From contig JAGAUI010000040.1 of assembly GCA_017620815.1 (NCBI GenBank), forward strand, positions 1 through 62,266: 62,266 nucleotides of DNA. The letters run 5' to 3'. The stretch comes from Flavobacteriales bacterium. Its GTDB lineage: Bacteria; Bacteroidota; Bacteroidia; Flavobacteriales; UBA1820. This document shows positions 1-62,266 of this stretch, piece after piece (the first letter of the stretch is position 1; every line of letters begins with the position of its first letter). The translations under genes and the position numbers were made by a program. The notes below the pieces were generated by a model. The model was given only the letters and a program-made list of their open reading frames with translations. It searched no databases and was not told the DNA's origin.

Positions 1-47
1 AAAGAGCCGAGACTTTGCTTTGCACAGCAAAGCTGGTTTTCGAGGCT
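1..47. other. Hairpin-rich intergenic edge
   Basis: This is non-coding sequence at the window edge. It can fold as an outer GAGCC/GGCTC pairing around an inner CTTTGC/GCAAAG pairing. It directly precedes the first copy of the dispersed 93-base repeat. No open frame with protein-like composition is visible, and the function is unknown. Confidence 0.4.
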
Positions 48-140
48 CCCAATTTTTTGGCAATTTCAGAGGAAATAGAAAAACAACGGAGGTGAATTTT
101 TCTTTGGTTCTTTCTTTTGTTTGGTAGACAAAAGAAAGAA
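48..140 (+). repeat. Dispersed intergenic repeat, copy 1 (93 bases)
   Basis: This stretch matches 3283-3375 in the same orientation and over the same length, with only three base differences that I can see. Its last ~40 bases form a 13-bp perfect stem (TTCTTTCTTTTGT paired with ACAAAAGAAAGAA) around a 7-base loop. Both copies are intergenic and lie upstream of a GGCAG/CTGCC terminator. There is no coding content. It is probably one member of a genome-wide intergenic repeat family, but only two copies fall in this window. Confidence 0.8.
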
Positions 141-174
141 TAAAAAAAAAGGCAGTCCTAGGGCTGCCTTTTTT
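141..174. terminator. Rho-independent terminator after the OstA-like gene
   Basis: A GGCAG/CTGCC stem has an A run on one side and a T run on the other, so it can work in both directions. On the minus strand it lies immediately after the stop codon of the OstA-like gene. Confidence 0.75.
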
Positions 175-175
175 A

Positions 176-2011
176 TCAATAATCTATCTCTAGACGTAAA
201 TCATAAGCATCTTTACCCCATATTTCCTCGGCATTATGAGGTGCTTCATCCATCCGCAAACGGAAGCCTTTGAGTTCACGCATCTCTTCTGGCACACGTG
301 AGAGGTCTGTTATCTGTCCATCGGGGGATTTGATAAAACGTATGCGTTCTACCATAGAACGTCTCATCATGACCATCATTTTGGCCGCTTTGCTTAAATT
401 AAGCCCTATCGGATTTCCATCTCCATCATAGGTGTAATATAACACTTGGGCATTGCCTGTAATAAACACACGTCGCAGGTCATCATCTATCACTTTACCG
501 CGTATGTATTTACCACTTATCTGATTATATTGCAAAGGATTACGAGCATCTTGGCTTATGATAAAAGCATTGGAATAGATAAGTACAGAATCTGTTACTT
601 GCTGTCTTAAATCCTGTTTTACCACTATCGTATCCCCTGTTATCTGATTCTGTTTGGAAAATACCGCAGGCTCTCCATACATAGTCATAACACCTGTATG
701 TTGGTTATATGCTATGGAGTCGATAAAGCCAGACATATCGTGTTTATAGTACCTCACATTGCCAAATGCACGCATAACTCTAGGCATATCTCGCGTGTCT
801 CTATTACTATCACGAGACATAACACCTCTAGCATACCCCTCACCCGAAAAAAACTCATCATCACTCTCCTCTTGCCAAGGAGTAGATATGGTGGTATCTA
901 CCTCTTCTTTGCTATAGACTGGCATTACCTCCTCATTTTCTGTCTCTTCTGTCAATTCTGTTATGAGTCTTTTACGAGCCTCTTTTTTCTCGTCAACAGT
1001 ATCTTTAAGTGGCACCATTTCTATAATATCGGCTCTTAAAAACAGAGTATCTTTTCCAAAGAGAGCCACACGAGGTCTTTCTGGCACCACTGCCGAATCC
1101 AGCATTTCAAAATATTCTGCTACATCTCCTGCTATCATCACTCGGCGGGAAGTGTCGCGTATAAGGACATTTTCTTCGGCTCGTGCATAGCCCGTATGAC
1201 GCTCATAGTGGATTTTATCTCCTGTGAGCATTCTATTGGTTCCGTAATACACACGCGTATTAAACGTAAAATCTGATATTTCGGTCGTAGTATCATACAC
1301 GCCATGTTCTGTATATATACGGTTTTCATTACTCACGATGTATGTAGGGCCTTGGATAGTGATGATTTTGGATACAGTTCCATAATGAAGGGTATCGCCA
1401 TACATCTCAAATTCGTTATTTTTGGCCTCCACATTCATATAAAAATCAACCATATCTTCTGGGACGGTATAGACACCTATACGACTAGAAAGCGTATTCT
1501 GCCCATCTCTTATAGTAGCAAAATGATGATAATATGCCTTCTGGTCTATACGGTCATATTCTAGGGAGTCTGTAGTGAGAAGAGTGGTTTTATTAAGCAA
1601 CTGTACATTACCATATGCCTTGATAAGTTCTTCATCTCCTATATAGTCCATTCTATCACAGTCCAGAGTAAGCGTGTCGCCTTCGTTTACATGTACGCGT
1701 CCCATAGCATAAAAACTATTCTCATTGCGGCGGTAATAGGCACTATCACACATCATATATGTATTCCCATGACGGAAACGCACATCTCCTGTAAGGATTT
1801 GCAAGCCGGGGGCACGATTTTCGTCGTTGGATATACGGTCGGCATTTTCTATCACTATGCGAGTACGATTGATTTTGCTTGCCTTTTTTTCTACACTAGA
1901 AGACACAGTATCTCTTAATACTCCATAGTCCTTACACTGATGTGCATATGCGTATGAAGAAAACATCATCACACACAGCAGACATATATATTTTATGTAT
2001 TTCTCTATCAT
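176..2011 (-). CDS. OstA-like LPS-transport protein (LptA/OstA domain)
   Basis: This 611-residue exported protein has a signal peptide (about residues 1-24, hydrophobic core followed by AYA-H). The next ~270 residues carry repeated short beta motifs such as LTGDVRFRH, MGRVHVNEGD and AYGNVQLL, the pattern of OstA/LptA domains that form a beta-jellyroll slide for lipopolysaccharide. An acidic linker (about 345-395) separates this from a second block of the same motifs (about 405-520). The family in Bacteroidota is annotated as an OstA-like protein thought to take part in LPS transport to the outer membrane; the exact role here is inferred. It is monocistronic, ending at a terminator. The start is supported by the signal peptide. 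Confidence 0.8.
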   Translation of the reverse strand: MIEKYIKYICLLCVMMFSSYAYAHQCKDYGVLRDTVSSSVEKKASKINRTRIVIENADRISNDENRAPGLQILTGDVRFRHGNTYMMCDSAYYRRNENSFYAMGRVHVNEGDTLTLDCDRMDYIGDEELIKAYGNVQLLNKTTLLTTDSLEYDRIDQKAYYHHFATIRDGQNTLSSRIGVYTVPEDMVDFYMNVEAKNNEFEMYGDTLHYGTVSKIITIQGPTYIVSNENRIYTEHGVYDTTTEISDFTFNTRVYYGTNRMLTGDKIHYERHTGYARAEENVLIRDTSRRVMIAGDVAEYFEMLDSAVVPERPRVALFGKDTLFLRADIIEMVPLKDTVDEKKEARKRLITELTEETENEEVMPVYSKEEVDTTISTPWQEESDDEFFSGEGYARGVMSRDSNRDTRDMPRVMRAFGNVRYYKHDMSGFIDSIAYNQHTGVMTMYGEPAVFSKQNQITGDTIVVKQDLRQQVTDSVLIYSNAFIISQDARNPLQYNQISGKYIRGKVIDDDLRRVFITGNAQVLYYTYDGDGNPIGLNLSKAAKMMVMMRRSMVERIRFIKSPDGQITDLSRVPEEMRELKGFRLRMDEAPHNAEEIWGKDAYDLRLEIDY

Positions 2012-2170
2012 ATTTTTTTCTTTGCCATGAGTTTATATACCCACAGAATATGCAAAGATATAAATAAATGCTGGATATTTTTCTTCCTCCTTAAAACTAT
2101 TACTCTATGCCACATAGATAATACTTATAAACATTATCGCTATATCTATGTTTCTTTCATTTCTTTGTCG

Positions 2171-2178
2171 TATATTTG
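2171..2178 (+). promoter_or_regulatory. trxA promoter, -7 element
   Basis: TATATTTG is a perfect match to the Bacteroidota -7 consensus TAnnTTTG and lies 27 bases before the thioredoxin ATG. The upstream -33 match is weak, with TATG/TTTC sequence near 2147-2154. Confidence 0.55.
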
Positions 2179-2205
2179 CTCATGTAATTAAAACCAATTT
2201 TAACG

Positions 2206-2523
2206 ATGGCAAAAGAAATAACAGATGTAAATTTTGAAGAAATCGTATCTTCTGGTTCTCCAGTAGTGGTAGATTTCTGGGCACCATGGTGTGGTCCTTG
2301 CCGTATGGTGGCTCCTATCATAGATGAACTAGCCACAGAATATGAAGGCAAAGTAATCATAGGTAAAGTAAACGTAGATGATAACCCTGGAGTTTCTGCT
2401 TCACAGTCTATACGCAATATACCTACTATCCTATTCTTTAAGGGTGGGGCTCTAGTAGATAAACAGGTGGGAGCTATCTCCAAAGCAGACCTTAAAGCCA
2501 AGGTTGAAGCACTACTTAAATAA
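2206..2523 (+). CDS. trxA: Thioredoxin
   Basis: This 105-residue cytoplasmic thiol-disulfide reductant has the WCGPC active site (Cys29 and Cys32) and the cis-proline loop NIPT (Pro73), and is the usual length for TrxA. It has no signal peptide, so it should act in the cytoplasm on reductase partners such as ribonucleotide reductase and peroxiredoxins, together with a thioredoxin reductase encoded elsewhere. It has its own promoter and is followed by a strong terminator, so it is monocistronic. Confidence 0.97.
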   Translation: MAKEITDVNFEEIVSSGSPVVVDFWAPWCGPCRMVAPIIDELATEYEGKVIIGKVNVDDNPGVSASQSIRNIPTILFFKGGALVDKQVGAISKADLKAKVEALLK

Positions 2524-2536
2524 TACCTTATGAAAA

Positions 2537-2573
2537 GAAAAATCCCGACTCTGTGAGTCGGGATTTTTCTTTT
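2537..2573 (+). terminator. Terminator after trxA
   Basis: A 13-bp stem (AAAAATCCCGACT with its complement) has a 5-base loop and is followed by a T-rich tail. It starts 14 bases after the trxA stop. Confidence 0.85.
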
Positions 2574-2583
2574 AAGGAACATA

Positions 2584-2615
2584 TTTGTTCTATAACTAGT
2601 ATTTGCATACCTTTG
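2584..2615 (+). promoter_or_regulatory. Promoter of the acyltransferase gene
   Basis: TTTG at 2584-2587, a 20-base spacer and TACCTTTG at 2608-2615 match the Bacteroidota -33/-7 consensus exactly. The predicted transcript starts near 2622, giving a ~16-base leader. Confidence 0.75.
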
Positions 2616-2637
2616 CATATACAAAACAAGTAATGCA

Positions 2638-3198
2638 ATGAAAAGGAAAATAGGCTCATTTGTACTTAGAATGTTGGGGTGGAAGTTGAATGTAGATGTA
2701 AACGATACCCGTAAGAACCACTGCGTTCTCATAGCTGCTCCCCACACGAGCAACTGGGACTTTATCTATGCCATAGCAGCTCTATGGAAACTGGAAATAC
2801 CGGTAAGATTCCTTATCAAAGATTTTTATACGCGTAATGTATTATGGGGATGGCTGTTCAAGGCATTGGGAGGTATAGGAGTAAATCGCTCACAACGCAA
2901 CAATCTCACAGACTATATAGCCCAACTTCTCAAAGAAAATGATAACCTATCACTACTCCTTACTCCCGAAGGCACACGTTCACGTGTAGATGTATGGAAA
3001 AGCGGTTTTTATAAGATAGCTCGTGAAGCATCTCTTCCCATAGGAATAGCATACCTAGATGCAAGCAGTAAAACAGCTGGCGTGATGGACTTTATAGAAC
3101 CTACCGATGATTATAATGAAACACTGGATATCATACGCTCCTACTACCGTGATGTGCAAGGCGTAAACCCAGAAAACTGGAATCCTAACTTTCAATAA
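2638..3198 (+). CDS. PlsC-like acyltransferase
   Basis: This 186-residue protein belongs to the glycerophosphate/lysophosphatidate acyltransferase superfamily. The catalytic H-x4-D motif is HTSNWD (His36, Asp41) and the substrate-binding motif PEGTRS is at about 110-115. These enzymes transfer acyl groups from acyl-ACP or acyl-CoA to lipid precursors at the membrane. At 186 residues it is shorter than a full PlsC and resembles the compact 1-acylglycerol-3-phosphate acyltransferase-like proteins of Bacteroidota. The exact acceptor cannot be told from sequence. It is monocistronic. Confidence 0.82.
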   Translation: MKRKIGSFVLRMLGWKLNVDVNDTRKNHCVLIAAPHTSNWDFIYAIAALWKLEIPVRFLIKDFYTRNVLWGWLFKALGGIGVNRSQRNNLTDYIAQLLKENDNLSLLLTPEGTRSRVDVWKSGFYKIAREASLPIGIAYLDASSKTAGVMDFIEPTDDYNETLDIIRSYYRDVQGVNPENWNPNFQ

Positions 3199-3282
3199 TA
3201 CTATCTTTCTTTTGGTGGTGCAGCCACCACGGGCGGTTTTAAATATTCTCCACGAAAGAAAAAAAGTGTCCCCTTTGTTTTT
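3199..3282. other. Intergenic sequence, no gene
   Basis: This is the first part of the 320-base gap between the acyltransferase and S9 peptidase genes. It contains a small GGTGG-GCAG-CCACC hairpin near 3214-3229 and no credible open frame. The rest of the gap holds repeat copy 2 (3283-3375), ~90 bases without recognisable features (3376-3464) and a terminator. Confidence 0.5.
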
Positions 3283-3375
3283 CCCAATTTTTTGGCTATT
3301 TCAGAGGAAATAGAAAAACAACTAAGGTGAATTTTTCTTTGGTTCTTTCTTTTGTTTGGTAGACAAAAGAAAGAA
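3283..3375 (+). repeat. Dispersed intergenic repeat, copy 2 (93 bases)
   Basis: This is the second copy of the 48-140 repeat, of equal length, in the same orientation and about 97% identical by eye. It includes the same 13-bp hairpin. It is placed between convergent genes. Confidence 0.8.
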
Positions 3376-3464
3376 TGTAAGGAAATATAAATCTCGGTCG
3401 CATTTTGTATGGCTATCCTGCGTTATTAACGTCAATGGGACGGAGAACCTCTGTATGCAGTTTT

Positions 3465-3500
3465 AAAAAAAAAAGGCAGCCCTGCGGGCTGCCTTTTTTT
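3465..3500. terminator. Bidirectional terminator after the S9 peptidase gene
   Basis: A GGCAGCCC/GGGCTGCC stem is flanked by an A run and a T run. It ends 19 bases from the peptidase stop (minus strand) and also serves the plus strand. Confidence 0.8.
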
Positions 3501-3518
3501 AGTCTAAATGTAAAGGTA

Positions 3519-6398
3519 TCAGTATCCGTATGTTTCACCTTTTTTAACAGCTGGAATACCTTCTTTTATCCACTGTGGAGCTGGTTTACCCTTGAGGAAG
3601 TGGTCAAAGAACTGTTCCAAACGACGTGATAGGTCCATTCTATTACCCCATGATGCAGGGCGTAGGTTATGACTATCACCGTTGTAGTTTATCATCCATA
3701 CTGGTTTACCTAGACGGCGAAGAGCCACAAAATACTCTATACCTTGATACCAAGGCACTGCACCATCGGCATCGTTGTGCATGATAAACAGCGGAGTCTC
3801 TACCTCTGGAGCAAAAAACAGAGGCGAATTCTCTATGTAATGCCATGGGCGTTCCCATAGAGTACCACCTATACGGCTCTGTCCTTTCTCATACTGAATG
3901 TTACGGCTACGTCCACTCTCCCATCTTATACCATCATATGCCGATGTCATATTGGATACAGGAGCTCCTGCTCCCGCCGCTGCAAACATATTGGTACGAG
4001 TTACTAGGTATGCCACTTGATAACCTCCCCAGCTCTGTCCCTGTATGCCTATCGCCTTTGGATTTACATAGCCTTCATCTATAAGAGCCAGTGTGCCGCT
4101 TATGATAGATTTTTCGGCACTACGTCCTGGGTATCCGTCTTTGGCATATTTGATATCTGGGATAAAGATTATGTAGTCATTGGATACAAAGAATGGGAAG
4201 TTCACCGTAGAATAGCTAGGGGCTGGAGTATAGAAACGGTGAAGGTCATCGGTATATGTTTCATAGAAATACACTATGACAGGATATTTGCGTTTTGGGT
4301 CAAATCCTTCTGGTTTATACAGCACACCTACTTGTTTTTCTCCATCACTTGTAGTCCATGAGAATAGCTCTTCGCTACCCCATAGAAGACTATCCATCAC
4401 AGGATTGGCACGAGAGAGGAGTTTTTGGTCGGAAAGGTTTTCAAGTGATGACACTGCTCTTATCTCTGGATAATCTCCAAATGTACAATGACGAATGATG
4501 TATTTTTCGGCCTTTTCGGCTTTAAGAGCAGAATAATAGTATTTAGGTTCCATAACGATAGGTTTTGCTCCCTCTCCACTGCCATATACCATAGAGTAAT
4601 AACCTCCGTCTTTATTTTCTTTATCCAGAGCCGTAAAATACAATTTATCTCCTACCGATATATGACGACGTTCTGGGTCTGGTTCAAAACGAGTCAATTT
4701 CACATATGCGTCTTCAGAACGAGGAGTAAGACGAGTGATATTTTGCGGAACTGTTTTACCTGTAGGGTCTAGCTGCCATACGTTATACTTACCATATACC
4801 AACAGATGTTTATCCCCCGTAGTCCAACCCAATGCTCCGTATTCAGACACCGGATATGCTATATGGTCATCATCTACATTATAAAGCACATCTCCTTCTA
4901 TCCCTGCCGATATGTTTACACGCGTACCTTTCACGCGGTCTATGGCATAGTATGAGCTATCGGCACGGTCAAAATAAGCTATGTATTTGGCATCGGGAGA
5001 GAGCATAGGATAGTGTTCTACATCACTCATAAGCAGAGTGCGTTTTCCTGTCTCTACCTCTACTATGTAGATATCACGGCGTGAAGTACCGTTACGAGAA
5101 TTATCTAGACGATATGGCTTATCGGCAGCTGCTAGAGCATATTTTCCTCGGTTGCGATTAGGGACAGATACTCTTTCCAGATTTTCATCGGCTATCTGTA
5201 CAGCTTTACCAGTCTTGATAGTATATAGACAAGTGTATGTACGCTTCTTTTCACGGTCTTTTTCCAGCAGTTGTTGTGGTTGGAGTACCATATCTGTCCA
5301 TGACCATAGGTCAAAACGTGCTTTTTCCTCTGTAAGCAAAGTATCTTTAGGTGCTTTTTTCTCTTTTTCTCCTATGCCAAAGAACAGTCTTGCTCCATCG
5401 GCAGAAAAGTATGGTGTAGCATTTTCACTTACCACCACCGTACTATCTGGCAAGAGGTGTGAATATGCACCTTTAAGTGTATTGGCTTTTTTATCTTTTA
5501 CAGAAGCATAGTATAGCTCATATGTTTTTATTTTGGCTGTATCTTGAGAGAATAGGAACGCCGCTTGCCCTAAAGAGTCTAGAGCTATCTTGCTAGCTTT
5601 ACCAGTTGCAGAAAGCAAAGTATCTGTTTTAAGACTACGAGTATCAAAACGCAATACTCGGCTGTGTTCTATGCTATCTTTATATAGTTCCACCATTAGG
5701 AAATGAGAACCAGTGATATTGGTTTCATATTCAGTAATAGACTGGAATGTGTATATGCTATCCACTACGGTAGGGTGAGTGATAGATAGTTTTTTACCCT
5801 GTGGTTTTTTCTCTACCGTTTTTTTCTTTTTGGTAGTATCGGTCGCTGCAGTTTCTTTTTTGGGGGCAGGGTTTTCTGCTACTTTTTCGGGGGTTTTTGC
5901 AGGTTTCTTTTTGGCTGTATCCTTTACAGGTTTCTCCTTGTCCCACTGCCATGCCAACCATACGGCTTTGCTACCTTTTTTATAACCCGTTACAGGAGCA
6001 TATTTTGTAGCATCCTTTTCTCCCCATTTTTTTATATAGAGAGTGTCTTTTGGCATATCATCGGCTTTCTTTTTGGCTATTTTCATCTCTCTTGTAACTG
6101 CAAATGGAGCCTTTACTACAGCTACTGCATATGAACCATCATAAGCCATATCTCCACGTGTGGCACGATAGATAGTATCTTGGGCAGCTCCATCGGTAGT
6201 GCCTATTATCATGCGGGCATCACCGCGTTGTGGAGTGAGAGAATAAATAATTTTATTACCATCGGGAGATAGTTTTACCCCCGATATTGCATTCCACGCT
6301 GCATAATCATCGTGGGACATAGGGCGTTTTTCCTGTGCGTATGCCGCAATGCTCACAACACACAGCAACACCCATAATATGTATCTACTATATCTCAT
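3519..6398 (-). CDS. S9-family prolyl oligopeptidase-like peptidase, exported
   Basis: This is a 959-residue secreted serine peptidase. I start it at 6398, where a typical signal peptide begins (MRYSRYILW..., cleavage after AYA); the frame stays open to 6476 but those extra residues are unlike a signal. A beta-propeller-like region precedes the C-terminal alpha/beta-hydrolase domain. The triad is visible: Ser in GQSWGGYQ (~789), Asp in NDADGAVP (~878) and His in GDSHNLRP (~910). S9 enzymes of this size in Bacteroidota are periplasmic or outer-membrane dipeptidyl or acylaminoacyl peptidases. An unusual Lys/Pro/Ala-rich low-complexity stretch (about 155-203) interrupts the propeller. It is monocistronic. 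Confidence 0.9.
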   Translation of the reverse strand: MRYSRYILWVLLCVVSIAAYAQEKRPMSHDDYAAWNAISGVKLSPDGNKIIYSLTPQRGDARMIIGTTDGAAQDTIYRATRGDMAYDGSYAVAVVKAPFAVTREMKIAKKKADDMPKDTLYIKKWGEKDATKYAPVTGYKKGSKAVWLAWQWDKEKPVKDTAKKKPAKTPEKVAENPAPKKETAATDTTKKKKTVEKKPQGKKLSITHPTVVDSIYTFQSITEYETNITGSHFLMVELYKDSIEHSRVLRFDTRSLKTDTLLSATGKASKIALDSLGQAAFLFSQDTAKIKTYELYYASVKDKKANTLKGAYSHLLPDSTVVVSENATPYFSADGARLFFGIGEKEKKAPKDTLLTEEKARFDLWSWTDMVLQPQQLLEKDREKKRTYTCLYTIKTGKAVQIADENLERVSVPNRNRGKYALAAADKPYRLDNSRNGTSRRDIYIVEVETGKRTLLMSDVEHYPMLSPDAKYIAYFDRADSSYYAIDRVKGTRVNISAGIEGDVLYNVDDDHIAYPVSEYGALGWTTGDKHLLVYGKYNVWQLDPTGKTVPQNITRLTPRSEDAYVKLTRFEPDPERRHISVGDKLYFTALDKENKDGGYYSMVYGSGEGAKPIVMEPKYYYSALKAEKAEKYIIRHCTFGDYPEIRAVSSLENLSDQKLLSRANPVMDSLLWGSEELFSWTTSDGEKQVGVLYKPEGFDPKRKYPVIVYFYETYTDDLHRFYTPAPSYSTVNFPFFVSNDYIIFIPDIKYAKDGYPGRSAEKSIISGTLALIDEGYVNPKAIGIQGQSWGGYQVAYLVTRTNMFAAAGAGAPVSNMTSAYDGIRWESGRSRNIQYEKGQSRIGGTLWERPWHYIENSPLFFAPEVETPLFIMHNDADGAVPWYQGIEYFVALRRLGKPVWMINYNGDSHNLRPASWGNRMDLSRRLEQFFDHFLKGKPAPQWIKEGIPAVKKGETYGY

Positions 6399-6436
6399 AT
6401 ATATAACGTTTAAAGTGATTTTTATTTTACAGGAAA

Positions 6437-6444
6437 CAAAAGTA
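6437..6444 (-). promoter_or_regulatory. S9 peptidase promoter, -7 element
   Basis: TACTTTTG on the minus strand matches TAnnTTTG and lies 38 bases upstream of the chosen start at 6398, which supports that start. No clear -33 TTTG is present at the expected distance. Confidence 0.45.
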
Positions 6445-6514
6445 AGCATTTGTTTCCAAAACACTACTACACACATAAAAAAAGGAAGAAACTTAATACA
6501 CTCTACATAGGCAT

Positions 6515-6540
6515 AAAAAATCCCCTACGATATAGGGGAT
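6515..6540 (-). terminator. Terminator after the tatD-like gene
   Basis: An ATCCCC/GGGGAT stem is followed on the minus strand by six T residues. It lies 23 bases after the TatD stop. Confidence 0.75.
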
Positions 6541-6563
6541 ATGATAAGTTATGTATTAAATCA

Positions 6564-7199
6564 CTAGATACTCCTATGGAAAATCTTAAAGAAATTATCC
6601 TCCACCACTCTCGCCAAATCCTCTATATCCATTCCCAAAACAGAGGCTGCTTCCCTGTAAACGTCTTCTATGGTAATATCTGCTGTTTCATCGGTCTCAA
6701 ATAGTAAATGCTCCAGAGGTATAACTCCCAGCAATCCCTCACGACGCACACCCTCTATACCCATAGAAAAATAAAAACCCTGTGAGGCTAGCTGTGAGGC
6801 TAGGATGGGATTTTTGCGGAAACCATGTATCACCCACATTTGTGAGGGTGATGCCTCGCGATAGATATTGGATAATTCATTAAAGTGTCCTACGCAATGT
6901 ATTACAAGTGGTTTTTTAAGCTCTTCAGATACCTTGACGTGAGTCATAAAGACCTCTACCTGTTCTGGGAGAGATAGCGGTGAACGTTTATCCATACCAC
7001 ATTCCCCCACCGCCAATACCGCATTATCATTACACATAGACCGCAATGCTTCATAAAAACCTTCGGTCTTTTCATAGAAAAGCGGATGTGCTCCCACGGT
7101 GCAGAATTCGCCTTCATGAGGTTCGTCCCAACCGAAAATGACATTACGTAAATCTGTAACCGATGACGTAGAATGAGTATGAGCGTCGTAAAATTTCAT
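6564..7199 (-). CDS. TatD-family metal-dependent hydrolase
   Basis: This 211-residue amidohydrolase-fold protein has the metal-binding DAHTH motif (Asp5, His7, His9). Further typical elements are GECGMD, the conserved VIHCVGH and VIHGFR histidines, and the final FETDE motif. TatD proteins are usually 3'-5' exonucleases/DNases. At 211 residues it is ~45 shorter than E. coli TatD, as in compact Bacteroidota members. It starts 15 bases after the rarA stop, so it probably shares rarA's transcript, and it ends at a terminator. Confidence 0.88.
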   Translation of the reverse strand: MKFYDAHTHSTSSVTDLRNVIFGWDEPHEGEFCTVGAHPLFYEKTEGFYEALRSMCNDNAVLAVGECGMDKRSPLSLPEQVEVFMTHVKVSEELKKPLVIHCVGHFNELSNIYREASPSQMWVIHGFRKNPILASQLASQGFYFSMGIEGVRREGLLGVIPLEHLLFETDETADITIEDVYREAASVLGMDIEDLARVVEDNFFKIFHRSI

Positions 7200-7214
7200 A
7201 TCTTATAGTCTATA

Positions 7215-8501
7215 TCAATAATCATATTTATCCCCCCAACGACTCTTAAGGTATCTTCTTAATGCCTCTTCTCGGTCGTTTTCTTTGGGAGAGTAGTATC
7301 TGGTTCCTTTTAACTCATCTGGCATATACTCTTGACGAGCAAACGAACCCTCTATATCGTGGGGATAGATGTATTCTGTCCCATAATTAAGTTCCTTCAT
7401 AAGAGCGGTAGGAGCATTCCTCAAGTGCAATGGCACTGGCAGGTCTCCCAAACGTCTCACATCATTCTGAGCATCATTTATAGCCATATATGCAGCATTG
7501 CTTTTGGGAGAAGAAGCAAGATATGTAACACACTGTGCTAGTATGATACGGCTTTCGGGATAACCTACTACGCTTACGGCTTGGAAAGTATTGTTGGCCA
7601 TGATAAGAGCTGTAGGATTGGCATTTCCTATGTCTTCGCTTGCAGCTATCACGAGTCTTCGTGCGATGAATTTGAGGTCTTCTCCTCCCTCTATCATTCT
7701 TGCCAACCAATAAACTGCCGCATTTGGGTCGCTACCTCTTATAGATTTTATAAAAGCCGATATGATATCATAATGTTGCTCTCCTGTTTTATCATAACGA
7801 GCCAAATTCTGCTGTATGCGAGCGTTGACCATATCGTCTGTTATGACTATCTCATCACTATCTACGCTCTCCACCACTATCTCTAGAGCTCCCAAAAGTT
7901 TACGGGCGTCCCCTCCCGATGTACGCAATAGAGCATCGGTCTGTTTAAGTGTTATCTTTTTTGTTTTAAGATATTGGTCTTTTGTTATGGCATTATTAAG
8001 GATTTTAAGCAGAGATTCTCGCGTATGAGCTTTAAGCACATACACTTGGCATCGCGAAAGAAGTGCTGGTATCACTTCAAAGCTAGGATTTTCTGTCGTT
8101 GCTCCCACCAGCGTGATTTTACCTTTCTCTACCGCCGAAAGCAGTGAATCTTGTTGGGATTTGGAGAAACGGTGTATCTCGTCTATAAAAAGTATAGGTT
8201 TCCCTCCCGAAAACAGATGTGAAGATTCGCTTTCAGCACGAGATATAACATCTCGCACATCTTTCACCCCAGCATTGATAGCCGATAGGCTATAAAAAGG
8301 GCGTTTTATCTCTTGGGAGAGGATATGAGCCAATGTTGTCTTTCCACTACCCGGAGGCCCCCAAAATATCATAGATGGTATATAACCAGAGGCTATCACA
8401 CGCCGCAAAGGAGTACCCTCTCCCACTATTTCACTATGGGAAACATACTCCTCAAACGTACTGGGACGCATTCTCTCGGCAAGTGGTGTAGATATGTCCA
8501 T
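7215..8501 (-). CDS. rarA: Replication-associated recombination protein A (AAA ATPase)
   Basis: This 428-residue RarA/MgsA-family ATPase has Walker A GPPGSGKTT (48-56) and Walker B FIDEIHRF (about 105-112). Family hallmarks are sensor-1 GATTENPS and a C-terminal tetramerisation region (HLRNAPT, YIYPHD). RarA acts at stalled replication forks and interacts with single-stranded DNA-binding protein. Length is normal for the family. It is first in a two-gene unit with the tatD-like gene and is divergent from aroB, with the promoters back to back. Confidence 0.95.
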   Translation of the reverse strand: MDISTPLAERMRPSTFEEYVSHSEIVGEGTPLRRVIASGYIPSMIFWGPPGSGKTTLAHILSQEIKRPFYSLSAINAGVKDVRDVISRAESESSHLFSGGKPILFIDEIHRFSKSQQDSLLSAVEKGKITLVGATTENPSFEVIPALLSRCQVYVLKAHTRESLLKILNNAITKDQYLKTKKITLKQTDALLRTSGGDARKLLGALEIVVESVDSDEIVITDDMVNARIQQNLARYDKTGEQHYDIISAFIKSIRGSDPNAAVYWLARMIEGGEDLKFIARRLVIAASEDIGNANPTALIMANNTFQAVSVVGYPESRIILAQCVTYLASSPKSNAAYMAINDAQNDVRRLGDLPVPLHLRNAPTALMKELNYGTEYIYPHDIEGSFARQEYMPDELKGTRYYSPKENDREEALRRYLKSRWGDKYDY

Positions 8502-8531
8502 TTCCTGCTTAAAAATTCTTTTTTTACTCTA

Positions 8532-8539
8532 CAAATTTA
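8532..8539 (-). promoter_or_regulatory. rarA promoter, -7 element
   Basis: TAAATTTG on the minus strand matches TAnnTTTG and lies ~30 bases upstream of the rarA ATG. It abuts the aroB -7 element on the opposite strand. No clear -33 element is present. Confidence 0.45.
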
Positions 8540-8547
8540 TACTTTTG
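8540..8547 (+). promoter_or_regulatory. aroB promoter, -7 element
   Basis: TACTTTTG matches TAnnTTTG, giving a leader of ~60 bases before the aroB ATG. It directly abuts the minus-strand rarA -7 element. The -33 region is not a good match. Confidence 0.45.
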
Positions 8548-8616
8548 CTCTCAAATAAGACTCCTTATAAAGAGCTTTTAAAATAAATTTAACAGCCTTT
8601 TTATATAACGCTGAAT

Positions 8617-9690
8617 ATGAAAGAATTAGAAATAGACAGATGTAGGATAGTATTTTCAGACACTGGGTTTAAGGCACTGGATGACTATCTTAAAGAGATA
8701 GCCCCCTCCACTAGCAAGACCATCATTCTGTGTGATGATATCACCCATGAGTTGTGCCTACCTCGTTTTACCGAACGTCTGGAAAATCTAGACCCACAGT
8801 ATGAGATAATAGAAATACCTCACGGGGAAGAAAACAAAAACATAGAAACTTGCACCCAGATATGGGAAGCACTTTCAGACATAGGAGCCGATAGACATTC
8901 GCTTATTATAAACCTAGGCGGAGGCGTGATATGTGATATGGGAGGGTATGCCGCATCGTGCTATATGAGAGGTATCCGTTTTATCAACGTTCCCACTACA
9001 TTGCTATCACAGGTAGATGCATCGGTAGGAGGAAAGACTGGTGTGGATTTAGGTGTACTTAAAAACATCGTGGGACTCTTTACTCTACCAGAAATGGTAC
9101 TAGTAAGTGGGGTTTTCCTCTCTACTCTACCAGAAAGCGAAATTTTATCTGGTTTTGCAGAAATGATTAAACACGGGCTCATACGTTCACGCAGTCATTG
9201 GCAGGAGTTGTCTTCATCATCGGAATTTGATATAGAGACACTTGAGAGAGTCATATATGATTCTGTACATATAAAATATGACGTAGTACTTGAAGACCCA
9301 CGCGAGAAAAACATTCGCAAGAGTCTTAACTTTGGACATACGATAGGGCACGCCATAGAGAGTTTCCTTATGAAGACAGACAGAGCCATATCCCACGGTC
9401 ATGCAGTAGCCATAGGTATGGTATGCGAATGCTATCTTTCGGGAGATGAATGTGGTCTATCAGGAGATTTCATTGTGGCATTTAAGGAATACATACGTGG
9501 GCTTTATCCTGTGGTAGATATAAAGGAAGAGGACATTGAGCCTATCATAGAAATAATGTCCCACGATAAAAAGAACAGCTCACGAGGTATCAATTTCTCT
9601 CTTCTTAAGGATATAGGAGACGTATCCATAAACCACTACATAGAACCAGAAAAAATAAAGGAGGCTATACTATATTACACCAGAGTATAG
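8617..9690 (+). CDS. aroB: 3-Dehydroquinate synthase
   Basis: This 357-residue enzyme catalyses the second step of the shikimate pathway, DAHP to 3-dehydroquinate, with NAD and a divalent metal. Diagnostic stretches are the NAD-binding GGGVICDMGGYAAS, the substrate loop PTTLLSQVDASVGGKTGVD and the metal-binding histidine segment NFGHTIGHAIE. Length and order fit AroB throughout. It has its own upstream promoter; the next gene starts 48 bases later and may be co-transcribed. Confidence 0.97.
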   Translation: MKELEIDRCRIVFSDTGFKALDDYLKEIAPSTSKTIILCDDITHELCLPRFTERLENLDPQYEIIEIPHGEENKNIETCTQIWEALSDIGADRHSLIINLGGGVICDMGGYAASCYMRGIRFINVPTTLLSQVDASVGGKTGVDLGVLKNIVGLFTLPEMVLVSGVFLSTLPESEILSGFAEMIKHGLIRSRSHWQELSSSSEFDIETLERVIYDSVHIKYDVVLEDPREKNIRKSLNFGHTIGHAIESFLMKTDRAISHGHAVAIGMVCECYLSGDECGLSGDFIVAFKEYIRGLYPVVDIKEEDIEPIIEIMSHDKKNSSRGINFSLLKDIGDVSINHYIEPEKIKEAILYYTRV

Positions 9691-9738
9691 ATAGACTGGA
9701 ATAAAAAAATTATTATCTTTATCCACGATATAAACAAT

Positions 9739-11418
9739 ATGATATATACGATGAATAAACGCTATTTTTTACACACCCTAATGACACTTATCATATGTGT
9801 CTTTACTTTTAATCAAGGAAACGCTTGTACCAATATCCTTGTTACCAAAGGAGCGAGCAAGGACGGCAGTACTATGCTTACCTATTCGGCCGATAGTTAT
9901 CAGCTGTATGGAGAACTATATCACTATCCTGCTGCCCGTTATCCCAAAGGCTCAATACTCAAGGTCTATGAATGGGACGTACCCGGACACTATCTAGGTG
10001 AAATCTCCCAAGTAGAAAAAACATATAACGTGATAGGCAACATGAATGAAAAGCAAGTAGCCATCACAGAAACTACGTTTGGAGGTCGCGAAGAACTATA
10101 TGCCCCAGAAAACGGCATAATGGACTATGGGAGTCTTATATACATCACTCTTCAGCGTGCATCTACCGCCCGCGAAGCCATAGCTATCATGACATCATTA
10201 GTAAAAGAGTATGGTTATGCTTCATCGGGTGAGTCATTCTCCATAGCAGACGAAAACGAAGTATGGATTATGGAACTTATAGGCAAAGGCAAAAAAGAAA
10301 AAGGAGCCGTATGGGTTGCTCGCCGCATACCAGATGGATATGTTTCTGCCCACGCCAACCAAGCTCGTATAACCACTTTCCCTCTCAACGACCCAGAAAA
10401 CTGTCTTTACAGTCCCGATGTGATAACATTTGCACGCGAGATGGGTTATTTCAAGGGGAAAGACAAAGACTTTGATTTTTCGGCAGCGTACGCTCCTCTT
10501 AACTTCAGCGGAGTACGTTTCTGTGAGGCTCGCGTATGGACTATCTTTAACCGTATAGACCCTGTGGTAGGTAAAAAATATGAAAAATATGCCGAGGGCT
10601 ATGACATGAGTCTAGAACGTATGCCTCTATGGATTAAACCAAAAGAAAAACTAGACGTAAAACAGGTAATGGAACTAATGCGTGACCATTATGAAGATAC
10701 TCCACTGGACACACGCAACACTATAATGGCAGGAGCTTACAATTCGCCATACGGTCTGCGTCCTCTAGAATGGGAATTAGATGGGAAAAAATACTTCTGT
10801 GAACGTCCAGTCTCTACCCCACAGACAGCATTTTCTATCGTTACACAGAGCCGCGGCTGGCTACCAGACGAGATAGGAGGAATACTATGGTTTGGTGTAG
10901 ATGACACATACCTTACTTGCTACACACCTATCTACACATCATCTACCCGCGTACCACAGTCTATGGCTGTAGGCAATGGTGATTTTGGTACATATTCAGA
11001 AACATCGGCATTCTGGATTTTCAACCGCCTATCACAAGACGTATATGCCAAATACAATCTACTAGCACCAGAGGTTCGTAAGGTACAAGGCGAAATAGAA
11101 GCTCGTAACATAGCTATGGTTCCAGCTATGGACGCAGCAGCAGCGGTGCTATATAAAAACTCCCCCGATGAAGCTGTAAAATTCCTCACAGACTATTCTG
11201 TAACTACTGCCGAGGCAATGGTTAAACGTTGGGTAGAGTTAGAAGGATTCCTGCTAGTGAAATACTTTGATGGAGTGATACACCCTGAAAAAGACGGCAA
11301 ATTCATACGTTCTGAATACGGAGGCCCCGGCAAGGTAAACACTCCCGGTTGGGACGAAAGATGGCGTCGTGAGATAGTAGCTCCAGACCCAAATCGTTTC
11401 CTAGAACCTACCGAATAA
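9739..11418 (+). CDS. C69-family dipeptidase (PepD-like), exported
   Basis: This is a 559-residue N-terminal-nucleophile hydrolase. A signal peptide is followed directly by CTNILV, so signal peptidase cleavage after GNA would expose the catalytic Cys (residue 30 from this start). A second ATG at 9751 (MNKRYF) is equally plausible as the start and gives a more typical signal peptide. Family features include the segments SFSIADENEVWIMELIG and SAHANQARI. C69 peptidases cleave dipeptides; an exported form suggests periplasmic peptide use. It ends at a strong terminator shared with the convergent glycerate kinase gene. Confidence 0.9.
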   Translation: MIYTMNKRYFLHTLMTLIICVFTFNQGNACTNILVTKGASKDGSTMLTYSADSYQLYGELYHYPAARYPKGSILKVYEWDVPGHYLGEISQVEKTYNVIGNMNEKQVAITETTFGGREELYAPENGIMDYGSLIYITLQRASTAREAIAIMTSLVKEYGYASSGESFSIADENEVWIMELIGKGKKEKGAVWVARRIPDGYVSAHANQARITTFPLNDPENCLYSPDVITFAREMGYFKGKDKDFDFSAAYAPLNFSGVRFCEARVWTIFNRIDPVVGKKYEKYAEGYDMSLERMPLWIKPKEKLDVKQVMELMRDHYEDTPLDTRNTIMAGAYNSPYGLRPLEWELDGKKYFCERPVSTPQTAFSIVTQSRGWLPDEIGGILWFGVDDTYLTCYTPIYTSSTRVPQSMAVGNGDFGTYSETSAFWIFNRLSQDVYAKYNLLAPEVRKVQGEIEARNIAMVPAMDAAAAVLYKNSPDEAVKFLTDYSVTTAEAMVKRWVELEGFLLVKYFDGVIHPEKDGKFIRSEYGGPGKVNTPGWDERWRREIVAPDPNRFLEPTE

Positions 11419-11425
11419 CATTTAT

Positions 11426-11472
11426 TGTGAATAAAGAAACGGCAGCCTGCGGCTGCCGTTTCTTTATTCACA
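11426..11472. terminator. Bidirectional terminator between dipeptidase and glycerate kinase genes
   Basis: A near-perfect stem of about 22 bp (TGTGAATAAAGAAACGGCAG with its complement) has a 3-base loop and A/T-rich arms. It lies between convergent genes. Confidence 0.85.
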
Positions 11473-11480
11473 GTTCATTT

Positions 11481-12623
11481 TCATTTTTCATATTTTGCTC
11501 CCAGTATTTTTTCCACCACACATCGTGTTACATTTTCCGATGCTACATCATAACGCATAGCCACTTCCAACGGTAGTTTTTCTTCTGTTATGGGATATAT
11601 CCCATCAAATCCCATCGTCAATAATTCATCACACATATCTACCTTACCACCTATGGCTACTACTTTTACACCAGCCTTTAAGCCTCTGGATAGGACTCCG
11701 CTGGCAGTTTTCCCTCGTGGTGTCTGGAAATCCACTTTGCCTTCGCCTGTTATGAGAAGGTCTGCACCCGATAGCAACTTATCAAAATGTATAGCGTCCA
11801 GCACCATATCCACTCCTTTTTTAAGACTAGCACCTAGTAGAGCCTTAAAACCTCCACCTAGACCTCCTGCAGCTCCTGCTCCGCTCATAGGGGCTATATC
11901 TATACCGTATTTTTCCTTTATCACTCTGGCATAGTTATACATACCACTATCCAGACGTTCTATCATATCATCATCGGCACCTTTCTGCCTAGCAAATACA
12001 TATGCAGCACCCGTCTTTCCACAAAATGGAGTATCCACATCACAAGCTACGGTAAATTCACATTCTGCCAATCTCTTATCTATCTCACTATCATCTATAG
12101 CTGCTATATCTTTAAGGCTACCACCCGTTGCAGCTTTTATCTCCTCACCATCTTTATCATAGAACTTAAATCCCAATGCTCGAGCCATACCTATACCAGC
12201 GTCATTGGTAGCACTGCCTCCTATTCCCACCAGAAAACGCCGACAACCTCTATCCATAGCATCTTTTATCATCTGCCCAGTACCATAGGTAGATGTATTC
12301 CAAGGATTGCGTTCTTCGGGCGACAAAAGAGGGAGACCACTTGCAGCGGCCATCTCCATCACTGCCATATCTCCCGCTATGCCATACATAGCCTCTATTT
12401 CACGTCCTAGAGGGTCTTGCACTCTGGCGGTAATCCTCTCCCCTGCCAATGCTCCCACTACAGCCTCTACCGTACCTTCTCCTCCATCGGCTACATCTAC
12501 TTTTACCACTTGGCATTGAGGATACACCATATGTATTGCTCGCTCCACACTATCGGCTACTTGTGAAGAGGAAAGCGAGCCTTTGAAAGAGTCTGATGCT
12601 ACTACTATCTTTTTCATAACCAT
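11481..12623 (-). CDS. Glycerate kinase
   Basis: This 380-residue glycerate 2-kinase of the GarK/GlxK family phosphorylates D-glycerate for entry into glycolysis. The N-terminal VVASDSFKGSLSS segment, GGEGTVEA and GIGGSATNDAGIGMA are characteristic, as is SGAGAAGGLGGG further on. Translation may start at the first Met or at the third residue (MKKIVV). It lies 5 bases downstream of a GntP-type permease, so uptake and phosphorylation of a sugar acid such as glycerate are probably coupled. Confidence 0.92.
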   Translation of the reverse strand: MVMKKIVVASDSFKGSLSSSQVADSVERAIHMVYPQCQVVKVDVADGGEGTVEAVVGALAGERITARVQDPLGREIEAMYGIAGDMAVMEMAAASGLPLLSPEERNPWNTSTYGTGQMIKDAMDRGCRRFLVGIGGSATNDAGIGMARALGFKFYDKDGEEIKAATGGSLKDIAAIDDSEIDKRLAECEFTVACDVDTPFCGKTGAAYVFARQKGADDDMIERLDSGMYNYARVIKEKYGIDIAPMSGAGAAGGLGGGFKALLGASLKKGVDMVLDAIHFDKLLSGADLLITGEGKVDFQTPRGKTASGVLSRGLKAGVKVVAIGGKVDMCDELLTMGFDGIYPITEEKLPLEVAMRYDVASENVTRCVVEKILGAKYEK

Positions 12624-12628
12624 AGAAA

Positions 12629-13879
12629 TTAACCCATTATAATATACACTATCACACTACCCACAGCCAGAACTATACCCACCAGTGTTTCATAAGGTAT
12701 AAGACGCAAACGTTCTTTTACGTTCATACCTACCGAACCACCTGTAGCGTGGAAAAACGAACCATGAGGCAAATGGTCTAGCACCGTTGCACCAGCATTT
12801 ATCATAGCTGCACCCCATATAGCTGCTACCCCTGCTGCCACTATAGCATCGGCAAATGAAGCAGAAGCTATCGTTGCCCCTGCCGTAGTAGAAGCTGTAG
12901 CTGCCGACATCAACGCCCCCGATATAGGAGCCATAAATGTACCTCCGTTACTCCATTGTGATAGCATACCTACCAGTACGTCTTTTATAGCCGAAGCCTT
13001 GATTATCCCTGCCAATGTTCCTGTTCCCACCAGCAATATAGCTATACCAGACATTTTCTCCAGCCCATAGGATATACATTCGCTGGCTTTTTTCACATGA
13101 CCAGTAGCTATTATTCCTATCACACCACCCACAGGTAGAGCTATCATAGGGTCTATCACAACACCACATATAGGTCTTAGTGCCAGTAGAAGTATGGTTA
13201 CCACAGGCCCCAAAAGGCTACGCCATAGAGCTGGCAGGTCTTCTTTTTCTTTTATATCCACTTCTTCCTCACGCATCATGTCGCCTTTTGGGATAAGAGG
13301 CACTATCACAAATACTGTTATGATAAGACCTATCACTGCAGGGATAATACCTGCCATCATCACAGACGAGAGCGGAGCATCAAAATTTTCGGCAGCTATG
13401 ATGGTATTAGGATTGGGAGAGATGATATTTCCACATTTTCCTCCACCTATCATAGCTAGTAGAAGACGTGTACGGGATAATCCTAGGCGATTACCAGTAA
13501 TGATGGCAATAGGAGCAATGGTTATCACAGCTACATCTATAAACACCCCCATACAGGTAAGTATCATAGCCGAAAGTGCCAATGCTAGGAAGACATACTT
13601 CTCACCTAGTGCCCGTATAATACTTTTGGCGATAGTAGTAGCTGCTCCCGTTTTAACCAACATACCTGTTAGGATACCAGCAGCAATGATACGCACTATG
13701 GCAGGTGTTATATCTTTGACTCCTGTTATCATGTGGGATACCGTTACTTCTAGTCCCCAACCCGATAGCAATCCTCCTACCACTGCTCCCAGTATAAGAC
13801 TATACACAGGTGAAATTTTACGAATGATGAGTATGATAGATATAACTAGACCTATCACAGCAGCTATAGCACTATTCAT
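12629..13879 (-). CDS. GntP-family sugar-acid permease
   Basis: This 416-residue, strongly hydrophobic inner-membrane protein has about 12 predicted membrane segments and GntP-family signatures such as IGGGKCGNIISPNPNT and the C-terminal SATGGSVGMN-like segment (FHATGGSVGMN). GntP proteins import gluconate or related sugar acids with protons. The glycerate kinase encoded next in the same operon suggests glycerate as the substrate. A consensus -7 box lies upstream. Confidence 0.9.
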   Translation of the reverse strand: MNSAIAAVIGLVISIILIIRKISPVYSLILGAVVGGLLSGWGLEVTVSHMITGVKDITPAIVRIIAAGILTGMLVKTGAATTIAKSIIRALGEKYVFLALALSAMILTCMGVFIDVAVITIAPIAIITGNRLGLSRTRLLLAMIGGGKCGNIISPNPNTIIAAENFDAPLSSVMMAGIIPAVIGLIITVFVIVPLIPKGDMMREEEVDIKEKEDLPALWRSLLGPVVTILLLALRPICGVVIDPMIALPVGGVIGIIATGHVKKASECISYGLEKMSGIAILLVGTGTLAGIIKASAIKDVLVGMLSQWSNGGTFMAPISGALMSAATASTTAGATIASASFADAIVAAGVAAIWGAAMINAGATVLDHLPHGSFFHATGGSVGMNVKERLRLIPYETLVGIVLAVGSVIVYIIMG

Positions 13880-13922
13880 TTTATAAAGATATTTATATGT
13901 TATACTATGAGTTTATACTCCA

Positions 13923-13930
13923 CAAATGTA
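13923..13930 (-). promoter_or_regulatory. Promoter of the permease-glycerate kinase operon, -7 element
   Basis: TACATTTG on the minus strand matches TAnnTTTG and lies ~44 bases upstream of the permease ATG. No clear -33 TTTG is present. Confidence 0.45.
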
Positions 13931-13963
13931 AAGAATTATATTTACATCTATGATGTTTCGTCA

Positions 13964-13997
13964 CAAAAAAAGCCCGACACTCCGTGTCGGGCTTTTT
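13964..13997 (-). terminator. Terminator after tRNA-fMet
   Basis: An AGCCCGACAC/GTGTCGGGCT stem with A and T runs on either side lies just downstream of the tRNA 3' end on the minus strand. Confidence 0.8.
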
Positions 13998-14002
13998 CCT
14001 AG

Positions 14003-14075
<73 letters not shown>

Positions 14076-14087
14076 ATATTGACAGTG

Positions 14088-14119
14088 CAAATATACGACC
14101 TTTTTTCATATCCTGCAAA
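14088..14119 (-). promoter_or_regulatory. tRNA-fMet promoter
   Basis: On the minus strand, TTTG (14116-14119), a 20-base spacer and TATATTTG (14088-14095) form a full consensus promoter. Its predicted start is a few bases before the mature tRNA 5' end. Confidence 0.8.
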
Positions 14120-14221
14120 CTTTTGGCTTATTTCTTTATTTTTCCACCAAATCATATTGTCCTATTTTTCCCAATTTATGACAAAAAGAACATTTTTAAG
14201 AGTATTTTTTGTTTTATTTAA

Positions 14222-14239
14222 GAACAAAAATTTTGTTTC
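14222..14239. promoter_or_regulatory. Palindrome at the AraC-gene promoter
   Basis: The near-perfect inverted repeat GAACAAAA-A-TTTTGTTTC overlaps the -33 element of the regulator gene. It is a candidate operator, possibly for autoregulation. This is inferred from position only. Confidence 0.35.
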
Positions 14240-14262
14240 TGAATATTATCTTTTTACATTTG
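14232..14262 (+). promoter_or_regulatory. Promoter of the AraC-family regulator operon
   Basis: TTTG (14232-14235), a 19-base spacer and TACATTTG (14255-14262) match the consensus. The predicted leader is ~20 bases. Confidence 0.75.
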
Positions 14263-14289
14263 CCCGTCCAAACATAAATCATATAAACA

Positions 14290-15177
14290 ATGGAAAAATA
14301 CATACTAGAAGAAAAAGTTCAATTTCAAACAGTACAAGACCACAAAGAAAACATTTACAGCATAGGAGATGATTTTGCAATAGTCAATATCCCTATAAAA
14401 GACATCAACTTTGGACATTCGCCTGCCCGTATGAGCGGGCTCGTCCTTATGCTATGTACAGCAGGTGAAGCTCATGTAAATATAAACATGAAATCCCATT
14501 TGGTTAAAAAAAATGACTTTGTGATACTGCCTCCGGGACAGATAACACAAATTGTAGATGCTAATGCCGATTTTTCCATGTATGCCATATATATGTCTGA
14601 AGCATTCCTTACAGACAACGTATCCATGACCCGCAGCCGAGATATGACTATATTTTTCACCATAAGAGATAACCCTATAGTCCATATGGATGAAAAAGAC
14701 ATCAATACCATCACGCTATATTTTGACCTTATGGTACACCGTATAATGGATAAAGAAAATCCATACCTTCTCACTACCATGCGTCATATCTTTAACGCAT
14801 TGATGTCAGACATGAGCGATGGCTTCCTCAAGTATCTTTCTGTACAGAAAAACAAGATAAGCCGCAAAGACGACATCTGTCAGAATTTCATGAAACACCT
14901 TATGATTCATTATAAAGAGAGTCGTGATGTTACTTTCTATGCTGCCAAACAATTCATCACTCCCAAATACCTATCCAATACCCTTAAAGCCGTAACGGGT
15001 AAAAAAGCAGGACAGATGATAGACGAATATGTAGTCCTCCAAGCCAAAATACTACTCTCGTCCACCAATATGACCATACAGCAGATATCTGAAGAATTGA
15101 ATTTTGCCAACCAATCATTCTTTGGTCGTTACTTTAAACGCATTACAGGCGTATCCCCTTCCCAGTACCGCAAATGA
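14290..15177 (+). CDS. AraC-family transcriptional regulator
   Basis: This 295-residue protein has an N-terminal cupin-like sensing region (about 40-130, including GEAHVNINMKSH and FVILPPGQ). The C-terminal double helix-turn-helix (about 200-295) ends with the AraC signature NQSFFGRYFKRITGVSPSQYR. The ligand and regulon are unknown. Its stop overlaps the next start by 4 bases (ATGA), so it is translated together with the SprT-like gene and manC. Confidence 0.92.
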   Translation: MEKYILEEKVQFQTVQDHKENIYSIGDDFAIVNIPIKDINFGHSPARMSGLVLMLCTAGEAHVNINMKSHLVKKNDFVILPPGQITQIVDANADFSMYAIYMSEAFLTDNVSMTRSRDMTIFFTIRDNPIVHMDEKDINTITLYFDLMVHRIMDKENPYLLTTMRHIFNALMSDMSDGFLKYLSVQKNKISRKDDICQNFMKHLMIHYKESRDVTFYAAKQFITPKYLSNTLKAVTGKKAGQMIDEYVVLQAKILLSSTNMTIQQISEELNFANQSFFGRYFKRITGVSPSQYRK

Positions 15178-15827
15178 TACGAGAAGAACATCTAGATATA
15201 TTTCGTAGATATTTTCCAGAACCTTCCATAGATATGGTGAGCAGTATGTTCCCTCGCTATGGAATACATTTGGAGATAACACGTACACGTCTTACCCGTC
15301 ATGGAGATTTCAGGTATGAGCCATCCAGTGGCAAATACCACATAACGGTAAATGGCAGTCTTTCTCCATATAGTTTTCTACTTACCTTTATACATGAGAT
15401 TGCACATCTGGTGGTACATAAAGAATATAAAAAAGCTGTAAAACCTCACGGGAGTGAGTGGAAGGCAACTTTCAGATGTTTAATGCTATCTCTTCCATTA
15501 GAGGATATATACCCTAGTGATATCCTACCCCATTTATTGGATTATCTTAAAAATCCTCTTGCCACGTCAGACAGGCACAATGGATTGCATAGAGCACTTA
15601 ATTCCTATGATTCCCACGGGAGGAAGATAAATAATACAAAGGAAGATAATGATTTATGTACCATAGAGGAATTACAGGCAGGAGATAAATTTATTTTCAG
15701 AGAAAGATTATACACATTAGGAACAAAACGCAGAAGGCTGTATCTTTGCACACTAGTGGAAAATGGCAACCAATACTTGTTTTCTCCACTATCCCAAGTA
15801 AAAAAAATAAAACACGATGATAAATAA
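15174..15827 (+). CDS. SprT-like zinc metalloprotease
   Basis: This 217-residue protein has the zinc-protease motif HEIAH (His74, Glu75, His78) and a downstream PHGSEWKATF segment with a likely third ligand, the arrangement of SprT/Spartan-type domains. There is no signal peptide, so it is cytoplasmic. No Cys-rich zinc ribbon is visible in the C-terminal half. Spartan relatives cleave DNA-crosslinked proteins, but the bacterial SprT function is poorly known. It lies between and overlaps the AraC gene (4 bases) and manC (11 bases). Confidence 0.85.
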   Translation: MIREEHLDIFRRYFPEPSIDMVSSMFPRYGIHLEITRTRLTRHGDFRYEPSSGKYHITVNGSLSPYSFLLTFIHEIAHLVVHKEYKKAVKPHGSEWKATFRCLMLSLPLEDIYPSDILPHLLDYLKNPLATSDRHNGLHRALNSYDSHGRKINNTKEDNDLCTIEELQAGDKFIFRERLYTLGTKRRRLYLCTLVENGNQYLFSPLSQVKKIKHDDK

Positions 15828-16908
15828 AGACAATTATGCTGTCATAATGGCAGGAGGAGTGGGTAGCCGTTTCTACCCTATGAGTACCAAAAGCCGTCCA
15901 AAACAATTCCTAGACATACTTAATTGCGGTCAGTCCCTCATACAGCAGACGTTTAACCGTCTGTCTCGCATAGTTCCCATAGAAAACATCTATGTGGTTA
16001 CCAATGCCATATACCAAGACCTCACCGCCAGCCAACTCCCACAGCTCTCATCACACCAGATACTATGTGAGCCCCTCATGCGTAACACAGCACCCTGTAT
16101 AGCTTATGCCACATATAAGATAAACAGCCGCAACCCTCGTGCTCGTATCATAGTAGCTCCATCAGACCACCACATCACAGATGAAGAAGAGTTTATAGAA
16201 GACGCATCTACCCTTCTAGACAAAGCAGGCGAGAATGACTGTCTATACACCATGGGCATACGTCCTACACGTCCAGACACTGGCTATGGCTACATACAAT
16301 ATGAAACTACCGAAGACACCCCTAGTATAGACGGCATATATAAAGTACGCACCTTTACAGAAAAACCCGGTCTTGAACTAGCACAAGCATTTATAGACAG
16401 TGGGGATTTTCTATGGAATTCGGGGATATTTGTATGGTCGGCACGTAGTATTATGGCAGCCTTTGAAACATACCTACCCGAGGTTCACATAGCTTTTTCA
16501 GAACTCACACCCTACTACTACACAGACGAAGAAAACGAACACCTCTATGGCATCTATTCCTCCTGTGTAAAAGAATCCATAGACTTTGGCATAATGGAAA
16601 AAGCACATAATGTATATGTACTACCAGCTACATTTGGTTGGTGTGACCTAGGCACATGGCGTTCACTATATGAAAAACTACCCAAAGACTATATGGGCAA
16701 CAGCATAGTAGGCGGCGATGTAAACCTATCACAGGACTGCAAAGGCAATATCCTATGTACCGATGGCAAAATGCTCATACGCGGACTAGAAAACTTTATA
16801 GTAGCATCGGTAGATGGGGTTCTGGTCATTTGTCCCAAAGACGAAGAGCAACATGTAAAACAGATGATAGCAGACGCCAAACAGAAAGGAGTATCACTGG
16901 ACATCTAG
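15817..16908 (+). CDS. manC: Mannose-1-phosphate guanylyltransferase
   Basis: This 363-residue nucleotidyltransferase makes GDP-mannose from mannose-1-phosphate and GTP. Motifs are MAGGVGSRFYPMS near the N-terminus with the catalytic SRPKQFLDI, then FTEKPG and the left-handed-helix-type C-terminus. It is the short form without a phosphomannose isomerase domain. GDP-mannose is the donor for the polyprenyl-phosphate-mannose synthase encoded at 31198. Its last 15 bases overlap the convergent DUF6702-like gene. A terminator-like hairpin lies 255 bases downstream, inside that gene. Confidence 0.94.
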   Translation: MINKDNYAVIMAGGVGSRFYPMSTKSRPKQFLDILNCGQSLIQQTFNRLSRIVPIENIYVVTNAIYQDLTASQLPQLSSHQILCEPLMRNTAPCIAYATYKINSRNPRARIIVAPSDHHITDEEEFIEDASTLLDKAGENDCLYTMGIRPTRPDTGYGYIQYETTEDTPSIDGIYKVRTFTEKPGLELAQAFIDSGDFLWNSGIFVWSARSIMAAFETYLPEVHIAFSELTPYYYTDEENEHLYGIYSSCVKESIDFGIMEKAHNVYVLPATFGWCDLGTWRSLYEKLPKDYMGNSIVGGDVNLSQDCKGNILCTDGKMLIRGLENFIVASVDGVLVICPKDEEQHVKQMIADAKQKGVSLDI

Positions 16909-17433
16909 CAGTGCAGACTCTCTCCCTAGAGAAAGAAGATGAGTCATTCTTCTCTTCACACTTGAGAATTGAATGATGTTACGCTGTTCTGGATAGATAT
17001 CCATAAGCACCCTATCTGTTACCTGAATGCTCTTCACGATAGATGAAGACAGTATATAACGCAATTTTACCTCTATCGTCTCCTCCCCACAAACATACCC
17101 CATACACATGGGTGATAACGTGAGGGAATCTGCTTTTATAGAAAATCTATCTTTTACATAAGAAAACACGAAGCCTTCGGCTTCGTGTTTTTTGTTATCC
17201 CTTATAGGACACAGTCTTATATACTTGTGATAGTTTTCATATATAGCCACCTGCATATCATCATAGAATATGCTCATATTGACATCTAGGGTATCGGCAT
17301 TCTGTTCTATAGTTACACTGCTCACATAATACTTATGAGCATATAGCGGGCTTGATATTACAAGAGTCCCTAGAAGCAAAAAAAAGCTAATCGTTTGACG
17401 AGAGGATATCTTCTTTATAATATTCCACTGCAC
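16894..17433 (-). CDS. DUF6702-like exported protein
   Basis: This is a 179-residue protein of unknown function. I choose a GTG start at 17433, giving VQWNIIKK, a hydrophobic core and cleavage after LYA, a proper signal peptide. The frame is open to 17535 but the extra residues do not look like protein N-termini. The mature part (HKYYVSSV..., periodic beta strands, ending in FSSVKRRMTHLLS) resembles the small periplasmic DUF6702 proteins. The start lies 47 bases inside the nrnA gene, so translation is probably coupled. A perfect terminator hairpin is embedded in the coding region (17163-17193). Confidence 0.6.
   Translation of the reverse strand: MQWNIIKKISSRQTISFFLLLGTLVISSPLYAHKYYVSSVTIEQNADTLDVNMSIFYDDMQVAIYENYHKYIRLCPIRDNKKHEAEGFVFSYVKDRFSIKADSLTLSPMCMGYVCGEETIEVKLRYILSSSIVKSIQVTDRVLMDIYPEQRNIIQFSSVKRRMTHLLSLGRESALLDVQ
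17163..17193 (+). terminator. Terminator-like hairpin inside the DUF6702-like gene
   Basis: A perfect 13-bp stem (AAAACACGAAGCC with its complement), a 3-base loop and six T residues read on the plus strand. It is the first strong hairpin downstream of manC and probably ends the AraC-SprT-manC transcript, although it is antisense within a coding sequence. Confidence 0.55.
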
Positions 17434-18409
17434 GGTAAAAAATATCCACCACAGATTGCATATCGGTTGTAGGCATCTGTCCTCCTGCTGCGTTGAGGTG
17501 TCCGCCACCATTAAAGAATTTTCTAGACATTTCATTGACCGAGAATTTACCTTTACTACGCAACGACACTTTTATAATGCCTTCGCTACGATTCTCTATA
17601 AAGATACAAGAAACATTTATATTTCTTATAGTCAATCCATAATTAACAAATCCCTCGGTATCACCTTTCTTAAAACCACACTCGTCCAGTTCGTCTTGGT
17701 TAAGGGTCATACACAAGGCAGCACTATCCTTTATGATGTGCATATTGGACAGAGCTTTTCCCAGCAACAATATACGAGACTGAGTAAAATTCATATATAT
17801 GTGTTGGTACACCGCATAGTTATCCACACCTCTGTCCATTAGAGCTGCCACTACGCTATGTGTCTTCCCCGAAGTCTTTGGAAAAGCAAATTCGCCAGAA
17901 TCTGTAAGTATTCCAGTGTATAGACATGTTGCTACATTGCGGTCTATGCAGTCTAGCATATCCATCTTTTCTGCAAAATGATACACCATCTGTGCTGTGG
18001 CTATCATATTGTCATCTGAATAGATATAATCTGCATCTACTGTAGGAGCTATATGGTGGTCTATGAGTATTTTCTGTGCCGAAGCATTTATAACAGGTTC
18101 TGCCAATGCCTCTATTCTAGACATATCATTAAAGTCTAGACAGAAAATCATATCGGCAGCAGCTATCTTCTTATCACAACGAGCAGATGACCACTCATAT
18201 CTCAATACGTTTTTCTCTCCGGGCAACCATTTGAGGAAAGAAGGATAATCGTTTGGTGTTATGATATTTACATTATGTCCCGCCATTCTAAGCATCCCAC
18301 ATAGTCCCAATGAAGAACCCAGTGCATCTCCATCTGGATTTTTATGAGTTACTATTACTATATTTTTACCGCCCTCGTTGAGCTGTTTTTTTAATTCTTC
18401 TGTATTCAT
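17387..18409 (-). CDS. nrnA: DHH-family phosphoesterase (NrnA-like oligoribonuclease/pAp phosphatase)
   Basis: This 340-residue DHH/DHHA1 protein has motif I THKNPDGDALGSS, the DHH motif LIDHHIAPT and the C-terminal GGGHLNAAGG substrate-binding motif. NrnA enzymes degrade short RNAs and dephosphorylate 3'-phosphoadenosine 5'-phosphate. I start at the Met at 18409 (MNTEELKK); a longer frame exists to 18478 but it would include the promoter. The consensus -7 element ends only 6 bases before this ATG, so the mRNA may be leaderless. It overlaps the downstream DUF6702-like gene. Confidence 0.93.
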   Translation of the reverse strand: MNTEELKKQLNEGGKNIVIVTHKNPDGDALGSSLGLCGMLRMAGHNVNIITPNDYPSFLKWLPGEKNVLRYEWSSARCDKKIAAADMIFCLDFNDMSRIEALAEPVINASAQKILIDHHIAPTVDADYIYSDDNMIATAQMVYHFAEKMDMLDCIDRNVATCLYTGILTDSGEFAFPKTSGKTHSVVAALMDRGVDNYAVYQHIYMNFTQSRILLLGKALSNMHIIKDSAALCMTLNQDELDECGFKKGDTEGFVNYGLTIRNINVSCIFIENRSEGIIKVSLRSKGKFSVNEMSRKFFNGGGHLNAAGGQMPTTDMQSVVDIFYRAVEYYKEDILSSND

Positions 18410-18414
18410 AATAG

Positions 18415-18446
18415 CAAATGTACACATATTTACTCTATATACCAAA
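18415..18446 (-). promoter_or_regulatory. nrnA promoter, nearly abutting the start codon
   Basis: On the minus strand, TTTG (18443-18446), a 20-base spacer and TACATTTG (18415-18422) form a perfect consensus. Transcription would start at about the A of the ATG at 18409. Confidence 0.7.
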
Positions 18447-18450
18447 TAAA

Positions 18451-18476
18451 GGCGAGCGTCCTTACGGACGCTCGCC
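18451..18476 (-). terminator. Terminator of the rpsF-rpsR-rplI operon
   Basis: An 11-bp GC-rich stem (GGCGAGCGTCC with its complement) has a 4-base loop and a modest TTTATTT tail on the minus strand. It separates the ribosomal operon from the nrnA promoter. Confidence 0.65.
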
Positions 18477-18502
18477 ACATATATAGAAAAAAACTTTTTC
18501 TA

Positions 18503-18955
18503 TTATTCAGCCTCGGCTACCACTTCAAATTCCAATGAAGCTATTACCTCGCGGTGTAGGCGAACTTTTGCAGTGTATTTACCTAGAGCTTTCACTGTAC
18601 CACCAGCCACTTGTATGAATTTCTTATCTACAAGGTGACCCAATTTTGATAGTTCTTCTGCTAGGTCAGCAGTTGTAACAGCTCCAAATAGTTTACCAGT
18701 TTTACCAGCTTTGGCTACTATACGCAATTCTACAGCTTTGATAGCTTCTGCCATAGCGTTTGCTTCTGCTACTATCTGAGCTTCTTTGTGTGCTCTCTGG
18801 CGAAGTGTTTCTGCTAGTTGTTTTTTGGCAGATGGAGTTGCGATTACAGCATATCCTTGGGGGATAAGGTAGTTACGTCCGTACCCGTTCTTAACGGTTA
18901 CCACGTCATCTTTAAAACCTAGGTTTTCTACGTCTTTTATAAGTATGATTTCCAT
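18503..18955 (-). CDS. rplI: 50S ribosomal protein L9
   Basis: This 150-residue protein has the L9 signature DVENLGFKDDVVTVKNGYGRNYLIP-type N-terminal domain, followed by an Ala-rich connecting helix and the C-terminal rRNA-binding domain. It binds 23S rRNA domain V. It is the last gene of the rpsF-rpsR-rplI operon, 19 bases after rpsR. Confidence 0.98.
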   Translation of the reverse strand: MEIILIKDVENLGFKDDVVTVKNGYGRNYLIPQGYAVIATPSAKKQLAETLRQRAHKEAQIVAEANAMAEAIKAVELRIVAKAGKTGKLFGAVTTADLAEELSKLGHLVDKKFIQVAGGTVKALGKYTAKVRLHREVIASLEFEVVAEAE

Positions 18956-18974
18956 TTCCTGTGTCCTCCTTAGA

Positions 18975-19277
18975 TTATTTTAACATATCGGCTACATATG
19001 GCATAAGGGCCAAATGACGAGCTCTTTTAACGGCTGTTGCTATTTTTTTCTGGAATTTCTGTGATGTTCCAGTAAGACGACGAGGCAGGATTTTACCCTG
19101 TTCGTTTACAAATTTAAGCAGGAAGTCTGCGTCTTTGTAGTCTATGTATTTGATACCTAGCTTTTTGAAACGGCAGTATTTTTTCTGTTTACCAGATTCT
19201 ATAGCTAGCGGAGTAAGATAGCGTACTTCTCCTGCTACTTGAGCTTCTGCGTTTTGGTTTTCTATATTGTTTTCCAT
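18975..19277 (-). CDS. rpsR: 30S ribosomal protein S18
   Basis: This 100-residue S18 includes the conserved core [17 protein letters not shown] and [21 protein letters not shown]. The N-terminal extension of ~20 residues makes it longer than the ~75-residue enterobacterial form. It forms a heterodimer with S6 on the 30S platform. It lies 15 bases after rpsF. Confidence 0.98.
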
Positions 19278-19292
19278 GATGTCCTAAAAAAA

Positions 19293-19643
19293 TTAAGCGT
19301 TTTGTGATTTTTGTTTCAGTTTTTCACGGCGTTGAACAGCGTAAGCGATACCGTATTTGTCTAGAGAGACTGTAAGGAAACGCATTACACGCTCGTCACG
19401 GCGGAATTCTGTTTCAAATGCTGCCACTGTTTCAGCAGGCATTGTAAATTCAAATAGGTGGTAGAAACCACTTTTCTTGTTTTCAATAGGGTACGCCAAT
19501 TTTTTAAGACCCCAGTTTTCGTAGCTTACGATTTCACCACCGTTGTTAACGATGAATTCTTCGTACTTTTTCACTGCTTCCTTTACCTGATCCTCAGATA
19601 AAACGGGATTTAAAATGAAAACAGTTTCGTAATGATTTGACAT
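19293..19643 (-). CDS. rpsF: 30S ribosomal protein S6
   Basis: This 116-residue S6 starts MSNHYETVFILNP and contains GLKKLAYPIENKKSGFYH, both typical. It is first in the operon with rpsR and rplI. Its mRNA leader holds a hairpin next to the predicted transcription start that may be a target for S6:S18 feedback, as known in other bacteria. Confidence 0.98.
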   Translation of the reverse strand: MSNHYETVFILNPVLSEDQVKEAVKKYEEFIVNNGGEIVSYENWGLKKLAYPIENKKSGFYHLFEFTMPAETVAAFETEFRRDERVMRFLTVSLDKYGIAYAVQRREKLKQKSQNA

Positions 19644-19676
19644 TTTTGAAATAGTTTAAATTATTAATTGATTGAA

Positions 19677-19697
19677 CTTTAGGGCTTCTCCCCAAAG
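19677..19697 (-). promoter_or_regulatory. Leader hairpin of rpsF mRNA
   Basis: On the minus strand CTTTGGGG-AGAAG-CCCTAAAG can form an 8-bp stem with one G-U pair, starting at about the predicted transcription start and ~34 bases before the rpsF ATG. Autogenous S6:S18 leaders are known in several phyla. I cannot confirm from inspection that this hairpin belongs to that motif. Confidence 0.4.
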
Positions 19698-19704
19698 ACG
19701 GGTG

Positions 19705-19737
19705 CAAATATACGAATTTTTACTCCACATACACAAA
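19705..19737 (-). promoter_or_regulatory. rpsF operon promoter
   Basis: TTTG (19734-19737), a 21-base spacer and TATATTTG (19705-19712) on the minus strand match the consensus. The leader would be ~55 bases. Confidence 0.7.
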
Positions 19738-19835
19738 CTTTTGGATATAAAATATCTACATCGTAAAAGTTTTTATTTACACTATGCGTCCCATCCGCCC
19801 CAGGTGGCTATTTCCCACGTCAAATTATTTTAAAA

Positions 19836-19861
19836 TAAAAAAGCCCCTATAAAGGGGCTCA
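19836..19861 (-). terminator. Second tandem terminator downstream of tRNA-Val
   Basis: An AGCCCC/GGGGCT stem with a 6-base AT-only loop is followed by T residues on the minus strand. It may back up the first terminator at 19880-19900. Confidence 0.6.
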
Positions 19862-19879
19862 TAAAAGCACTTAAATTAA

Positions 19880-19900
19880 AAAAGCCACTAGATGAGTGGC
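19880..19900 (-). terminator. Terminator after tRNA-Val
   Basis: A GCCACT/AGTGGC stem with a 5-base loop is followed by a T run on the minus strand, immediately after the tRNA CCA end. Confidence 0.75.
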
Positions 19901-19901
19901 T

Positions 19902-19979
19902 TGGTGGGAGCAGAGGGATTCGAACCCCCGACCCTCTGCTTGTAAGGCAGATGCTCTGAACCAACTGAGCTATGCTCCC
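19902..19979 (-). tRNA. tRNA-Val (TAC anticodon)
   Basis: The 78-nt cloverleaf has acceptor GGGAGCA/TGCTCCC, anticodon loop CTTACAA (anticodon TAC) and T-loop TTCGAAT. The 3' CCA is encoded, in contrast to the tRNA-fMet in this window. It has its own promoter and terminators and occupies the 500-base gap between rpsF and the thioesterase gene, which otherwise contains no gene. Confidence 0.96.
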
Positions 19980-19999
19980 TTGTGTCATAAAGACGAGTG

Positions 20000-20030
20000 C
20001 AAATATACATAAAATTTATACGCCCGCAAA
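20000..20030 (-). promoter_or_regulatory. tRNA-Val promoter
   Basis: TTTG (20027-20030), a 19-base spacer and TATATTTG (20000-20007) on the minus strand form a full consensus promoter about 20 bases before the tRNA. Confidence 0.8.
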
Positions 20031-20112
20031 TTTTTTTTGAAAAAAAATCATTTCGCCTTTACTTAGACTCATTTTTATATACCACATCACCCTCCATAAG
20101 AAAAATAATCAC

Positions 20113-20120
20113 TATTTTTG
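20113..20120 (+). promoter_or_regulatory. Thioesterase operon promoter, -7 element
   Basis: TATTTTTG matches TAnnTTTG and lies 26 bases before the ATG of the acyl-ACP thioesterase gene. No clear -33 element is present. Confidence 0.45.
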
Positions 20121-20146
20121 AAGTTTGAATCATAGCATATATAATC

Positions 20147-20902
20147 ATGAAAGAAACACATACAATTCCAGATATTTACACACGTTCATTTATGGTAGAT
20201 TGGGATCAAACATCACCATCTGGAACTCTATCTATCACAGGATTACTCAATTTTATACAGAGAATAGCTGGAGAACATGCCAATCTGTGCCATTTTGGAT
20301 TCTATGACATGAGTCGCTCTGGACAGGCTTGGGTGCTTACCCGTCTCAAATTATGCTTTACCTCTATGCCCAAATGGAATGAAAAAATATCCATCTCCAC
20401 TTGGATAGAAAACATGGGAGGAAGTATATCTGTACGTAACCTATCGTTTGAACACAATGGCAACACTTTTGCACAGATAAGCACTGTATGGGTATGCCTT
20501 TCCATAGACAAACGTATCCCAGAAGCCATAAAAGCTCCATGTCCAGAATATCTCATACATCCAGAAAAAAAACTGGATATCACTACCGCTGGAAGAGTTA
20601 AAATCCCTACCGAAACCAAACTCTTACGCGAACACAAAGTATCCTTCAGTGATATAGATGCTATGGGACATGTAAATAACATAAAATACACTCAGTGGAT
20701 ACTGGATTCTATACCATATAAAGACGCTCTTTCCATAACATCTGGTGAGATAGAAGTCAATTTCCTTTCTGAATTACACATAGATGACGTGGTAGAAATA
20801 AGATGTGGAAATGTAGAAACCGATGGAGAAGCCACATTTATCATCCAAAAGAAAGGCAGTGAAAAACCTGCATTTCTCTCTCACTATACACCCATTAAAT
20901 AA
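20147..20902 (+). CDS. Acyl-ACP thioesterase
   Basis: This 251-residue protein has two hotdog-fold halves like plant FatA and bacterial acyl-ACP thioesterases. The first half has FMVDWDQTSPSGTLSI; the second has the conserved FSDIDAMGHVNNIKYTQWI with the catalytic Asn/His region. It releases free fatty acids from acyl carrier protein in the cytoplasm. It is first in an operon with udk, the DivIC-like gene, folP and ubiE. Confidence 0.88.
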   Translation: MKETHTIPDIYTRSFMVDWDQTSPSGTLSITGLLNFIQRIAGEHANLCHFGFYDMSRSGQAWVLTRLKLCFTSMPKWNEKISISTWIENMGGSISVRNLSFEHNGNTFAQISTVWVCLSIDKRIPEAIKAPCPEYLIHPEKKLDITTAGRVKIPTETKLLREHKVSFSDIDAMGHVNNIKYTQWILDSIPYKDALSITSGEIEVNFLSELHIDDVVEIRCGNVETDGEATFIIQKKGSEKPAFLSHYTPIK

Positions 20903-20922
20903 AGACATATAAGCACATTAAA

Positions 20923-21552
20923 ATGTTAGTCATAGGAATAGCCGGAGGAACAGGATGCGGTAAGACCACCGTAGTAAACAGGATAATAGACTCTCTCCCT
21001 GCGGGCAGTGTAGCCGTCTTATCCCAAGATTCTTACTACCGTGACCGCAGTGATATTCCTCTAGAGGAACGCAAGCACCTTAATTTTGACCACCCAGACG
21101 CCATAGAGTTTGAACTACTGGCACAGGATATAATTGCTCTTAAAGAAGGACATAGCATAGAACAACCCACTTACTCCTATATCACATGCACCCGCGGGGA
21201 AGAAACCATTAAGGTAGAACCTCGCAAGGTTATCATTGTCGAAGGCATATTAGTATTGCATTCACCAGTATTGAAATCGCTGCTAGACATAAAGATATAT
21301 GTAGATACAGATGATGATGACCGTCTATGTCGCGTCATTCGCAGGGATATAATAGAACGCGGACGTACCGCCACCGATGTCCTAGAACGCTATGAACACA
21401 CTGTAAAACCTATGCATCGTGAGTTTATAGAACCTTCTCGCCGCAATGCCGATATCATAGTCCCCAATTATGGAGATGCAGCAGTAGCCATAAATATACT
21501 GCTTACCGTCATAGAAAAGAAAATAGGAAATGAATCTTCTACACGCTTTTAA
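20923..21552 (+). CDS. udk: Uridine kinase
   Basis: This 209-residue P-loop kinase has GIAGGTGCGKTT at the N-terminus, the SQDSYYRD and NFDHPDAIEF motifs of uridine/cytidine kinases, and RRDIIERGR in the lid region. It phosphorylates uridine and cytidine in pyrimidine salvage. It lies in mid-operon, 20 bases after the thioesterase gene. Confidence 0.95.
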   Translation: MLVIGIAGGTGCGKTTVVNRIIDSLPAGSVAVLSQDSYYRDRSDIPLEERKHLNFDHPDAIEFELLAQDIIALKEGHSIEQPTYSYITCTRGEETIKVEPRKVIIVEGILVLHSPVLKSLLDIKIYVDTDDDDRLCRVIRRDIIERGRTATDVLERYEHTVKPMHREFIEPSRRNADIIVPNYGDAAVAINILLTVIEKKIGNESSTRF

Positions 21553-21564
21553 TACAACTATAAT

Positions 21565-21873
21565 ATGAACACACAGGAGAATACCCCATCACTTTTACCC
21601 CGCATCTGGAAACACAAACTGCTCATATTTATAGTGCTATTTGTGTTGTGGATAGTATTTTTTGACCGCAATTCGGTGATGATGCACATGGAAAGAGAAA
21701 AAAACATAGCCGAACTGCAAGACTCTATAGAATACTACCAACGCGAAATAGAACGCCTTAACCTCCACCTAGAAGAATTACAGAATGACCCTCGCGAGAT
21801 GGAGAAATTCATTCGCGAACGCTATAACATGAAACGTGTAAACGAAGACGTGTACATCATAGAAAAAAAATAA
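21565..21873 (+). CDS. FtsB/DivIC-family septum formation initiator
   Basis: This 102-residue bitopic membrane protein has one transmembrane segment (about 17-36, LLIFIVLFVLWIVFF), then a coiled coil (about 42-72, MEREKNIAELQDSIEYYQRE) and the DPREMEKFIRERYNMKR motif typical of FtsB/DivIC. The family joins the FtsL-FtsB-FtsQ divisome complex. It is encoded 12 bases after udk and 4 before folP. Confidence 0.88.
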   Translation: MNTQENTPSLLPRIWKHKLLIFIVLFVLWIVFFDRNSVMMHMEREKNIAELQDSIEYYQREIERLNLHLEELQNDPREMEKFIRERYNMKRVNEDVYIIEKK

Positions 21874-21877
21874 ACTA

Positions 21878-22666
21878 ATGATGAAAAAAAAAGTCCAGAT
21901 AATGGGGATTATCAATGCTACGAATGATTCTTTTTATAGCAAATCAAGAGTTGGTAGCATAGATATAGCATTAGCAAGGGCTAGCGAGATGATAGAACAG
22001 GGTGCCACCATTCTAGACATAGGAGCATGTAGCACTCGCCCTGGAAGCATACCGGTAGATGAAAAAACCGAAATATCAAACTCTACCCCCATCATCAGAG
22101 CTTTAAGAGAACAATACAAAAACATCACTATATCCATAGATACATTCAGGACGAGTGTAGCAAGTAGTGCCATAGATGCTGGAGCCGACATAATAAATGA
22201 CATATCGGGAGGAGATGAAGACATGCTATCTCTCTTAAAGGAAAGCGGTAAGAAATACGTTCTCACACACAACAGTACCATCCCCTACCCTGTTTTAGAA
22301 GATAATGTCTTGTATATAGACAGGGTGATAGATTGGTTTACAGAACGAGTAAATTATCTATCCTCTATGGGAATAGAGGATATCATCATTGACCCGGGAT
22401 TTGGATTTGGTAAAACGATAGAGGAGAACTATCATCTGCTATCACATCTGGACATGTTTAATTGTTTTAATATGCCTATCCTTGCAGGGTTATCCCGCAA
22501 GAGTATGATATATAAACCATTAGATATATCGCCAGATAAGGCACTAGGTGGCACTATGGTTCTCAATGCTTATGCCATAAGCCAAGGAGCCTCTATATTA
22601 CGCGTACACGACGTAAAAGAAGCCAGCCAAGTCATAAAACTTGTAGAGATGATATCAAATAACTAA
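21878..22666 (+). CDS. folP: Dihydropteroate synthase
   Basis: This 262-residue TIM-barrel enzyme condenses p-aminobenzoate with dihydropterin pyrophosphate in folate synthesis. Signature segments are MGIINATNDSFYSKSR (usually NVTPDSF), ILDIGACSTRPGS, NDISGG and the IIDPGFGFGKTIEEN loop, with the C-terminal RVHDVKE. The Asn-Asp in place of Pro-Asp in the first loop is a mild variant. It is the target of sulfonamides in general. Confidence 0.93.
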   Translation: MMKKKVQIMGIINATNDSFYSKSRVGSIDIALARASEMIEQGATILDIGACSTRPGSIPVDEKTEISNSTPIIRALREQYKNITISIDTFRTSVASSAIDAGADIINDISGGDEDMLSLLKESGKKYVLTHNSTIPYPVLEDNVLYIDRVIDWFTERVNYLSSMGIEDIIIDPGFGFGKTIEENYHLLSHLDMFNCFNMPILAGLSRKSMIYKPLDISPDKALGGTMVLNAYAISQGASILRVHDVKEASQVIKLVEMISNN

Positions 22667-22697
22667 ATTTGCAGTCATTCCATAAAGAAACATCATC

Positions 22698-23438
22698 ATG
22701 AGTAAAAGCATAGTACCATATAACGACTCCAAAAAGAGCAAAACAGCACAGGTGAGAGATATGTTTGACAACATCTCCCGCAAATACGATTTTCTGAACC
22801 ATTTTCTATCATTTGGTATAGACCATTACTGGAGGGCGAGAATGGTACGCATAGCTTCGCGTGAGCCTCATGCTCGCGTACTGGACATAGCAACTGGCAC
22901 AGGCGACCAAGCCATTCGCCTAGCCAAAAAACTATCCCCTCAACGCATAGACGCTGTTGACCTTTCTGAAAAGATGATGGAGGTAGGACGCGAAAAAGTA
23001 AAAAAAGCAGGACTGGAAGAACTCATACACTTCCAGAAAGCCGACTGCCAAAGCCTACCTTTTGAACACAATACATTTGACATAGTTACAGTGTCATTTG
23101 GTGTGAGAAATTTTGAAAACCTAGCACAGAGCCTTTCAGAGATACACCGCGTACTCAAACCGGGAGGGCTACTCCTTATACTGGAGTTTTCTCATCCCAC
23201 ATCTTTCCCTATCAAACAGTTGTATTCTTTCTACAACAAATGCATACTACCTCTTATAGGATTTATAGTTTCGGGAGATAAACGGGCATACACATACCTA
23301 CCAGAAAGTATCAAAGCATTTCCTTCGGGCAAAAACTTTGCCAACATATTGCGTACCAACGACTTTATAGCCACTCGTTTTACCAGTATGACTGGAGGTA
23401 TAGCAACTATATATTCGGGGATAAAGGGTAAAAAATAA
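22698..23438 (+). CDS. ubiE: Demethylmenaquinone methyltransferase
   Basis: This 246-residue SAM-dependent methyltransferase has the UbiE/MenG signatures VRDMFDNISRKYDFLNH, the SAM-binding VLDIATGTGDQA and VSFGVRNFEN. In Bacteroidota it performs the last step of menaquinone synthesis. It is the last gene of the operon before a strong terminator, and is followed, as often in this phylum, by a PorT-like gene. Confidence 0.95.
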   Translation: MSKSIVPYNDSKKSKTAQVRDMFDNISRKYDFLNHFLSFGIDHYWRARMVRIASREPHARVLDIATGTGDQAIRLAKKLSPQRIDAVDLSEKMMEVGREKVKKAGLEELIHFQKADCQSLPFEHNTFDIVTVSFGVRNFENLAQSLSEIHRVLKPGGLLLILEFSHPTSFPIKQLYSFYNKCILPLIGFIVSGDKRAYTYLPESIKAFPSGKNFANILRTNDFIATRFTSMTGGIATIYSGIKGKK

Positions 23439-23455
23439 TAAACTTATTGCCTTTA

Positions 23456-23503
23456 CTCCACGATAAAAGCCGCCCACGCTGTGGGCGGCTTTTATCGTGG
23501 AGT
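23456..23503. terminator. Terminator after ubiE
   Basis: A perfect or nearly perfect 22-bp stem (ACTCCACGATAAAAGCCGCC with its complement) and a 3-base loop lie between ubiE and the PorT-like gene. Confidence 0.85.
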
Positions 23504-23504
23504 C

Positions 23505-23535
23505 TTTGACAAGAGACATATTTGACGTATATTTA
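23505..23535 (+). promoter_or_regulatory. Promoter of the PorT-like gene
   Basis: TTTG (23505-23508), a 19-base spacer and TATATTTA (23528-23535, one mismatch) form the promoter. It directly follows the ubiE terminator and precedes the chosen ATG at 23555 by 19 bases. Confidence 0.6.
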
Positions 23536-23554
23536 TGTCCAATCCATCCCTCTT

Positions 23555-24214
23555 ATGAAACCAAACATCTATTTTCTCACGTTAATTATACTCTTCACAC
23601 ATACCCTCACCGCACAGATAGAGCAAGGCACACATCTAGACCACTCACGCATCAGCTTTGGAATAAAAGGGAGCATTGGTCTTATGAAATACCACATAAA
23701 TACTAGCACAAACCAGTTAAAGATAGACTCCCCATATAGCCTATACACAGCTCTCTATGGCGTGATGAATTACAGGATACAGGATTTTATCCTACTCTAC
23801 ACACACACTGGATTAGCTTTCAGTGATAACACGATAGATATTTATCACAACGACATTCATAAATCCATTCCCCACACCTCTTTTTTTCTAGACACTCCAC
23901 TGGGAATTAAATTTTATGGCCACCGAGCTATAAACCTACGCCCTACGTGCGAGATAACCATTGGACACCTATATCTATTTAATGAACACATAGAAGACTA
24001 TGAGGATATCACATTTAATCTATGCAAAAATTATGTGTACCTATCATCTAGCATAGGTCTGGATATCTACACCACACATATCAAGATAAGCCCTTCCATA
24101 GGATACACATACGGTTTGGGCATCAAATCCTCCCACATCCCTCCCGATACTTCATTTCATATGACAAAAAATATGTATATTAGCCGAATGTTTTTCAGCA
24201 TTATATTTAGATAA
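23555..24214 (+). CDS. porT: PorT-like outer-membrane beta-barrel protein
   Basis: This 219-residue protein has a signal peptide (MKPNIYFLTLIIL..., cleavage near LTA-Q) followed by alternating amphipathic strands with Gly/aromatic ends (FGIKGSIGLMKYH, PLGIKFYGH, ISPSIGYTYGLG) and an aromatic C-terminal residue pattern typical of barrels (MFFSIIFR). I start at the Met at 23555; the frame is open from 23522. PorT is a component of the type IX secretion system, and its gene commonly follows ubiE in this phylum. The name rests on that synteny and on barrel character, not on catalytic motifs. Confidence 0.7.
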   Translation: MKPNIYFLTLIILFTHTLTAQIEQGTHLDHSRISFGIKGSIGLMKYHINTSTNQLKIDSPYSLYTALYGVMNYRIQDFILLYTHTGLAFSDNTIDIYHNDIHKSIPHTSFFLDTPLGIKFYGHRAINLRPTCEITIGHLYLFNEHIEDYEDITFNLCKNYVYLSSSIGLDIYTTHIKISPSIGYTYGLGIKSSHIPPDTSFHMTKNMYISRMFFSIIFR

Positions 24215-25777
24215 ATGATACAAGAGATACAATTACGCCTATCCCCTCGCGATGCAAGCAATCCACAGGCCATAAAAGACGCTGCTAGATGTAAATGTGG
24301 GGTAAAGCTATCACATATCAACTCCATAGAGGTTCTACGACGCAGTATAGATGCTCGTGGACGTAACGTAATGATACAGATGTCTGTAATAGTCTATACA
24401 GGCAATGACTTCCCAGAAAAAACTCCACCAGTGGAATATCCTATGGTAGAGAATGCTACGCCTATCATTATCATAGGTTCTGGGCCTGCTGGTATGTTTG
24501 CTGCACTCAAATGCATAGAGAAAGGATACCGCCCCATAGTACTGGAAAGAGGTAAAGACGTACGTTCACGCCGAGTAGACCTTAAAAGTCTTTCTGTTGA
24601 CCATATAGTAAACCCCGATTCCAACTATTGTTTTGGAGAAGGCGGAGCAGGCACATATTCAGATGGGAAACTATACACCCGTAGCCGCAAACGTGGAGAT
24701 GTGTCTGGCGTGTTGCGTCGTCTAGTAGAAAATGGAGCCCAAGAGGAAATCATAACCGATGCTCGCCCCCACATTGGCACCAATCGTCTGCCACAGGTAG
24801 TAGAAAACATTCGCCATAGAATAACACAACACGGAGGGCTTTACCTATTTGGAGAACGTGTTACAGATTTCATCATCAAGGATTCACACATAGAGGGTGT
24901 CATCACCTCCAGTGGAAACAAATACACTGCAGCTGCCGTGATATTAGCCGCAGGACATTCGGCTAGAGATATTTACTACCTGCTTCACCGAAAAGGCATT
25001 ATGATAGAAAACAAGGGAGTAGCACTAGGCGTGAGAGCAGAACACAGCCAAGACCTTATAGACCATATCCAGTACGGCAAGGACGGTAGAGGCAGATATC
25101 TACCTGCCGCATCATATAAAATAGTAGAACAGTGTTCTGGACGCGGAGTATATAGTTTCTGCATGTGTCCGGGAGGATACATAGTGCCATCGGCAACAGA
25201 CGAAGCTCAAGTAGTGGTCAATGGTATGTCACCTTCATCACGCAATAACCGCTATGCCAATTCTGGTATAGTGGTAGAAATTCACCCCGAAGACATTCCA
25301 GCCTCATACCACAATCATGGTCCTCTATGTATGATGGAATATATCAAGGACATGGAATATCGTGCTTGGGAGGCAGGAGGTAAGCGTCAGACTGCTCCTG
25401 CTGCCCGTATGACAGATTTTTGTGAAAAGAAAATTTCATCTATACTTAATCCCACATCATATACTCCGGGGATAGTAAGTGCCGATATGGATTATGTACT
25501 GGGAGATTTTGTAGCACCTCGCCTCCGCGAAGGATTTATAAAATTTGGACAGAAGATGAGGGGATACTACACCAGCGAAGCAAGCATAATAGGAGTAGAA
25601 AGCCGTACATCATCTCCAGTACGCATACCACGCGACTCTACTACCCTCTCCCATCCGCAGATAAGCGGACTTTTCCCTTCTGGTGAGGGTGCTGGTTATG
25701 CAGGAGGTATAGTATCGGCAGCCATAGACGGAGAAAACAGTGCCCTAGCAGCTATAAACTATATAGAAGAATTATAA
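24215..25777 (+). CDS. FAD-dependent oxidoreductase (COG2509 type)
   Basis: This 520-residue flavoprotein has an N-terminal ~75-residue extension (RLSPRDASN..., with LRRSIDARG) followed by the dinucleotide-binding IIIGSGPAGMFAALK and a second FAD motif ILAAGHSARDIY. SGEGAGYAGGIVSAAIDG lies near the C-terminus. This matches the large uncharacterised FAD-dependent dehydrogenases widespread in Bacteroidota. The substrate is unknown. Its ATG immediately follows the PorT-like stop codon, so the two are co-translated. Confidence 0.85.
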   Translation: MIQEIQLRLSPRDASNPQAIKDAARCKCGVKLSHINSIEVLRRSIDARGRNVMIQMSVIVYTGNDFPEKTPPVEYPMVENATPIIIIGSGPAGMFAALKCIEKGYRPIVLERGKDVRSRRVDLKSLSVDHIVNPDSNYCFGEGGAGTYSDGKLYTRSRKRGDVSGVLRRLVENGAQEEIITDARPHIGTNRLPQVVENIRHRITQHGGLYLFGERVTDFIIKDSHIEGVITSSGNKYTAAAVILAAGHSARDIYYLLHRKGIMIENKGVALGVRAEHSQDLIDHIQYGKDGRGRYLPAASYKIVEQCSGRGVYSFCMCPGGYIVPSATDEAQVVVNGMSPSSRNNRYANSGIVVEIHPEDIPASYHNHGPLCMMEYIKDMEYRAWEAGGKRQTAPAARMTDFCEKKISSILNPTSYTPGIVSADMDYVLGDFVAPRLREGFIKFGQKMRGYYTSEASIIGVESRTSSPVRIPRDSTTLSHPQISGLFPSGEGAGYAGGIVSAAIDGENSALAAINYIEEL

Positions 25778-25786
25778 AATTGTTCT

Positions 25787-25829
25787 CCACAAAAAAGCGG
25801 CAGCCCTGCGGGTTGCCGCTTTTTTGTGG
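25787..25829. terminator. Bidirectional terminator between the oxidoreductase and asd genes
   Basis: A ~20-bp stem with one G-U pair (CCACAAAAAAGCGGCAGCCC with its complement) and a 3-base loop lies between convergent genes. Confidence 0.85.
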
Positions 25830-25845
25830 GAAACATTGACGAGTC

Positions 25846-26838
25846 CTATACTAGATTATTTTTCACTAGATATTCGGCTATCTGTACGGCATTGGTAGCG
25901 GCACCTTTGCGAAGGTTGTCTGCCACTATCCACATATTGAGTGTATTTGGTTGGGATTCATCACGACGCAAACGTCCCACAAATACTTCATCACGTTCAT
26001 GAGCTGTAAGAGGCATAGGATAGATATTATTGGCAACATCGTCTTGTACTATAACACCGGGCATTTTGGATAGTTCATCACGCACGTCTTCCAGTGTAAA
26101 GTCGTTAGCAAACTCAACATTTACGCTCTCTGAATGTCCTCCCATAGTAGGCACACGCACAGTAGTGGCAGTAACTTTAACGCTGTCATCTTCCAGAATC
26201 TTGCAAGTTTCATTTACCATTTTCATTTCCTCTTTGGTATAACCATTATCTAGGAAAGAGTCTATATGTGGCAACATATTCATATCTATACGATAAGGAT
26301 ATATCATCTTCACATCTTTATCTCCTGCTCGCTCACCCATCATCTGTTCTATGGCACGAACACCCGTACCTGTTATGGATTGGTATGTAGATACTACCAC
26401 ACGTTTTATACCATAACGACGATGAAGTGGAGCTAATGCCAGCACCATCTGTATAGTAGAGCAGTTGGGATTGGCTATGATTTTATCCTTGCGAGTAAGA
26501 ACATGAGCGTTTATCTCTGGGACAACGAGTTTTTTACTAGGGTCCATTCGCCATGCCGATGAGTTATCTACCACCGTCGTACCAACTTCTGCAAAACGAG
26601 GAGCCCATTCTAGAGATGTACCTCCTCCAGCCGAAAATATTGCTATATCTGGTCTTTCTTTTACGGCTTCTTCCAGTCCTATTACCGTATATTCTTTTCC
26701 ACGGTATTCTATCTTTTTACCTACCGAACGTTCGCTTGCCACCACCAGCAGTTCATCTAGTGGAAAATTTCTTTCTGCCAGTACTTGCAACATCTTTCCT
26801 CCCACAAGTCCTGTGGCACCTACTACCGCTACTTTCAT
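25846..26838 (-). CDS. asd: Aspartate-semialdehyde dehydrogenase
   Basis: This 330-residue NADPH-dependent enzyme of the aspartate pathway (lysine, threonine, methionine and diaminopimelate synthesis) has the nucleotide-binding VVGATGLVGGKML, FSAGGGTS and the catalytic Cys126 in NPNCSTIQM. It also has TAHERDEVFVGRLRRD and a C-terminal DNLRKGAATNAVQIAE. Length is standard. It is monocistronic. Confidence 0.97.
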   Translation of the reverse strand: MKVAVVGATGLVGGKMLQVLAERNFPLDELLVVASERSVGKKIEYRGKEYTVIGLEEAVKERPDIAIFSAGGGTSLEWAPRFAEVGTTVVDNSSAWRMDPSKKLVVPEINAHVLTRKDKIIANPNCSTIQMVLALAPLHRRYGIKRVVVSTYQSITGTGVRAIEQMMGERAGDKDVKMIYPYRIDMNMLPHIDSFLDNGYTKEEMKMVNETCKILEDDSVKVTATTVRVPTMGGHSESVNVEFANDFTLEDVRDELSKMPGVIVQDDVANNIYPMPLTAHERDEVFVGRLRRDESQPNTLNMWIVADNLRKGAATNAVQIAEYLVKNNLV

Positions 26839-26901
26839 AATTTATGATTTTATATTAAAATTTAGATTTTATTAAAAAATTCGTTTCGTTTTAACAGATG
26901 G

Positions 26902-26909
26902 CAAATATA
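26902..26909 (-). promoter_or_regulatory. asd promoter, -7 element
   Basis: TATATTTG on the minus strand matches TAnnTTTG and lies 64 bases upstream of the asd ATG. No TTTG lies at the expected -33 distance; a TTTG lies 12 bases upstream instead. Confidence 0.45.
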
Positions 26910-26980
26910 TATTCTTTCCGTCAAATAAAAAACATTGACGATATTTCTTTTTGTTAAAAAATATAGTATCTACCCTTTTT

Positions 26981-28009
26981 TTACTTGATATTACGGGAAT
27001 TTATCCAGCGTATGTATGCACGACGGTTTTTATTGTGTTCTGAAAGATTACGAGCAAAAGCGTGATATCCTACCCTTTCTGGCGAAGCACACATGTAGAT
27101 ATAAGAATTGTGTTCGTAATTCAGAGTCGCTTCTATCGCCCCTCGCGAAGGTATGCGTATAGGCGAAGGCGGTAGTCCACTATTGCGATATGTATTATAT
27201 GGAGAATCTATCTTGAGGTCTGAAAAATACACTCGGCGTATGGGATAGCGTTCTGGATTAACCTGTAATATAGCATATATGACAGTCGGGTCGCTCTGTA
27301 GTAATATACCTTTTTTAAGACGATTAACATAAAGACCTGCCACGCGAGATTGTTCATCTACCTTGACGGTTTCACTCTCTACTATTGATGCGAGTGTGGT
27401 TACTTGCAGGGGTGTCATACCCATAGCTTCTGCTTTTTTAAGGCGTTCTTCATTCCAAAATCTTTTGTATTCCTTCACACATCTATCCAAAAATTGCTGT
27501 GCCGACGTATTCCAATAAAAATGATATGTATCTGGAATAAAAAGAGACATGACGGTATTTATATCATAAGCATTTGAAGAGAGAAAAGAGGTATCGCGTA
27601 TAGCAGTGATAATAGAGAGAGAGTCGGCTTCTATCTGACGTGAAATAACCCCCGCCAAATCCTCAAGCCTCCTCAACGAATTATATGTTACCTTTACCTC
27701 TTCGCCTCGTGATGTGTAAATATATCTCAACATATCATAGTTACTACTTCCTTCCTTTATGGTGAATTTACCAGCATTGGGAGCACCATATCTATCTGCT
27801 GCCACACGAGAGGCTAGGGATAAAAACCTAGGGCGCGATGTAACGGTATCCAATACACTTATTATGGACTCGCTATCACTACCAGTAGGAATATAGACCA
27901 CTGTATCACGATGCACCGCACGACCAAATATCTCATAGCTCATATACCCCACCACCGATGCTATCACCAGCAATACCACAGCTATACTTATAAAAACTAT
28001 CTTTTTCAT
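26981..28009 (-). CDS. mltG: Endolytic murein transglycosylase
   Basis: This 342-residue membrane-anchored protein has an N-terminal transmembrane segment (about 4-26) and a YceG/MltG catalytic domain. ASIVESETVKVDEQSRVAGLYVNRL carries the catalytic Glu, and QSDPTVIYA, GLPPSPI and the C-terminal YMCASPE segment also match. MltG cuts nascent glycan strands and sets their length in the periplasm. It lies 12 bases downstream of the GNAT gene and is probably co-transcribed with it. Confidence 0.94.
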   Translation of the reverse strand: MKKIVFISIAVVLLVIASVVGYMSYEIFGRAVHRDTVVYIPTGSDSESIISVLDTVTSRPRFLSLASRVAADRYGAPNAGKFTIKEGSSNYDMLRYIYTSRGEEVKVTYNSLRRLEDLAGVISRQIEADSLSIITAIRDTSFLSSNAYDINTVMSLFIPDTYHFYWNTSAQQFLDRCVKEYKRFWNEERLKKAEAMGMTPLQVTTLASIVESETVKVDEQSRVAGLYVNRLKKGILLQSDPTVIYAILQVNPERYPIRRVYFSDLKIDSPYNTYRNSGLPPSPIRIPSRGAIEATLNYEHNSYIYMCASPERVGYHAFARNLSEHNKNRRAYIRWINSRNIK

Positions 28010-28021
28010 CTCCTTTACTTT

Positions 28022-28561
28022 TTACCAGTCTATATCACTATCAAATATATGGAACACACATACGTCTTTGTATCCTTTTTTATCCTTTATCCAGTCTTTT
28101 TTCACATGGGAAATCTTCATTCCTAGACTCTCAAAAAGTTTTAATGAAGATATATTATCCACTGCTACATCTGCCCATACTTGATGTAGGTCATAAGCCT
28201 CCACAGCATATTTTATAGCCAATCGTAGAGCTTCTTTGGCATATCCTTTTTCTCTTTCTGTAGCGGGATAGATTATAACCCCCACTCCACATCGGCGGTG
28301 TAGAGGAGAGAAATCATATAAATCCACAAATCCTACCGCATGGTCATCATCACCAGTGCATACTACCAGACGTAATTGTTTTTCGGCATAGATATCTGCC
28401 ACACTAGCATCCAATATCCTCTGTAATGTATGGCGTGAGAATGGCACACGGGTATCACACACATTCCATAGAGTAGAATCATTTTCCACCCTCATAAAAT
28501 ATGTGAGGTCATCGGGTTCTAGAGAGCGTAATTTTATATTTTGAGACTCAATTTTTATCAT
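28022..28561 (-). CDS. GNAT-family N-acetyltransferase
   Basis: This 179-residue acetyltransferase resembles the RimJ/SpeG-type subgroup. The fold elements are the N-terminal LRSLEPDDLTYFMRVEND, the acetyl-CoA-binding region GVIIYPATEREKGYAKEALR, and VAVDNISSLKLFESLGM. The Q/R-x-x-G-x-G/A loop is diverged (TEREKGYA). The substrate cannot be told; polyamine or protein N-terminal acetylation are both seen in relatives. It is likely in one unit with mltG. Confidence 0.85.
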   Translation of the reverse strand: MIKIESQNIKLRSLEPDDLTYFMRVENDSTLWNVCDTRVPFSRHTLQRILDASVADIYAEKQLRLVVCTGDDDHAVGFVDLYDFSPLHRRCGVGVIIYPATEREKGYAKEALRLAIKYAVEAYDLHQVWADVAVDNISSLKLFESLGMKISHVKKDWIKDKKGYKDVCVFHIFDSDIDW

Positions 28562-28596
28562 ATCTTGTTACCTATTTTCCTAGTTACAAAGTAAAG

Positions 28597-28629
28597 AAAA
28601 AAACCTTTACGATTTTCATCGTAAAGGTC
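28597..28629 (-). terminator. Terminator after the porin-like gene
   Basis: A CCTTTACGAT/ATCGTAAAGG stem with a 4-base loop and a T run on the minus strand lies ~95 bases beyond the porin stop, just before the GNAT gene. Confidence 0.7.
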
Positions 28630-28722
28630 ATTGTAACGCAAACTAATTGTTATGAGAAATGTGTATGAAAAAAAAATAAAAAAAATGTATGTAAAAAAAA
28701 CTTAAAAAAAATGTGTTCATTA

Positions 28723-29505
28723 CTAGAAACGGAAACCAACACCTATCTGGAATGAGTTATTCTGTCCAGATATGTTTTCTGTATTGGCATTAAGGTCGAC
28801 ATTTACCTTTCCAGCACCAGATGTGATTCCGAGGTCATTCATCTCAAAGTCATCTTTAAGTGTATTCATCATACCAAATACATATCGTGCCTCAACAAAT
28901 AGACCAAATTTGAATTCATATGCAGCCGCTGCCATAGCTCCGAAATCCATTCTCTTATACATATGAGATATATCTTTGGCTGTTGGGTTTTCTTCGGCAG
29001 TAGGTATTCCTTTATATGATACACCTACACCCACATATGGACCTACCATTAAAGGAAGGTTTTTAAGAACATAGAATTTGGCAAGTACGGGCAATTGGAT
29101 GTATGACAGACGCAAGTCTTCTGGACGTTCACCACTAGTAGGGAACGCTGGGAATATAGCACTCTGTTCAAATGTAGCACCCATTCCTCCCTGACCATAG
29201 TTTTCTACATATAGAAGTTCTCCCTGGATATGGAACCATTTTTTAACAGGGAAATCGGCTGTTACACCTATATAGAAAGATGGTTTTGGGTCAAAATTAA
29301 ATCCACCTTTACCCTTTACTTCTTTACCATCTAGTACTGGTGCAAACTGCCCTAGTGGTACTGTAAGGTCTCCGTCTTTAACTATGATATTACTATAGTT
29401 AAGACCAGCTCTTACACCAAATGTAATTTTATCGTTCTGTGCAGAAAGTGTAAAAAATGAAAGTGCTACTATCAAGGCTGTAGCTGCCAAACGTGTTATT
29501 TTCAT
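28723..29505 (-). CDS. Porin-family outer-membrane beta-barrel protein
   Basis: This 260-residue protein has a signal peptide (cleavage after LSA-Q) and an eight-strand-like barrel pattern: ITFGVRAGLNYS, SFYIGVTADFPV, LSYIQLPVLAKFYV, PYVGVGVSYKG, FGLFVEARYVFGMMN, ending with SFQIGVGFRF. A terminal aromatic is expected for insertion by BamA. It belongs to the outer-membrane beta-barrel family (PF13568 type). Its role is unknown; relatives include structural and adhesion barrels. It is monocistronic, with a promoter and a terminator. Confidence 0.85.
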   Translation of the reverse strand: MKITRLAATALIVALSFFTLSAQNDKITFGVRAGLNYSNIIVKDGDLTVPLGQFAPVLDGKEVKGKGGFNFDPKPSFYIGVTADFPVKKWFHIQGELLYVENYGQGGMGATFEQSAIFPAFPTSGERPEDLRLSYIQLPVLAKFYVLKNLPLMVGPYVGVGVSYKGIPTAEENPTAKDISHMYKRMDFGAMAAAAYEFKFGLFVEARYVFGMMNTLKDDFEMNDLGITSGAGKVNVDLNANTENISGQNNSFQIGVGFRF

Positions 29506-29588
29506 TTAAATATTGTGTGTATTTGGGAGATTTTAGACATTTTCTGTCCCTTCCTTCCCCTTTTAACTTTACTTGATTTAATCAATTG

Positions 29589-29619
29589 CAAAATTACACA
29601 TTTTCATCAAACCTCCAAC
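29589..29619 (-). promoter_or_regulatory. Promoter of the porin-like gene
   Basis: On the minus strand GTTG (29616-29619, one mismatch), a 19-base spacer and TAATTTTG (29589-29596) match the consensus. The leader would be ~75-80 bases. Confidence 0.55.
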
Positions 29620-29675
29620 ACCCACATAAAGATTTAACATTAAATTTTTTATATTGGATTAAAAATAAGTCATCT

Positions 29676-31205
29676 ATGTCCAGCAAAATCATCCCTACAC
29701 ATATCTACAGAACATTTTTCCTAGGGCTTACGGCAGGTGGGATATGCGGCATTTTATCATACGGATATTACCATCCAGACGAACATTTTCAGATACTGGA
29801 ATATGCCTCTTCTCGTCTTACGGACTCTTCTTACGAGCAATCTCTGCCCTGGGAATACTTAAAAGAAATGCGAAGCGGACTCCTTCCTCTTATAGTTTAC
29901 CTGTGTGGTAGCATAATGAAATTTATTGGCATATATAACCCATTTATACTATCTATGTTAATGCGTATGATAGCAGTTATGCTTTCGGGTGTGTCTGTCA
30001 TAGTCCTCTACCATGCCATTAGAGGAAAAATATCATCACACAGATGGGAGAGGATGTATATATGGATAGCTTTTTTCTTCTGGATACTAGCATACCAAAA
30101 CGCTCGCTTTTCTGCCGAAAACATTTCGGGGAGTATGATAGTTATATGTTCTAGTTGCTATATGATATGGAGTCGTAAAGAAAAAATGAAACTATGGCAT
30201 ATGATGGCGTTGGGAGCAATGGCGGGAATAGCATTTGTCATTAGATATCAAATGTGTATAGCTCTTCTAGCCATATTACTTTATGTAGTTATAATAGATA
30301 GACGTTATAAGGAAAGTATCATCACTTCATCTGCTGCTATAATGGTGATAGCACTGTGCTTTTTACCCGATGTATGGCTATATGGACACTGGACTTTTAC
30401 ACCTTATAATTATTTTTATGAAAACATAGTGGAAGGATACGCCAAATACTTTGGGGAGTATGGCATCATAAGGTATATCTATGAAATCCTCCGCGAAGGA
30501 ATGTTTATATTCTCTGGAATCATACTATTTACTTGGGGATACTACATATGGAAAAATCCTCGGGACATCATCACTTGGATAACGGTGAGTTATGTTGTAG
30601 TACATTTTTTCATCTCTCACAAAGAACCTAGATTTTTATTCCCAATGCTAGGATTCTCGCCATATTTTATAGTCTATACCATGAAAAACATATATAAAGA
30701 TTACTCTTACTTCACATCCAGACATAGGACAGTCATAAAGTTTGTAATAAGCATAAATTGTATTGCTCTACTTTACATCACCCTCAAGGGAGATACTACG
30801 GTATCATACTACCACACCATATATGACATATGCCGCAATAGTCCTACCGATGTATGTCTTATCAATACCGCCAATGGCAGTTTTGCATATCATTACCACG
30901 AGGATATACTCTACCCTCGCGAGGTGGATTGCCATTTTTATCTCCCTCCCAATGCACATAGAATCCACGCCAAAGACCACATAGAAGGGACTCAAATAGC
31001 AAAAAAAGAACGTGAAAAAGGAAAAACTGTCCTTATTTTAAGCGATAAGCCAAATTTATCTGTAAATTTGCCTTTTAATAGGGTACATTTTATACCCTAC
31101 CCACTATGGTTGGTGGAGCATTTTAACATAAACAACTGGGTATCACGCTCCAGCGGAATGAACGAATACATTTACGAGATAAAAAAAGACATTATACATG
31201 AGTAA
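29676..31205 (+). CDS. GT22-type mannosyltransferase, integral membrane
   Basis: This is a 509-residue polytopic membrane protein. The motif HPDEHFQILEYAS near the N-terminus followed by LPWEYLKEMRSG is that of GT22 enzymes (PIG-B/Alg9-like), which use polyprenyl-phosphate-mannose. About ten hydrophobic segments follow, with KEPRFLFPMLG in a later loop, another GT22 hallmark. I start at the ATG at 29676; the frame extends to 29586. The stop overlaps the next gene, a polyprenyl-phosphate-mannose synthase, by 8 bases, which fits donor supply. The acceptor (protein O-glycan, lipid or LPS) is not known. Confidence 0.8.
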   Translation: MSSKIIPTHIYRTFFLGLTAGGICGILSYGYYHPDEHFQILEYASSRLTDSSYEQSLPWEYLKEMRSGLLPLIVYLCGSIMKFIGIYNPFILSMLMRMIAVMLSGVSVIVLYHAIRGKISSHRWERMYIWIAFFFWILAYQNARFSAENISGSMIVICSSCYMIWSRKEKMKLWHMMALGAMAGIAFVIRYQMCIALLAILLYVVIIDRRYKESIITSSAAIMVIALCFLPDVWLYGHWTFTPYNYFYENIVEGYAKYFGEYGIIRYIYEILREGMFIFSGIILFTWGYYIWKNPRDIITWITVSYVVVHFFISHKEPRFLFPMLGFSPYFIVYTMKNIYKDYSYFTSRHRTVIKFVISINCIALLYITLKGDTTVSYYHTIYDICRNSPTDVCLINTANGSFAYHYHEDILYPREVDCHFYLPPNAHRIHAKDHIEGTQIAKKEREKGKTVLILSDKPNLSVNLPFNRVHFIPYPLWLVEHFNINNWVSRSSGMNEYIYEIKKDIIHE

Positions 31206-31935
31206 AGCAGTAGTTATTATACCTACTTATAACGAGATAGAAAATGCCGAGAACATCATTCGTGCGGTGATGAACATACCTCACCCATTATTTGATGTAC
31301 TTATAGTGGACGACAACTCCCCCGACGGCACTGCCGATGTAGTAAAAACTCTCCAAGACGAATTCTCTACTCGTCTTCACCTACTCTCACGCAGCGAGAA
31401 AAACGGGCTAGGACGTGCATATCTAGCTGGATTTGCTTGGGCTCTGGAAAGAGATTATGACTACATAATAGAGATGGACGCCGATTTCTCCCACAACCCT
31501 GCCGACCTCCCTCGTCTATATGAGGCCTGCCGCAATGACGGTGCCGATGTAGCTGTAGGTTCGCGTTATGTATGTGGAGTAAATGTAGTAAACTGGCCTA
31601 TGCGTCGTGTGCTTATGTCATATTTTGCATCCAAATATGTACGTTTTATAACAGGCATACCAGTTAATGACACTACGGCGGGTTTTGTATGCTATCATCG
31701 TCGTGTGCTTGAAACATTGGGACTAGGAAACATACAGTTTGTGGGATATGCTTTCCAGATAGAGATGAAATTCAAGGCTTGGAAATATGGATTTGACATA
31801 ACCGAAGTACCTATCATCTTTACAGACCGCACTGCCGGCACATCCAAGATGAACAGTAGCATATTTGTCGAAGCTATATTTGGTGTGATACGCCTTAAAT
31901 TGGGTTCTTTGTTTAAATCTTATAAACGTCCATAA
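31198..31935 (+). CDS. Polyprenol monophosphomannose synthase
   Basis: This 245-residue GT2 glycosyltransferase is of the Dpm1 type, with IPTYNEIENAENI, VDDNSPDGTADVV and the metal-binding MDADFSHNP. The C-terminal half contains QFVGYAFQIEMKFKAW and TDRTAGTSKM. It transfers mannose from GDP-mannose to polyprenyl phosphate on the cytoplasmic face. It overlaps the upstream GT22 gene, whose donor substrate it should make. GDP-mannose would come from ManC (15817). Confidence 0.92.
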   Translation: MSKAVVIIPTYNEIENAENIIRAVMNIPHPLFDVLIVDDNSPDGTADVVKTLQDEFSTRLHLLSRSEKNGLGRAYLAGFAWALERDYDYIIEMDADFSHNPADLPRLYEACRNDGADVAVGSRYVCGVNVVNWPMRRVLMSYFASKYVRFITGIPVNDTTAGFVCYHRRVLETLGLGNIQFVGYAFQIEMKFKAWKYGFDITEVPIIFTDRTAGTSKMNSSIFVEAIFGVIRLKLGSLFKSYKRP

Positions 31936-31942
31936 CCCATTT

Positions 31943-32530
31943 ATGCCTCGCATACTAGACCCCTATATACTAGAAGAAATAAACCGTGCTGCCCACGTCA
32001 TAGAGGAGGGAGGTATTATCCTATACCCTACCGATACTATATGGGGTATAGGCTGTGATGCTACAAATGAAAAAGCTATAAAACGCATCTATGAGCTCAA
32101 ACGCCGCCCAGAGAGTAAAAGTCTTATAGCTCTCGTCTCATCACAGAACCAGTTATTACGTCATGTTAAAGATATTCCATCTCTAGCGTTTGACCTTATG
32201 GATTGTGCCACACGTCCTATGACTATAGTCTATGATTGTGTAAAGGGAGTATCGCCTGTGGCACTAGCAGAAGATGGAAGCATGGGAGTAAGAGTGGTAA
32301 ATGATGAATTCTGTCGTGCTCTTATAGATAAGATTAAAAAACCACTTATATCCACCAGTGCCAATGTAAGTTCTCACCCTTCGCCATCGTGCTATGAGGA
32401 TATAGAAGATGACATAAAAAATGGTGTGGACTACATAGTGGACTATCGCAGGGGAGAACGTACGAGTGATGTCTCTTCTACCATCATTAAACTTACCAAT
32501 GACTGCCGTATAACGGTCATTAGAAAATAA
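31943..32530 (+). CDS. tsaC: L-threonylcarbamoyladenylate synthase
   Basis: This 195-residue YrdC-domain protein has GGIILYPTDTIWGIGCDATNE, the KRRPESKSLIALV substrate region and ISTSANVSSHPSP. It makes threonylcarbamoyl-AMP for t6A37 modification of ANN-decoding tRNAs. It is the short form without the Sua5 domain. It lies directly before the CCA-adding enzyme gene, so two tRNA-maturation genes share an operon. Confidence 0.93.
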   Translation: MPRILDPYILEEINRAAHVIEEGGIILYPTDTIWGIGCDATNEKAIKRIYELKRRPESKSLIALVSSQNQLLRHVKDIPSLAFDLMDCATRPMTIVYDCVKGVSPVALAEDGSMGVRVVNDEFCRALIDKIKKPLISTSANVSSHPSPSCYEDIEDDIKNGVDYIVDYRRGERTSDVSSTIIKLTNDCRITVIRK

Positions 32531-32537
32531 GCCAAAG

Positions 32538-33959
32538 ATGAACTATAAGGAATTTCTAGATAACGACATATTTGATATCATATCCCGTGCATCACGACGT
32601 CTGGGTTATCCTGCTTATGTGATAGGAGGCTACGTAAGAGACCGTATCCTAGCTCGTAGAAATCCCAAAGACATAGACGTGGTATGTGTAGGAAGTGGCA
32701 TAGAACTAGCCCTAGAAGTATCATCTATGCTGCCTCACCATCCCAAGGTACAGACATTCCGCAACTTTGGAACTGCGATGTTACGTTATGGGGATATAGA
32801 AGTAGAATTTGTAGGGGCAAGAAAAGAATCATATGACCGTACATCGCGTAAACCTGTCGTGGAAGACGGCACTCTGGAGGATGACCAGAACCGCCGAGAC
32901 TTCACTATAAATGCCCTCGCTTTGAGTCTCAACAAAGAGGATTATGGAGAACTCCTAGACCCTTTTGGAGGAATAGAAGACCTTGAAAGCAAACTAATAC
33001 GCACCCCACTAGATGCCGATATAACATATAGTGATGACCCATTGCGTATGATGCGGGCCATACGTTTTGCCACACAACTGGGATTTGTGATATACACACC
33101 TTCGTTTGAAGCTATAAAACGCAACCGTCATCGTATATCCATCATATCTTATGAACGTATCACCGAAGAACTTAACAAGATAATGGCAGCTCCTCGCCCA
33201 TCGGTAGGGTTATCTCTGCTGGAAAAATGCGGACTTTTGGAATACATACTCCCAGAAGTGGCACAACTCAAAGACACTGTAGAGATGGAGGGACGTGGAC
33301 ATAAAAACAACTTCACACATACACTGGAAGTAGTGGACAACATATGCCGCCATACCGACAAACTATTTTTACGTTATGCCGCTCTACTACACGATATAGG
33401 CAAAATACCTACACGAGCATGGGACGAAAAGATAGGCTGGACATTCCACGGGCATGAATGGGTGGGAGGTATGAAGATGGTTCCCAAGATTTTCAAACGT
33501 TTACGATTGCCACTGGGAGCTGAACTCAAGTATGTCCAGAAACTGGTCGTAATGTCATCCCGCCCTCGCAGCGTAGCAGATGAAGGTGTTACAGATTCGG
33601 CAGTGAGAAGATTACTATTTGATGCGGGAGAGGACATAGGCGACCTTATGACCTTATGTGAAGCAGATATCACAAGTAAAATCCCCGGCAAACGCTCACG
33701 TCTTCTCGAGAACTATTCGCTGGTACGCACCCGCCTTTCAGAAGTAGAAGAAAGAGACCGTCTAGCTGCTTGGCAGCCACCTATATCGGGAGATGTGATA
33801 ATGAAGACATTCTCCATAGAGCCTTGTTCTATGGTGGGAGAGATTAAAACCGCCATACGCGAAGCGATACTGGATGGCATCATCCCCAACGAATATGATG
33901 CAGCATATGATTATATGATAAAGATAGCCAGTGAAAAAGGGCTTGTAGTAAAATCATAA
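32538..33959 (+). CDS. CCA tRNA nucleotidyltransferase with HD domain
   Basis: This 473-residue class II nucleotidyltransferase has GGYVRDRILARRNPKDIDVV, in which GGxVRD and the DxD metal pair are visible. Further motifs are RRDFTINALAL, DPLRMMRAIRFA and an HD domain with the LLHDIGK motif (about 290-297). It adds or repairs the 3' CCA of tRNAs. The tRNA-fMet in this window lacks an encoded CCA and so needs this activity. It is the last gene of the operon, with a terminator downstream. Confidence 0.94.
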   Translation: MNYKEFLDNDIFDIISRASRRLGYPAYVIGGYVRDRILARRNPKDIDVVCVGSGIELALEVSSMLPHHPKVQTFRNFGTAMLRYGDIEVEFVGARKESYDRTSRKPVVEDGTLEDDQNRRDFTINALALSLNKEDYGELLDPFGGIEDLESKLIRTPLDADITYSDDPLRMMRAIRFATQLGFVIYTPSFEAIKRNRHRISIISYERITEELNKIMAAPRPSVGLSLLEKCGLLEYILPEVAQLKDTVEMEGRGHKNNFTHTLEVVDNICRHTDKLFLRYAALLHDIGKIPTRAWDEKIGWTFHGHEWVGGMKMVPKIFKRLRLPLGAELKYVQKLVVMSSRPRSVADEGVTDSAVRRLLFDAGEDIGDLMTLCEADITSKIPGKRSRLLENYSLVRTRLSEVEERDRLAAWQPPISGDVIMKTFSIEPCSMVGEIKTAIREAILDGIIPNEYDAAYDYMIKIASEKGLVVKS

Positions 33960-33986
33960 TAGGGAAACATAAAAACATTACTACAT

Positions 33987-34021
33987 AAAAATGCAGCTCC
34001 CCTGTGGGGAGCTGCATTTTT
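33987..34021. terminator. Bidirectional terminator between CCA enzyme and PPIase genes
   Basis: A 16-bp stem (AAAAATGCAGCTCCCC with its complement) and a 3-base loop lie between convergent genes. Confidence 0.85.
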
Positions 34022-34035
34022 ACCGCCGTCATATA

Positions 34036-34968
34036 TTATTTCACGTCTAGAACTTCTATTTCAAAAACAAGCGTAGCATTAGGTGGGATAATACCTCCTG
34101 CACCCCACTGTCCATATGCTAGATGAGGAGGAAGGATAACAGTTACTTTTTCACCCTTGTGCATCAGCTGTAGAGCTTCATCCCATCCCGGTATCACTCG
34201 TCCTGCACCTACTGGCAGGTCAAATGGTTCGTTACGACGTACCGATGAGTCAAATATACGGCCATCTGGGAATTTACCTGTATAGTGAACCTTTGCCACT
34301 TGTCCAGCCTTGATAACAGGGCCTTCACCTGCTTTGTCCACACGTATGCGTAATCCGCTGTCTTTCTTTTCAAATCCCACAGATAGTTTTTCCAACATCT
34401 CTTCCTGTGCACGACGAGCTTCTTCCTCGCGTTTCTGTTTTATCTCTTCGGCACGAGCAAAGATAGCTGCAGCGTCCCACTCTTCGGCTTCTTTTCCCAC
34501 ACGAATAATCTCCACACGCTCCATCTTGTCGCCTTGAGAGATAGCATCTACCACTTCCTGACCTTCTATCACACGGCCAAACACCGTATGTTTATCATCT
34601 AGCCAAGGTGTAGATACATGTGTGATAAAGAACTGCGAACCATTGGTTCCAGGGCCAGCGTTTGCCATAGAAAGTACGCCGGGGCCATCATGACGCAATG
34701 TAGGGTCAAACTCATCATCAAAACGATAACCCGGACCACCTGCTCCTGTACCAGTAGGGTCTCCACCCTGTATCATAAAATCGGCTATAACGCGGTGGAA
34801 TTTAAGACCATCATAATATGGTTCTCCTGCTTTTTTGGATTTATTGGATATTTTACCTTCGGCAAGACCTACAAAATTGGCTACCGTAACAGGGGTTTTT
34901 TCATGTTCCAGACGCAACAAAATATCACCTTTACTGGTGTGTATTTTGGCATAAATTCCTTCTTTCAT
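34036..34968 (-). CDS. Cyclophilin-FKBP fusion peptidyl-prolyl isomerase, cytoplasmic
   Basis: This 310-residue protein joins two unrelated prolyl-isomerase folds. Residues ~1-160 are a cyclophilin of the PpiB type ([39 protein letters not shown]). Residues ~205-310 are an FKBP ([41 protein letters not shown]). A Glu/Arg-rich helical linker lies between. No signal peptide is visible, so it is likely cytoplasmic. It lies 21 bases downstream of a paralogue with a lipoprotein signal, suggesting a gene duplication giving one copy per compartment. Confidence 0.93.
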
Positions 34969-34989
34969 ATTGTCTAATTTTTAAGTTGT

Positions 34990-36012
34990 TTATTTCTTTT
35001 CTGCTGGAAGTATCTCTATATCAAATATAAGGTCGGCATTAGGTGGGATAATACCTCCTGCTCCGTACTCTCCATAGGCCATACTAGAAGGGAGATACAC
35101 TTTGGCTTTACTTCCTATAGGCATACGTGCTACTGCTTCGTCCCAACCTTTTATCACCTGTCCTGCTCCTAGGTCAAACTCAAATGCCTCGCCACGAGAG
35201 ACCGATGAATCAAATACCTTTCCATCTAGCAGTGTTCCTGTGTAGTGTACACGAGCCTTGCTACCAGCTTTATATGGTTTGGTTTTAGGTTTTTTCTCCC
35301 ATAGTATTTTTACACCGCTTTCCAGCACTTCGGCCGTAGCAAAAAGAGAATCCACCTGTGCCTGTATGGCGGCAGCGGCATCGGCTACTTCTTTTTCTAT
35401 ACGGGCTTTATTCTCTACAAATGCTGTGTAAGCGTCCCACTGCTGTGCTTTTTCGCCCTTACGCACTATGACTACTTCTTTAATCTTGTCTCCTTGATTA
35501 ACTAGTTTTACTTTTTCTACATCGGCAGGGTTTACCAGTTCTCCAAATACGGTATATCCTCCATCCAACCAAGGTGTTTCGGCTTCGGTGATATAGAATT
35601 GAGAGCCATTGGTTCCTGCACCAGCATTGGCCATAGCTATAACACCAGCGTGGTGTTTAATATCTTCGCGAGTTTCATTTGGGAACATATAACCTGGGCC
35701 ACCAGCTCCTGTGCCGTCTGGGTCACCTGTCTGTATCATGAAATCACGTATAACGCGGTGGAACACCAGACCGTCAAAATACTTTTTACCAGCATATACA
35801 CTATCTACGTCTTTCATAGTTCCTTCTGCCAGTGCTACAAAATTACCCGCTGTCATAGGAGTATTTTCTATGTCCAGTTTCACGAGCAATTCTGGACCTT
35901 TTTCTACTTTGATATCTGCATATACGCCATCTGGCAGGTCTGAGTATCTGTTACTGCAGGAAGCCATAACAGCTATCGCTGCTAGAGCCACTAATGTTTT
36001 TACCGTTTTCAT
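34990..36012 (-). CDS. Cyclophilin-FKBP fusion peptidyl-prolyl isomerase, lipoprotein
   Basis: This 340-residue paralogue of the neighbouring gene has the same cyclophilin-then-FKBP order but a lipoprotein signal (VMASC, Cys19). It should therefore be membrane-anchored in the envelope. The cyclophilin motif is FHRVIRDFMIQTGDPDGTGAGG; the FKBP part has VHYTGTLLDGKVFDSS and [15 protein letters not shown]. An Ala-rich helix (~195-225) links them. It is the first gene of the pair, and probably assists folding of exported proteins. Confidence 0.93.
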   Translation of the reverse strand: MKTVKTLVALAAIAVMASCSNRYSDLPDGVYADIKVEKGPELLVKLDIENTPMTAGNFVALAEGTMKDVDSVYAGKKYFDGLVFHRVIRDFMIQTGDPDGTGAGGPGYMFPNETREDIKHHAGVIAMANAGAGTNGSQFYITEAETPWLDGGYTVFGELVNPADVEKVKLVNQGDKIKEVVIVRKGEKAQQWDAYTAFVENKARIEKEVADAAAAIQAQVDSLFATAEVLESGVKILWEKKPKTKPYKAGSKARVHYTGTLLDGKVFDSSVSRGEAFEFDLGAGQVIKGWDEAVARMPIGSKAKVYLPSSMAYGEYGAGGIIPPNADLIFDIEILPAEKK

Positions 36013-36207
36013 TTATTTTAAATAAGTTTTGATTATGGGCGGTAAAGTTAAGCAATTTGGTTAAATATATGAAATTAAAATCATATTTACCACACTAAGT
36101 GCAAGCGATAAAAAAAACTAACATTCTATTTTTAATAATGACAAAATTTTTCTTCCTTTGTAGATAGAAATTAAGTGCAAACATTATTATTACATAAATA
36201 TATCCTT

Positions 36208-36771
36208 ATGAAAAGATTATTTTTTATTGCAATGTTTATCCTGTCATCAATATCAATTTATGCACAGGAAGATGTAACCAAATTTCTAGGCATACCCGTA
36301 GATGGGTTTAAACAGGATATGATTAAAAAGCTCAAAAATAAAGGCTATAAACATGAAATATTTGAAGGGACCGATATTCTTAAAGGAGAATTTAATGGAG
36401 AAGATGTCAGTATCTATTTAGGAACAAACAACAACAAAGTATATCGTATTATGATATCTGATAAAAATACGAGAGACGAAGCACAGATAAAGATAAGATT
36501 TAACACTCTATGTCAACAATTCAAGAACAATCCAAAATATGCAAGAACAAAAGACTATGAAATTCCAGAAGATGAAGATATAAGCTATGAAATGAGTGTA
36601 AACGAAAAAGAATATCAAGCAATCTTTTTCCAAAGGAATAAAAATGGAGAATTAACTGAAGATATGTTTAATAGAGTTGTTTGGTTTACCATATACCAAT
36701 TTAATTCAAAATATTACATATCTATATATTACGATAATGAATACAATAGAGCCAACGGGGAAGATTTATAA
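36208..36771 (+). CDS. Small secreted protein of unknown function, tandem copy 1
   Basis: This 187-residue protein starts at the ATG at 36208, where a signal peptide begins (MKRLFFIAMF..., cleavage YA-Q); the longer frame to 36175 is unlikely. Mature motifs are EDVTKFLGIPVDG, LKGEFNGEDVSIYLGTNNNKVYRI and ENISYEM-type repeats. Similar short proteins with FLGIPVDG and FNG...VTNNKVYRI-like segments are widespread in Bacteroidales without assigned function. I do not recognise a function. The next gene is a clear tandem duplicate. Confidence 0.75.
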   Translation: MKRLFFIAMFILSSISIYAQEDVTKFLGIPVDGFKQDMIKKLKNKGYKHEIFEGTDILKGEFNGEDVSIYLGTNNNKVYRIMISDKNTRDEAQIKIRFNTLCQQFKNNPKYARTKDYEIPEDEDISYEMSVNEKEYQAIFFQRNKNGELTEDMFNRVVWFTIYQFNSKYYISIYYDNEYNRANGEDL

Positions 36772-36800
36772 TCTCTTAAAAAATTATACATCATGAAAAG
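36750..36800 (+). repeat. Duplication junction, first copy (51 bases)
   Basis: The 51 bases covering the end of copy 1, the intergenic spacer and the first codons of copy 2 are identical to 37461-37511. They mark the boundaries of a tandem duplication of gene plus spacer. Confidence 0.9.
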
Positions 36801-37482
36801 ATTATTTTTTATCGCAATGTTTATCCTGTCATTCACTACTATTTATGCACAGGAAGATGTAACCAAATTTCTAGGCATACCCGTAGATGGGACAAAACCC
36901 GAAATGATAAAAAAACTCATAGAGAAGGGATACACTTATGACAAAGAAAGCGATTTACTAAAAGGAGAATTTAATGGATATGAAGTTGTTATTGGTGTTG
37001 CAACAAACAATAACAAAGTATATCGTATTTTTGTCGCTGACAAAAATGGCTTAGATGAGGCTCACATAAGAATAAGATATAACACATTATATGAGCAATT
37101 CAAAAACAATCCAAAATATACCTCATTAGAAGACTACTCTATTCCAGAAGATGAAAATATAGGATATGAAATGATAATCCATAACAAAATTTATTCTGCT
37201 ACATTTTATCAGAAACCAGAAACTTCAGAGAATGAAGTTAAAAACTATTTTAATGAATCGAAATCAAAATTCAACTCCAAATATTCAGATATAAATTATA
37301 AACAACTTTCCGACTCAGAGAAAAAGAATTTAGAAAAAGAACTTACTAACGATATTATATCATTACTTTCTCCTTTCTTTCAAAAACAAGTATGGTTTGC
37401 AATACAACATATAGGAGGACAATATCACATGTATATATATTATGACAACCTACGCAACAAAGCCAACGGGGAAGATTTATAA
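36793..37482 (+). CDS. Small secreted protein of unknown function, tandem copy 2
   Basis: This 229-residue duplicate of the upstream gene has an almost identical signal peptide and identical EDVTKFLGIPVDG start of the mature protein. The middle is diverged (FNGYEVVIGVATNNNKVYRI) and holds a Lys/Ser/Asn-rich insertion of ~45 residues (about 150-190, KSKFNSKYSDINYKQLSDSE) that copy 1 lacks. The C-terminal NKANGEDL matches copy 1's NRANGEDL. Function is unknown. Confidence 0.75.
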   Translation: MKRLFFIAMFILSFTTIYAQEDVTKFLGIPVDGTKPEMIKKLIEKGYTYDKESDLLKGEFNGYEVVIGVATNNNKVYRIFVADKNGLDEAHIRIRYNTLYEQFKNNPKYTSLEDYSIPEDENIGYEMIIHNKIYSATFYQKPETSENEVKNYFNESKSKFNSKYSDINYKQLSDSEKKNLEKELTNDIISLLSPFFQKQVWFAIQHIGGQYHMYIYYDNLRNKANGEDL

Positions 37483-37511
37483 TCTCTTAAAAAATTATAC
37501 ATCATGAAAAG
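37461..37511 (+). repeat. Duplication junction, second copy (51 bases)
   Basis: This is identical to 36750-36800. Here it joins the end of copy 2 to the start codon of an unrelated small membrane protein gene, which therefore inherited the same upstream spacer. Confidence 0.9.
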
Positions 37512-37944
37512 TTTTATGTTTTTTGTTTTAGGATGTCTTACGGGTTTTGTATTTACTATATTTCTATTTTATACATTAACACCCATAGGAAATAATTCCA
37601 CTACTCCTCCTACAATAGAAAATGAACCTGCCCCACTTTATGGTGCGACTATGTTACCAGATAGCATAAAGGGAGACTGTGTAGGGGCTTATAAATTTGA
37701 AATTTTTCAAGTAATAGAAAAAGGACACGCTCTTGCCAATAAAGTAGAAAAGAATGACTGGGGACGTGATGTTACATCTAGTCTTGTAGTACTACTCCTT
37801 AAAGATGATAGCAAGGCATATTACGATGAACAAGTAATAAGCATTCCAAAAGGAAAATGTGCTAGACAAATAGGAACATTTAGATATACAAATCGTATGG
37901 ATACCGAAAAAACAGTTCCCATCGTTAAAATAATGGACAAATAA
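37504..37944 (+). CDS. Membrane-anchored protein of unknown function
   Basis: This 146-residue protein has an N-terminal hydrophobic segment (about 3-28, FFVLGCLTGFVFTIFLFYTL) that could be an uncleaved anchor, then a ~115-residue soluble part (GDCVGAYKFEIFQVIEKGHALANKV..., VVLLLKDDSKAYYDEQVISIPKGK). I do not recognise a family. It is probably co-transcribed with the duplicated genes upstream, since it begins with the same 51-base junction. A terminator overlaps its stop codon. Confidence 0.65.
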   Translation: MKSFMFFVLGCLTGFVFTIFLFYTLTPIGNNSTTPPTIENEPAPLYGATMLPDSIKGDCVGAYKFEIFQVIEKGHALANKVEKNDWGRDVTSSLVVLLLKDDSKAYYDEQVISIPKGKCARQIGTFRYTNRMDTEKTVPIVKIMDK

Positions 37945-37970
37945 AAAAGCCGCCCTTAGGCGGCTTTTTT
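37943..37970. terminator. Bidirectional terminator after 37504 gene
   Basis: A GCCGCC-CTTA-GGCGGC hairpin with A and T runs lies between convergent genes, and its first base overlaps the stop codon of the upstream gene. Confidence 0.8.
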
Positions 37971-38676
37971 ATTTCACCACCAGCAGTGGTGAGATAGCCT
38001 TGTCGCTCTCGTTACCTGCCCTGTCTCGTAACACAAAGGTAAATGAAAGCGTGTCATTCTGCCTACTGGATATGTTCATATCATAGACTATCTCTCCGCG
38101 GGCTACACTACCATTGGGTACATAGCCACCTAGGGGAGGAAGGACACTGCTGTAATTGACCGATGGGTTGAGGCGGGGAGGGTCGCCCTCGTAATACTCC
38201 ACTATCAGACTATAATAATAATCCATCATTATACGTTCATACATCGTTGTAAGGGTATTATAGCGTTTCATTAGAACACTATATGTACAGGAGTCGTTAA
38301 ACGGAATATATGACTCATGGGGATAATAACGAGAATAATACTCCTCCTGCAATATCCTATAATAGTCCGTTAGCAAAGGGTACATAGTCGTAGTATCTGA
38401 AAACGGATATGAAAGAGCTGGCATTTCGGGTGTAGGAGGAAAGATATTTTCTTTTTCGTTATCGCTATACCCTATATCTCCTTGCCCATCTTCAAAATCA
38501 AGCGTGATGACACAATACGCCACCATAGTAGTACTATCCAACGGAGATGTACGGTATTCAAGGTGTGCTTTTGAGAAAGAAAGAGAGGGAGAGAGACTAC
38601 CTTCGCCGTTATTTTTATGGCAAGAAATCAATATCAATGTTGCCACAAATAAGGAAAACAGACTTTTTATCTTCAT
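37969..38676 (-). CDS. Lipoprotein of unknown function
   Basis: This 235-residue protein has a lipoprotein signal (LISC, Cys19). The early segment ITLDFEDGQGDIGYSD is reminiscent of a motif (F-D-G-D-G-D-I-G) found in many Bacteroidota lipoproteins of unknown role. The C-terminal part has RGEIVYDMNIS and LSFTFVLRDRAGNESD, which looks like an immunoglobulin-type strand pattern. I cannot assign a function. It has a tyrosine-rich middle (about 105-165). It is divergent from the LuxE-like gene. Confidence 0.6.
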   Translation of the reverse strand: MKIKSLFSLFVATLILISCHKNNGEGSLSPSLSFSKAHLEYRTSPLDSTTMVAYCVITLDFEDGQGDIGYSDNEKENIFPPTPEMPALSYPFSDTTTMYPLLTDYYRILQEEYYSRYYPHESYIPFNDSCTYSVLMKRYNTLTTMYERIMMDYYYSLIVEYYEGDPPRLNPSVNYSSVLPPLGGYVPNGSVARGEIVYDMNISSRQNDTLSFTFVLRDRAGNESDKAISPLLVVK

Positions 38677-38757
38677 ACCTTTTCATTTTTTACATCCAAT
38701 GTAATGCTTTTATGGAGAGTAGGAGGGTATTTTTTAAGATTGAGAAAAGATTTTATG

Positions 38758-38765
38758 TACCTTTG
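38758..38765 (+). promoter_or_regulatory. LuxE-like gene promoter, -7 element
   Basis: TACCTTTG matches TAnnTTTG and ends 9 bases before the chosen ATG at 38775. This would leave a leader of about 3 bases. The -33 region is T-rich but not TTTG. Confidence 0.5.
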
Positions 38766-38774
38766 CACATAGAT

Positions 38775-39788
38775 ATGGATATAGATAGTTACATAGAGAG
38801 GATTTTTTCCCTTACAAAAGGGGACAAAGCAGCATTTGAAAAGGCTGCCCTTATAGCATTTGAGTATCAGTCTAGAGAAAATGCTGTCTATGCCGCATAC
38901 ATAAAAGCATTGGGTGTATCTCCCTCCCAAGTGGATAGCATAGAAAAAATCCCTTTTCTACCCATATCATTCTTCAAATCCCACGACATAGTATGTGGAA
39001 ACATATCCCCACAAGAGGTTTTCCTATCCAGCGGAACCACAGGAATGACTCCCAGCCGTCATATAGTCAAGGACTTGTCTATCTACACACGTAGCTATAT
39101 GAAAGGTTGGCAACATCACTATGGAGATATAGAGGACTATACCGTCTATGCCCTACTGCCATCATACCTAGAACGCAAAGGCTCATCACTTATAACCATG
39201 GCCGAAGGTTTTATATCTCGTTCTCACTCTCCTCATAGCGGATTTTTCCTCTATGACCATGAGAACTTATATAATAACCTAGTCCGTTCTATGGAAAGAG
39301 GCGAAAAGATACTGCTGATAGGTGTTTCATTTGCATTGCTGGATTTTGTAGAAAAGTACCAACTATCCCTGCCTAATGATGCAATAGTAATGGAGACAGG
39401 AGGCATGAAAGGTCGTCGTCGTGAGATGATACGTGAAGAACTGCACGAGATACTATGCAATGGATTTGGCACAGATGTAATACATTCAGAATACGGCATG
39501 ACAGAAATGTTATCACAGGCATATTCGTCTGGAGGAGGCATATATACTCCTGTGCCATGGATGGGAGTGAGATTACGCGATGCCTATGACCCACTATCCA
39601 TACTAGATGTGGAGGAAAAACACCGCGGAGCTATCAACATCATAGACCTAGCCAATGTACACTCATGTTCATTTATAGCTACCGAAGACATAGGAATACT
39701 CCATAGAGACGGTACATTTGAAGTTCTAGGGCGAATGTCCAGCAGTGAGATAAGGGGCTGTAACCTCATGGTTGCCGATGTATTATAA
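38775..39788 (+). CDS. LuxE-like acyl-protein synthetase/acyltransferase
   Basis: This 337-residue protein belongs to the acyl-protein synthetase family (LuxE, PF04443 type). The ATP-binding loop FLSSGTTGMTPSRH, the YGMTEM adenylation motif near 240 and ETGGMKGRRREM are visible, as in AMP-forming acyl-activating enzymes. I start at the ATG at 38775 (MDIDSYIE); the frame continues upstream to 38547 but that part overlaps the divergent lipoprotein gene. In luminous bacteria LuxE activates fatty acids for the LuxC reductase; no LuxC-like gene is present here, so the substrate is unknown. Confidence 0.82.
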   Translation: MDIDSYIERIFSLTKGDKAAFEKAALIAFEYQSRENAVYAAYIKALGVSPSQVDSIEKIPFLPISFFKSHDIVCGNISPQEVFLSSGTTGMTPSRHIVKDLSIYTRSYMKGWQHHYGDIEDYTVYALLPSYLERKGSSLITMAEGFISRSHSPHSGFFLYDHENLYNNLVRSMERGEKILLIGVSFALLDFVEKYQLSLPNDAIVMETGGMKGRRREMIREELHEILCNGFGTDVIHSEYGMTEMLSQAYSSGGGIYTPVPWMGVRLRDAYDPLSILDVEEKHRGAINIIDLANVHSCSFIATEDIGILHRDGTFEVLGRMSSSEIRGCNLMVADVL

Positions 39789-39803
39789 ACCTCATCATAA
39801 ATG

Positions 39804-39834
39804 AAAACGGGTCGCTTTGCGACCCGTTTTTTTA
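39804..39834. terminator. Bidirectional terminator between LuxE-like and MarR genes
   Basis: An AAAACGGGTCGC-TTT-GCGACCCGTTTT hairpin followed by more T residues lies between convergent genes. Confidence 0.85.
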
Positions 39835-39846
39835 CCGTCATGTCAT

Positions 39847-40317
39847 TTAAGACATAAGCTCCATCTGTGAAGCTGTTCTCACTTGGTCTAGGAGGGTATT
39901 TAGTTCGTTAGCTTTTTCTGCCGAGCCCATCATATGGTTTATAAATTCGTTTATCTGTGGCTCTATCTTGTATAGCAATTCAAGCCCAGCATCGGTAATA
40001 CATATATCTACCTTACGACGGTTATCTGGGCATAGTTCTCGAGTTACCAGACCTTTGAGCAGGAGTTTGTCCACTAGTCGTGTAGCATTTGACATCTTGT
40101 CTATCATACGAGAAGAGACAGCAGAAAGAGTACAAGGAGAAGGGTGAGCATCACGCAATATACGCAATACGTTGTACTGCTGTTCAGACAATCCATAGGG
40201 TTTAAGGATATGAGCAAAACCCGTTGAAAAATGACCTGTAGTGTAAATAAGATTTACATAAGCGGCTTCGGCAGGTGATTTGGCTGCCTGTGAAATGAAA
40301 ATTTTTTTGTTTTCCAT
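39847..40317 (-). CDS. MarR-family transcriptional regulator
   Basis: This 156-residue protein is trimmed to the Met at 40317 (MENKKIF); the frame extends to 40389 across the promoter. It has a winged-helix MarR fold: GLSEQQYNVLRILRD, then SAVSSRMIDKMSNATRLVDKLLLKGLV as the recognition region, and RKVDICITDAGLELL as the wing. It probably senses a small ligand. A short palindrome at its own promoter may be its operator. It is divergent from an alpha/beta hydrolase gene. Confidence 0.9.
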   Translation of the reverse strand: MENKKIFISQAAKSPAEAAYVNLIYTTGHFSTGFAHILKPYGLSEQQYNVLRILRDAHPSPCTLSAVSSRMIDKMSNATRLVDKLLLKGLVTRELCPDNRRKVDICITDAGLELLYKIEPQINEFINHMMGSAEKANELNTLLDQVRTASQMELMS

Positions 40318-40346
40318 TGCGGTTGATTTAAGTTTTATTGAATTGG

Positions 40347-40357
40347 TTGTTAAACAA
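40347..40357. promoter_or_regulatory. Candidate MarR operator
   Basis: TTGTT-A-AACAA is an 11-base palindrome at the predicted transcription start of the MarR gene and overlapping its -7 element. Its use as an operator is inferred from position. Confidence 0.3.
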
Positions 40358-40386
40358 ATATATGACTTTTTTCTGTCAATATCAAA
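40355..40386 (-). promoter_or_regulatory. MarR gene promoter
   Basis: On the minus strand TTTG (40383-40386), a 20-base spacer and TATATTTG (40355-40362) match the consensus. The leader is ~31 bases from the start at 40317. Confidence 0.75.
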
Positions 40387-40488
40387 CATTAACGCTATTA
40401 TTGTAAAAATTTTTTTGCGGGGTAGTATTTCAGTATCATATACTGCATCTTTTTTTTCTCACTAGAAAAATGTATCTTTACATCTGTT

Positions 40489-41277
40489 ATGAAAACTATT
40501 TTACATTCCAGAATATATAAATCCACTGCCGAGGATAATCCTCCACTACTTATACTTCACGGCCTACTAGGTGTGGGGGACAACTGGGCGAGTATGGCCA
40601 GAAGATATGCTGCTGATGGTTTTACCACACACACCATAGACCTACCCAGTCATGGTCGCAGCCCTCATATAAAAGAGATAAACATTGACTCATTTGCTAG
40701 GTGTGTGGAAGATTATATAGAGTACCACGGTATGGATAGAGCCTATGTGATAGGACATTCGTTGGGAGGGAAGGTAGCTATGAGGCTTGCCTGTGATTCT
40801 CCTTACATAAAAAAACTAATAGTGGCCGATATTGCTCCTGTAAAATATGAACTATCCTCCTACCACCGCCACATATTTGCTGCATTAAATCAATGTTGCT
40901 CTTCTTTTATACCATCGAGAGAAGAAGCATCAGAAAGACTCTCTGGTGCAGGTCTAGAAGATAAAGACATTGCTTTTCTCATGAAGAGCCTTTATCACAC
41001 GGAAGATGGTTTCTATGAATTTCGTTTTGATTTCAAAGCATTGGAAAGCGGGATAAACTCTCTACTTGCAGCAATGGATACAGACAAAAGATATGAAAAA
41101 GATACTCTTTTTATAAAAGGAGGACTTTCTACCCATATAATAGACAGCCATCTGAATGAAATAAAGACCCACTTCCCTACATACGAGATACACACCATAG
41201 ATAACGCTGGGCACTGGGTACATGTAGATGCTCCATGTGAGTTTTATGATATCACATGCAATTGGCTTAAAAGATAG
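40489..41277 (+). CDS. Alpha/beta-fold hydrolase (YbfF-like)
   Basis: This 262-residue hydrolase has the oxyanion HGLLGVGDNW, nucleophile elbow VIGHSLGGKVA (Ser in GHSLGG) and a late NAGHWVH with the catalytic His. The layout resembles YbfF-type esterases, which hydrolyse short acyl esters. No signal peptide is visible. It is divergent from the MarR gene. It converges on the NadR-like kinase with only 5 bases between the stops and no hairpin terminator. Confidence 0.88.
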   Translation: MKTILHSRIYKSTAEDNPPLLILHGLLGVGDNWASMARRYAADGFTTHTIDLPSHGRSPHIKEINIDSFARCVEDYIEYHGMDRAYVIGHSLGGKVAMRLACDSPYIKKLIVADIAPVKYELSSYHRHIFAALNQCCSSFIPSREEASERLSGAGLEDKDIAFLMKSLYHTEDGFYEFRFDFKALESGINSLLAAMDTDKRYEKDTLFIKGGLSTHIIDSHLNEIKTHFPTYEIHTIDNAGHWVHVDAPCEFYDITCNWLKR

Positions 41278-41282
41278 GAGAG

Positions 41283-41792
41283 CTAATCCAGTATTTTTTC
41301 TACCATATCTATTGCCTTGCTATACCTATCACTGCCCTCTCCTTTGATTTCAGCATATGGGACACCGCTTTGCTGTACTCTCTTAAGAAATATATCATAT
41401 ATATCCTCTCTATCCTGCTGACTACTCATACATCGTGCAGCATCTTCTTCCCAATCAATATCTGGATAACACAATAGATACAGGTCATAATGTAATTCAC
41501 TCAATATCTTATCCAGTTCGCTGGGGACAGAACCATAATACCATTGTGAATACACTGCCGATGCCAACGGGTTACTATCCAGTATCTGTATTTCGGCATT
41601 TGATTTAGATTCTGCTGCCAACTGACCTTCTACTATAGGCATCACATCATCCAGAGTCAGTTCTCTGTTCTCTTCTATCACATAGCTACGACTGTATTCT
41701 GGCACATAACATCCACCATATCTAGCAGACAATTTAAGAGCCATAGTGGTTTTACCAGTGCTTTCGGGGCCTATGAGAACTATCTTTTTCAA
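41283..41792 (-). CDS. NadR-like nicotinamide riboside kinase
   Basis: This 169-residue P-loop ATPase has GPESTGKTTMALKL at the N-terminus and YVPEYSRSYVIEE, both typical of the C-terminal kinase domain of NadR. The nucleotidyltransferase domain of full NadR is absent, so it should phosphorylate nicotinamide riboside to NMN. Its start overlaps the pnuC stop by 4 bases, supporting NAD salvage as the role. Confidence 0.85.
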   Translation of the reverse strand: MKKIVLIGPESTGKTTMALKLSARYGGCYVPEYSRSYVIEENRELTLDDVMPIVEGQLAAESKSNAEIQILDSNPLASAVYSQWYYGSVPSELDKILSELHYDLYLLCYPDIDWEEDAARCMSSQQDREDIYDIFLKRVQQSGVPYAEIKGEGSDRYSKAIDMVEKILD

Positions 41793-42436
41793 TTCCTAGT
41801 GACCGATTTAGAAAGTGAGTCTTTGTACATTTTAACCCATGAGTAATGTGCCGCTATAGCCAATGCTAAAAAGATAGCATATTGAAGGGCGGTGATACCA
41901 TAGCCTTTGTATATATAAAGTCCTATGGATAACACATCACACGCTATCCATAGAGACCAGTGTTCCAGTTTTTTACGAGCCTGTAACCACATCGCCCCAA
42001 ATGCCAATGCGGTAGTTATAGAATCTATCATAGGCACCGTACTGTCTGTATAACGAGATAAGACTAGATAAAAAAGGAGAAAATTACCCACGGTAAAAGC
42101 TACGGTAAACGCCAATCCTTTTTTATCTAGACGTGTGATAGGCATTTTATCCTCACTATCATCTGTACGGACAGTAGCCCATACCCACCAACCATACACA
42201 CTCATAGCCGTATAATATACATTTACCACTGCATCTCCATATATTCCCCACTCATAGAGTAAATACACATATGTAGCAGTAGATATAATCCCCGTAGGAT
42301 ACCCCAGTATGCTATTCTTTTTAATATACCACACACTTAATATCCCAAAAAAAGCAGACATAGCCTCTAGTGCTATAAAAAGAGGAGTATATCCTTCATA
42401 GGGAGCCAAAAACCATTGATATATTGAGTCCATCAT
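41789..42436 (-). CDS. pnuC: PnuC-like nicotinamide riboside transporter
   Basis: This 215-residue inner-membrane protein has ~7 hydrophobic segments and the PnuC motifs ISTATYVYLLYEWGIYGDAVVN and YGWWVWA. PnuC facilitates nicotinamide riboside uptake, trapped by phosphorylation, here by the kinase encoded just downstream. Two adjacent Met codons (MMDS) could start it. It is 8 bases downstream of the Gfo/Idh gene. Confidence 0.92.
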   Translation of the reverse strand: MMDSIYQWFLAPYEGYTPLFIALEAMSAFFGILSVWYIKKNSILGYPTGIISTATYVYLLYEWGIYGDAVVNVYYTAMSVYGWWVWATVRTDDSEDKMPITRLDKKGLAFTVAFTVGNFLLFYLVLSRYTDSTVPMIDSITTALAFGAMWLQARKKLEHWSLWIACDVLSIGLYIYKGYGITALQYAIFLALAIAAHYSWVKMYKDSLSKSVTRN

Positions 42437-42444
42437 CTTTTTCT

Positions 42445-43437
42445 TTATTTAACATCTGAAGGGTAAGACACGCCGCACTGCTTTCTAGAGGTATCCATTA
42501 TATGCATCACATCTATCGTACGTTTATGGGTATTGATACTATGTTCTATCTCGCCTTTTTCTATCATATCTATAAAGGATGTAATTTCGCTACACATATC
42601 ATCACTAGGATGCGGGGCACTTATATCCTCCACTCTACCATCACGCCATTCTATACGAGCAGTGTCTATGGTGTTTATACGGTCTATTATTATACGTCCA
42701 TCCTCACCTTGTATTTCACTAGGCAACGAACCATTGGCTATTTTACTATGGATGACCACCGCATCAAATCCATCGTACTCACATCTTACTGTCCCCTGCC
42801 CATCTACACCTGTATGCAGTTTATGGCACGAAGCATCTATACATTTAGGCTCTCCAAATAGTACCACCATAGGATATAATCCATATACACCTATGTCCAT
42901 TAGCGAACCATTGGATAATTCGGGGCGGAAAGCATTGAGGATTATACCGTTTTTAAAACGGTCATAACGTGATGAATACTGGCAATATGAAGCAAAATAA
43001 CGACGTATAGTGCCTATGCGAGGTACAGCAGCCATCACATTGGCAAATGTAGCACTATGTGTGGTCTTCATCGCCTCCATTAAAGAGAGTCCCTTCTCAC
43101 GAGAGAGACGACACATTTCTTCTGCTTGGCGGGCATTAGAAGCAAAAGCCTTTTCACACAAGACATGTTTTCCTGCTCGTAGAGCCATCATAGTATGATT
43201 ATAATGACAAGCATTGGGAGAGGCTACATACACAGCGTCTATATCATCGTCTGCATACATCTCTTCTAGCGATGTATATACTTTTTCAACACCATACCTT
43301 TCTGCAAAATCCTTCCCTTTTGCCTCATCACGAGAATAAACCGCCTCATAAACAAATCTCTCATCACATCTAGCTCCAGAAATAAACCATTCTGTGATAA
43401 ACGAAGTGCCTATAGTAGCAAAACGTACCTTTTTCAT
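42445..43437 (-). CDS. Gfo/Idh/MocA-family NAD(P)-dependent oxidoreductase
   Basis: This 330-residue protein has an N-terminal Rossmann domain (RFATIGTSFITEWFI, with GTS in place of the usual GxG-x-x-G), then VYVASPNACHYNHTMMAL and the catalytic-site CEKAFASNARQAE, usually EKP, here EKA. The C-terminal half is the substrate domain with NGSLMDIGVYGLYP. The substrate is probably a sugar derivative or a dihydrodiol. It lies between an Fe-alcohol dehydrogenase gene and pnuC in one operon-like run. Confidence 0.88.
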   Translation of the reverse strand: MKKVRFATIGTSFITEWFISGARCDERFVYEAVYSRDEAKGKDFAERYGVEKVYTSLEEMYADDDIDAVYVASPNACHYNHTMMALRAGKHVLCEKAFASNARQAEEMCRLSREKGLSLMEAMKTTHSATFANVMAAVPRIGTIRRYFASYCQYSSRYDRFKNGIILNAFRPELSNGSLMDIGVYGLYPMVVLFGEPKCIDASCHKLHTGVDGQGTVRCEYDGFDAVVIHSKIANGSLPSEIQGEDGRIIIDRINTIDTARIEWRDGRVEDISAPHPSDDMCSEITSFIDMIEKGEIEHSINTHKRTIDVMHIMDTSRKQCGVSYPSDVK

Positions 43438-43449
43438 ATACAGAAAGTT

Positions 43450-44625
43450 TTATATGACGCTATGATATATGTCCAGTATATCTCGTGATGTAAGAGGATA
43501 GAATGCACCTAGTTTAAAACTATCTCCACCAGTGGCTCGCAATGCCATCTCCTCAAACCTTGAATAAGGGATACCGGCATCTGTAAATGTAAGAGGAAGA
43601 CCTATCTTGCGTATGAAATCCTCCATACGCTCTATACCCTTTAAGGCTGTCTTTTCCATGTCTCCAAAGTCTGGTTCTACATCCCATACCCTCACCGCAA
43701 ACTGTGCAAATCTCTTCACATCACTCTTATATACATACCTCATCCACGCTGGGAATATGATAGATAGAGCCGCTCCATGAGTAAGGTCATAAAGAGCACT
43801 CGGCTGATGTGCCATACGATGTGAAGCCCAGTCTCCTACTCTTCCAGTAGATAGAAGGTCATTGTGTGCAATGGTACTAGCCCACATAAGTTGGGAGCGT
43901 GAATCATAGTCATCTGGAGTAGATAATGCTATGGGCAATGCTCGTATAACGGTTTTAAGGGTAGCCTCACACATACGGTCGGTAAAATCTACACCCTCCT
44001 CGCGAGTAAAATAACGTTCCATCACATGGGCCATTATATCATATCCGCCAGCTGCCGTCTGATATGCTGGCAGAGTATATGTAAGTGTAGGGTCCATCAC
44101 TGCCAGTACAGGACGTGTTACATCATAGTTTATACCTCGTTTTTCTGGCAAATGGAGATAGTCATTGGTAATGACATTGGAATTGGAGCATTCGCTGCCT
44201 GCCGCTGCTATGGTAAGCACCACTGCCACGGGTATAGTCTCCTGTGGTACTAGTCCTTTGCTGTAAAAATCCCATACATCGCCTTCATACTTTACTCCTA
44301 TACCTATGGATTTGGCCGTATCTATAACACTACCCCCTCCCACAGCGAGTACAGCATCCAGACCGTGCTGACGCACCAATGCTATACCCTTTTCCACCAA
44401 CGAAAGACGAGGATTTGGTTTGACTCCTCCCATCTCCACATACTCTACACCTTCCTTATCCAGTGAATTCTTGACACGCTCCAGTAGTCCAGAACGTATG
44501 ACACTACCCTCTCCATAGACCAGCAGTACACGTCTGGATATAGATGATAGATAAGTTCCTATTTTCTCACTCTCTCCCGCACCGAATACTATGCGTGTAG
44601 GCTGATAATAAGTAAAGTTTTTCAT
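43450..44625 (-). CDS. Iron-containing alcohol dehydrogenase
   Basis: This 391-residue NAD(P)H-dependent enzyme of the butanol-dehydrogenase-like group (YqhD/BDH) has YQPTRIVFGAG, AVGGGSVIDTAKSIG and AAGSECSNSNVIT. The metal-binding His residues appear in AGGYDIMAHVMERYF and the segment AHQPSALYDLTHGAAL. It reduces aldehydes or ketones to alcohols. It starts 26 bases after the serine-hydrolase gene and ends 12 before the Gfo/Idh gene. Confidence 0.92.
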   Translation of the reverse strand: MKNFTYYQPTRIVFGAGESEKIGTYLSSISRRVLLVYGEGSVIRSGLLERVKNSLDKEGVEYVEMGGVKPNPRLSLVEKGIALVRQHGLDAVLAVGGGSVIDTAKSIGIGVKYEGDVWDFYSKGLVPQETIPVAVVLTIAAAGSECSNSNVITNDYLHLPEKRGINYDVTRPVLAVMDPTLTYTLPAYQTAAGGYDIMAHVMERYFTREEGVDFTDRMCEATLKTVIRALPIALSTPDDYDSRSQLMWASTIAHNDLLSTGRVGDWASHRMAHQPSALYDLTHGAALSIIFPAWMRYVYKSDVKRFAQFAVRVWDVEPDFGDMEKTALKGIERMEDFIRKIGLPLTFTDAGIPYSRFEEMALRATGGDSFKLGAFYPLTSRDILDIYHSVI

Positions 44626-44651
44626 ATAGACTATGGGTTATGTATGCTGTA

Positions 44652-46121
44652 TTATTTATTATAAACGTCTTGGTATTTACTCCAGTCGGTGTATTTAAGG
44701 ACATCTCTCATTAGCACATATAGTGCATCATCAAATCCCGATATGTAGCTGCGTGAGTTACACAATATAGCACAGTGAGTAGCATTGTTATAGTTGGTTA
44801 CCCACATAGTGGCTGTACCTGCTAGATTACCTGTATGATATGCGGCACTGGGGAAGAAACTATGATTTACCCTCCAACCTTTTGCGTAAGTAGAACGAGC
44901 CGCCGAAGCCTTGGTCATGATACCATGAGTCTCTGAAGTCATGATATCTGGATAACCAGACATACCATCTAGTGAGAATGCCAGACGTATAAGGTCACCA
45001 GTAGATGCTATAAGACCGCCACAAGAGTCTAGACGTTGCATATTGTTACCATAACCATTGGTACCGCTTTGGCTATAATACACAGATTCATTCTGGAAAC
45101 GATTGGCTTCTCCTGTTGAGCCAATTCTAGGAGTAGTACGTCCTATGGCATCGGCTATAGTTTCTTTAAGATATGCCTCATATGTTTTACCCGATGCTTC
45201 CTCTATGATACGTCCCAGCACACAGAAACCGAAGTTTGAATAGCTGTGTTTGGTACCCACTGCTGCCGAAATATTAAAATGGTCTAGCACATAACGTATA
45301 GTCTGCTCTTGAGTCATAGGTTTGGTAGGAGAGTCAAACATAGGGTCAAACTGCTGTGCTATGCCACTAGTATGTTCTAGCAGGCTTTGTATTGTTATGT
45401 CTTCAAAACCAGTAGAAGGATATTTGGCAGAAAGGATACCATCAGAAGCAAATGGACGGTCTGTAAGTTTTATTTTGCCTTCGGTAACCAGACGCATAAC
45501 ACATATCGATGTCATAGGTTTTGAGCAGCTAGCCAGACGCAACATATAGTTACGACGCAATGGCTCACGAGTAGCTTTATTGGCATAACCAAAGCCTTCG
45601 CTATATACCAGTTTTTCTCTATGACCTATAGATACAGATATACCGGGAATATCATACTTTTTCATAAAGTCAAATATCTTGGCGTCTAGTTCGGGAATAC
45701 CATTCTTCACTAGTATAAAATAGACGGTAGATGTCTTGTCTTCGGCTGTTACCTTGACTTCTACCACACCAGAATAGTCCAGTGCTGTAGTTCCGCTTAC
45801 AAGAGGTTGATTTTTTACGCTCACCGTTGCACCAGGAGATACTGTATAAGTAGCTTTAAGAGATGTAAGCGGCACCCCTAGAGGCACTGTTACATAATGT
45901 GTACCATTCATCACATACATAGAGCTATTTCCATTCATAGAAGGGTTATCTTTGGAAGTAAAACCAAAGTATGTAAGGATTTTGGCGTTTGATGGTTTGG
46001 TAGATGTAGAAGGGGTATCATCTGTAACATCTGGGTCTTTACTACATGATACTACACATAGTACTGCATAGAGAGATAGTAGGATGTAAAAATAGTTGCT
46101 GCTTTTCAGAATTTTTTTCAT
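44652..46121 (-). CDS. Serine hydrolase lipoprotein (class C beta-lactamase-like)
   Basis: This 489-residue lipoprotein (VVSC, Cys26) has an N-terminal Ig-like module (about 40-140; CVVSCSKD then YFGFTSKDNPSMNG..., resembling DUF5018-type domains) followed by a beta-lactamase/transpeptidase domain. The three active-site motifs are SCSK (SxxK), YSN and HTG. Such proteins are D-Ala-D-Ala or D-amino-acid esterases/peptidases; resistance to beta-lactams cannot be inferred. It is first in a possible run with the Fe-ADH, Gfo/Idh, pnuC and kinase genes. Confidence 0.88.
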   Translation of the reverse strand: MKKILKSSNYFYILLSLYAVLCVVSCSKDPDVTDDTPSTSTKPSNAKILTYFGFTSKDNPSMNGNSSMYVMNGTHYVTVPLGVPLTSLKATYTVSPGATVSVKNQPLVSGTTALDYSGVVEVKVTAEDKTSTVYFILVKNGIPELDAKIFDFMKKYDIPGISVSIGHREKLVYSEGFGYANKATREPLRRNYMLRLASCSKPMTSICVMRLVTEGKIKLTDRPFASDGILSAKYPSTGFEDITIQSLLEHTSGIAQQFDPMFDSPTKPMTQEQTIRYVLDHFNISAAVGTKHSYSNFGFCVLGRIIEEASGKTYEAYLKETIADAIGRTTPRIGSTGEANRFQNESVYYSQSGTNGYGNNMQRLDSCGGLIASTGDLIRLAFSLDGMSGYPDIMTSETHGIMTKASAARSTYAKGWRVNHSFFPSAAYHTGNLAGTATMWVTNYNNATHCAILCNSRSYISGFDDALYVLMRDVLKYTDWSKYQDVYNK

Positions 46122-46152
46122 TGTGATAAAATATAGTTATTCATTAAACATA

Positions 46153-46160
46153 CAAATTTA
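46153..46160 (-). promoter_or_regulatory. Serine hydrolase gene promoter, -7 element
   Basis: TAAATTTG on the minus strand matches TAnnTTTG and lies ~32 bases upstream of the ATG. No good -33 element is present. Confidence 0.45.
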
Positions 46161-46253
46161 CGCTTTTTATCTAATGCTCATACACATAGAGTAAAATTTT
46201 ATTTACTCTTATTTTTTAAGGTTTATTCCATAGGGTATATCGGGATAGTTTAC

Positions 46254-46261
46254 TACATTTG
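46254..46261 (+). promoter_or_regulatory. lolD-like operon promoter, -7 element
   Basis: TACATTTG matches TAnnTTTG and lies 19 bases before the ATG. No TTTG at the -33 position. Confidence 0.5.
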
Positions 46262-46279
46262 TAGAAAATAAAATAGACG

Positions 46280-46963
46280 ATGATTAAAGCCGTAAATATC
46301 CACAAACGATTTGGAAACCTTGAAGTTATACGCGGGATATCTCTCGATGTTAACAAAGGCGAGATACTTTCCATAGTAGGACCTTCGGGTGCAGGGAAGA
46401 CCACTTTGTTACAGATACTAGGCACGTTGGATAGTCCTACCCATATAGACGGAGTGGATAGTTATGTAGAAATAGACGGTCATCGTACATCTGGCATGAA
46501 AGATAAAGAGCTATCTCGTTTCAGGTCATCACACATAGGATTTATATTCCAATCCCATAGGCTTCTACCAGAATTTACAGCCATAGAAAACATATGCATG
46601 CCTGCTCTTATAGCTGGTCGTAGTATGAAAGAAGCCGAAAAACGTGCCCTAATGTTACTGGATTTCATGTCGCTATCGCACCGCTTAAACCACTACCCTT
46701 CACAGCTTTCGGGGGGCGAAGAACAACGCATATCGGTGGCTCGTGCTCTTATGAATAACCCTAGCGTGATATTTGCAGACGAACCTTCGGGGAATCTGGA
46801 CAGCACATCTGCCGATGCTCTTCATCGTTTATTTCTATCATTGAGAGAAGAATTTGGACAGACATTTGTCATAGTAACCCATAACGATTCATTGGCCTCT
46901 ATGGCAGACAGATGTGTAAAGATGCGTGATGGCGTGATAGAAAACATTTCACTATCATTATGA
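46280..46963 (+). CDS. lolD: ABC transporter ATP-binding protein (LolD-like)
   Basis: This 227-residue ATPase has Walker [11 protein letters not shown], signature [15 protein letters not shown] and Walker [14 protein letters not shown], the last typical of the LolD/MacB subgroup. In the Lol system it powers release of lipoproteins from the inner membrane to the LolA chaperone. No permease gene is adjacent, so assignment to Lol rather than another MacB-like exporter is provisional. It overlaps the next gene by 4 bases. Confidence 0.85.
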
Positions 46964-47739
46964 ACATAGACATACCCCATATAAGCTCTCTGCTAGAAGA
47001 ACACTACAAGAGGATACATACTAGGTCATTTATAGATGCCGACCCTCTGCAATTTGCACATCGTTATAATGAGAGGTTAGATATAGAAATAGTTGCTCTG
47101 CTGTGTGCAACTATCGCTTGGGGACGCCGCAAGATGATACTATCATCGTGTGAAAAGATGCTACAAGAGATGGGAGTATCACCCTATGACTATGTGATGA
47201 ATGTAGATATAGACAGCATAGATACCACTGGAAGGGCTGTTCACCGCACTTTTTCTAGAGGGGATTTTGTTTTTTTCATAAAGGCATTGAGAGGGATATA
47301 TTCTCGTTATGATTCTATGGAAGAGATATTTGCTCCTAGAAAAGGCGAGAGTGGCACGTGGGAAGGGATAAATCGTTTCCGGAATGAGATGCTCTTAACG
47401 CCACACAATGAAACCAATGCTCGTCATATATCTTCACCTATGAAAGGTTCGGCTTGTAAAAGACTGCACCTTTTATTAAGATGGCTAGTAAGAGATGATG
47501 GCATAGATATAGGTCTATGGAAAAAGATATCTCCTAGTATGCTCTCCATTCCACTGGACGTACATGTAGGCAATATATCAAGACATCTAGGCATACTCTC
47601 CCGCTCCTCCAATGACCGCCGTGCAGTAGAAGAAATAGACCGCTTTTTGAGGATGATGGACCCCATAGACCCTGTGCGTTATGATTATGCGTTATTTGGC
47701 ATAGGAGAGAGCGGTTATATAAAAGAACACACATTATAA
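46960..47739 (+). CDS. TIGR02757-family protein of unknown function
   Basis: This 259-residue protein has the pattern of the conserved TIGR02757/DUF2400 family: [11 protein letters not shown]-like start ([35 protein letters not shown]), [22 protein letters not shown] and [15 protein letters not shown]. The family is distantly helix-hairpin-helix, DNA-glycosylase-like, but no function is established. It is in the same operon as lolD-like and uvrD. Confidence 0.85.
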
Positions 47740-47746
47740 AAGAAAG

Positions 47747-50113
47747 ATGATGGAAGATAATTACCCATACCTATCCACCCTCAATGATGCACAACGCCGT
47801 AGCGTACAGTGTACCGAAGGCCCTATGATGATTATAGCGGGTGCAGGCAGTGGAAAGACACGCGTACTTACTTACCGCATAGCCCACCTTATAAACAAAG
47901 GCGTAAGCCCTCATAACATACTCGCCCTTACTTTTACCAATAAAGCTGCTCGCGAGATGAAAGAACGTATATCTTCCATAGTAGGAGCATCCGATGCCAA
48001 AAGTATATGGATGGGCACATTCCATTCGGTATTTGGGAAGATACTACGTGCCGAAGCTCATCGTCTGGGCTATCCCAATAACTTCACCATCTATGACACA
48101 GATGACTCTACTCGCCTTATAAACCACATAGTAAAGGAACTCCAACTAGACAAAGACATATATAAAGCCCGTACTGTTCAGTCCCGTATATCTTCGCTTA
48201 AAAACGCACTTATCACCACTACGGCATATGTGCGTTATCCCGAATGTATGGAAGCAGACAAGGCTGCACGTCGGGATAAGCTTATAGACATATATCGTCT
48301 GTATGTTGAGCGTTGTTTTAAGGCTGGAGCGATGGATTTTGACGACCTGCTTTTACGCACCAACGAACTATTGGCTCGTTTTCCAGACGTATTATCCAAA
48401 TATCAGGATATATTCCGTTACATACTGGTAGATGAGTATCAGGACACAAACCATTCTCAATACCTCATAGTGAGAGCATTGGCAGACAGATTCCAGAATA
48501 TATGTGTAGTGGGTGATGACGCACAGAGTATATATTCGTTCCGTGGAGCCAATATAGCCAATATACTTAACTTCCGCCGCGATTACCCACATGCCAATAT
48601 ATTCAAGCTAGAACAGAACTACCGCTCTACACAGACCATTGTAGGAGCTGCCAATAGCGTTATAAAACACAACCGCGACAAGATAGAAAAAGACGTATGG
48701 ACCTCCAACGATGTAGGTGAAAAGATACTACTGGTACGCACCCCTACCGACAACGAAGAAGGTTACTACATAGCGAGGTCTATTAAAAAATTTAAGGAAG
48801 ATGAAAAGGACACTGCATATTCAGACTACGCTGTCCTCTATCGTACCAATGCACAGAGCCGTGCCATAGAAGATGCCCTACGTCGTCATAACATACCTTA
48901 CCGTATATGGGGGGGACAGTCATTCTATTCCCGTAAAGAGATTAAAGATGCTCTGGCATACATGCGTCTGTCTATCAATACTCGTGATGAGGAGGCTCTA
49001 TTGCGTATCATCAATCTCCCCGCTAGAGGCATAGGTGATACTACCATAAACAAACTATTGGTAGCGGCACATCATTATGACCGTAGCATAATAGAAGTCA
49101 TAAAACACATAGATAAACTCCCCCAATTAGGCATAAACAGTGGCATAAAGGGAAAACTAGAATCATTTGTGGCGATGATTGAGGCTTTTGGGGTGTATGC
49201 TTCTACGCTGGACGCTTGGGAGGCAGGAGATAAAATCCTCAAGGAAAGTGGACTTATGGGACTTTTGGCTCGTGCCACAGACCCCGATGAGCTAGCACGA
49301 TATGAAAACGTACAAGAGCTACTCAATAGCATGAAGGATTTTGTGGAGAGTCAGAAGGAACTAGCCGATGGGAACAACTCGCTATCATCTTTTATACAAG
49401 ATGTCGCACTACTTACCGATATGGACACCGATGACGACAGCACCAATGACCGTGTAGCTCTTATGACCGTCCATAGTGCCAAAGGTCTGGAATTCCCTAC
49501 GGTCTATATAGCAGGGATGGAGGAAGACCTATTCCCCAGCATGATGTCCACAGATAGCCGCGAAAGCGTGGAGGAAGAACGACGACTCTTTTATGTCGCC
49601 CTTACCAGAGCCGAAAAACGTGCTATACTCACATACGCTAGCCAACGCTATCGTTGGGGAAAACTTACCGATGGAGAGCTTTCTCGTTTTGTAGATGAGA
49701 TAGATGATAAATACCTAGATTTGGGAGTAGAAAGCACTACCGCCTCACGAGTATCACATATACTGGATGCTAGTATATTTGGAGATGATAGCCATATAGT
49801 GGCTCGCGGTGCTGCTGCCGACTCTTATTCAGGTTTTTCTCATCGTCAGAATACTATACCCGTCCGCAAGAAATCATCCAGCAGCATAGACCCATCTAGA
49901 CTACGCCGTATAACCGATGTTACAGGAAATACTTCCTCTCCTTCACAAGAGGTATCCCTATCCATAGGGCAACGTGTACGCCACGAACGTTTTGGAATAG
50001 GAGAAGTACTATCCCTAGAAGGCAGCGGAGGTGACGCAAAAGCTATAATAAGGTTTGAAGATGTGGGAGAAAAGAAAATGTTACTTAAATTTGCAAAGAT
50101 TCAAAAGATATAA
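47747..50113 (+). CDS. uvrD: ATP-dependent DNA helicase UvrD/PcrA
   Basis: This 788-residue superfamily 1A helicase has Walker A AGAGSGKTRVL (31-41), motif II DEYQDTN, motif III DDAQSIYSFRGA, motif IV EQNYRST and motif V/VI in MTVHSAKGLEFPTV and VALTRAEK. Length and ordering fit PcrA/UvrD, including the C-terminal tudor-like segment (VRHERFGIGEVLSLEG). It unwinds DNA in nucleotide-excision and mismatch repair. Two start Mets are adjacent. Confidence 0.97.
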   Translation: MMEDNYPYLSTLNDAQRRSVQCTEGPMMIIAGAGSGKTRVLTYRIAHLINKGVSPHNILALTFTNKAAREMKERISSIVGASDAKSIWMGTFHSVFGKILRAEAHRLGYPNNFTIYDTDDSTRLINHIVKELQLDKDIYKARTVQSRISSLKNALITTTAYVRYPECMEADKAARRDKLIDIYRLYVERCFKAGAMDFDDLLLRTNELLARFPDVLSKYQDIFRYILVDEYQDTNHSQYLIVRALADRFQNICVVGDDAQSIYSFRGANIANILNFRRDYPHANIFKLEQNYRSTQTIVGAANSVIKHNRDKIEKDVWTSNDVGEKILLVRTPTDNEEGYYIARSIKKFKEDEKDTAYSDYAVLYRTNAQSRAIEDALRRHNIPYRIWGGQSFYSRKEIKDALAYMRLSINTRDEEALLRIINLPARGIGDTTINKLLVAAHHYDRSIIEVIKHIDKLPQLGINSGIKGKLESFVAMIEAFGVYASTLDAWEAGDKILKESGLMGLLARATDPDELARYENVQELLNSMKDFVESQKELADGNNSLSSFIQDVALLTDMDTDDDSTNDRVALMTVHSAKGLEFPTVYIAGMEEDLFPSMMSTDSRESVEEERRLFYVALTRAEKRAILTYASQRYRWGKLTDGELSRFVDEIDDKYLDLGVESTTASRVSHILDASIFGDDSHIVARGAAADSYSGFSHRQNTIPVRKKSSSSIDPSRLRRITDVTGNTSSPSQEVSLSIGQRVRHERFGIGEVLSLEGSGGDAKAIIRFEDVGEKKMLLKFAKIQKI

Positions 50114-50115
50114 AA

Positions 50116-50784
50116 ATGATAGAGTCAAACGATTCACTACACTACGGACTTTCATATAACACAGACCGTAAGCCTTTACGTATTCCAGAATACGGACGTA
50201 CCGTCCAGCAAATGGTTGACCATCTGCTCACCATAGAAGATAGAGATAAACGCAATACTGCCGCACGTGCAGTCATACGGGTGATGGGAGAGATAAATCC
50301 ACACTTGCGTAACGTACCAGACTTCCAGCACAAACTATGGGACCAGTTATTCATAATGTCTGATTTCTGTCTGGATATAGACAGTCCTTTCCCCATACCT
50401 ACTCGTGAGACTTTATCTACCCCACCAGAGCGTATAGAATACCCTACTGTTCTTACCAAATTCCGTTACTATGGGCATTACATACGCTCTCTTATAGACG
50501 AAGTATGCACTTGGGAAGAAGGCGAACGCCGCGATGCCCTTATCATTGCCATAGCCAAACATATGAAAAAAGCATATCTGGAATACAACAAAGACATAAT
50601 AGAAGACAGCGTTATAGGTGCCCACCTAGACGAATTATCTGGTGGACGTATAGACTGGAATCATATACTATCTCTCCTTCCAGACGGCGAACTAGGGATG
50701 CCAAATGCCCACGGTATCCCCATCAAAAAACGCAACAACCAAAATAACGGCAAAAAAAACGCTCCTCATAAAAAGAAAAAATAA
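50116..50784 (+). CDS. DUF4290 domain protein
   Basis: This 222-residue protein matches the Bacteroidota-specific DUF4290 family: LRIPEYGRTVQQMVDHLLTIEDR, IRVMGEINPHLRN and KLWDQLFIMSDFCLDIDSPFP. Its role is unknown; the very basic, low-complexity C-terminal tail (~25 residues) suggests nucleic-acid contact. It starts 2 bases after uvrD and ends the operon at a terminator. A link to DNA repair is only suggested by the neighbour. Confidence 0.85.
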   Translation: MIESNDSLHYGLSYNTDRKPLRIPEYGRTVQQMVDHLLTIEDRDKRNTAARAVIRVMGEINPHLRNVPDFQHKLWDQLFIMSDFCLDIDSPFPIPTRETLSTPPERIEYPTVLTKFRYYGHYIRSLIDEVCTWEEGERRDALIIAIAKHMKKAYLEYNKDIIEDSVIGAHLDELSGGRIDWNHILSLLPDGELGMPNAHGIPIKKRNNQNNGKKNAPHKKKK

Positions 50785-50795
50785 CCCCTCTACAT

Positions 50796-50828
50796 AAAAA
50801 AACGTCCACAATAGTGGACGTTTTTTTT
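50796..50828. terminator. Bidirectional terminator between DUF4290 gene and fimbrial locus
   Basis: An AACGTCCAC/GTGGACGTT stem with A and T runs lies between the plus-strand DUF4290 gene and the end of the minus-strand fimbrial operon. Confidence 0.85.
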
Positions 50829-50847
50829 AGAAAGACAACTATCTATC

Positions 50848-53800
50848 CTACTGAGCTTGCCACTGGGCATAGAGAGTAATATCTTCTGATATATTCATCA
50901 CTTGACCATTTACATAGTTTGTTCCTTTTCCGTCTGCTCTAGAGTTCCAGCCTATAAAATCATAGAAATTGCGTATAGGAGTAGTAGGGAACACCAGCGA
51001 ACTATTGGTAGTAGTAACAATTCTCTGAATAGCGGTAGGCTGACCTTCTACTGTCGCATCGGCAGCATTTGCATTAAATGTTACAACCTGATGCTTTACT
51101 TGTCCACCAATGAGTTCTACGGTACCGCCTTCATTGGTAACGTCGCTATTTGGTATATAGTTTGATACGCTATTATTTATGATTTTTCCTCCATTTATAG
51201 TTATTTTGGCATTGGAACCTATGGCATATAGTCCACCACCATATCTCACAGCAGTATTGGATGCAATACTAGGATTATCTACACTGCTAGAACCATCTTT
51301 ACCTATCTTAACATTGGCTGTTCTACTAGTGGTAGCCATATCCACACATATACCTCCGCCATTGACATCACAAGCATTATTCTCTATCTTTCCAGAGAGC
51401 ACATGTACATTCACATCACTAGTTGTGGACATAACATATATACCGCCCCCACTTCCTCCTCCATCTGTTGCTGTTTTAAGAGCTACATTTCTATATATGT
51501 TACATGTTCCATCTTCTGGCATATAGAAGTCTCCTGCCTTGATATACACACCACCACCATTACCATCTTTGGCGAGGTTACTTTTTATATTTCCTCCATG
51601 TAGGGTAACTGTTCCTCCTTCTAGATAAACAGCTCCGCCATTGGTATATGAGGTATTGTTAAGTATTTCTCCTCCTTTCATTATAAATTCTGGAGATTCA
51701 ATACCCTTTATATATACCGCTCCACCTTCATCTGCCACACAATTTTTTATAGTACCACCTGTCATGGTAAAAGTACCATTTTCCATATAGACAGCACCAC
51801 CTTTATGCTCTATGTGTTCATATTCCTTGTCATACACATCACTATTGCCAATGGAGCCTCCACTCATAGTAAATACAGACTTTTCTGTCGAACCAGCAGC
51901 CATTACAAACTGTGCCGATATATCTCCATCATACACTTTAATCACCGCACGACCTATATGTCCTGTTGCACTATTGGTTTTACCACCACCTATGGAACCA
52001 GTACGGATTATAGGTTTATTTCCAGAAAGGCTAGATATGGTAACTTCGGCATTTCCTCCTATCTTGCCACCATCTGAACCTCCTGTTCCTCCACCTATAC
52101 CACATCCAGCAGGGAAAGCACTAGTAGATACGCTCTTGGCTCTTATGTATCCACCCGATATATCAACTACAGCCATACCTCCATCTTTGGTTTTACTACT
52201 ACCACCACCTATAGCTGTACCCATAGCTGCTTGGGCATAGACATATCCTCCGCTTATCTTTATAGTACCCAATGTTCCAGTCGAACTAGATGAACCTCCA
52301 CCGCCTATGGCAGCACTAGGGATATTCCACTCGTTGGCAAAATTATATGCATAAACATTACCTCCATTCACTTCTACATATCCTTCTCCTCCAGCAGAGT
52401 GAAAACCTATACCACCACCTATGGCTGTACCAGTAGTAGTGGCAACAGCAGTAACAGAACCTCCGTTTATAATAATAGAAGCCTTACCATTACCTCCACC
52501 GCCTATAGCTGTGCAGTTTTCGGCAGCAGTAGTTCCAGCATACACGACTCCGCTATTTATCACGATACCCAATGCAGATTGTGAGCTATCATCGGCACCT
52601 ATAGCAGCACACCAGTGGTTTGAGGAATAACCTACCGTATTTACACCTATACTCTTACTTTCATTAAAAGGCGAACGCGATTTATCAAAATCTGCATCGG
52701 CAACAGTAATAGAGCCTGTACCACCTATTATGAGTTGAGTATTGGAAGTATTATTGAAATAATGTATCGCACCAAATCTACTATCTCCTATCATAGTGAT
52801 ATTCAAGCTACTACCCGCCATAGCTGGAAGGAATGTTATACCTCCCGTTTTACGACTTTCAGACGCATGTTGATATGACGAATAAAGATTATCAATCACC
52901 ATATTACATATGATAGGATTTGCAGCATCGCCCTTTACATCTATACGATTTTTGGTACTACTTCTTCCCACTTTTCTCACTGCTCCTGTCAATCCTGTAG
53001 GGTCTGCACCGGGTGTGGCATCTACAGTGAGCCCTTCTTTTGAGTCCCACATTTCTATTACGTCTTCTACCACGGTGTTATTGGTAATGTAATCACTCCA
53101 AAAACGGTCATCAACCATAACTGGAGAATATACCGGACGAGTTATAGCCCCCACACCTAGTGTAGCAGCATAGCCCGTTTCACCTTTATTGGCCGCAGTA
53201 GATTGATAGACATAATAATGATAATTCTCTTGGTCGCCCACTGGGAATTCCTTATAGACACGGGTTGCAACACCATTTACATATACATAACCTTCATAAG
53301 AAGTAGGTGTGATTGTTACATTTCCCGCATGTAAGTCAAAATAAACATAGTCCTCGGTTATAGTCTTGTTTATGGTATAAGTTATGAGTTTACCTGCCTC
53401 CCACTTGAAATCCTTAAGAGATGCAGTGATAACTCCTGCAACACCACCTTCGGTGTATTCCATGACAACTTCGGCACTTGATGGGAGGGTCTGTGGAATC
53501 ATCATAAGAGTATTGACACCCGTAGTTATCATATCACCAGCAGAACAATCTATTCCAACCGATGGTATAGGGAGAGTATAGTTAACAGGTAATGATTGGT
53601 CGTCCCATGAGTCTCCCATGCTATATACACCCTTGCTGTTTACGTTGTTTATCTTAATTGACGTGACCTTACATTCAAATCCAGCCTTGAATCTTACACC
53701 TGTAAGTATATGGTTAAAAGTCAAAAAAACGTTCTGGTTATAATCCCCACTTACTTCTTTAGTATCTGTTGATAATAGGTCTATCTGTTTGGTTACATCC

Positions 53801-54336
53801 TGTGGAACCACATATGTGATAGTAGGAACATTATCTACTACCGATAACGCAAAATCACTTGTCGATGTTGTAACCATAGGTGCATATGTGTATATACGCA
53901 AACTATTGACATCATCAATATCACTCCATAAAACAGGGTCATCTACTGGATTTAAGTCTTCGTTATTATCAAATGAGTAATAATAGTTACTCATCACATC
54001 GGCAACTTTTGTATCTCCACTATATTCATATGCATACACCCCTACGTCCATCCCTTCCAATTCTGTAACAGGAAGACCTCGTGTAGGTCTAGATGACTCT
54101 CGCAACTCAAGATTCCACTCCTCTTCTGCTATACCTAGATATGAAGAAGTAGCACTTCTTGCCACTTTAGGGGCAGCAGTAGCATCGGCTTGGAGGGAGG
54201 CTGTAAAAGATATGACATCACTGCGGTGTACCTTACCTGCTTCGGGGTCCAAATCCTTACTACATGCCAATGTCATACATATACCGGCTATCGCCAGAAA
54301 ATAAAATATGCTTTTTTTATATCTTTTCATTTTCAT
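50848..54336 (-). CDS. Fimbrillin-like lipoprotein with beta-helix-like repeats and InlB repeat (candidate tip adhesin)
   Basis: This 1162-residue lipoprotein (LACSK, Cys25) is last in the fimbrial operon. Residues ~35-330 follow the fimbrillin pattern (FLTFNHILTGVRFKAGF; SSAEVVMEYTEGG; AGKLITYTI). Residues ~460-790 hold Gly-rich units with AIGGGG/GIGGG motifs (e.g. 577, 609, 638, 676, 708, 746, 781). Residues ~845-1040 hold units with GGAVY, GGGVY, GGGIY or GGGLY followed by TMTGGTI or similar, resembling Chlamydia Pmp-type beta-helix repeats. Residues ~1083-1160 form an InlB B/Listeria-Bacteroides repeat (FYDFIGWNSRADGKG, LYAQW). Tip adhesin is an inference from size, position and repeats. 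A second Met (54330) may be the start. Confidence 0.85.
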   Translation of the reverse strand: MKMKRYKKSIFYFLAIAGICMTLACSKDLDPEAGKVHRSDVISFTASLQADATAAPKVARSATSSYLGIAEEEWNLELRESSRPTRGLPVTELEGMDVGVYAYEYSGDTKVADVMSNYYYSFDNNEDLNPVDDPVLWSDIDDVNSLRIYTYAPMVTTSTSDFALSVVDNVPTITYVVPQDVTKQIDLLSTDTKEVSGDYNQNVFLTFNHILTGVRFKAGFECKVTSIKINNVNSKGVYSMGDSWDDQSLPVNYTLPIPSVGIDCSAGDMITTGVNTLMMIPQTLPSSAEVVMEYTEGGVAGVITASLKDFKWEAGKLITYTINKTITEDYVYFDLHAGNVTITPTSYEGYVYVNGVATRVYKEFPVGDQENYHYYVYQSTAANKGETGYAATLGVGAITRPVYSPVMVDDRFWSDYITNNTVVEDVIEMWDSKEGLTVDATPGADPTGLTGAVRKVGRSSTKNRIDVKGDAANPIICNMVIDNLYSSYQHASESRKTGGITFLPAMAGSSLNITMIGDSRFGAIHYFNNTSNTQLIIGGTGSITVADADFDKSRSPFNESKSIGVNTVGYSSNHWCAAIGADDSSQSALGIVINSGVVYAGTTAAENCTAIGGGGNGKASIIINGGSVTAVATTTGTAIGGGIGFHSAGGEGYVEVNGGNVYAYNFANEWNIPSAAIGGGGSSSSTGTLGTIKISGGYVYAQAAMGTAIGGGSSKTKDGGMAVVDISGGYIRAKSVSTSAFPAGCGIGGGTGGSDGGKIGGNAEVTISSLSGNKPIIRTGSIGGGKTNSATGHIGRAVIKVYDGDISAQFVMAAGSTEKSVFTMSGGSIGNSDVYDKEYEHIEHKGGAVYMENGTFTMTGGTIKNCVADEGGAVYIKGIESPEFIMKGGEILNNTSYTNGGAVYLEGGTVTLHGGNIKSNLAKDGNGGGVYIKAGDFYMPEDGTCNIYRNVALKTATDGGGSGGGIYVMSTTSDVNVHVLSGKIENNACDVNGGGICVDMATTSRTANVKIGKDGSSSVDNPSIASNTAVRYGGGLYAIGSNAKITINGGKIINNSVSNYIPNSDVTNEGGTVELIGGQVKHQVVTFNANAADATVEGQPTAIQRIVTTTNSSLVFPTTPIRNFYDFIGWNSRADGKGTNYVNGQVMNISEDITLYAQWQAQ

Positions 54337-54343
54337 AGTCTCA

Positions 54344-55306
54344 TCAGTTTAATTCTATATTTTCTTCATTCCATGGCACCAATGAACATTTGGCATCTAT
54401 GTTATTAAAGGAATTAAAATATAGATTTATTATATATATTTTACCTGCCGCATCTGCATCTGATGCAACTGGTGTTCCAGCCTCGTCCTCCAATATGACA
54501 TCCACATCTCTCACATATGATTTTTCAGACTCCACTATGATATTATACTTTTTAGCGGGAGCACATAAAACCTGACCTTTTTCTTGGGCAATGATATCCA
54601 AATCCATAGGCGTATCCATCACCACTAGCGGAGCCTCTACTCCAGAATAGGTAACAGCACTACTAGATAGGTCTATGCTTATCTTATCACTAGGATTGGT
54701 AACTGTTATTTTTTTTATCTTACCCCAAGAATCTCCCGCATCAAAAGATGTAGAACGAACGATTATTTTAAGCAATGTAAGTTTATGTTTATATACTTGT
54801 TCTGGAATAGGGGTTTGCCATGAACCATTTTGCTGGTTGGCATACATCAAGTCTGTAATTCCATCTATCTCATGTGATACCGATTTATTATCTCCCGATA
54901 GCTCCCAACCTGTAGGTGGATATAAACCCACACAATATACCATAGTATTATCGGTAGGGTAGGTAAGTGGGAATTGCTTTCCTACTGGGTCTTTATATAC
55001 TGTAGCCATACCGTCACTAGCATATTCTACTTGGGCATGGTATGGGATATATGTAGGGGCTGCTGGAGATGGGTTATCCTCATAGACTCCATCTACGGTA
55101 GAAAACCATACACTCGTCTTAAGACCAGATGATGAGTCGAAATATGGAGAAGCAGCAACAGACTTGGTAGAGACAGCTGTGGATGCTTCAACAGTAGCTT
55201 TAAGCCGTATATCCCTAGTTTCATTGCTCATATTCTCTTTGGAACAAGAAAAAAACAGGAGTATTATAGGTAAAAAACATATATAATTTTTCATCATCTT
55301 ATTCAC
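54344..55306 (-). CDS. Fimbrillin-like lipoprotein
   Basis: This 320-residue lipoprotein (LFFSC, Cys21 from the first Met) is of the fimbrillin/Mfa-like family. The arrangement is typical: FPLTYPTDNTMVYCVGLYPPTGWELSGDNKSV, YKHKLTLLKIIV and AGKIYIINLYFNSF. The conserved pattern of a hydrophobic HxLT-type strand after a central Tyr-Pro segment is visible. It is probably a minor pilus component between stalk and tip. It follows the previous gene after 2 bases. Confidence 0.82.
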   Translation of the reverse strand: MNKMMKNYICFLPIILLFFSCSKENMSNETRDIRLKATVEASTAVSTKSVAASPYFDSSSGLKTSVWFSTVDGVYEDNPSPAAPTYIPYHAQVEYASDGMATVYKDPVGKQFPLTYPTDNTMVYCVGLYPPTGWELSGDNKSVSHEIDGITDLMYANQQNGSWQTPIPEQVYKHKLTLLKIIVRSTSFDAGDSWGKIKKITVTNPSDKISIDLSSSAVTYSGVEAPLVVMDTPMDLDIIAQEKGQVLCAPAKKYNIIVESEKSYVRDVDVILEDEAGTPVASDADAAGKIYIINLYFNSFNNIDAKCSLVPWNEENIELN

Positions 55307-55308
55307 AT

Positions 55309-56358
55309 TTATTCATTAAATGAAATATCTCCAAACCCTCCCAATGTCCAGTCTTGAACCTTGGAGGATACAACTATAGTGTTACCCATCTTAAATGTAA
55401 GATTGAGTGTAAAGTATTTGCCTCTAGTGCTACCTATATAATACCCTCCACTATTTTCGTTTATCTTTAAATCTATAGGTACAGATACCTTACGACGGGC
55501 AGTCTCTATATGCAGAGTGTATTCGGCTGTAGGCACATCGTTGCCATCTACGACCTGTGATGCCGATGCTGTCACAGGAGAACATAGGACATATGCTACT
55601 TCTTGGGGAGATGTGACAGCTGGTTTATATGGCATAGTATATCCTCCTGCAGGAGGGAACACATTATCACTACCAGTAGCATATAGAGAAAATAATCCAT
55701 CACCTGCATCGGTATAATCAACACAAGTTTCATAGACATAATCCTTACTCAAATCCACCGTAACATGATTTTTGCTTGTGATTTTCATACTCTGTATATC
55801 ACCCCACGCCTTCATTGTAAGTTCGTCATCGGCTATTATTTTTATTTTGAGCCATGTGAGCAGGTGTTTGAATCCTAGCACAGGGGAATTTTCATAAAGC
55901 TGAGCATAGGCCCCCGATATCTGTGGAGCAAACATCACATCATCATTCCCATCAAATGTAAATTCGGCTTTATTTCCTTCTGCATTAACATCCCATGTAG
56001 AGATAGGATAAAACCCTACAAAATACACTGTACTAGCATTTTTGGGATAAACGGCTTGGCTTAAAAGCTGAGGCTTACTACTCTCAAATCTCGCACTTGT
56101 GTGGATAGCTACGCTACCATCTCCCTGTTTACCATTATACCCCAAATTTTTATACTGACGGTCTATAGATGAAGCCCATATAGCCGCATGTAGAACAGCA
56201 TCCTGTGTGGGTGAGGTATAGATGTATGGAGATTTGGTATTTTTTGAACTCTCTACGGCAGCCGAAAGATATATACTATCACTAGAGTCCCCCTCCGAAC
56301 TCTTATGACAGGAGGTAAATAATACAATTGCCCAAATTAAATATATTAACTTTCTCAT
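55309..56358 (-). CDS. Fimbrillin-like lipoprotein
   Basis: This 349-residue lipoprotein (LFTSC, Cys17) starts at the ATG at 56358; the frame is open to 56385. The mature protein has SIYLSAAVESSKNTKSPY, TVYFVGFYPISTWDV and FKHLLTWLKIKI, matching its neighbour gene strand for strand, so the two are paralogues. The order GFYPIS-FKHLLTWLKIK-PVTA-GKYFTLNLTF is the same in both. It is likely a minor pilin. Confidence 0.82.
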   Translation of the reverse strand: MRKLIYLIWAIVLFTSCHKSSEGDSSDSIYLSAAVESSKNTKSPYIYTSPTQDAVLHAAIWASSIDRQYKNLGYNGKQGDGSVAIHTSARFESSKPQLLSQAVYPKNASTVYFVGFYPISTWDVNAEGNKAEFTFDGNDDVMFAPQISGAYAQLYENSPVLGFKHLLTWLKIKIIADDELTMKAWGDIQSMKITSKNHVTVDLSKDYVYETCVDYTDAGDGLFSLYATGSDNVFPPAGGYTMPYKPAVTSPQEVAYVLCSPVTASASQVVDGNDVPTAEYTLHIETARRKVSVPIDLKINENSGGYYIGSTRGKYFTLNLTFKMGNTIVVSSKVQDWTLGGFGDISFNE

Positions 56359-56359
56359 A

Positions 56360-57412
56360 TTACTGCACTTGATAATCATTTTCATATCCTGAATCTTCGC
56401 CCTTTTCCCACTGCTCTACGTTAACCTTAAAGAGAATTTCTTCCTTGTTATCTCCCAGATTAAGCGAATAAACATACTTCATTGCTGGTTGCCACACATT
56501 TACAGCAGGTGTAGATATAGGGATTTCAGAAGATGTTTTGGTAATACCGTCCCAAGTATAATTTACAACTAGTTTAATAGATGACAAATCCTGTGGGATA
56601 ACCATCATATAACTCGTTGTTATATCCCTATCAAAGTTTATATCTTCTGGCACTATCTTGTCTATATTTATTCTAAATGTAGATGGAGATGATGTAGGAG
56701 TCCATTTTTCATATGTGAGATTGTCTTGATTTACAGGATAGCTTACATAAGTATCTGCTGCATTGACATAAGTAGCACTATTGTGTATTCCTAGTAGCGA
56801 TATATAATTTATCCTCAAATCACGATGTGACTGTTGCAACTTGAATTTTATCACAGAAAAAGGATGAACAAATTTAAGGGCTACCGTTGCATTGTCATTG
56901 TTAAGATTACGTCTAAGAGCATATATGAATTCACGTTTGGATGCTTCTCTTATGGCATCGTCAGCGGTAATATCATCTATAACATCGGGCAATGTGCAGT
57001 TTATAGTAACTCCCGATGCCGATGAAAAAGACACATCTGAACTGCTTACCACCGTTTTATTCAAATCACGAGGCATATATGCCATAAAATTCAGTTTCCT
57101 GTCATTAGGCCAATAGTAATCTATAAGATTATTTTGGTTTACCACATCACGGAACCTCCAGTTTCCATTAAAGTAATAAACCCATACATCTTTCATGTAT
57201 GGTGTATCGGCTCCGTCTGTAAGATAAGAATTTATGGTGAACTCTTCTTCTGCCACCATATCGTCTTCATTTTCTATAATAGTAGCCTTGGATGTAACAG
57301 ATGAACTTACCACGTCTATGAGGATTTTGTCCTTACTGCCCATCCCCCCATCTTGTGAGCAAGCTACACAAGAGAAGGCTACACATATCATATATAGTAA
57401 TCTTTTGACCAT
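56360..57412 (-). CDS. Fimbrillin-like lipoprotein
   Basis: This 350-residue lipoprotein (SCVAC, Cys18) starts at the ATG at 57412 (MVKRLLYM). Typical features are YYWPNDRKLNFMAYMPRDL, ALKFVHPFSVIKFKL and MVIPQDLSSIKLVVNYTWD, close to those of major fimbrillin families with the W-P-x-x-K-x-FxAYxP motif. It is separated from the next gene by 1 base. Likely a minor subunit of the pilus. Confidence 0.82.
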   Translation of the reverse strand: MVKRLLYMICVAFSCVACSQDGGMGSKDKILIDVVSSSVTSKATIIENEDDMVAEEEFTINSYLTDGADTPYMKDVWVYYFNGNWRFRDVVNQNNLIDYYWPNDRKLNFMAYMPRDLNKTVVSSSDVSFSSASGVTINCTLPDVIDDITADDAIREASKREFIYALRRNLNNDNATVALKFVHPFSVIKFKLQQSHRDLRINYISLLGIHNSATYVNAADTYVSYPVNQDNLTYEKWTPTSSPSTFRINIDKIVPEDINFDRDITTSYMMVIPQDLSSIKLVVNYTWDGITKTSSEIPISTPAVNVWQPAMKYVYSLNLGDNKEEILFKVNVEQWEKGEDSGYENDYQVQ

Positions 57413-57422
57413 ATCTATACTT

Positions 57423-58547
57423 TTAATCATCTACCAGACCATTTATGACTATCTCATCTCCTTCTTCCCCTCCCTTCCAAGAGGTAATTCCCACCTGAAG
57501 ACTGAAGCTCTTAACTCCCAAAGACAGATTCATAGAATATGCCTTTCCTCCCTGTAGATTTACATTTACAGTGCAATATCCTCGGTTGGTATATGTGAGA
57601 TATGTATGGTCGTTTTTATCATATAATTCTACTTCATACTCCATATATATGTTAAACCCAGTAGAAAGAAAATCCTGTGGGAGAAGCATGAGGTAAGAAT
57701 CTGGAGCATTGAGTTGTTTTGGGGTGTCGGTATTGGTATTATCTAGCAGGAATCCAGACGCATCTCCCCCTGCAAAATTCCTATAATCAAGCGTAAATTT
57801 CTGTGCACCCGACATATCACTCCATGAGGCCTGTGGGTCTGCACCCTGATTACCTATATCAAGTGTTCCTTGAGTGTAGAAAGTCCCCGTTCCACTACCT
57901 GTTTTATCACTAGAAGAAGTAAACACTACCTTTTTCACTCTTATGGATATCTCTTTATTCATAGGAGATATACCGTCGGTAGAGGCTTTTACTGTTATTC
58001 CCACTCTAGAGAGGGCATGACGGAAGACAAATCCTATCTTACCCATAGGCGGCATATAGGTCTTGTCGGTAGTAACAGCATAACTCCACAGCATATCCAC
58101 TTGTTTTTTCACATCGCTGTTTACCACGTGTCTTAATTTCAACGTGTTTATATCAACCGATGCGTCATGAGGAGCATATGCAAAAAAACTTATCTTTTCA
58201 CCCTGTTTATGTGGCCAATACTTCACAGGAGAATACGTCCAGTTGAGCCCTCCATCACTAGATGTCACGCGGGAATTATTGATAAAATTGGGGACTGCCT
58301 TTCCCGTGTATGCATTCCAATTTACGTCTTTTGTATAATATGCCAGCACTCCAAAACCCTGTTTACACAACTCGCTGTTATCCACGACTACAGCTTTTGA
58401 TTGGGCGAGATTATCCCAAGCATCGGCACTTTTCATAGAGAACGATACCACATCATCTTGTGGCATATCTGCCTTTTCTCCTTTGGAACAAGAAGAGAAG
58501 AACATATAGAGTAATACAATCGTAATATATATGGAGTATCTTGCCAT
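57423..58547 (-). CDS. Fimbrillin-like lipoprotein
   Basis: This 374-residue lipoprotein (FFSSC, Cys20) starts at the ATG at 58547; the frame is open to 58604. It has NGEK-type motif YWPHKQGEKISFFAYAPHD, GFVFRHALSRVGITVKA and LMLLPQDFLSTGFNIYMEYE, the fimbrillin pattern shared with the gene upstream (YWPTTKGEKISFWAYAPYA). It is therefore a paralogue of the candidate stalk subunit. A hairpin-bearing 110-base gap separates the two. Confidence 0.85.
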   Translation of the reverse strand: MARYSIYITIVLLYMFFSSCSKGEKADMPQDDVVSFSMKSADAWDNLAQSKAVVVDNSELCKQGFGVLAYYTKDVNWNAYTGKAVPNFINNSRVTSSDGGLNWTYSPVKYWPHKQGEKISFFAYAPHDASVDINTLKLRHVVNSDVKKQVDMLWSYAVTTDKTYMPPMGKIGFVFRHALSRVGITVKASTDGISPMNKEISIRVKKVVFTSSSDKTGSGTGTFYTQGTLDIGNQGADPQASWSDMSGAQKFTLDYRNFAGGDASGFLLDNTNTDTPKQLNAPDSYLMLLPQDFLSTGFNIYMEYEVELYDKNDHTYLTYTNRGYCTVNVNLQGGKAYSMNLSLGVKSFSLQVGITSWKGGEEGDEIVINGLVDD

Positions 58548-58560
58548 TTTTTCTATTTTA

Positions 58561-58620
58561 TGAGTGTGAGATTTTTTCTCACCGTTGTGGTCGGGAAGAG
58601 ACATTCAACCCTACCCGACC
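58561..58620 (-). promoter_or_regulatory. Hairpins between first and second fimbrillin genes
   Basis: Within the 110-base gap, GTGAGA/TCTCAC (58565-58581) and GGTCGGG/CCCGACC (58589-58620) can form stems. Neither has a clear T run on the minus strand. They may reduce read-through or stabilise the 3' end of the upstream mRNA, giving more of the first fimbrillin. This is an inference. Confidence 0.35.
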
Positions 58621-58657
58621 TATATGATGATTTATCATCAATTCTATACATAGACTA

Positions 58658-59773
58658 TTATTTGTCTACATCATTCCAGTCCACATCATCATCTTCTCCT
58701 TCTTCAGTACCCCATCCTTCTACGCTTGCAGAAAGAACGATTTCATTGGTGTAGAATGTAAGAGTGTAGAGATATGCTTTACCCTGTTTAAGAGTACTTG
58801 CTGGCAGGTCTATTTCTTTTGTTGCAGAAGACACAGAATATCCTGCATTAAGAGAAGCATCAACAGTTACTATATCATACTCTATCTCAAGTTTGATTTT
58901 TCCAGCTGCAGTAGTACCTGTTTCACCGCCAGAAGGGATAAGGAATAGATATTTATTTGCCCCGAAAAGAGGAACGGCAGTAGCATCCTGAAGGCGAACA
59001 CCGGCTTCTGTATAACCACCTAGGCTAGTTGTTTCTTTTGCCATAAGAGGGTCTATAACAATATCTGCTTTTGTATCTAGAGTCCAAGAGCCACGAGCAT
59101 CATCTGCATTTGCAAATGTATATGTACCCACTGTTGCCAAATCATCACCCTTAAATGTTATAGACTTGATATTTACTTTGGTTTCAGTAGCTACAGCTTT
59201 GTCAAGTTTTGCTTTGATATTAACACGAGTAAGTTCGTGGCGTAACGTAAACTCAACACTACGAGTATTACCGTCAGGGTTGGTAGTAGCAGATTTTACT
59301 TCATTCATAAGTGTTGCAGCAGTAAAGTCTTCTGCAGACTCTATGTTACTTATGGTATAAGTAATCTGTGGTAGTCCTGTAGATGTCTTGGTAGATTTAA
59401 CTGCTATTGCCTTACCAGAAGCATATGGAGCATATGCCCAGAAAGAGATTTTTTCGCCTTTTGTTGTAGGCCAATACTTTTTAGGAGTATAATCCCAGCT
59501 TCCCGCGGTTTTGGTTACCTTCTGGTTAAACATAAAGTTAAATCCTGATGCATTTGTCCAGTCTTCACTCTTGGTGTAAGAGGCAAACACACCAAAATCT
59601 ACAAGATTAGCATCATCTAGGACTGCTGCACGAGACTGAACATCACGTCCTAGGTAAGTAGAGAATCCTACTACATCACTAGCAGGGACTTCGCTTTTTG
59701 AGCTATCCTTTGCACAGCTTACCATAAAGACAGCTGCACATGCCATAAATCCATAAATTAGATTTTTTTTCAT
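58658..59773 (-). CDS. Fimbrillin-like lipoprotein (candidate major stalk subunit)
   Basis: This 371-residue lipoprotein (FMVSC, Cys20) is first of the fimbrillin genes. It has the motifs VVGFSTYLGRDVQSRAAVLD, YWPTTKGEKISFWAYAPYA, VEFTLRHELTRVNIKAKLD, YLFLIPSGGE and LKQGKAYLYTLTFYTNEI. The family's type V pilins are exported as lipoproteins and polymerise by donor-strand exchange after proteolytic removal of an N-terminal strand; an Arg (SRAAV, ~46-50) lies near the N-terminus and could be a processing site, but that is inferred. A stalk role is inferred from being first, with a following hairpin. Confidence 0.85.
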   Translation of the reverse strand: MKKNLIYGFMACAAVFMVSCAKDSSKSEVPASDVVGFSTYLGRDVQSRAAVLDDANLVDFGVFASYTKSEDWTNASGFNFMFNQKVTKTAGSWDYTPKKYWPTTKGEKISFWAYAPYASGKAIAVKSTKTSTGLPQITYTISNIESAEDFTAATLMNEVKSATTNPDGNTRSVEFTLRHELTRVNIKAKLDKAVATETKVNIKSITFKGDDLATVGTYTFANADDARGSWTLDTKADIVIDPLMAKETTSLGGYTEAGVRLQDATAVPLFGANKYLFLIPSGGETGTTAAGKIKLEIEYDIVTVDASLNAGYSVSSATKEIDLPASTLKQGKAYLYTLTFYTNEIVLSASVEGWGTEEGEDDDVDWNDVDK

Positions 59774-59823
59774 TGGTTTAGAATTGTTAATGTTTTTATT
59801 CAGTTTATTTATTTGTTTTACGT

Positions 59824-60861
59824 TTATAGTTCAAAATCCAAATTTTCTTCATCTCCCCAATCTTCTACCCAAGCATCAAATCCGTCATTACCTCCTCCCT
59901 CTGGTTTAACGTCTGGCAGAGGGTCTTTTCCCCATAGTTCTATCTCACACTCTAGGGTTAGTTTTCCTGTTTCATCACTCTTAAACTGGAATTTATCTCC
60001 CACTTCATATGAGAAATCAATTATCGTCTTGTTATCCACCAACAGTACAGATAGATTGAAATTATTTTCATCGGCTAGTGCCTTATGGTCACGAGGCAGT
60101 CCAAAACTAGTGATAGCTGTCTCTATATAACCTAGTGTAGGGTCTGTTTTATCTACCACGAGTCTCCAGTTTTCCATCAGATGAGTGACCTTACTTTCTG
60201 TTCTATTTCCAGTAGAAAACATAAAACCTTCTGCCATACCATCTAGAGAAGCACGGGCACTTTTAAGGTTGTACACATTTTTAAGGTGTACCTTGACTTT
60301 TATAGTGTAGATGATATTTTCAGGATAATGTCGTGCCACTATGAAATCTGATGCTATATCACGAGTATTCATATTGGCAAGTTTATTCTCTCCTGTGATT
60401 TTCACCATTTCATCGGTAATCTCTATATCTTCTACACGGTGAGTTCCTATCCATTCTGGTGATGCTGCCAATTTTTCTTTTTCGGCACGTGTCTTATACC
60501 ATCGTGAAGCTACTGGAGTAGCATTGACCTGTGCCGTAGAATATCTATCCATATTTACAAAATCCACAGTACCATATTCCGATGGACTCTGGTTAAATAC
60601 AAACGAATTGTAATACCCTGCCAAAAGGTCAACTATCACATAAGAGAGGTTATTGGTCTGTTTTTCTATCTCTTTTACACCTGCTCTGGAATACACCATA
60701 ACAGTCATTCCACTAGGATTATCCTTTTCAAATCTAGACCAATCTACATTTATCTGCACAGACGCAGTATGTGGATGGTGATAGCACAGTTCCTTGTGAG
60801 AACAAGAGGAAACTATAAGTAGTACAAGCAGAACATTTACTATCCTTCTTACCATCTCCAC
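59824..60861 (-). CDS. DUF5119-like lipoprotein of fimbrial loci
   Basis: This 345-residue lipoprotein (VSSC, Cys20) begins SHKELCYHHPHTASVQINVDW, the opening typical of DUF5119 proteins found beside fimbrillin genes in Bacteroidales. It has regions VYSRAGVKEIEKQ and YYNSFVFNQSPSEYGTVDF, and LEC-type C-terminal strands. Such proteins are thought to be FimB/Mfa2-like anchors or assembly factors, but the role is not established. Its start overlaps the DUF3575 gene's stop by 13 bases, so they are translated together. Confidence 0.78.
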   Translation of the reverse strand: MEMVRRIVNVLLVLLIVSSCSHKELCYHHPHTASVQINVDWSRFEKDNPSGMTVMVYSRAGVKEIEKQTNNLSYVIVDLLAGYYNSFVFNQSPSEYGTVDFVNMDRYSTAQVNATPVASRWYKTRAEKEKLAASPEWIGTHRVEDIEITDEMVKITGENKLANMNTRDIASDFIVARHYPENIIYTIKVKVHLKNVYNLKSARASLDGMAEGFMFSTGNRTESKVTHLMENWRLVVDKTDPTLGYIETAITSFGLPRDHKALADENNFNLSVLLVDNKTIIDFSYEVGDKFQFKSDETGKLTLECEIELWGKDPLPDVKPEGGGNDGFDAWVEDWGDEENLDFEL

Positions 60862-62093
60862 CCTCCTTTATCCTTATTCTCGTTTCCTCTACCTACTTGC
60901 CATACCAGAGATATCTCGGCCTTGGTAGGGCCTATCCAACTACGTTGTTTCGTTGCCTGCCATACATAACAGTTGTCTATAGGTATATACTCCTTGTATT
61001 CACCCCATAGGTAACCCAATCCCAACGTGAAATCTATGTTCAATCTACGTCCTATAGGATGGGAATATCCATATGACAATCCCGCTGCATAACTCCACTT
61101 ATCTCCCAAATATCCTCTGCCTCCTAGTTCAAAGTCATAGGTTACCATCTGGGCATATGGACCTATATGATGCCCTGTAAGGGGTTTCTCTTTGGATTTC
61201 TTGCCAAACCATTTGCGTATCTCTACATCTCCTCCATAGGTACGCCACCATACATGAGATGGGTCAACATCCCACCACGCATAATGCCAGTACGCCGCCA
61301 TTGACCAATTCTTTCCTAGATACATATCTACTCCCACATTGGGAACTAAGAGTGCATCATAAAGCATATTGGTACGGATGGACATAAAGAATTTATAGTC
61401 TCGACTCTTCTCTTCGGGGCGTAGAAAAACATCGGGATAGTCCTTGCGGGGAGATAGAGTTGCTATTCCCGAAGTATTGTATAGTTCGGGGATACCTATC
61501 ATATCATACCACAAGTATAGTTTGGATGCTCGCAAGGCTGGGAACATCTTCTCATACATATACTTATATGGCTTTCCTCCCCTCAATGTAGATATCATAC
61601 TCATATGGGGAAATGTGGTATTTCCCGACTCTACTTCATTTGCTATCTTATGAAGGGCAGCAAGTGTCTCATTCTTATATGGAACATTTGGGTCTTCCTC
61701 TACCATCAATATAAGGGTACGCCAGTCCCTACCCACCGGAGTTATCTTCCTCATACTATCGGGCAAATCCTCATGGCGGTCTATGTAGTTAAACAGGACA
61801 TTGGCTCGTTTATATGAAAGACGATTATTGAGATATACAGTACCTTCGGGAGAGGCCGCTCCTACTATTTCTATCCTATTAAGTCTATATGAATTACCAG
61901 CACGACGGTCACGTACGGCTTCTATTATTGAACGCAACGAAGACGCATTTTCTCTATATGATGTATCCAGAATAGAATATCCCTGACGGAAATGAACCTT
62001 CACAGAATCTTTTTTAACCTGTGCTATGATGTCATTTCCAAACAGCAACTGTATCATTACACCTAAGTATAGAATATATTTACTATACCTCAT
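60849..62093 (-). CDS. DUF3575 protein with OmpA-like domain, head of fimbrial operon
   Basis: This 414-residue exported protein is first in the operon. I start at the ATG at 62093; a TTG at 62099 lies 2 codons further up. A signal peptide (cleavage near IIA-Q) is followed by an OmpA-like region (about 35-165; IEIVGAASPEGTVYLNNRLSYKRA). A beta-barrel-like C-terminal half follows (SIRTNMLYDALLVPNVGVDMYLGKNWS, GRRLNIDFTLGLGYLWGEY) as in DUF3575. Proteins of this type head many FimA-like clusters in Bacteroidales. Outer-membrane location is inferred. A poly-G tract lies 70 bases upstream. Confidence 0.85.
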   Translation of the reverse strand: MRYSKYILYLGVMIQLLFGNDIIAQVKKDSVKVHFRQGYSILDTSYRENASSLRSIIEAVRDRRAGNSYRLNRIEIVGAASPEGTVYLNNRLSYKRANVLFNYIDRHEDLPDSMRKITPVGRDWRTLILMVEEDPNVPYKNETLAALHKIANEVESGNTTFPHMSMISTLRGGKPYKYMYEKMFPALRASKLYLWYDMIGIPELYNTSGIATLSPRKDYPDVFLRPEEKSRDYKFFMSIRTNMLYDALLVPNVGVDMYLGKNWSMAAYWHYAWWDVDPSHVWWRTYGGDVEIRKWFGKKSKEKPLTGHHIGPYAQMVTYDFELGGRGYLGDKWSYAAGLSYGYSHPIGRRLNIDFTLGLGYLWGEYKEYIPIDNCYVWQATKQRSWIGPTKAEISLVWQVGRGNENKDKGGWRW

Positions 62094-62133
62094 AGACAAC
62101 GTATTTTTTGTTTGGCGAATTATATTGAGGGTT

Positions 62134-62178
62134 TAAAAATACACATAAAGTTTATTAACCCGCCCCCCCCCCCGCAAT
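62134..62178 (-). promoter_or_regulatory. Candidate fimbrial operon promoter region with poly-G tract
   Basis: No perfect TAnnTTTG is present. Two partial matches are TATTTTTA (62134-62141, 7 of 8) and AAACTTTA (62146-62153, 6 of 8). In the second case ATTG (62175-62178) lies 21 bases upstream as a possible -33, with the 11-G tract inside the spacer. In the first, the tract occupies the -33 position itself. Either geometry would make promoter strength depend on tract length. The promoter is not proven. Confidence 0.4.
62163..62173. repeat. Mononucleotide tract, 11 C (G on minus strand)
   Basis: Eleven consecutive C residues lie 70-80 bases upstream of the DUF3575 start. They are the longest G/C homopolymer I see in the window. 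Such tracts slip during replication and are frequent switch points for phase variation. Sequencing error in the exact length is possible. Confidence 0.9.
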
Positions 62179-62266
62179 TTTAACATTTCATTTATTAAAA
62201 ATTATCATATTTTTATCATTAGCTCCTTTAATTTATTATTACCATAAAAAAAACGCCTGCAATGCA

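Follow-up and report, generated by a model that had tools for sequence, protein, structure and literature searches.

A poly-G tract before a type V pilus operon as a candidate length-variable promoter switch in a genus of Flavobacteriales

Introduction

Why should eleven consecutive guanines stand shortly before the first gene of a surface-pilus operon, and does their number matter? Slipped-strand mispairing makes uninterrupted stretches of 8-12 Gs inherently unstable, and a run of this kind in a promoter raises the question of whether it serves as a switch, as a fixed part of the promoter, or as nothing at all. In this article, I will discuss such a tract in the window, i.e., the whole 62,266-nt stretch of Flavobacteriales DNA that was analyzed, which is contig C15 of a 1.73 Mb genome in 42 contigs (G000). 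Background counts were made over approximately 480 kb of this genome, and some tests used 640-650 kb of two genomes, the second being that of its sister species (G001). The tract probably serves the pilus-operon promoter as a contingency element of variable length, working either on/off or as a dimmer, since the same run is found with other lengths in the sister species and in a second variant within the assembly.

The tract, the pilus operon and the promoter

Read from the window sequence, the tract is a minus-strand G11 at 62163-62173 that lies 69 nt from the first ATG of gene 1 (at 62093), and no other G run in the window reaches a length of 8. Leaving the tract aside, the DNA from this ATG to the contig end has a GC content of 25%, and both the eleven minus-strand Gs shortly before gene 1 and the very AT-rich surroundings described in the original prediction are thus as stated. 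The contig, and with it the window, ends 93 nt upstream of the tract. The tract is flanked on one side by gene 1 and on the other by the 3' half of an intrinsic terminator (62246-62266, minus strand) of the upstream lptF/lptG-like gene, the hairpin of which is completed on contig C5 (AAAACGCCTGCATTGCAGGCGTTTTTTTT), where the upstream neighbor is a gene for an LptF/LptG-family permease. An Rfam search of the window returned two tRNAs and nothing else.

Behind the tract lie eight genes, all on the minus strand. Gene 1 (60849-62093; the open reading frame as listed begins at a TTG at 62099) encodes a protein whose C-terminal half carries DUF3575 (PF12099) and whose presumed location is the outer membrane, and gene 2 (59824-60861) a DUF5119 lipoprotein-like protein (PF17145, Pfam). 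According to Pfam, Mfa_like_1 fimbrillin-like pilins are encoded by genes 3 (58658-59773), 4 (57423-58604) and 5 (56360-57430), and Mfa_like_1 fimbrillin-like proteins by genes 6 (55309-56385) and 7 (54344-55306), while gene 8 (50848-54336) encodes a 1162-aa protein with a C-terminal Listeria-Bacteroides repeat that may be the tip adhesin. The five Mfa_like_1 proteins above the curated Pfam cut-off all belong to this one operon and have the DUF3575 and DUF5119 proteins as partners; because these occur together with the Listeria-Bacteroides-repeat protein, the eight genes fit a type V (Mfa-like) pilus operon, and the eight-gene surface-pilus operon first proposed from the letters stands. A search of viral contigs found none encoding a relative of gene 1, and a search of such contigs for the same promoter gave two matches, each in unrelated sequence.

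To read the promoter, it helps to consider its class. Over 650 kb of the two genomes, TTG is preferentially placed 19-21 nt from TAnnTTTG sites upstream of genes, and TTG-N19-21-TAnnTTTG is the main promoter class in both, in agreement with the published Bacteroides -33/-7 promoter (PMC7366714, PMC12632263). In the pilus promoter, the conserved -7 element is TATTTTTA (62141-62134, minus strand), one base off consensus, and the sister species has in its place TACATTTG, a perfect TAnnTTTG; in both species it lies 21 nt downstream of the tract, and the stretch between them (62142-62162, minus strand) aligns without gaps, which supports the location of the promoter that had been presumed. Since the -33 position falls inside the end of the tract, which covers it and extends upstream, and the closest upstream TTG (62177-62175) is 33 nt from TATTTTTA, the tract appears to replace the -33 element. 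Of the two placements originally offered, the one over the -33 position is therefore retained, and the one in the spacer between -33 and -7 is not; nor is the arithmetic that went with it (a 21-base spacer, brought to 19-20 by the loss of one or two Gs) supported, as the conserved -7 puts the tract outside the spacer.

Long G runs and a shared upstream box

The tract is beyond chance. In the 480 kb of G000, counts of G/C runs shrink by a constant factor of approximately 0.19 with each further base as far as length 6 and then show a surplus at lengths 9-12 over this decay, and it is this clear genome-wide excess of runs of at least 9 Gs that allows a chance run to be set aside. The whole 1.73 Mb genome holds seven of them. 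Three precede surface-related genes, namely the pilus tract on C15, a G12 on C2 before a polysaccharide operon (a glycosyltransferase-4 gene, a NusG/UpxY-like gene, then rml-type sugar genes) and a G9 at C8:60263 before a gene for a TolB/6-bladed-propeller-like lipoprotein, the Pfam match of which is slightly under the curated cut-off. The other four adjoin terminators (C8:65959, C26:2331, C39:4910 and C41:8582), and since poly-G stands beside terminators in these genomes too, some G runs must arise without a promoter role. Terminator-adjoining G9-G10 runs are also seen in the sister species (G001 C95:11426 and C121:86093). Proximity to a contig end is not relied on here, with 3/7 promoter tracts and 0/8 others within 100 nt of one (p = 0.08).

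The surface-gene tracts have a further feature in common. The motif TGTTAA is found at most 30 nt upstream of all six that have enough upstream sequence (in the copy on C5, discussed below, it reads TGTTTAA), vs none of the other eight runs of at least 9 Gs that were examined, and the probability of meeting it by chance is approximately 0.6% per tract by sampled average, a value that is truly higher, yet small, given the greater A and T content of intergenic DNA. In the window, this box is ATGTTAAA (AAATGAAATGTTAAAATTGC; 62179-62186, minus strand), an upstream element common to the poly-G promoters. Conversely, among the 42 ATGTTAAA sites in 650 kb, six are followed within 40 nt by at least 9 consecutive Gs, together representing five distinct tracts, vs approximately 0.02 expected by simple arithmetic, and both species carry two copies of TGTTAAA, repeated with a period of 11 nt, in the lipoprotein promoter.

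The sister species and a second haplotype

The whole pilus operon is present in G001 in the same gene order, with 65% identity between the gene 1 proteins, and the tract is kept before the orthologous gene. The G001 pilus contig starts as AAAATTGC-G9-TGGCCTAAAATTCTTTATATG-TACATTTG, where the window has AAAATTGC-G11-CGGGTTAATAAACTTTATGTG-TATTTTTA, and the sole indel over approximately 40 nt is the length of the tract. Another G001 contig ends inside an lptF/lptG-like gene, consistent with the same order of lptF/lptG-like gene and pilus operon in both species. The polysaccharide-operon tract is G12 in G000 and G10 in G001, and the lipoprotein-gene tract is G9 and G11, respectively, 24 nt from TATATTTG in both; in all three orthologous promoter pairs the tract thus differs by two Gs, this is the only indel near the promoter, and the adjoining flanks are free of gaps. 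Promoter tracts are kept in the sister in 3/3 cases, vs 0/3 for the terminator-linked tracts on C26, C39 and C41, which are absent at the sister's orthologous sites (C8:65959, where the sister contig ends in rplS, was left out). An additional G001 tract precedes the gene for a large adhesin-like protein, so that within the genus similar tracts do occur in the promoters of other surface genes, i.e., polysaccharide, lipoprotein and adhesin-like.

The genus was sampled with four genomes, and G002 and G003 have no close match to the gene 1, polysaccharide or lipoprotein proteins, so that the conservation described here is that of one species pair. In the relatives RGIG7679 and SIG161, which have DUF3575 proteins, the site lacks a long G run. 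Across approximately 300 genomes of the order, matches to the tract-plus-(-7) pattern outside the genus were about as frequent as those to a reversed-pattern control, vs 12 raw matches (four promoters) forward and none for the control in the sister genome; the spacer-type pattern gave 13 forward and 8 reversed matches order-wide outside the genus, and those inspected were dismissed as mostly chance-like, many of them apparently inside or beside housekeeping genes. Since outside matches equal the control or look like chance, the promoter set seems, within the genomes examined, to be confined to this genus.

A third length comes from within the assembly. The end of contig C5 (34766-34895) overlaps the window end over 130 nt, with the same terminator, flanks and -7, and the terminator stem sequence is found only at these two ends. 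The C5 copy carries G8 and three substitutions relative to the window, one of which alters the box (ATGTTTAAA); one locus in one assembly therefore has two tract lengths, linked to three substitutions, and I take C5 and the window to be two haplotypes of different tract length in one population, as judged from their overlap. The comparison of tract lengths proposed with the original prediction thus gives G9 vs G11 between species and G8 vs G11 between contigs, and overall the tract length differs among relatives with stable flanks at the pilus operon (G11/G9/G8), the polysaccharide operon (12/10) and the lipoprotein gene (9/11).

Several observations were made alongside. An intergenic, inverted-repeat-rich and dispersed repeat of approximately 140 bp (AAAGAGCCGAGACTTTGCTTTGCACAGCAAAGC...) lies at window positions 1-141 and, whole or in part, at the ends of contigs C1, C6, C14, C18, C20, C21, C23, C24, C31, C32, C33 and C42, and probably breaks the assembly. 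A TGTAACCTTTGCAGGGAAGCCCTGCCGCTGGTTTTAAAA element that separates atpA from a gene for a surface lipoprotein is conserved in both species (L129, approximately 4080-4125; L122, approximately 7990-8040), and a second conserved motif, AAACCTTTTGCCAC...GTCTAATGTATAAA, resembling an ECF-sigma promoter, lies upstream of the lipoprotein poly-G promoter (L010, approximately 4290-4370, minus strand; L019, approximately 1320-1400, plus strand), which suggests that the lipoprotein gene may have two promoters in series. A further G9 (L023, 4779-4787; G001:C133:16778) stands close to the 3' end of what looks like a short regulator-like frame, just before a putative CPBP/CAAX-protease-like gene, and a change in its length would alter the end of that frame.

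How a switch would work, and what else the tract could be

Slipped-strand mispairing would add or remove Gs, and because the tract stands in for the usual -33 element, each change in their number would shift the distance and the helical face between the A/T-rich ATGTTAAA box, which may be a contact for the polymerase alpha subunit or the site of a regulator, and the -7 element. Pilus transcription would then go up or down with tract length, and lengths would switch back and forth within a lineage. Related poly-G promoters would drive the polysaccharide (capsule/O-antigen-type) operon, the surface lipoprotein gene and the sister's adhesin-like protein, and a small set of poly-G promoter switches in the genus is likely on this comparison of sequences. 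Slippage would not be boosted by loss of mismatch repair, a cause that is ruled out because each of the four genomes of the genus has MutS1 and MutL.

The same tract could be functional and yet fixed, as a spacer or as a protein or G-rich structural site that is kept by selection while its length drifts slowly between species or strains, and I regard this as unlikely while recognizing what speaks for it: the position and flanks are conserved, the mismatch repair genes are present, and G8 and G11 are tied to other substitutions in the manner of separate strains, so that C5 and C15 may represent two strains of fixed length each, or in part a homopolymer sequencing error at low coverage. A fixed part sits poorly, however, with the inherent instability of pure runs of 8-12 Gs and with three out of three orthologous pairs in which flanks without gaps surround an indel of two bases that is confined to the tract. 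It is very improbable that the difference between C5 and C15 is simply an artifact of assembly or sequencing and that the promoter is regulated in another way, for example by a regulator alone. Both variants do lie at contig ends, where coverage is lowest, and their overlap is irregular while other contig ends overlap by exactly 141 nt, but the sister species provides an independent difference in length. As for regulation by inversion, a single inverted repeat spans the promoter, an 11-bp pair (TGTTTGGCGAA/TTCGCCAAACA) 400 nt apart (window 62109-62119, minus strand, and the C5 end), with one arm within the lptF-like gene and the other absent from the sister's 5' leader; the pair is judged to be chance, and an invertible promoter was rejected, in line with the initial remark that no inverted repeats flank the region.

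That the run is a functionless, neutral homopolymer expansion in non-coding DNA must be considered when four of the seven long runs here and two in the sister adjoin terminators with no evident promoter role, yet the retention of promoter runs in the sister (against the loss of every testable terminator-linked one), their shared TGTTAA box and their position before surface genes make this reading scarcely credible. Scarcer still is the chance of an exact porA-type switch as initially drawn, in which a TTG and a -7 element some 20 nt downstream enclose the tract as spacer. The window contig does contain TTG-C-G11-CGGGTTAA-TAAACTTT with a 20-nt spacer; however, TAAACTTT is a poor -7 (4/6 fixed bases) and the pairing is without counterpart in the sister, which has the perfect TACATTTG 21 nt after the tract. 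The spacer architecture itself is genuine in other sister promoters, where the tract lies between -33 and -7 at G001:C17:29-59 and G001:C17:8652-8684: the polysaccharide promoter, TTTG-GAAAATTC-G10-TAG-TACTTTTG, has it in a 21-nt spacer, and the adhesin promoter, TTTG-AAATTC-G10-TAG-TATATTTG, in a 19-nt spacer. The -33 and -7 of the G000 polysaccharide promoter are weak, which, like the departure of the pilus -7 from consensus, counts against a length switch.

Relation to known switches

Homopolymer promoter switches are known from Neisseria, Treponema, Bordetella and Helicobacter (PMC7864442, PMC3639595, PMC1891110, PMC4081817). In Helicobacter pylori, the length of a T tract rotates UP-like elements with respect to the core promoter of the adhesin gene sabA and so acts as a rheostat (PMC4081817), and the pilus promoter is alike in that a homopolymer separates the core promoter from an A/T-rich region upstream; the sabA promoter, however, has a T tract and a sigma-70 -35/-10 and is backed by experiment, whereas here a G tract is combined with a Bacteroidota -33/-7 that is known from sequence. 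Similarly, the fim2, fim3 and fimX promoters of Bordetella pertussis carry a C-stretch between the activator region and the -10 (PMC1891110), although these are BvgA-dependent and belong to unrelated pili and another sigma factor. The order of parts in sabA, opc and fim (upstream element, tract, core promoter) is also that of the pilus promoter, the comparison being one of order, with a putative role for the box. Treponema pallidum resembles the present genus in having several poly-G tracts before outer-membrane protein genes (tprE/G/J, tprL and tp0126), with 7-11 Gs at tprL and placements both near the start and in the spacer (tp0126), but its promoters are of another class and the effect of the tract was measured there (PMC7864442). 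In Neisseria meningitidis, poly-G lies in the spacer of porA and poly-C over the -35 of opc (PMC7864442; porA also PMC3639595), and the pilus promoter, with its tract over the -33 zone, is opc-like, while the sister's polysaccharide and adhesin promoters are porA-like; the spacer is 17 nt in Neisseria vs 19-21 nt in Bacteroidota -33/-7 promoters. The invertible promoters of Bacteroidales act on the same kinds of targets, NusG/UpxY-like polysaccharide operons and type V pili, but do so through site-specific DNA inversion (PMC12632263), and here there is no plausible invertible segment. A literature search of incomplete coverage turned up no description of Bacteroidota promoters that switch through a homopolymer.

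Discussion

The probable length switch before the pilus operon leads to a broader proposal, toward which I lean only slightly: in this genus with genomes of approximately 1.7 Mb, the combination of a ATGTTAAA box, a slippery G8-G12 and a TAnnTTTG -7 may form a dispersed set of length switches for pili, polysaccharide, lipoproteins and adhesins, doing what DNA inversion does in relatives. Surface phase variation in Bacteroidales has so far been described as DNA inversion. If the proposal is true, there would be a second, recombinase-independent route that uses the phylum's own -33/-7 promoters and acts on pili, polysaccharide and lipoprotein genes, and it would leave a read-level signature that could be counted in existing metagenomes.
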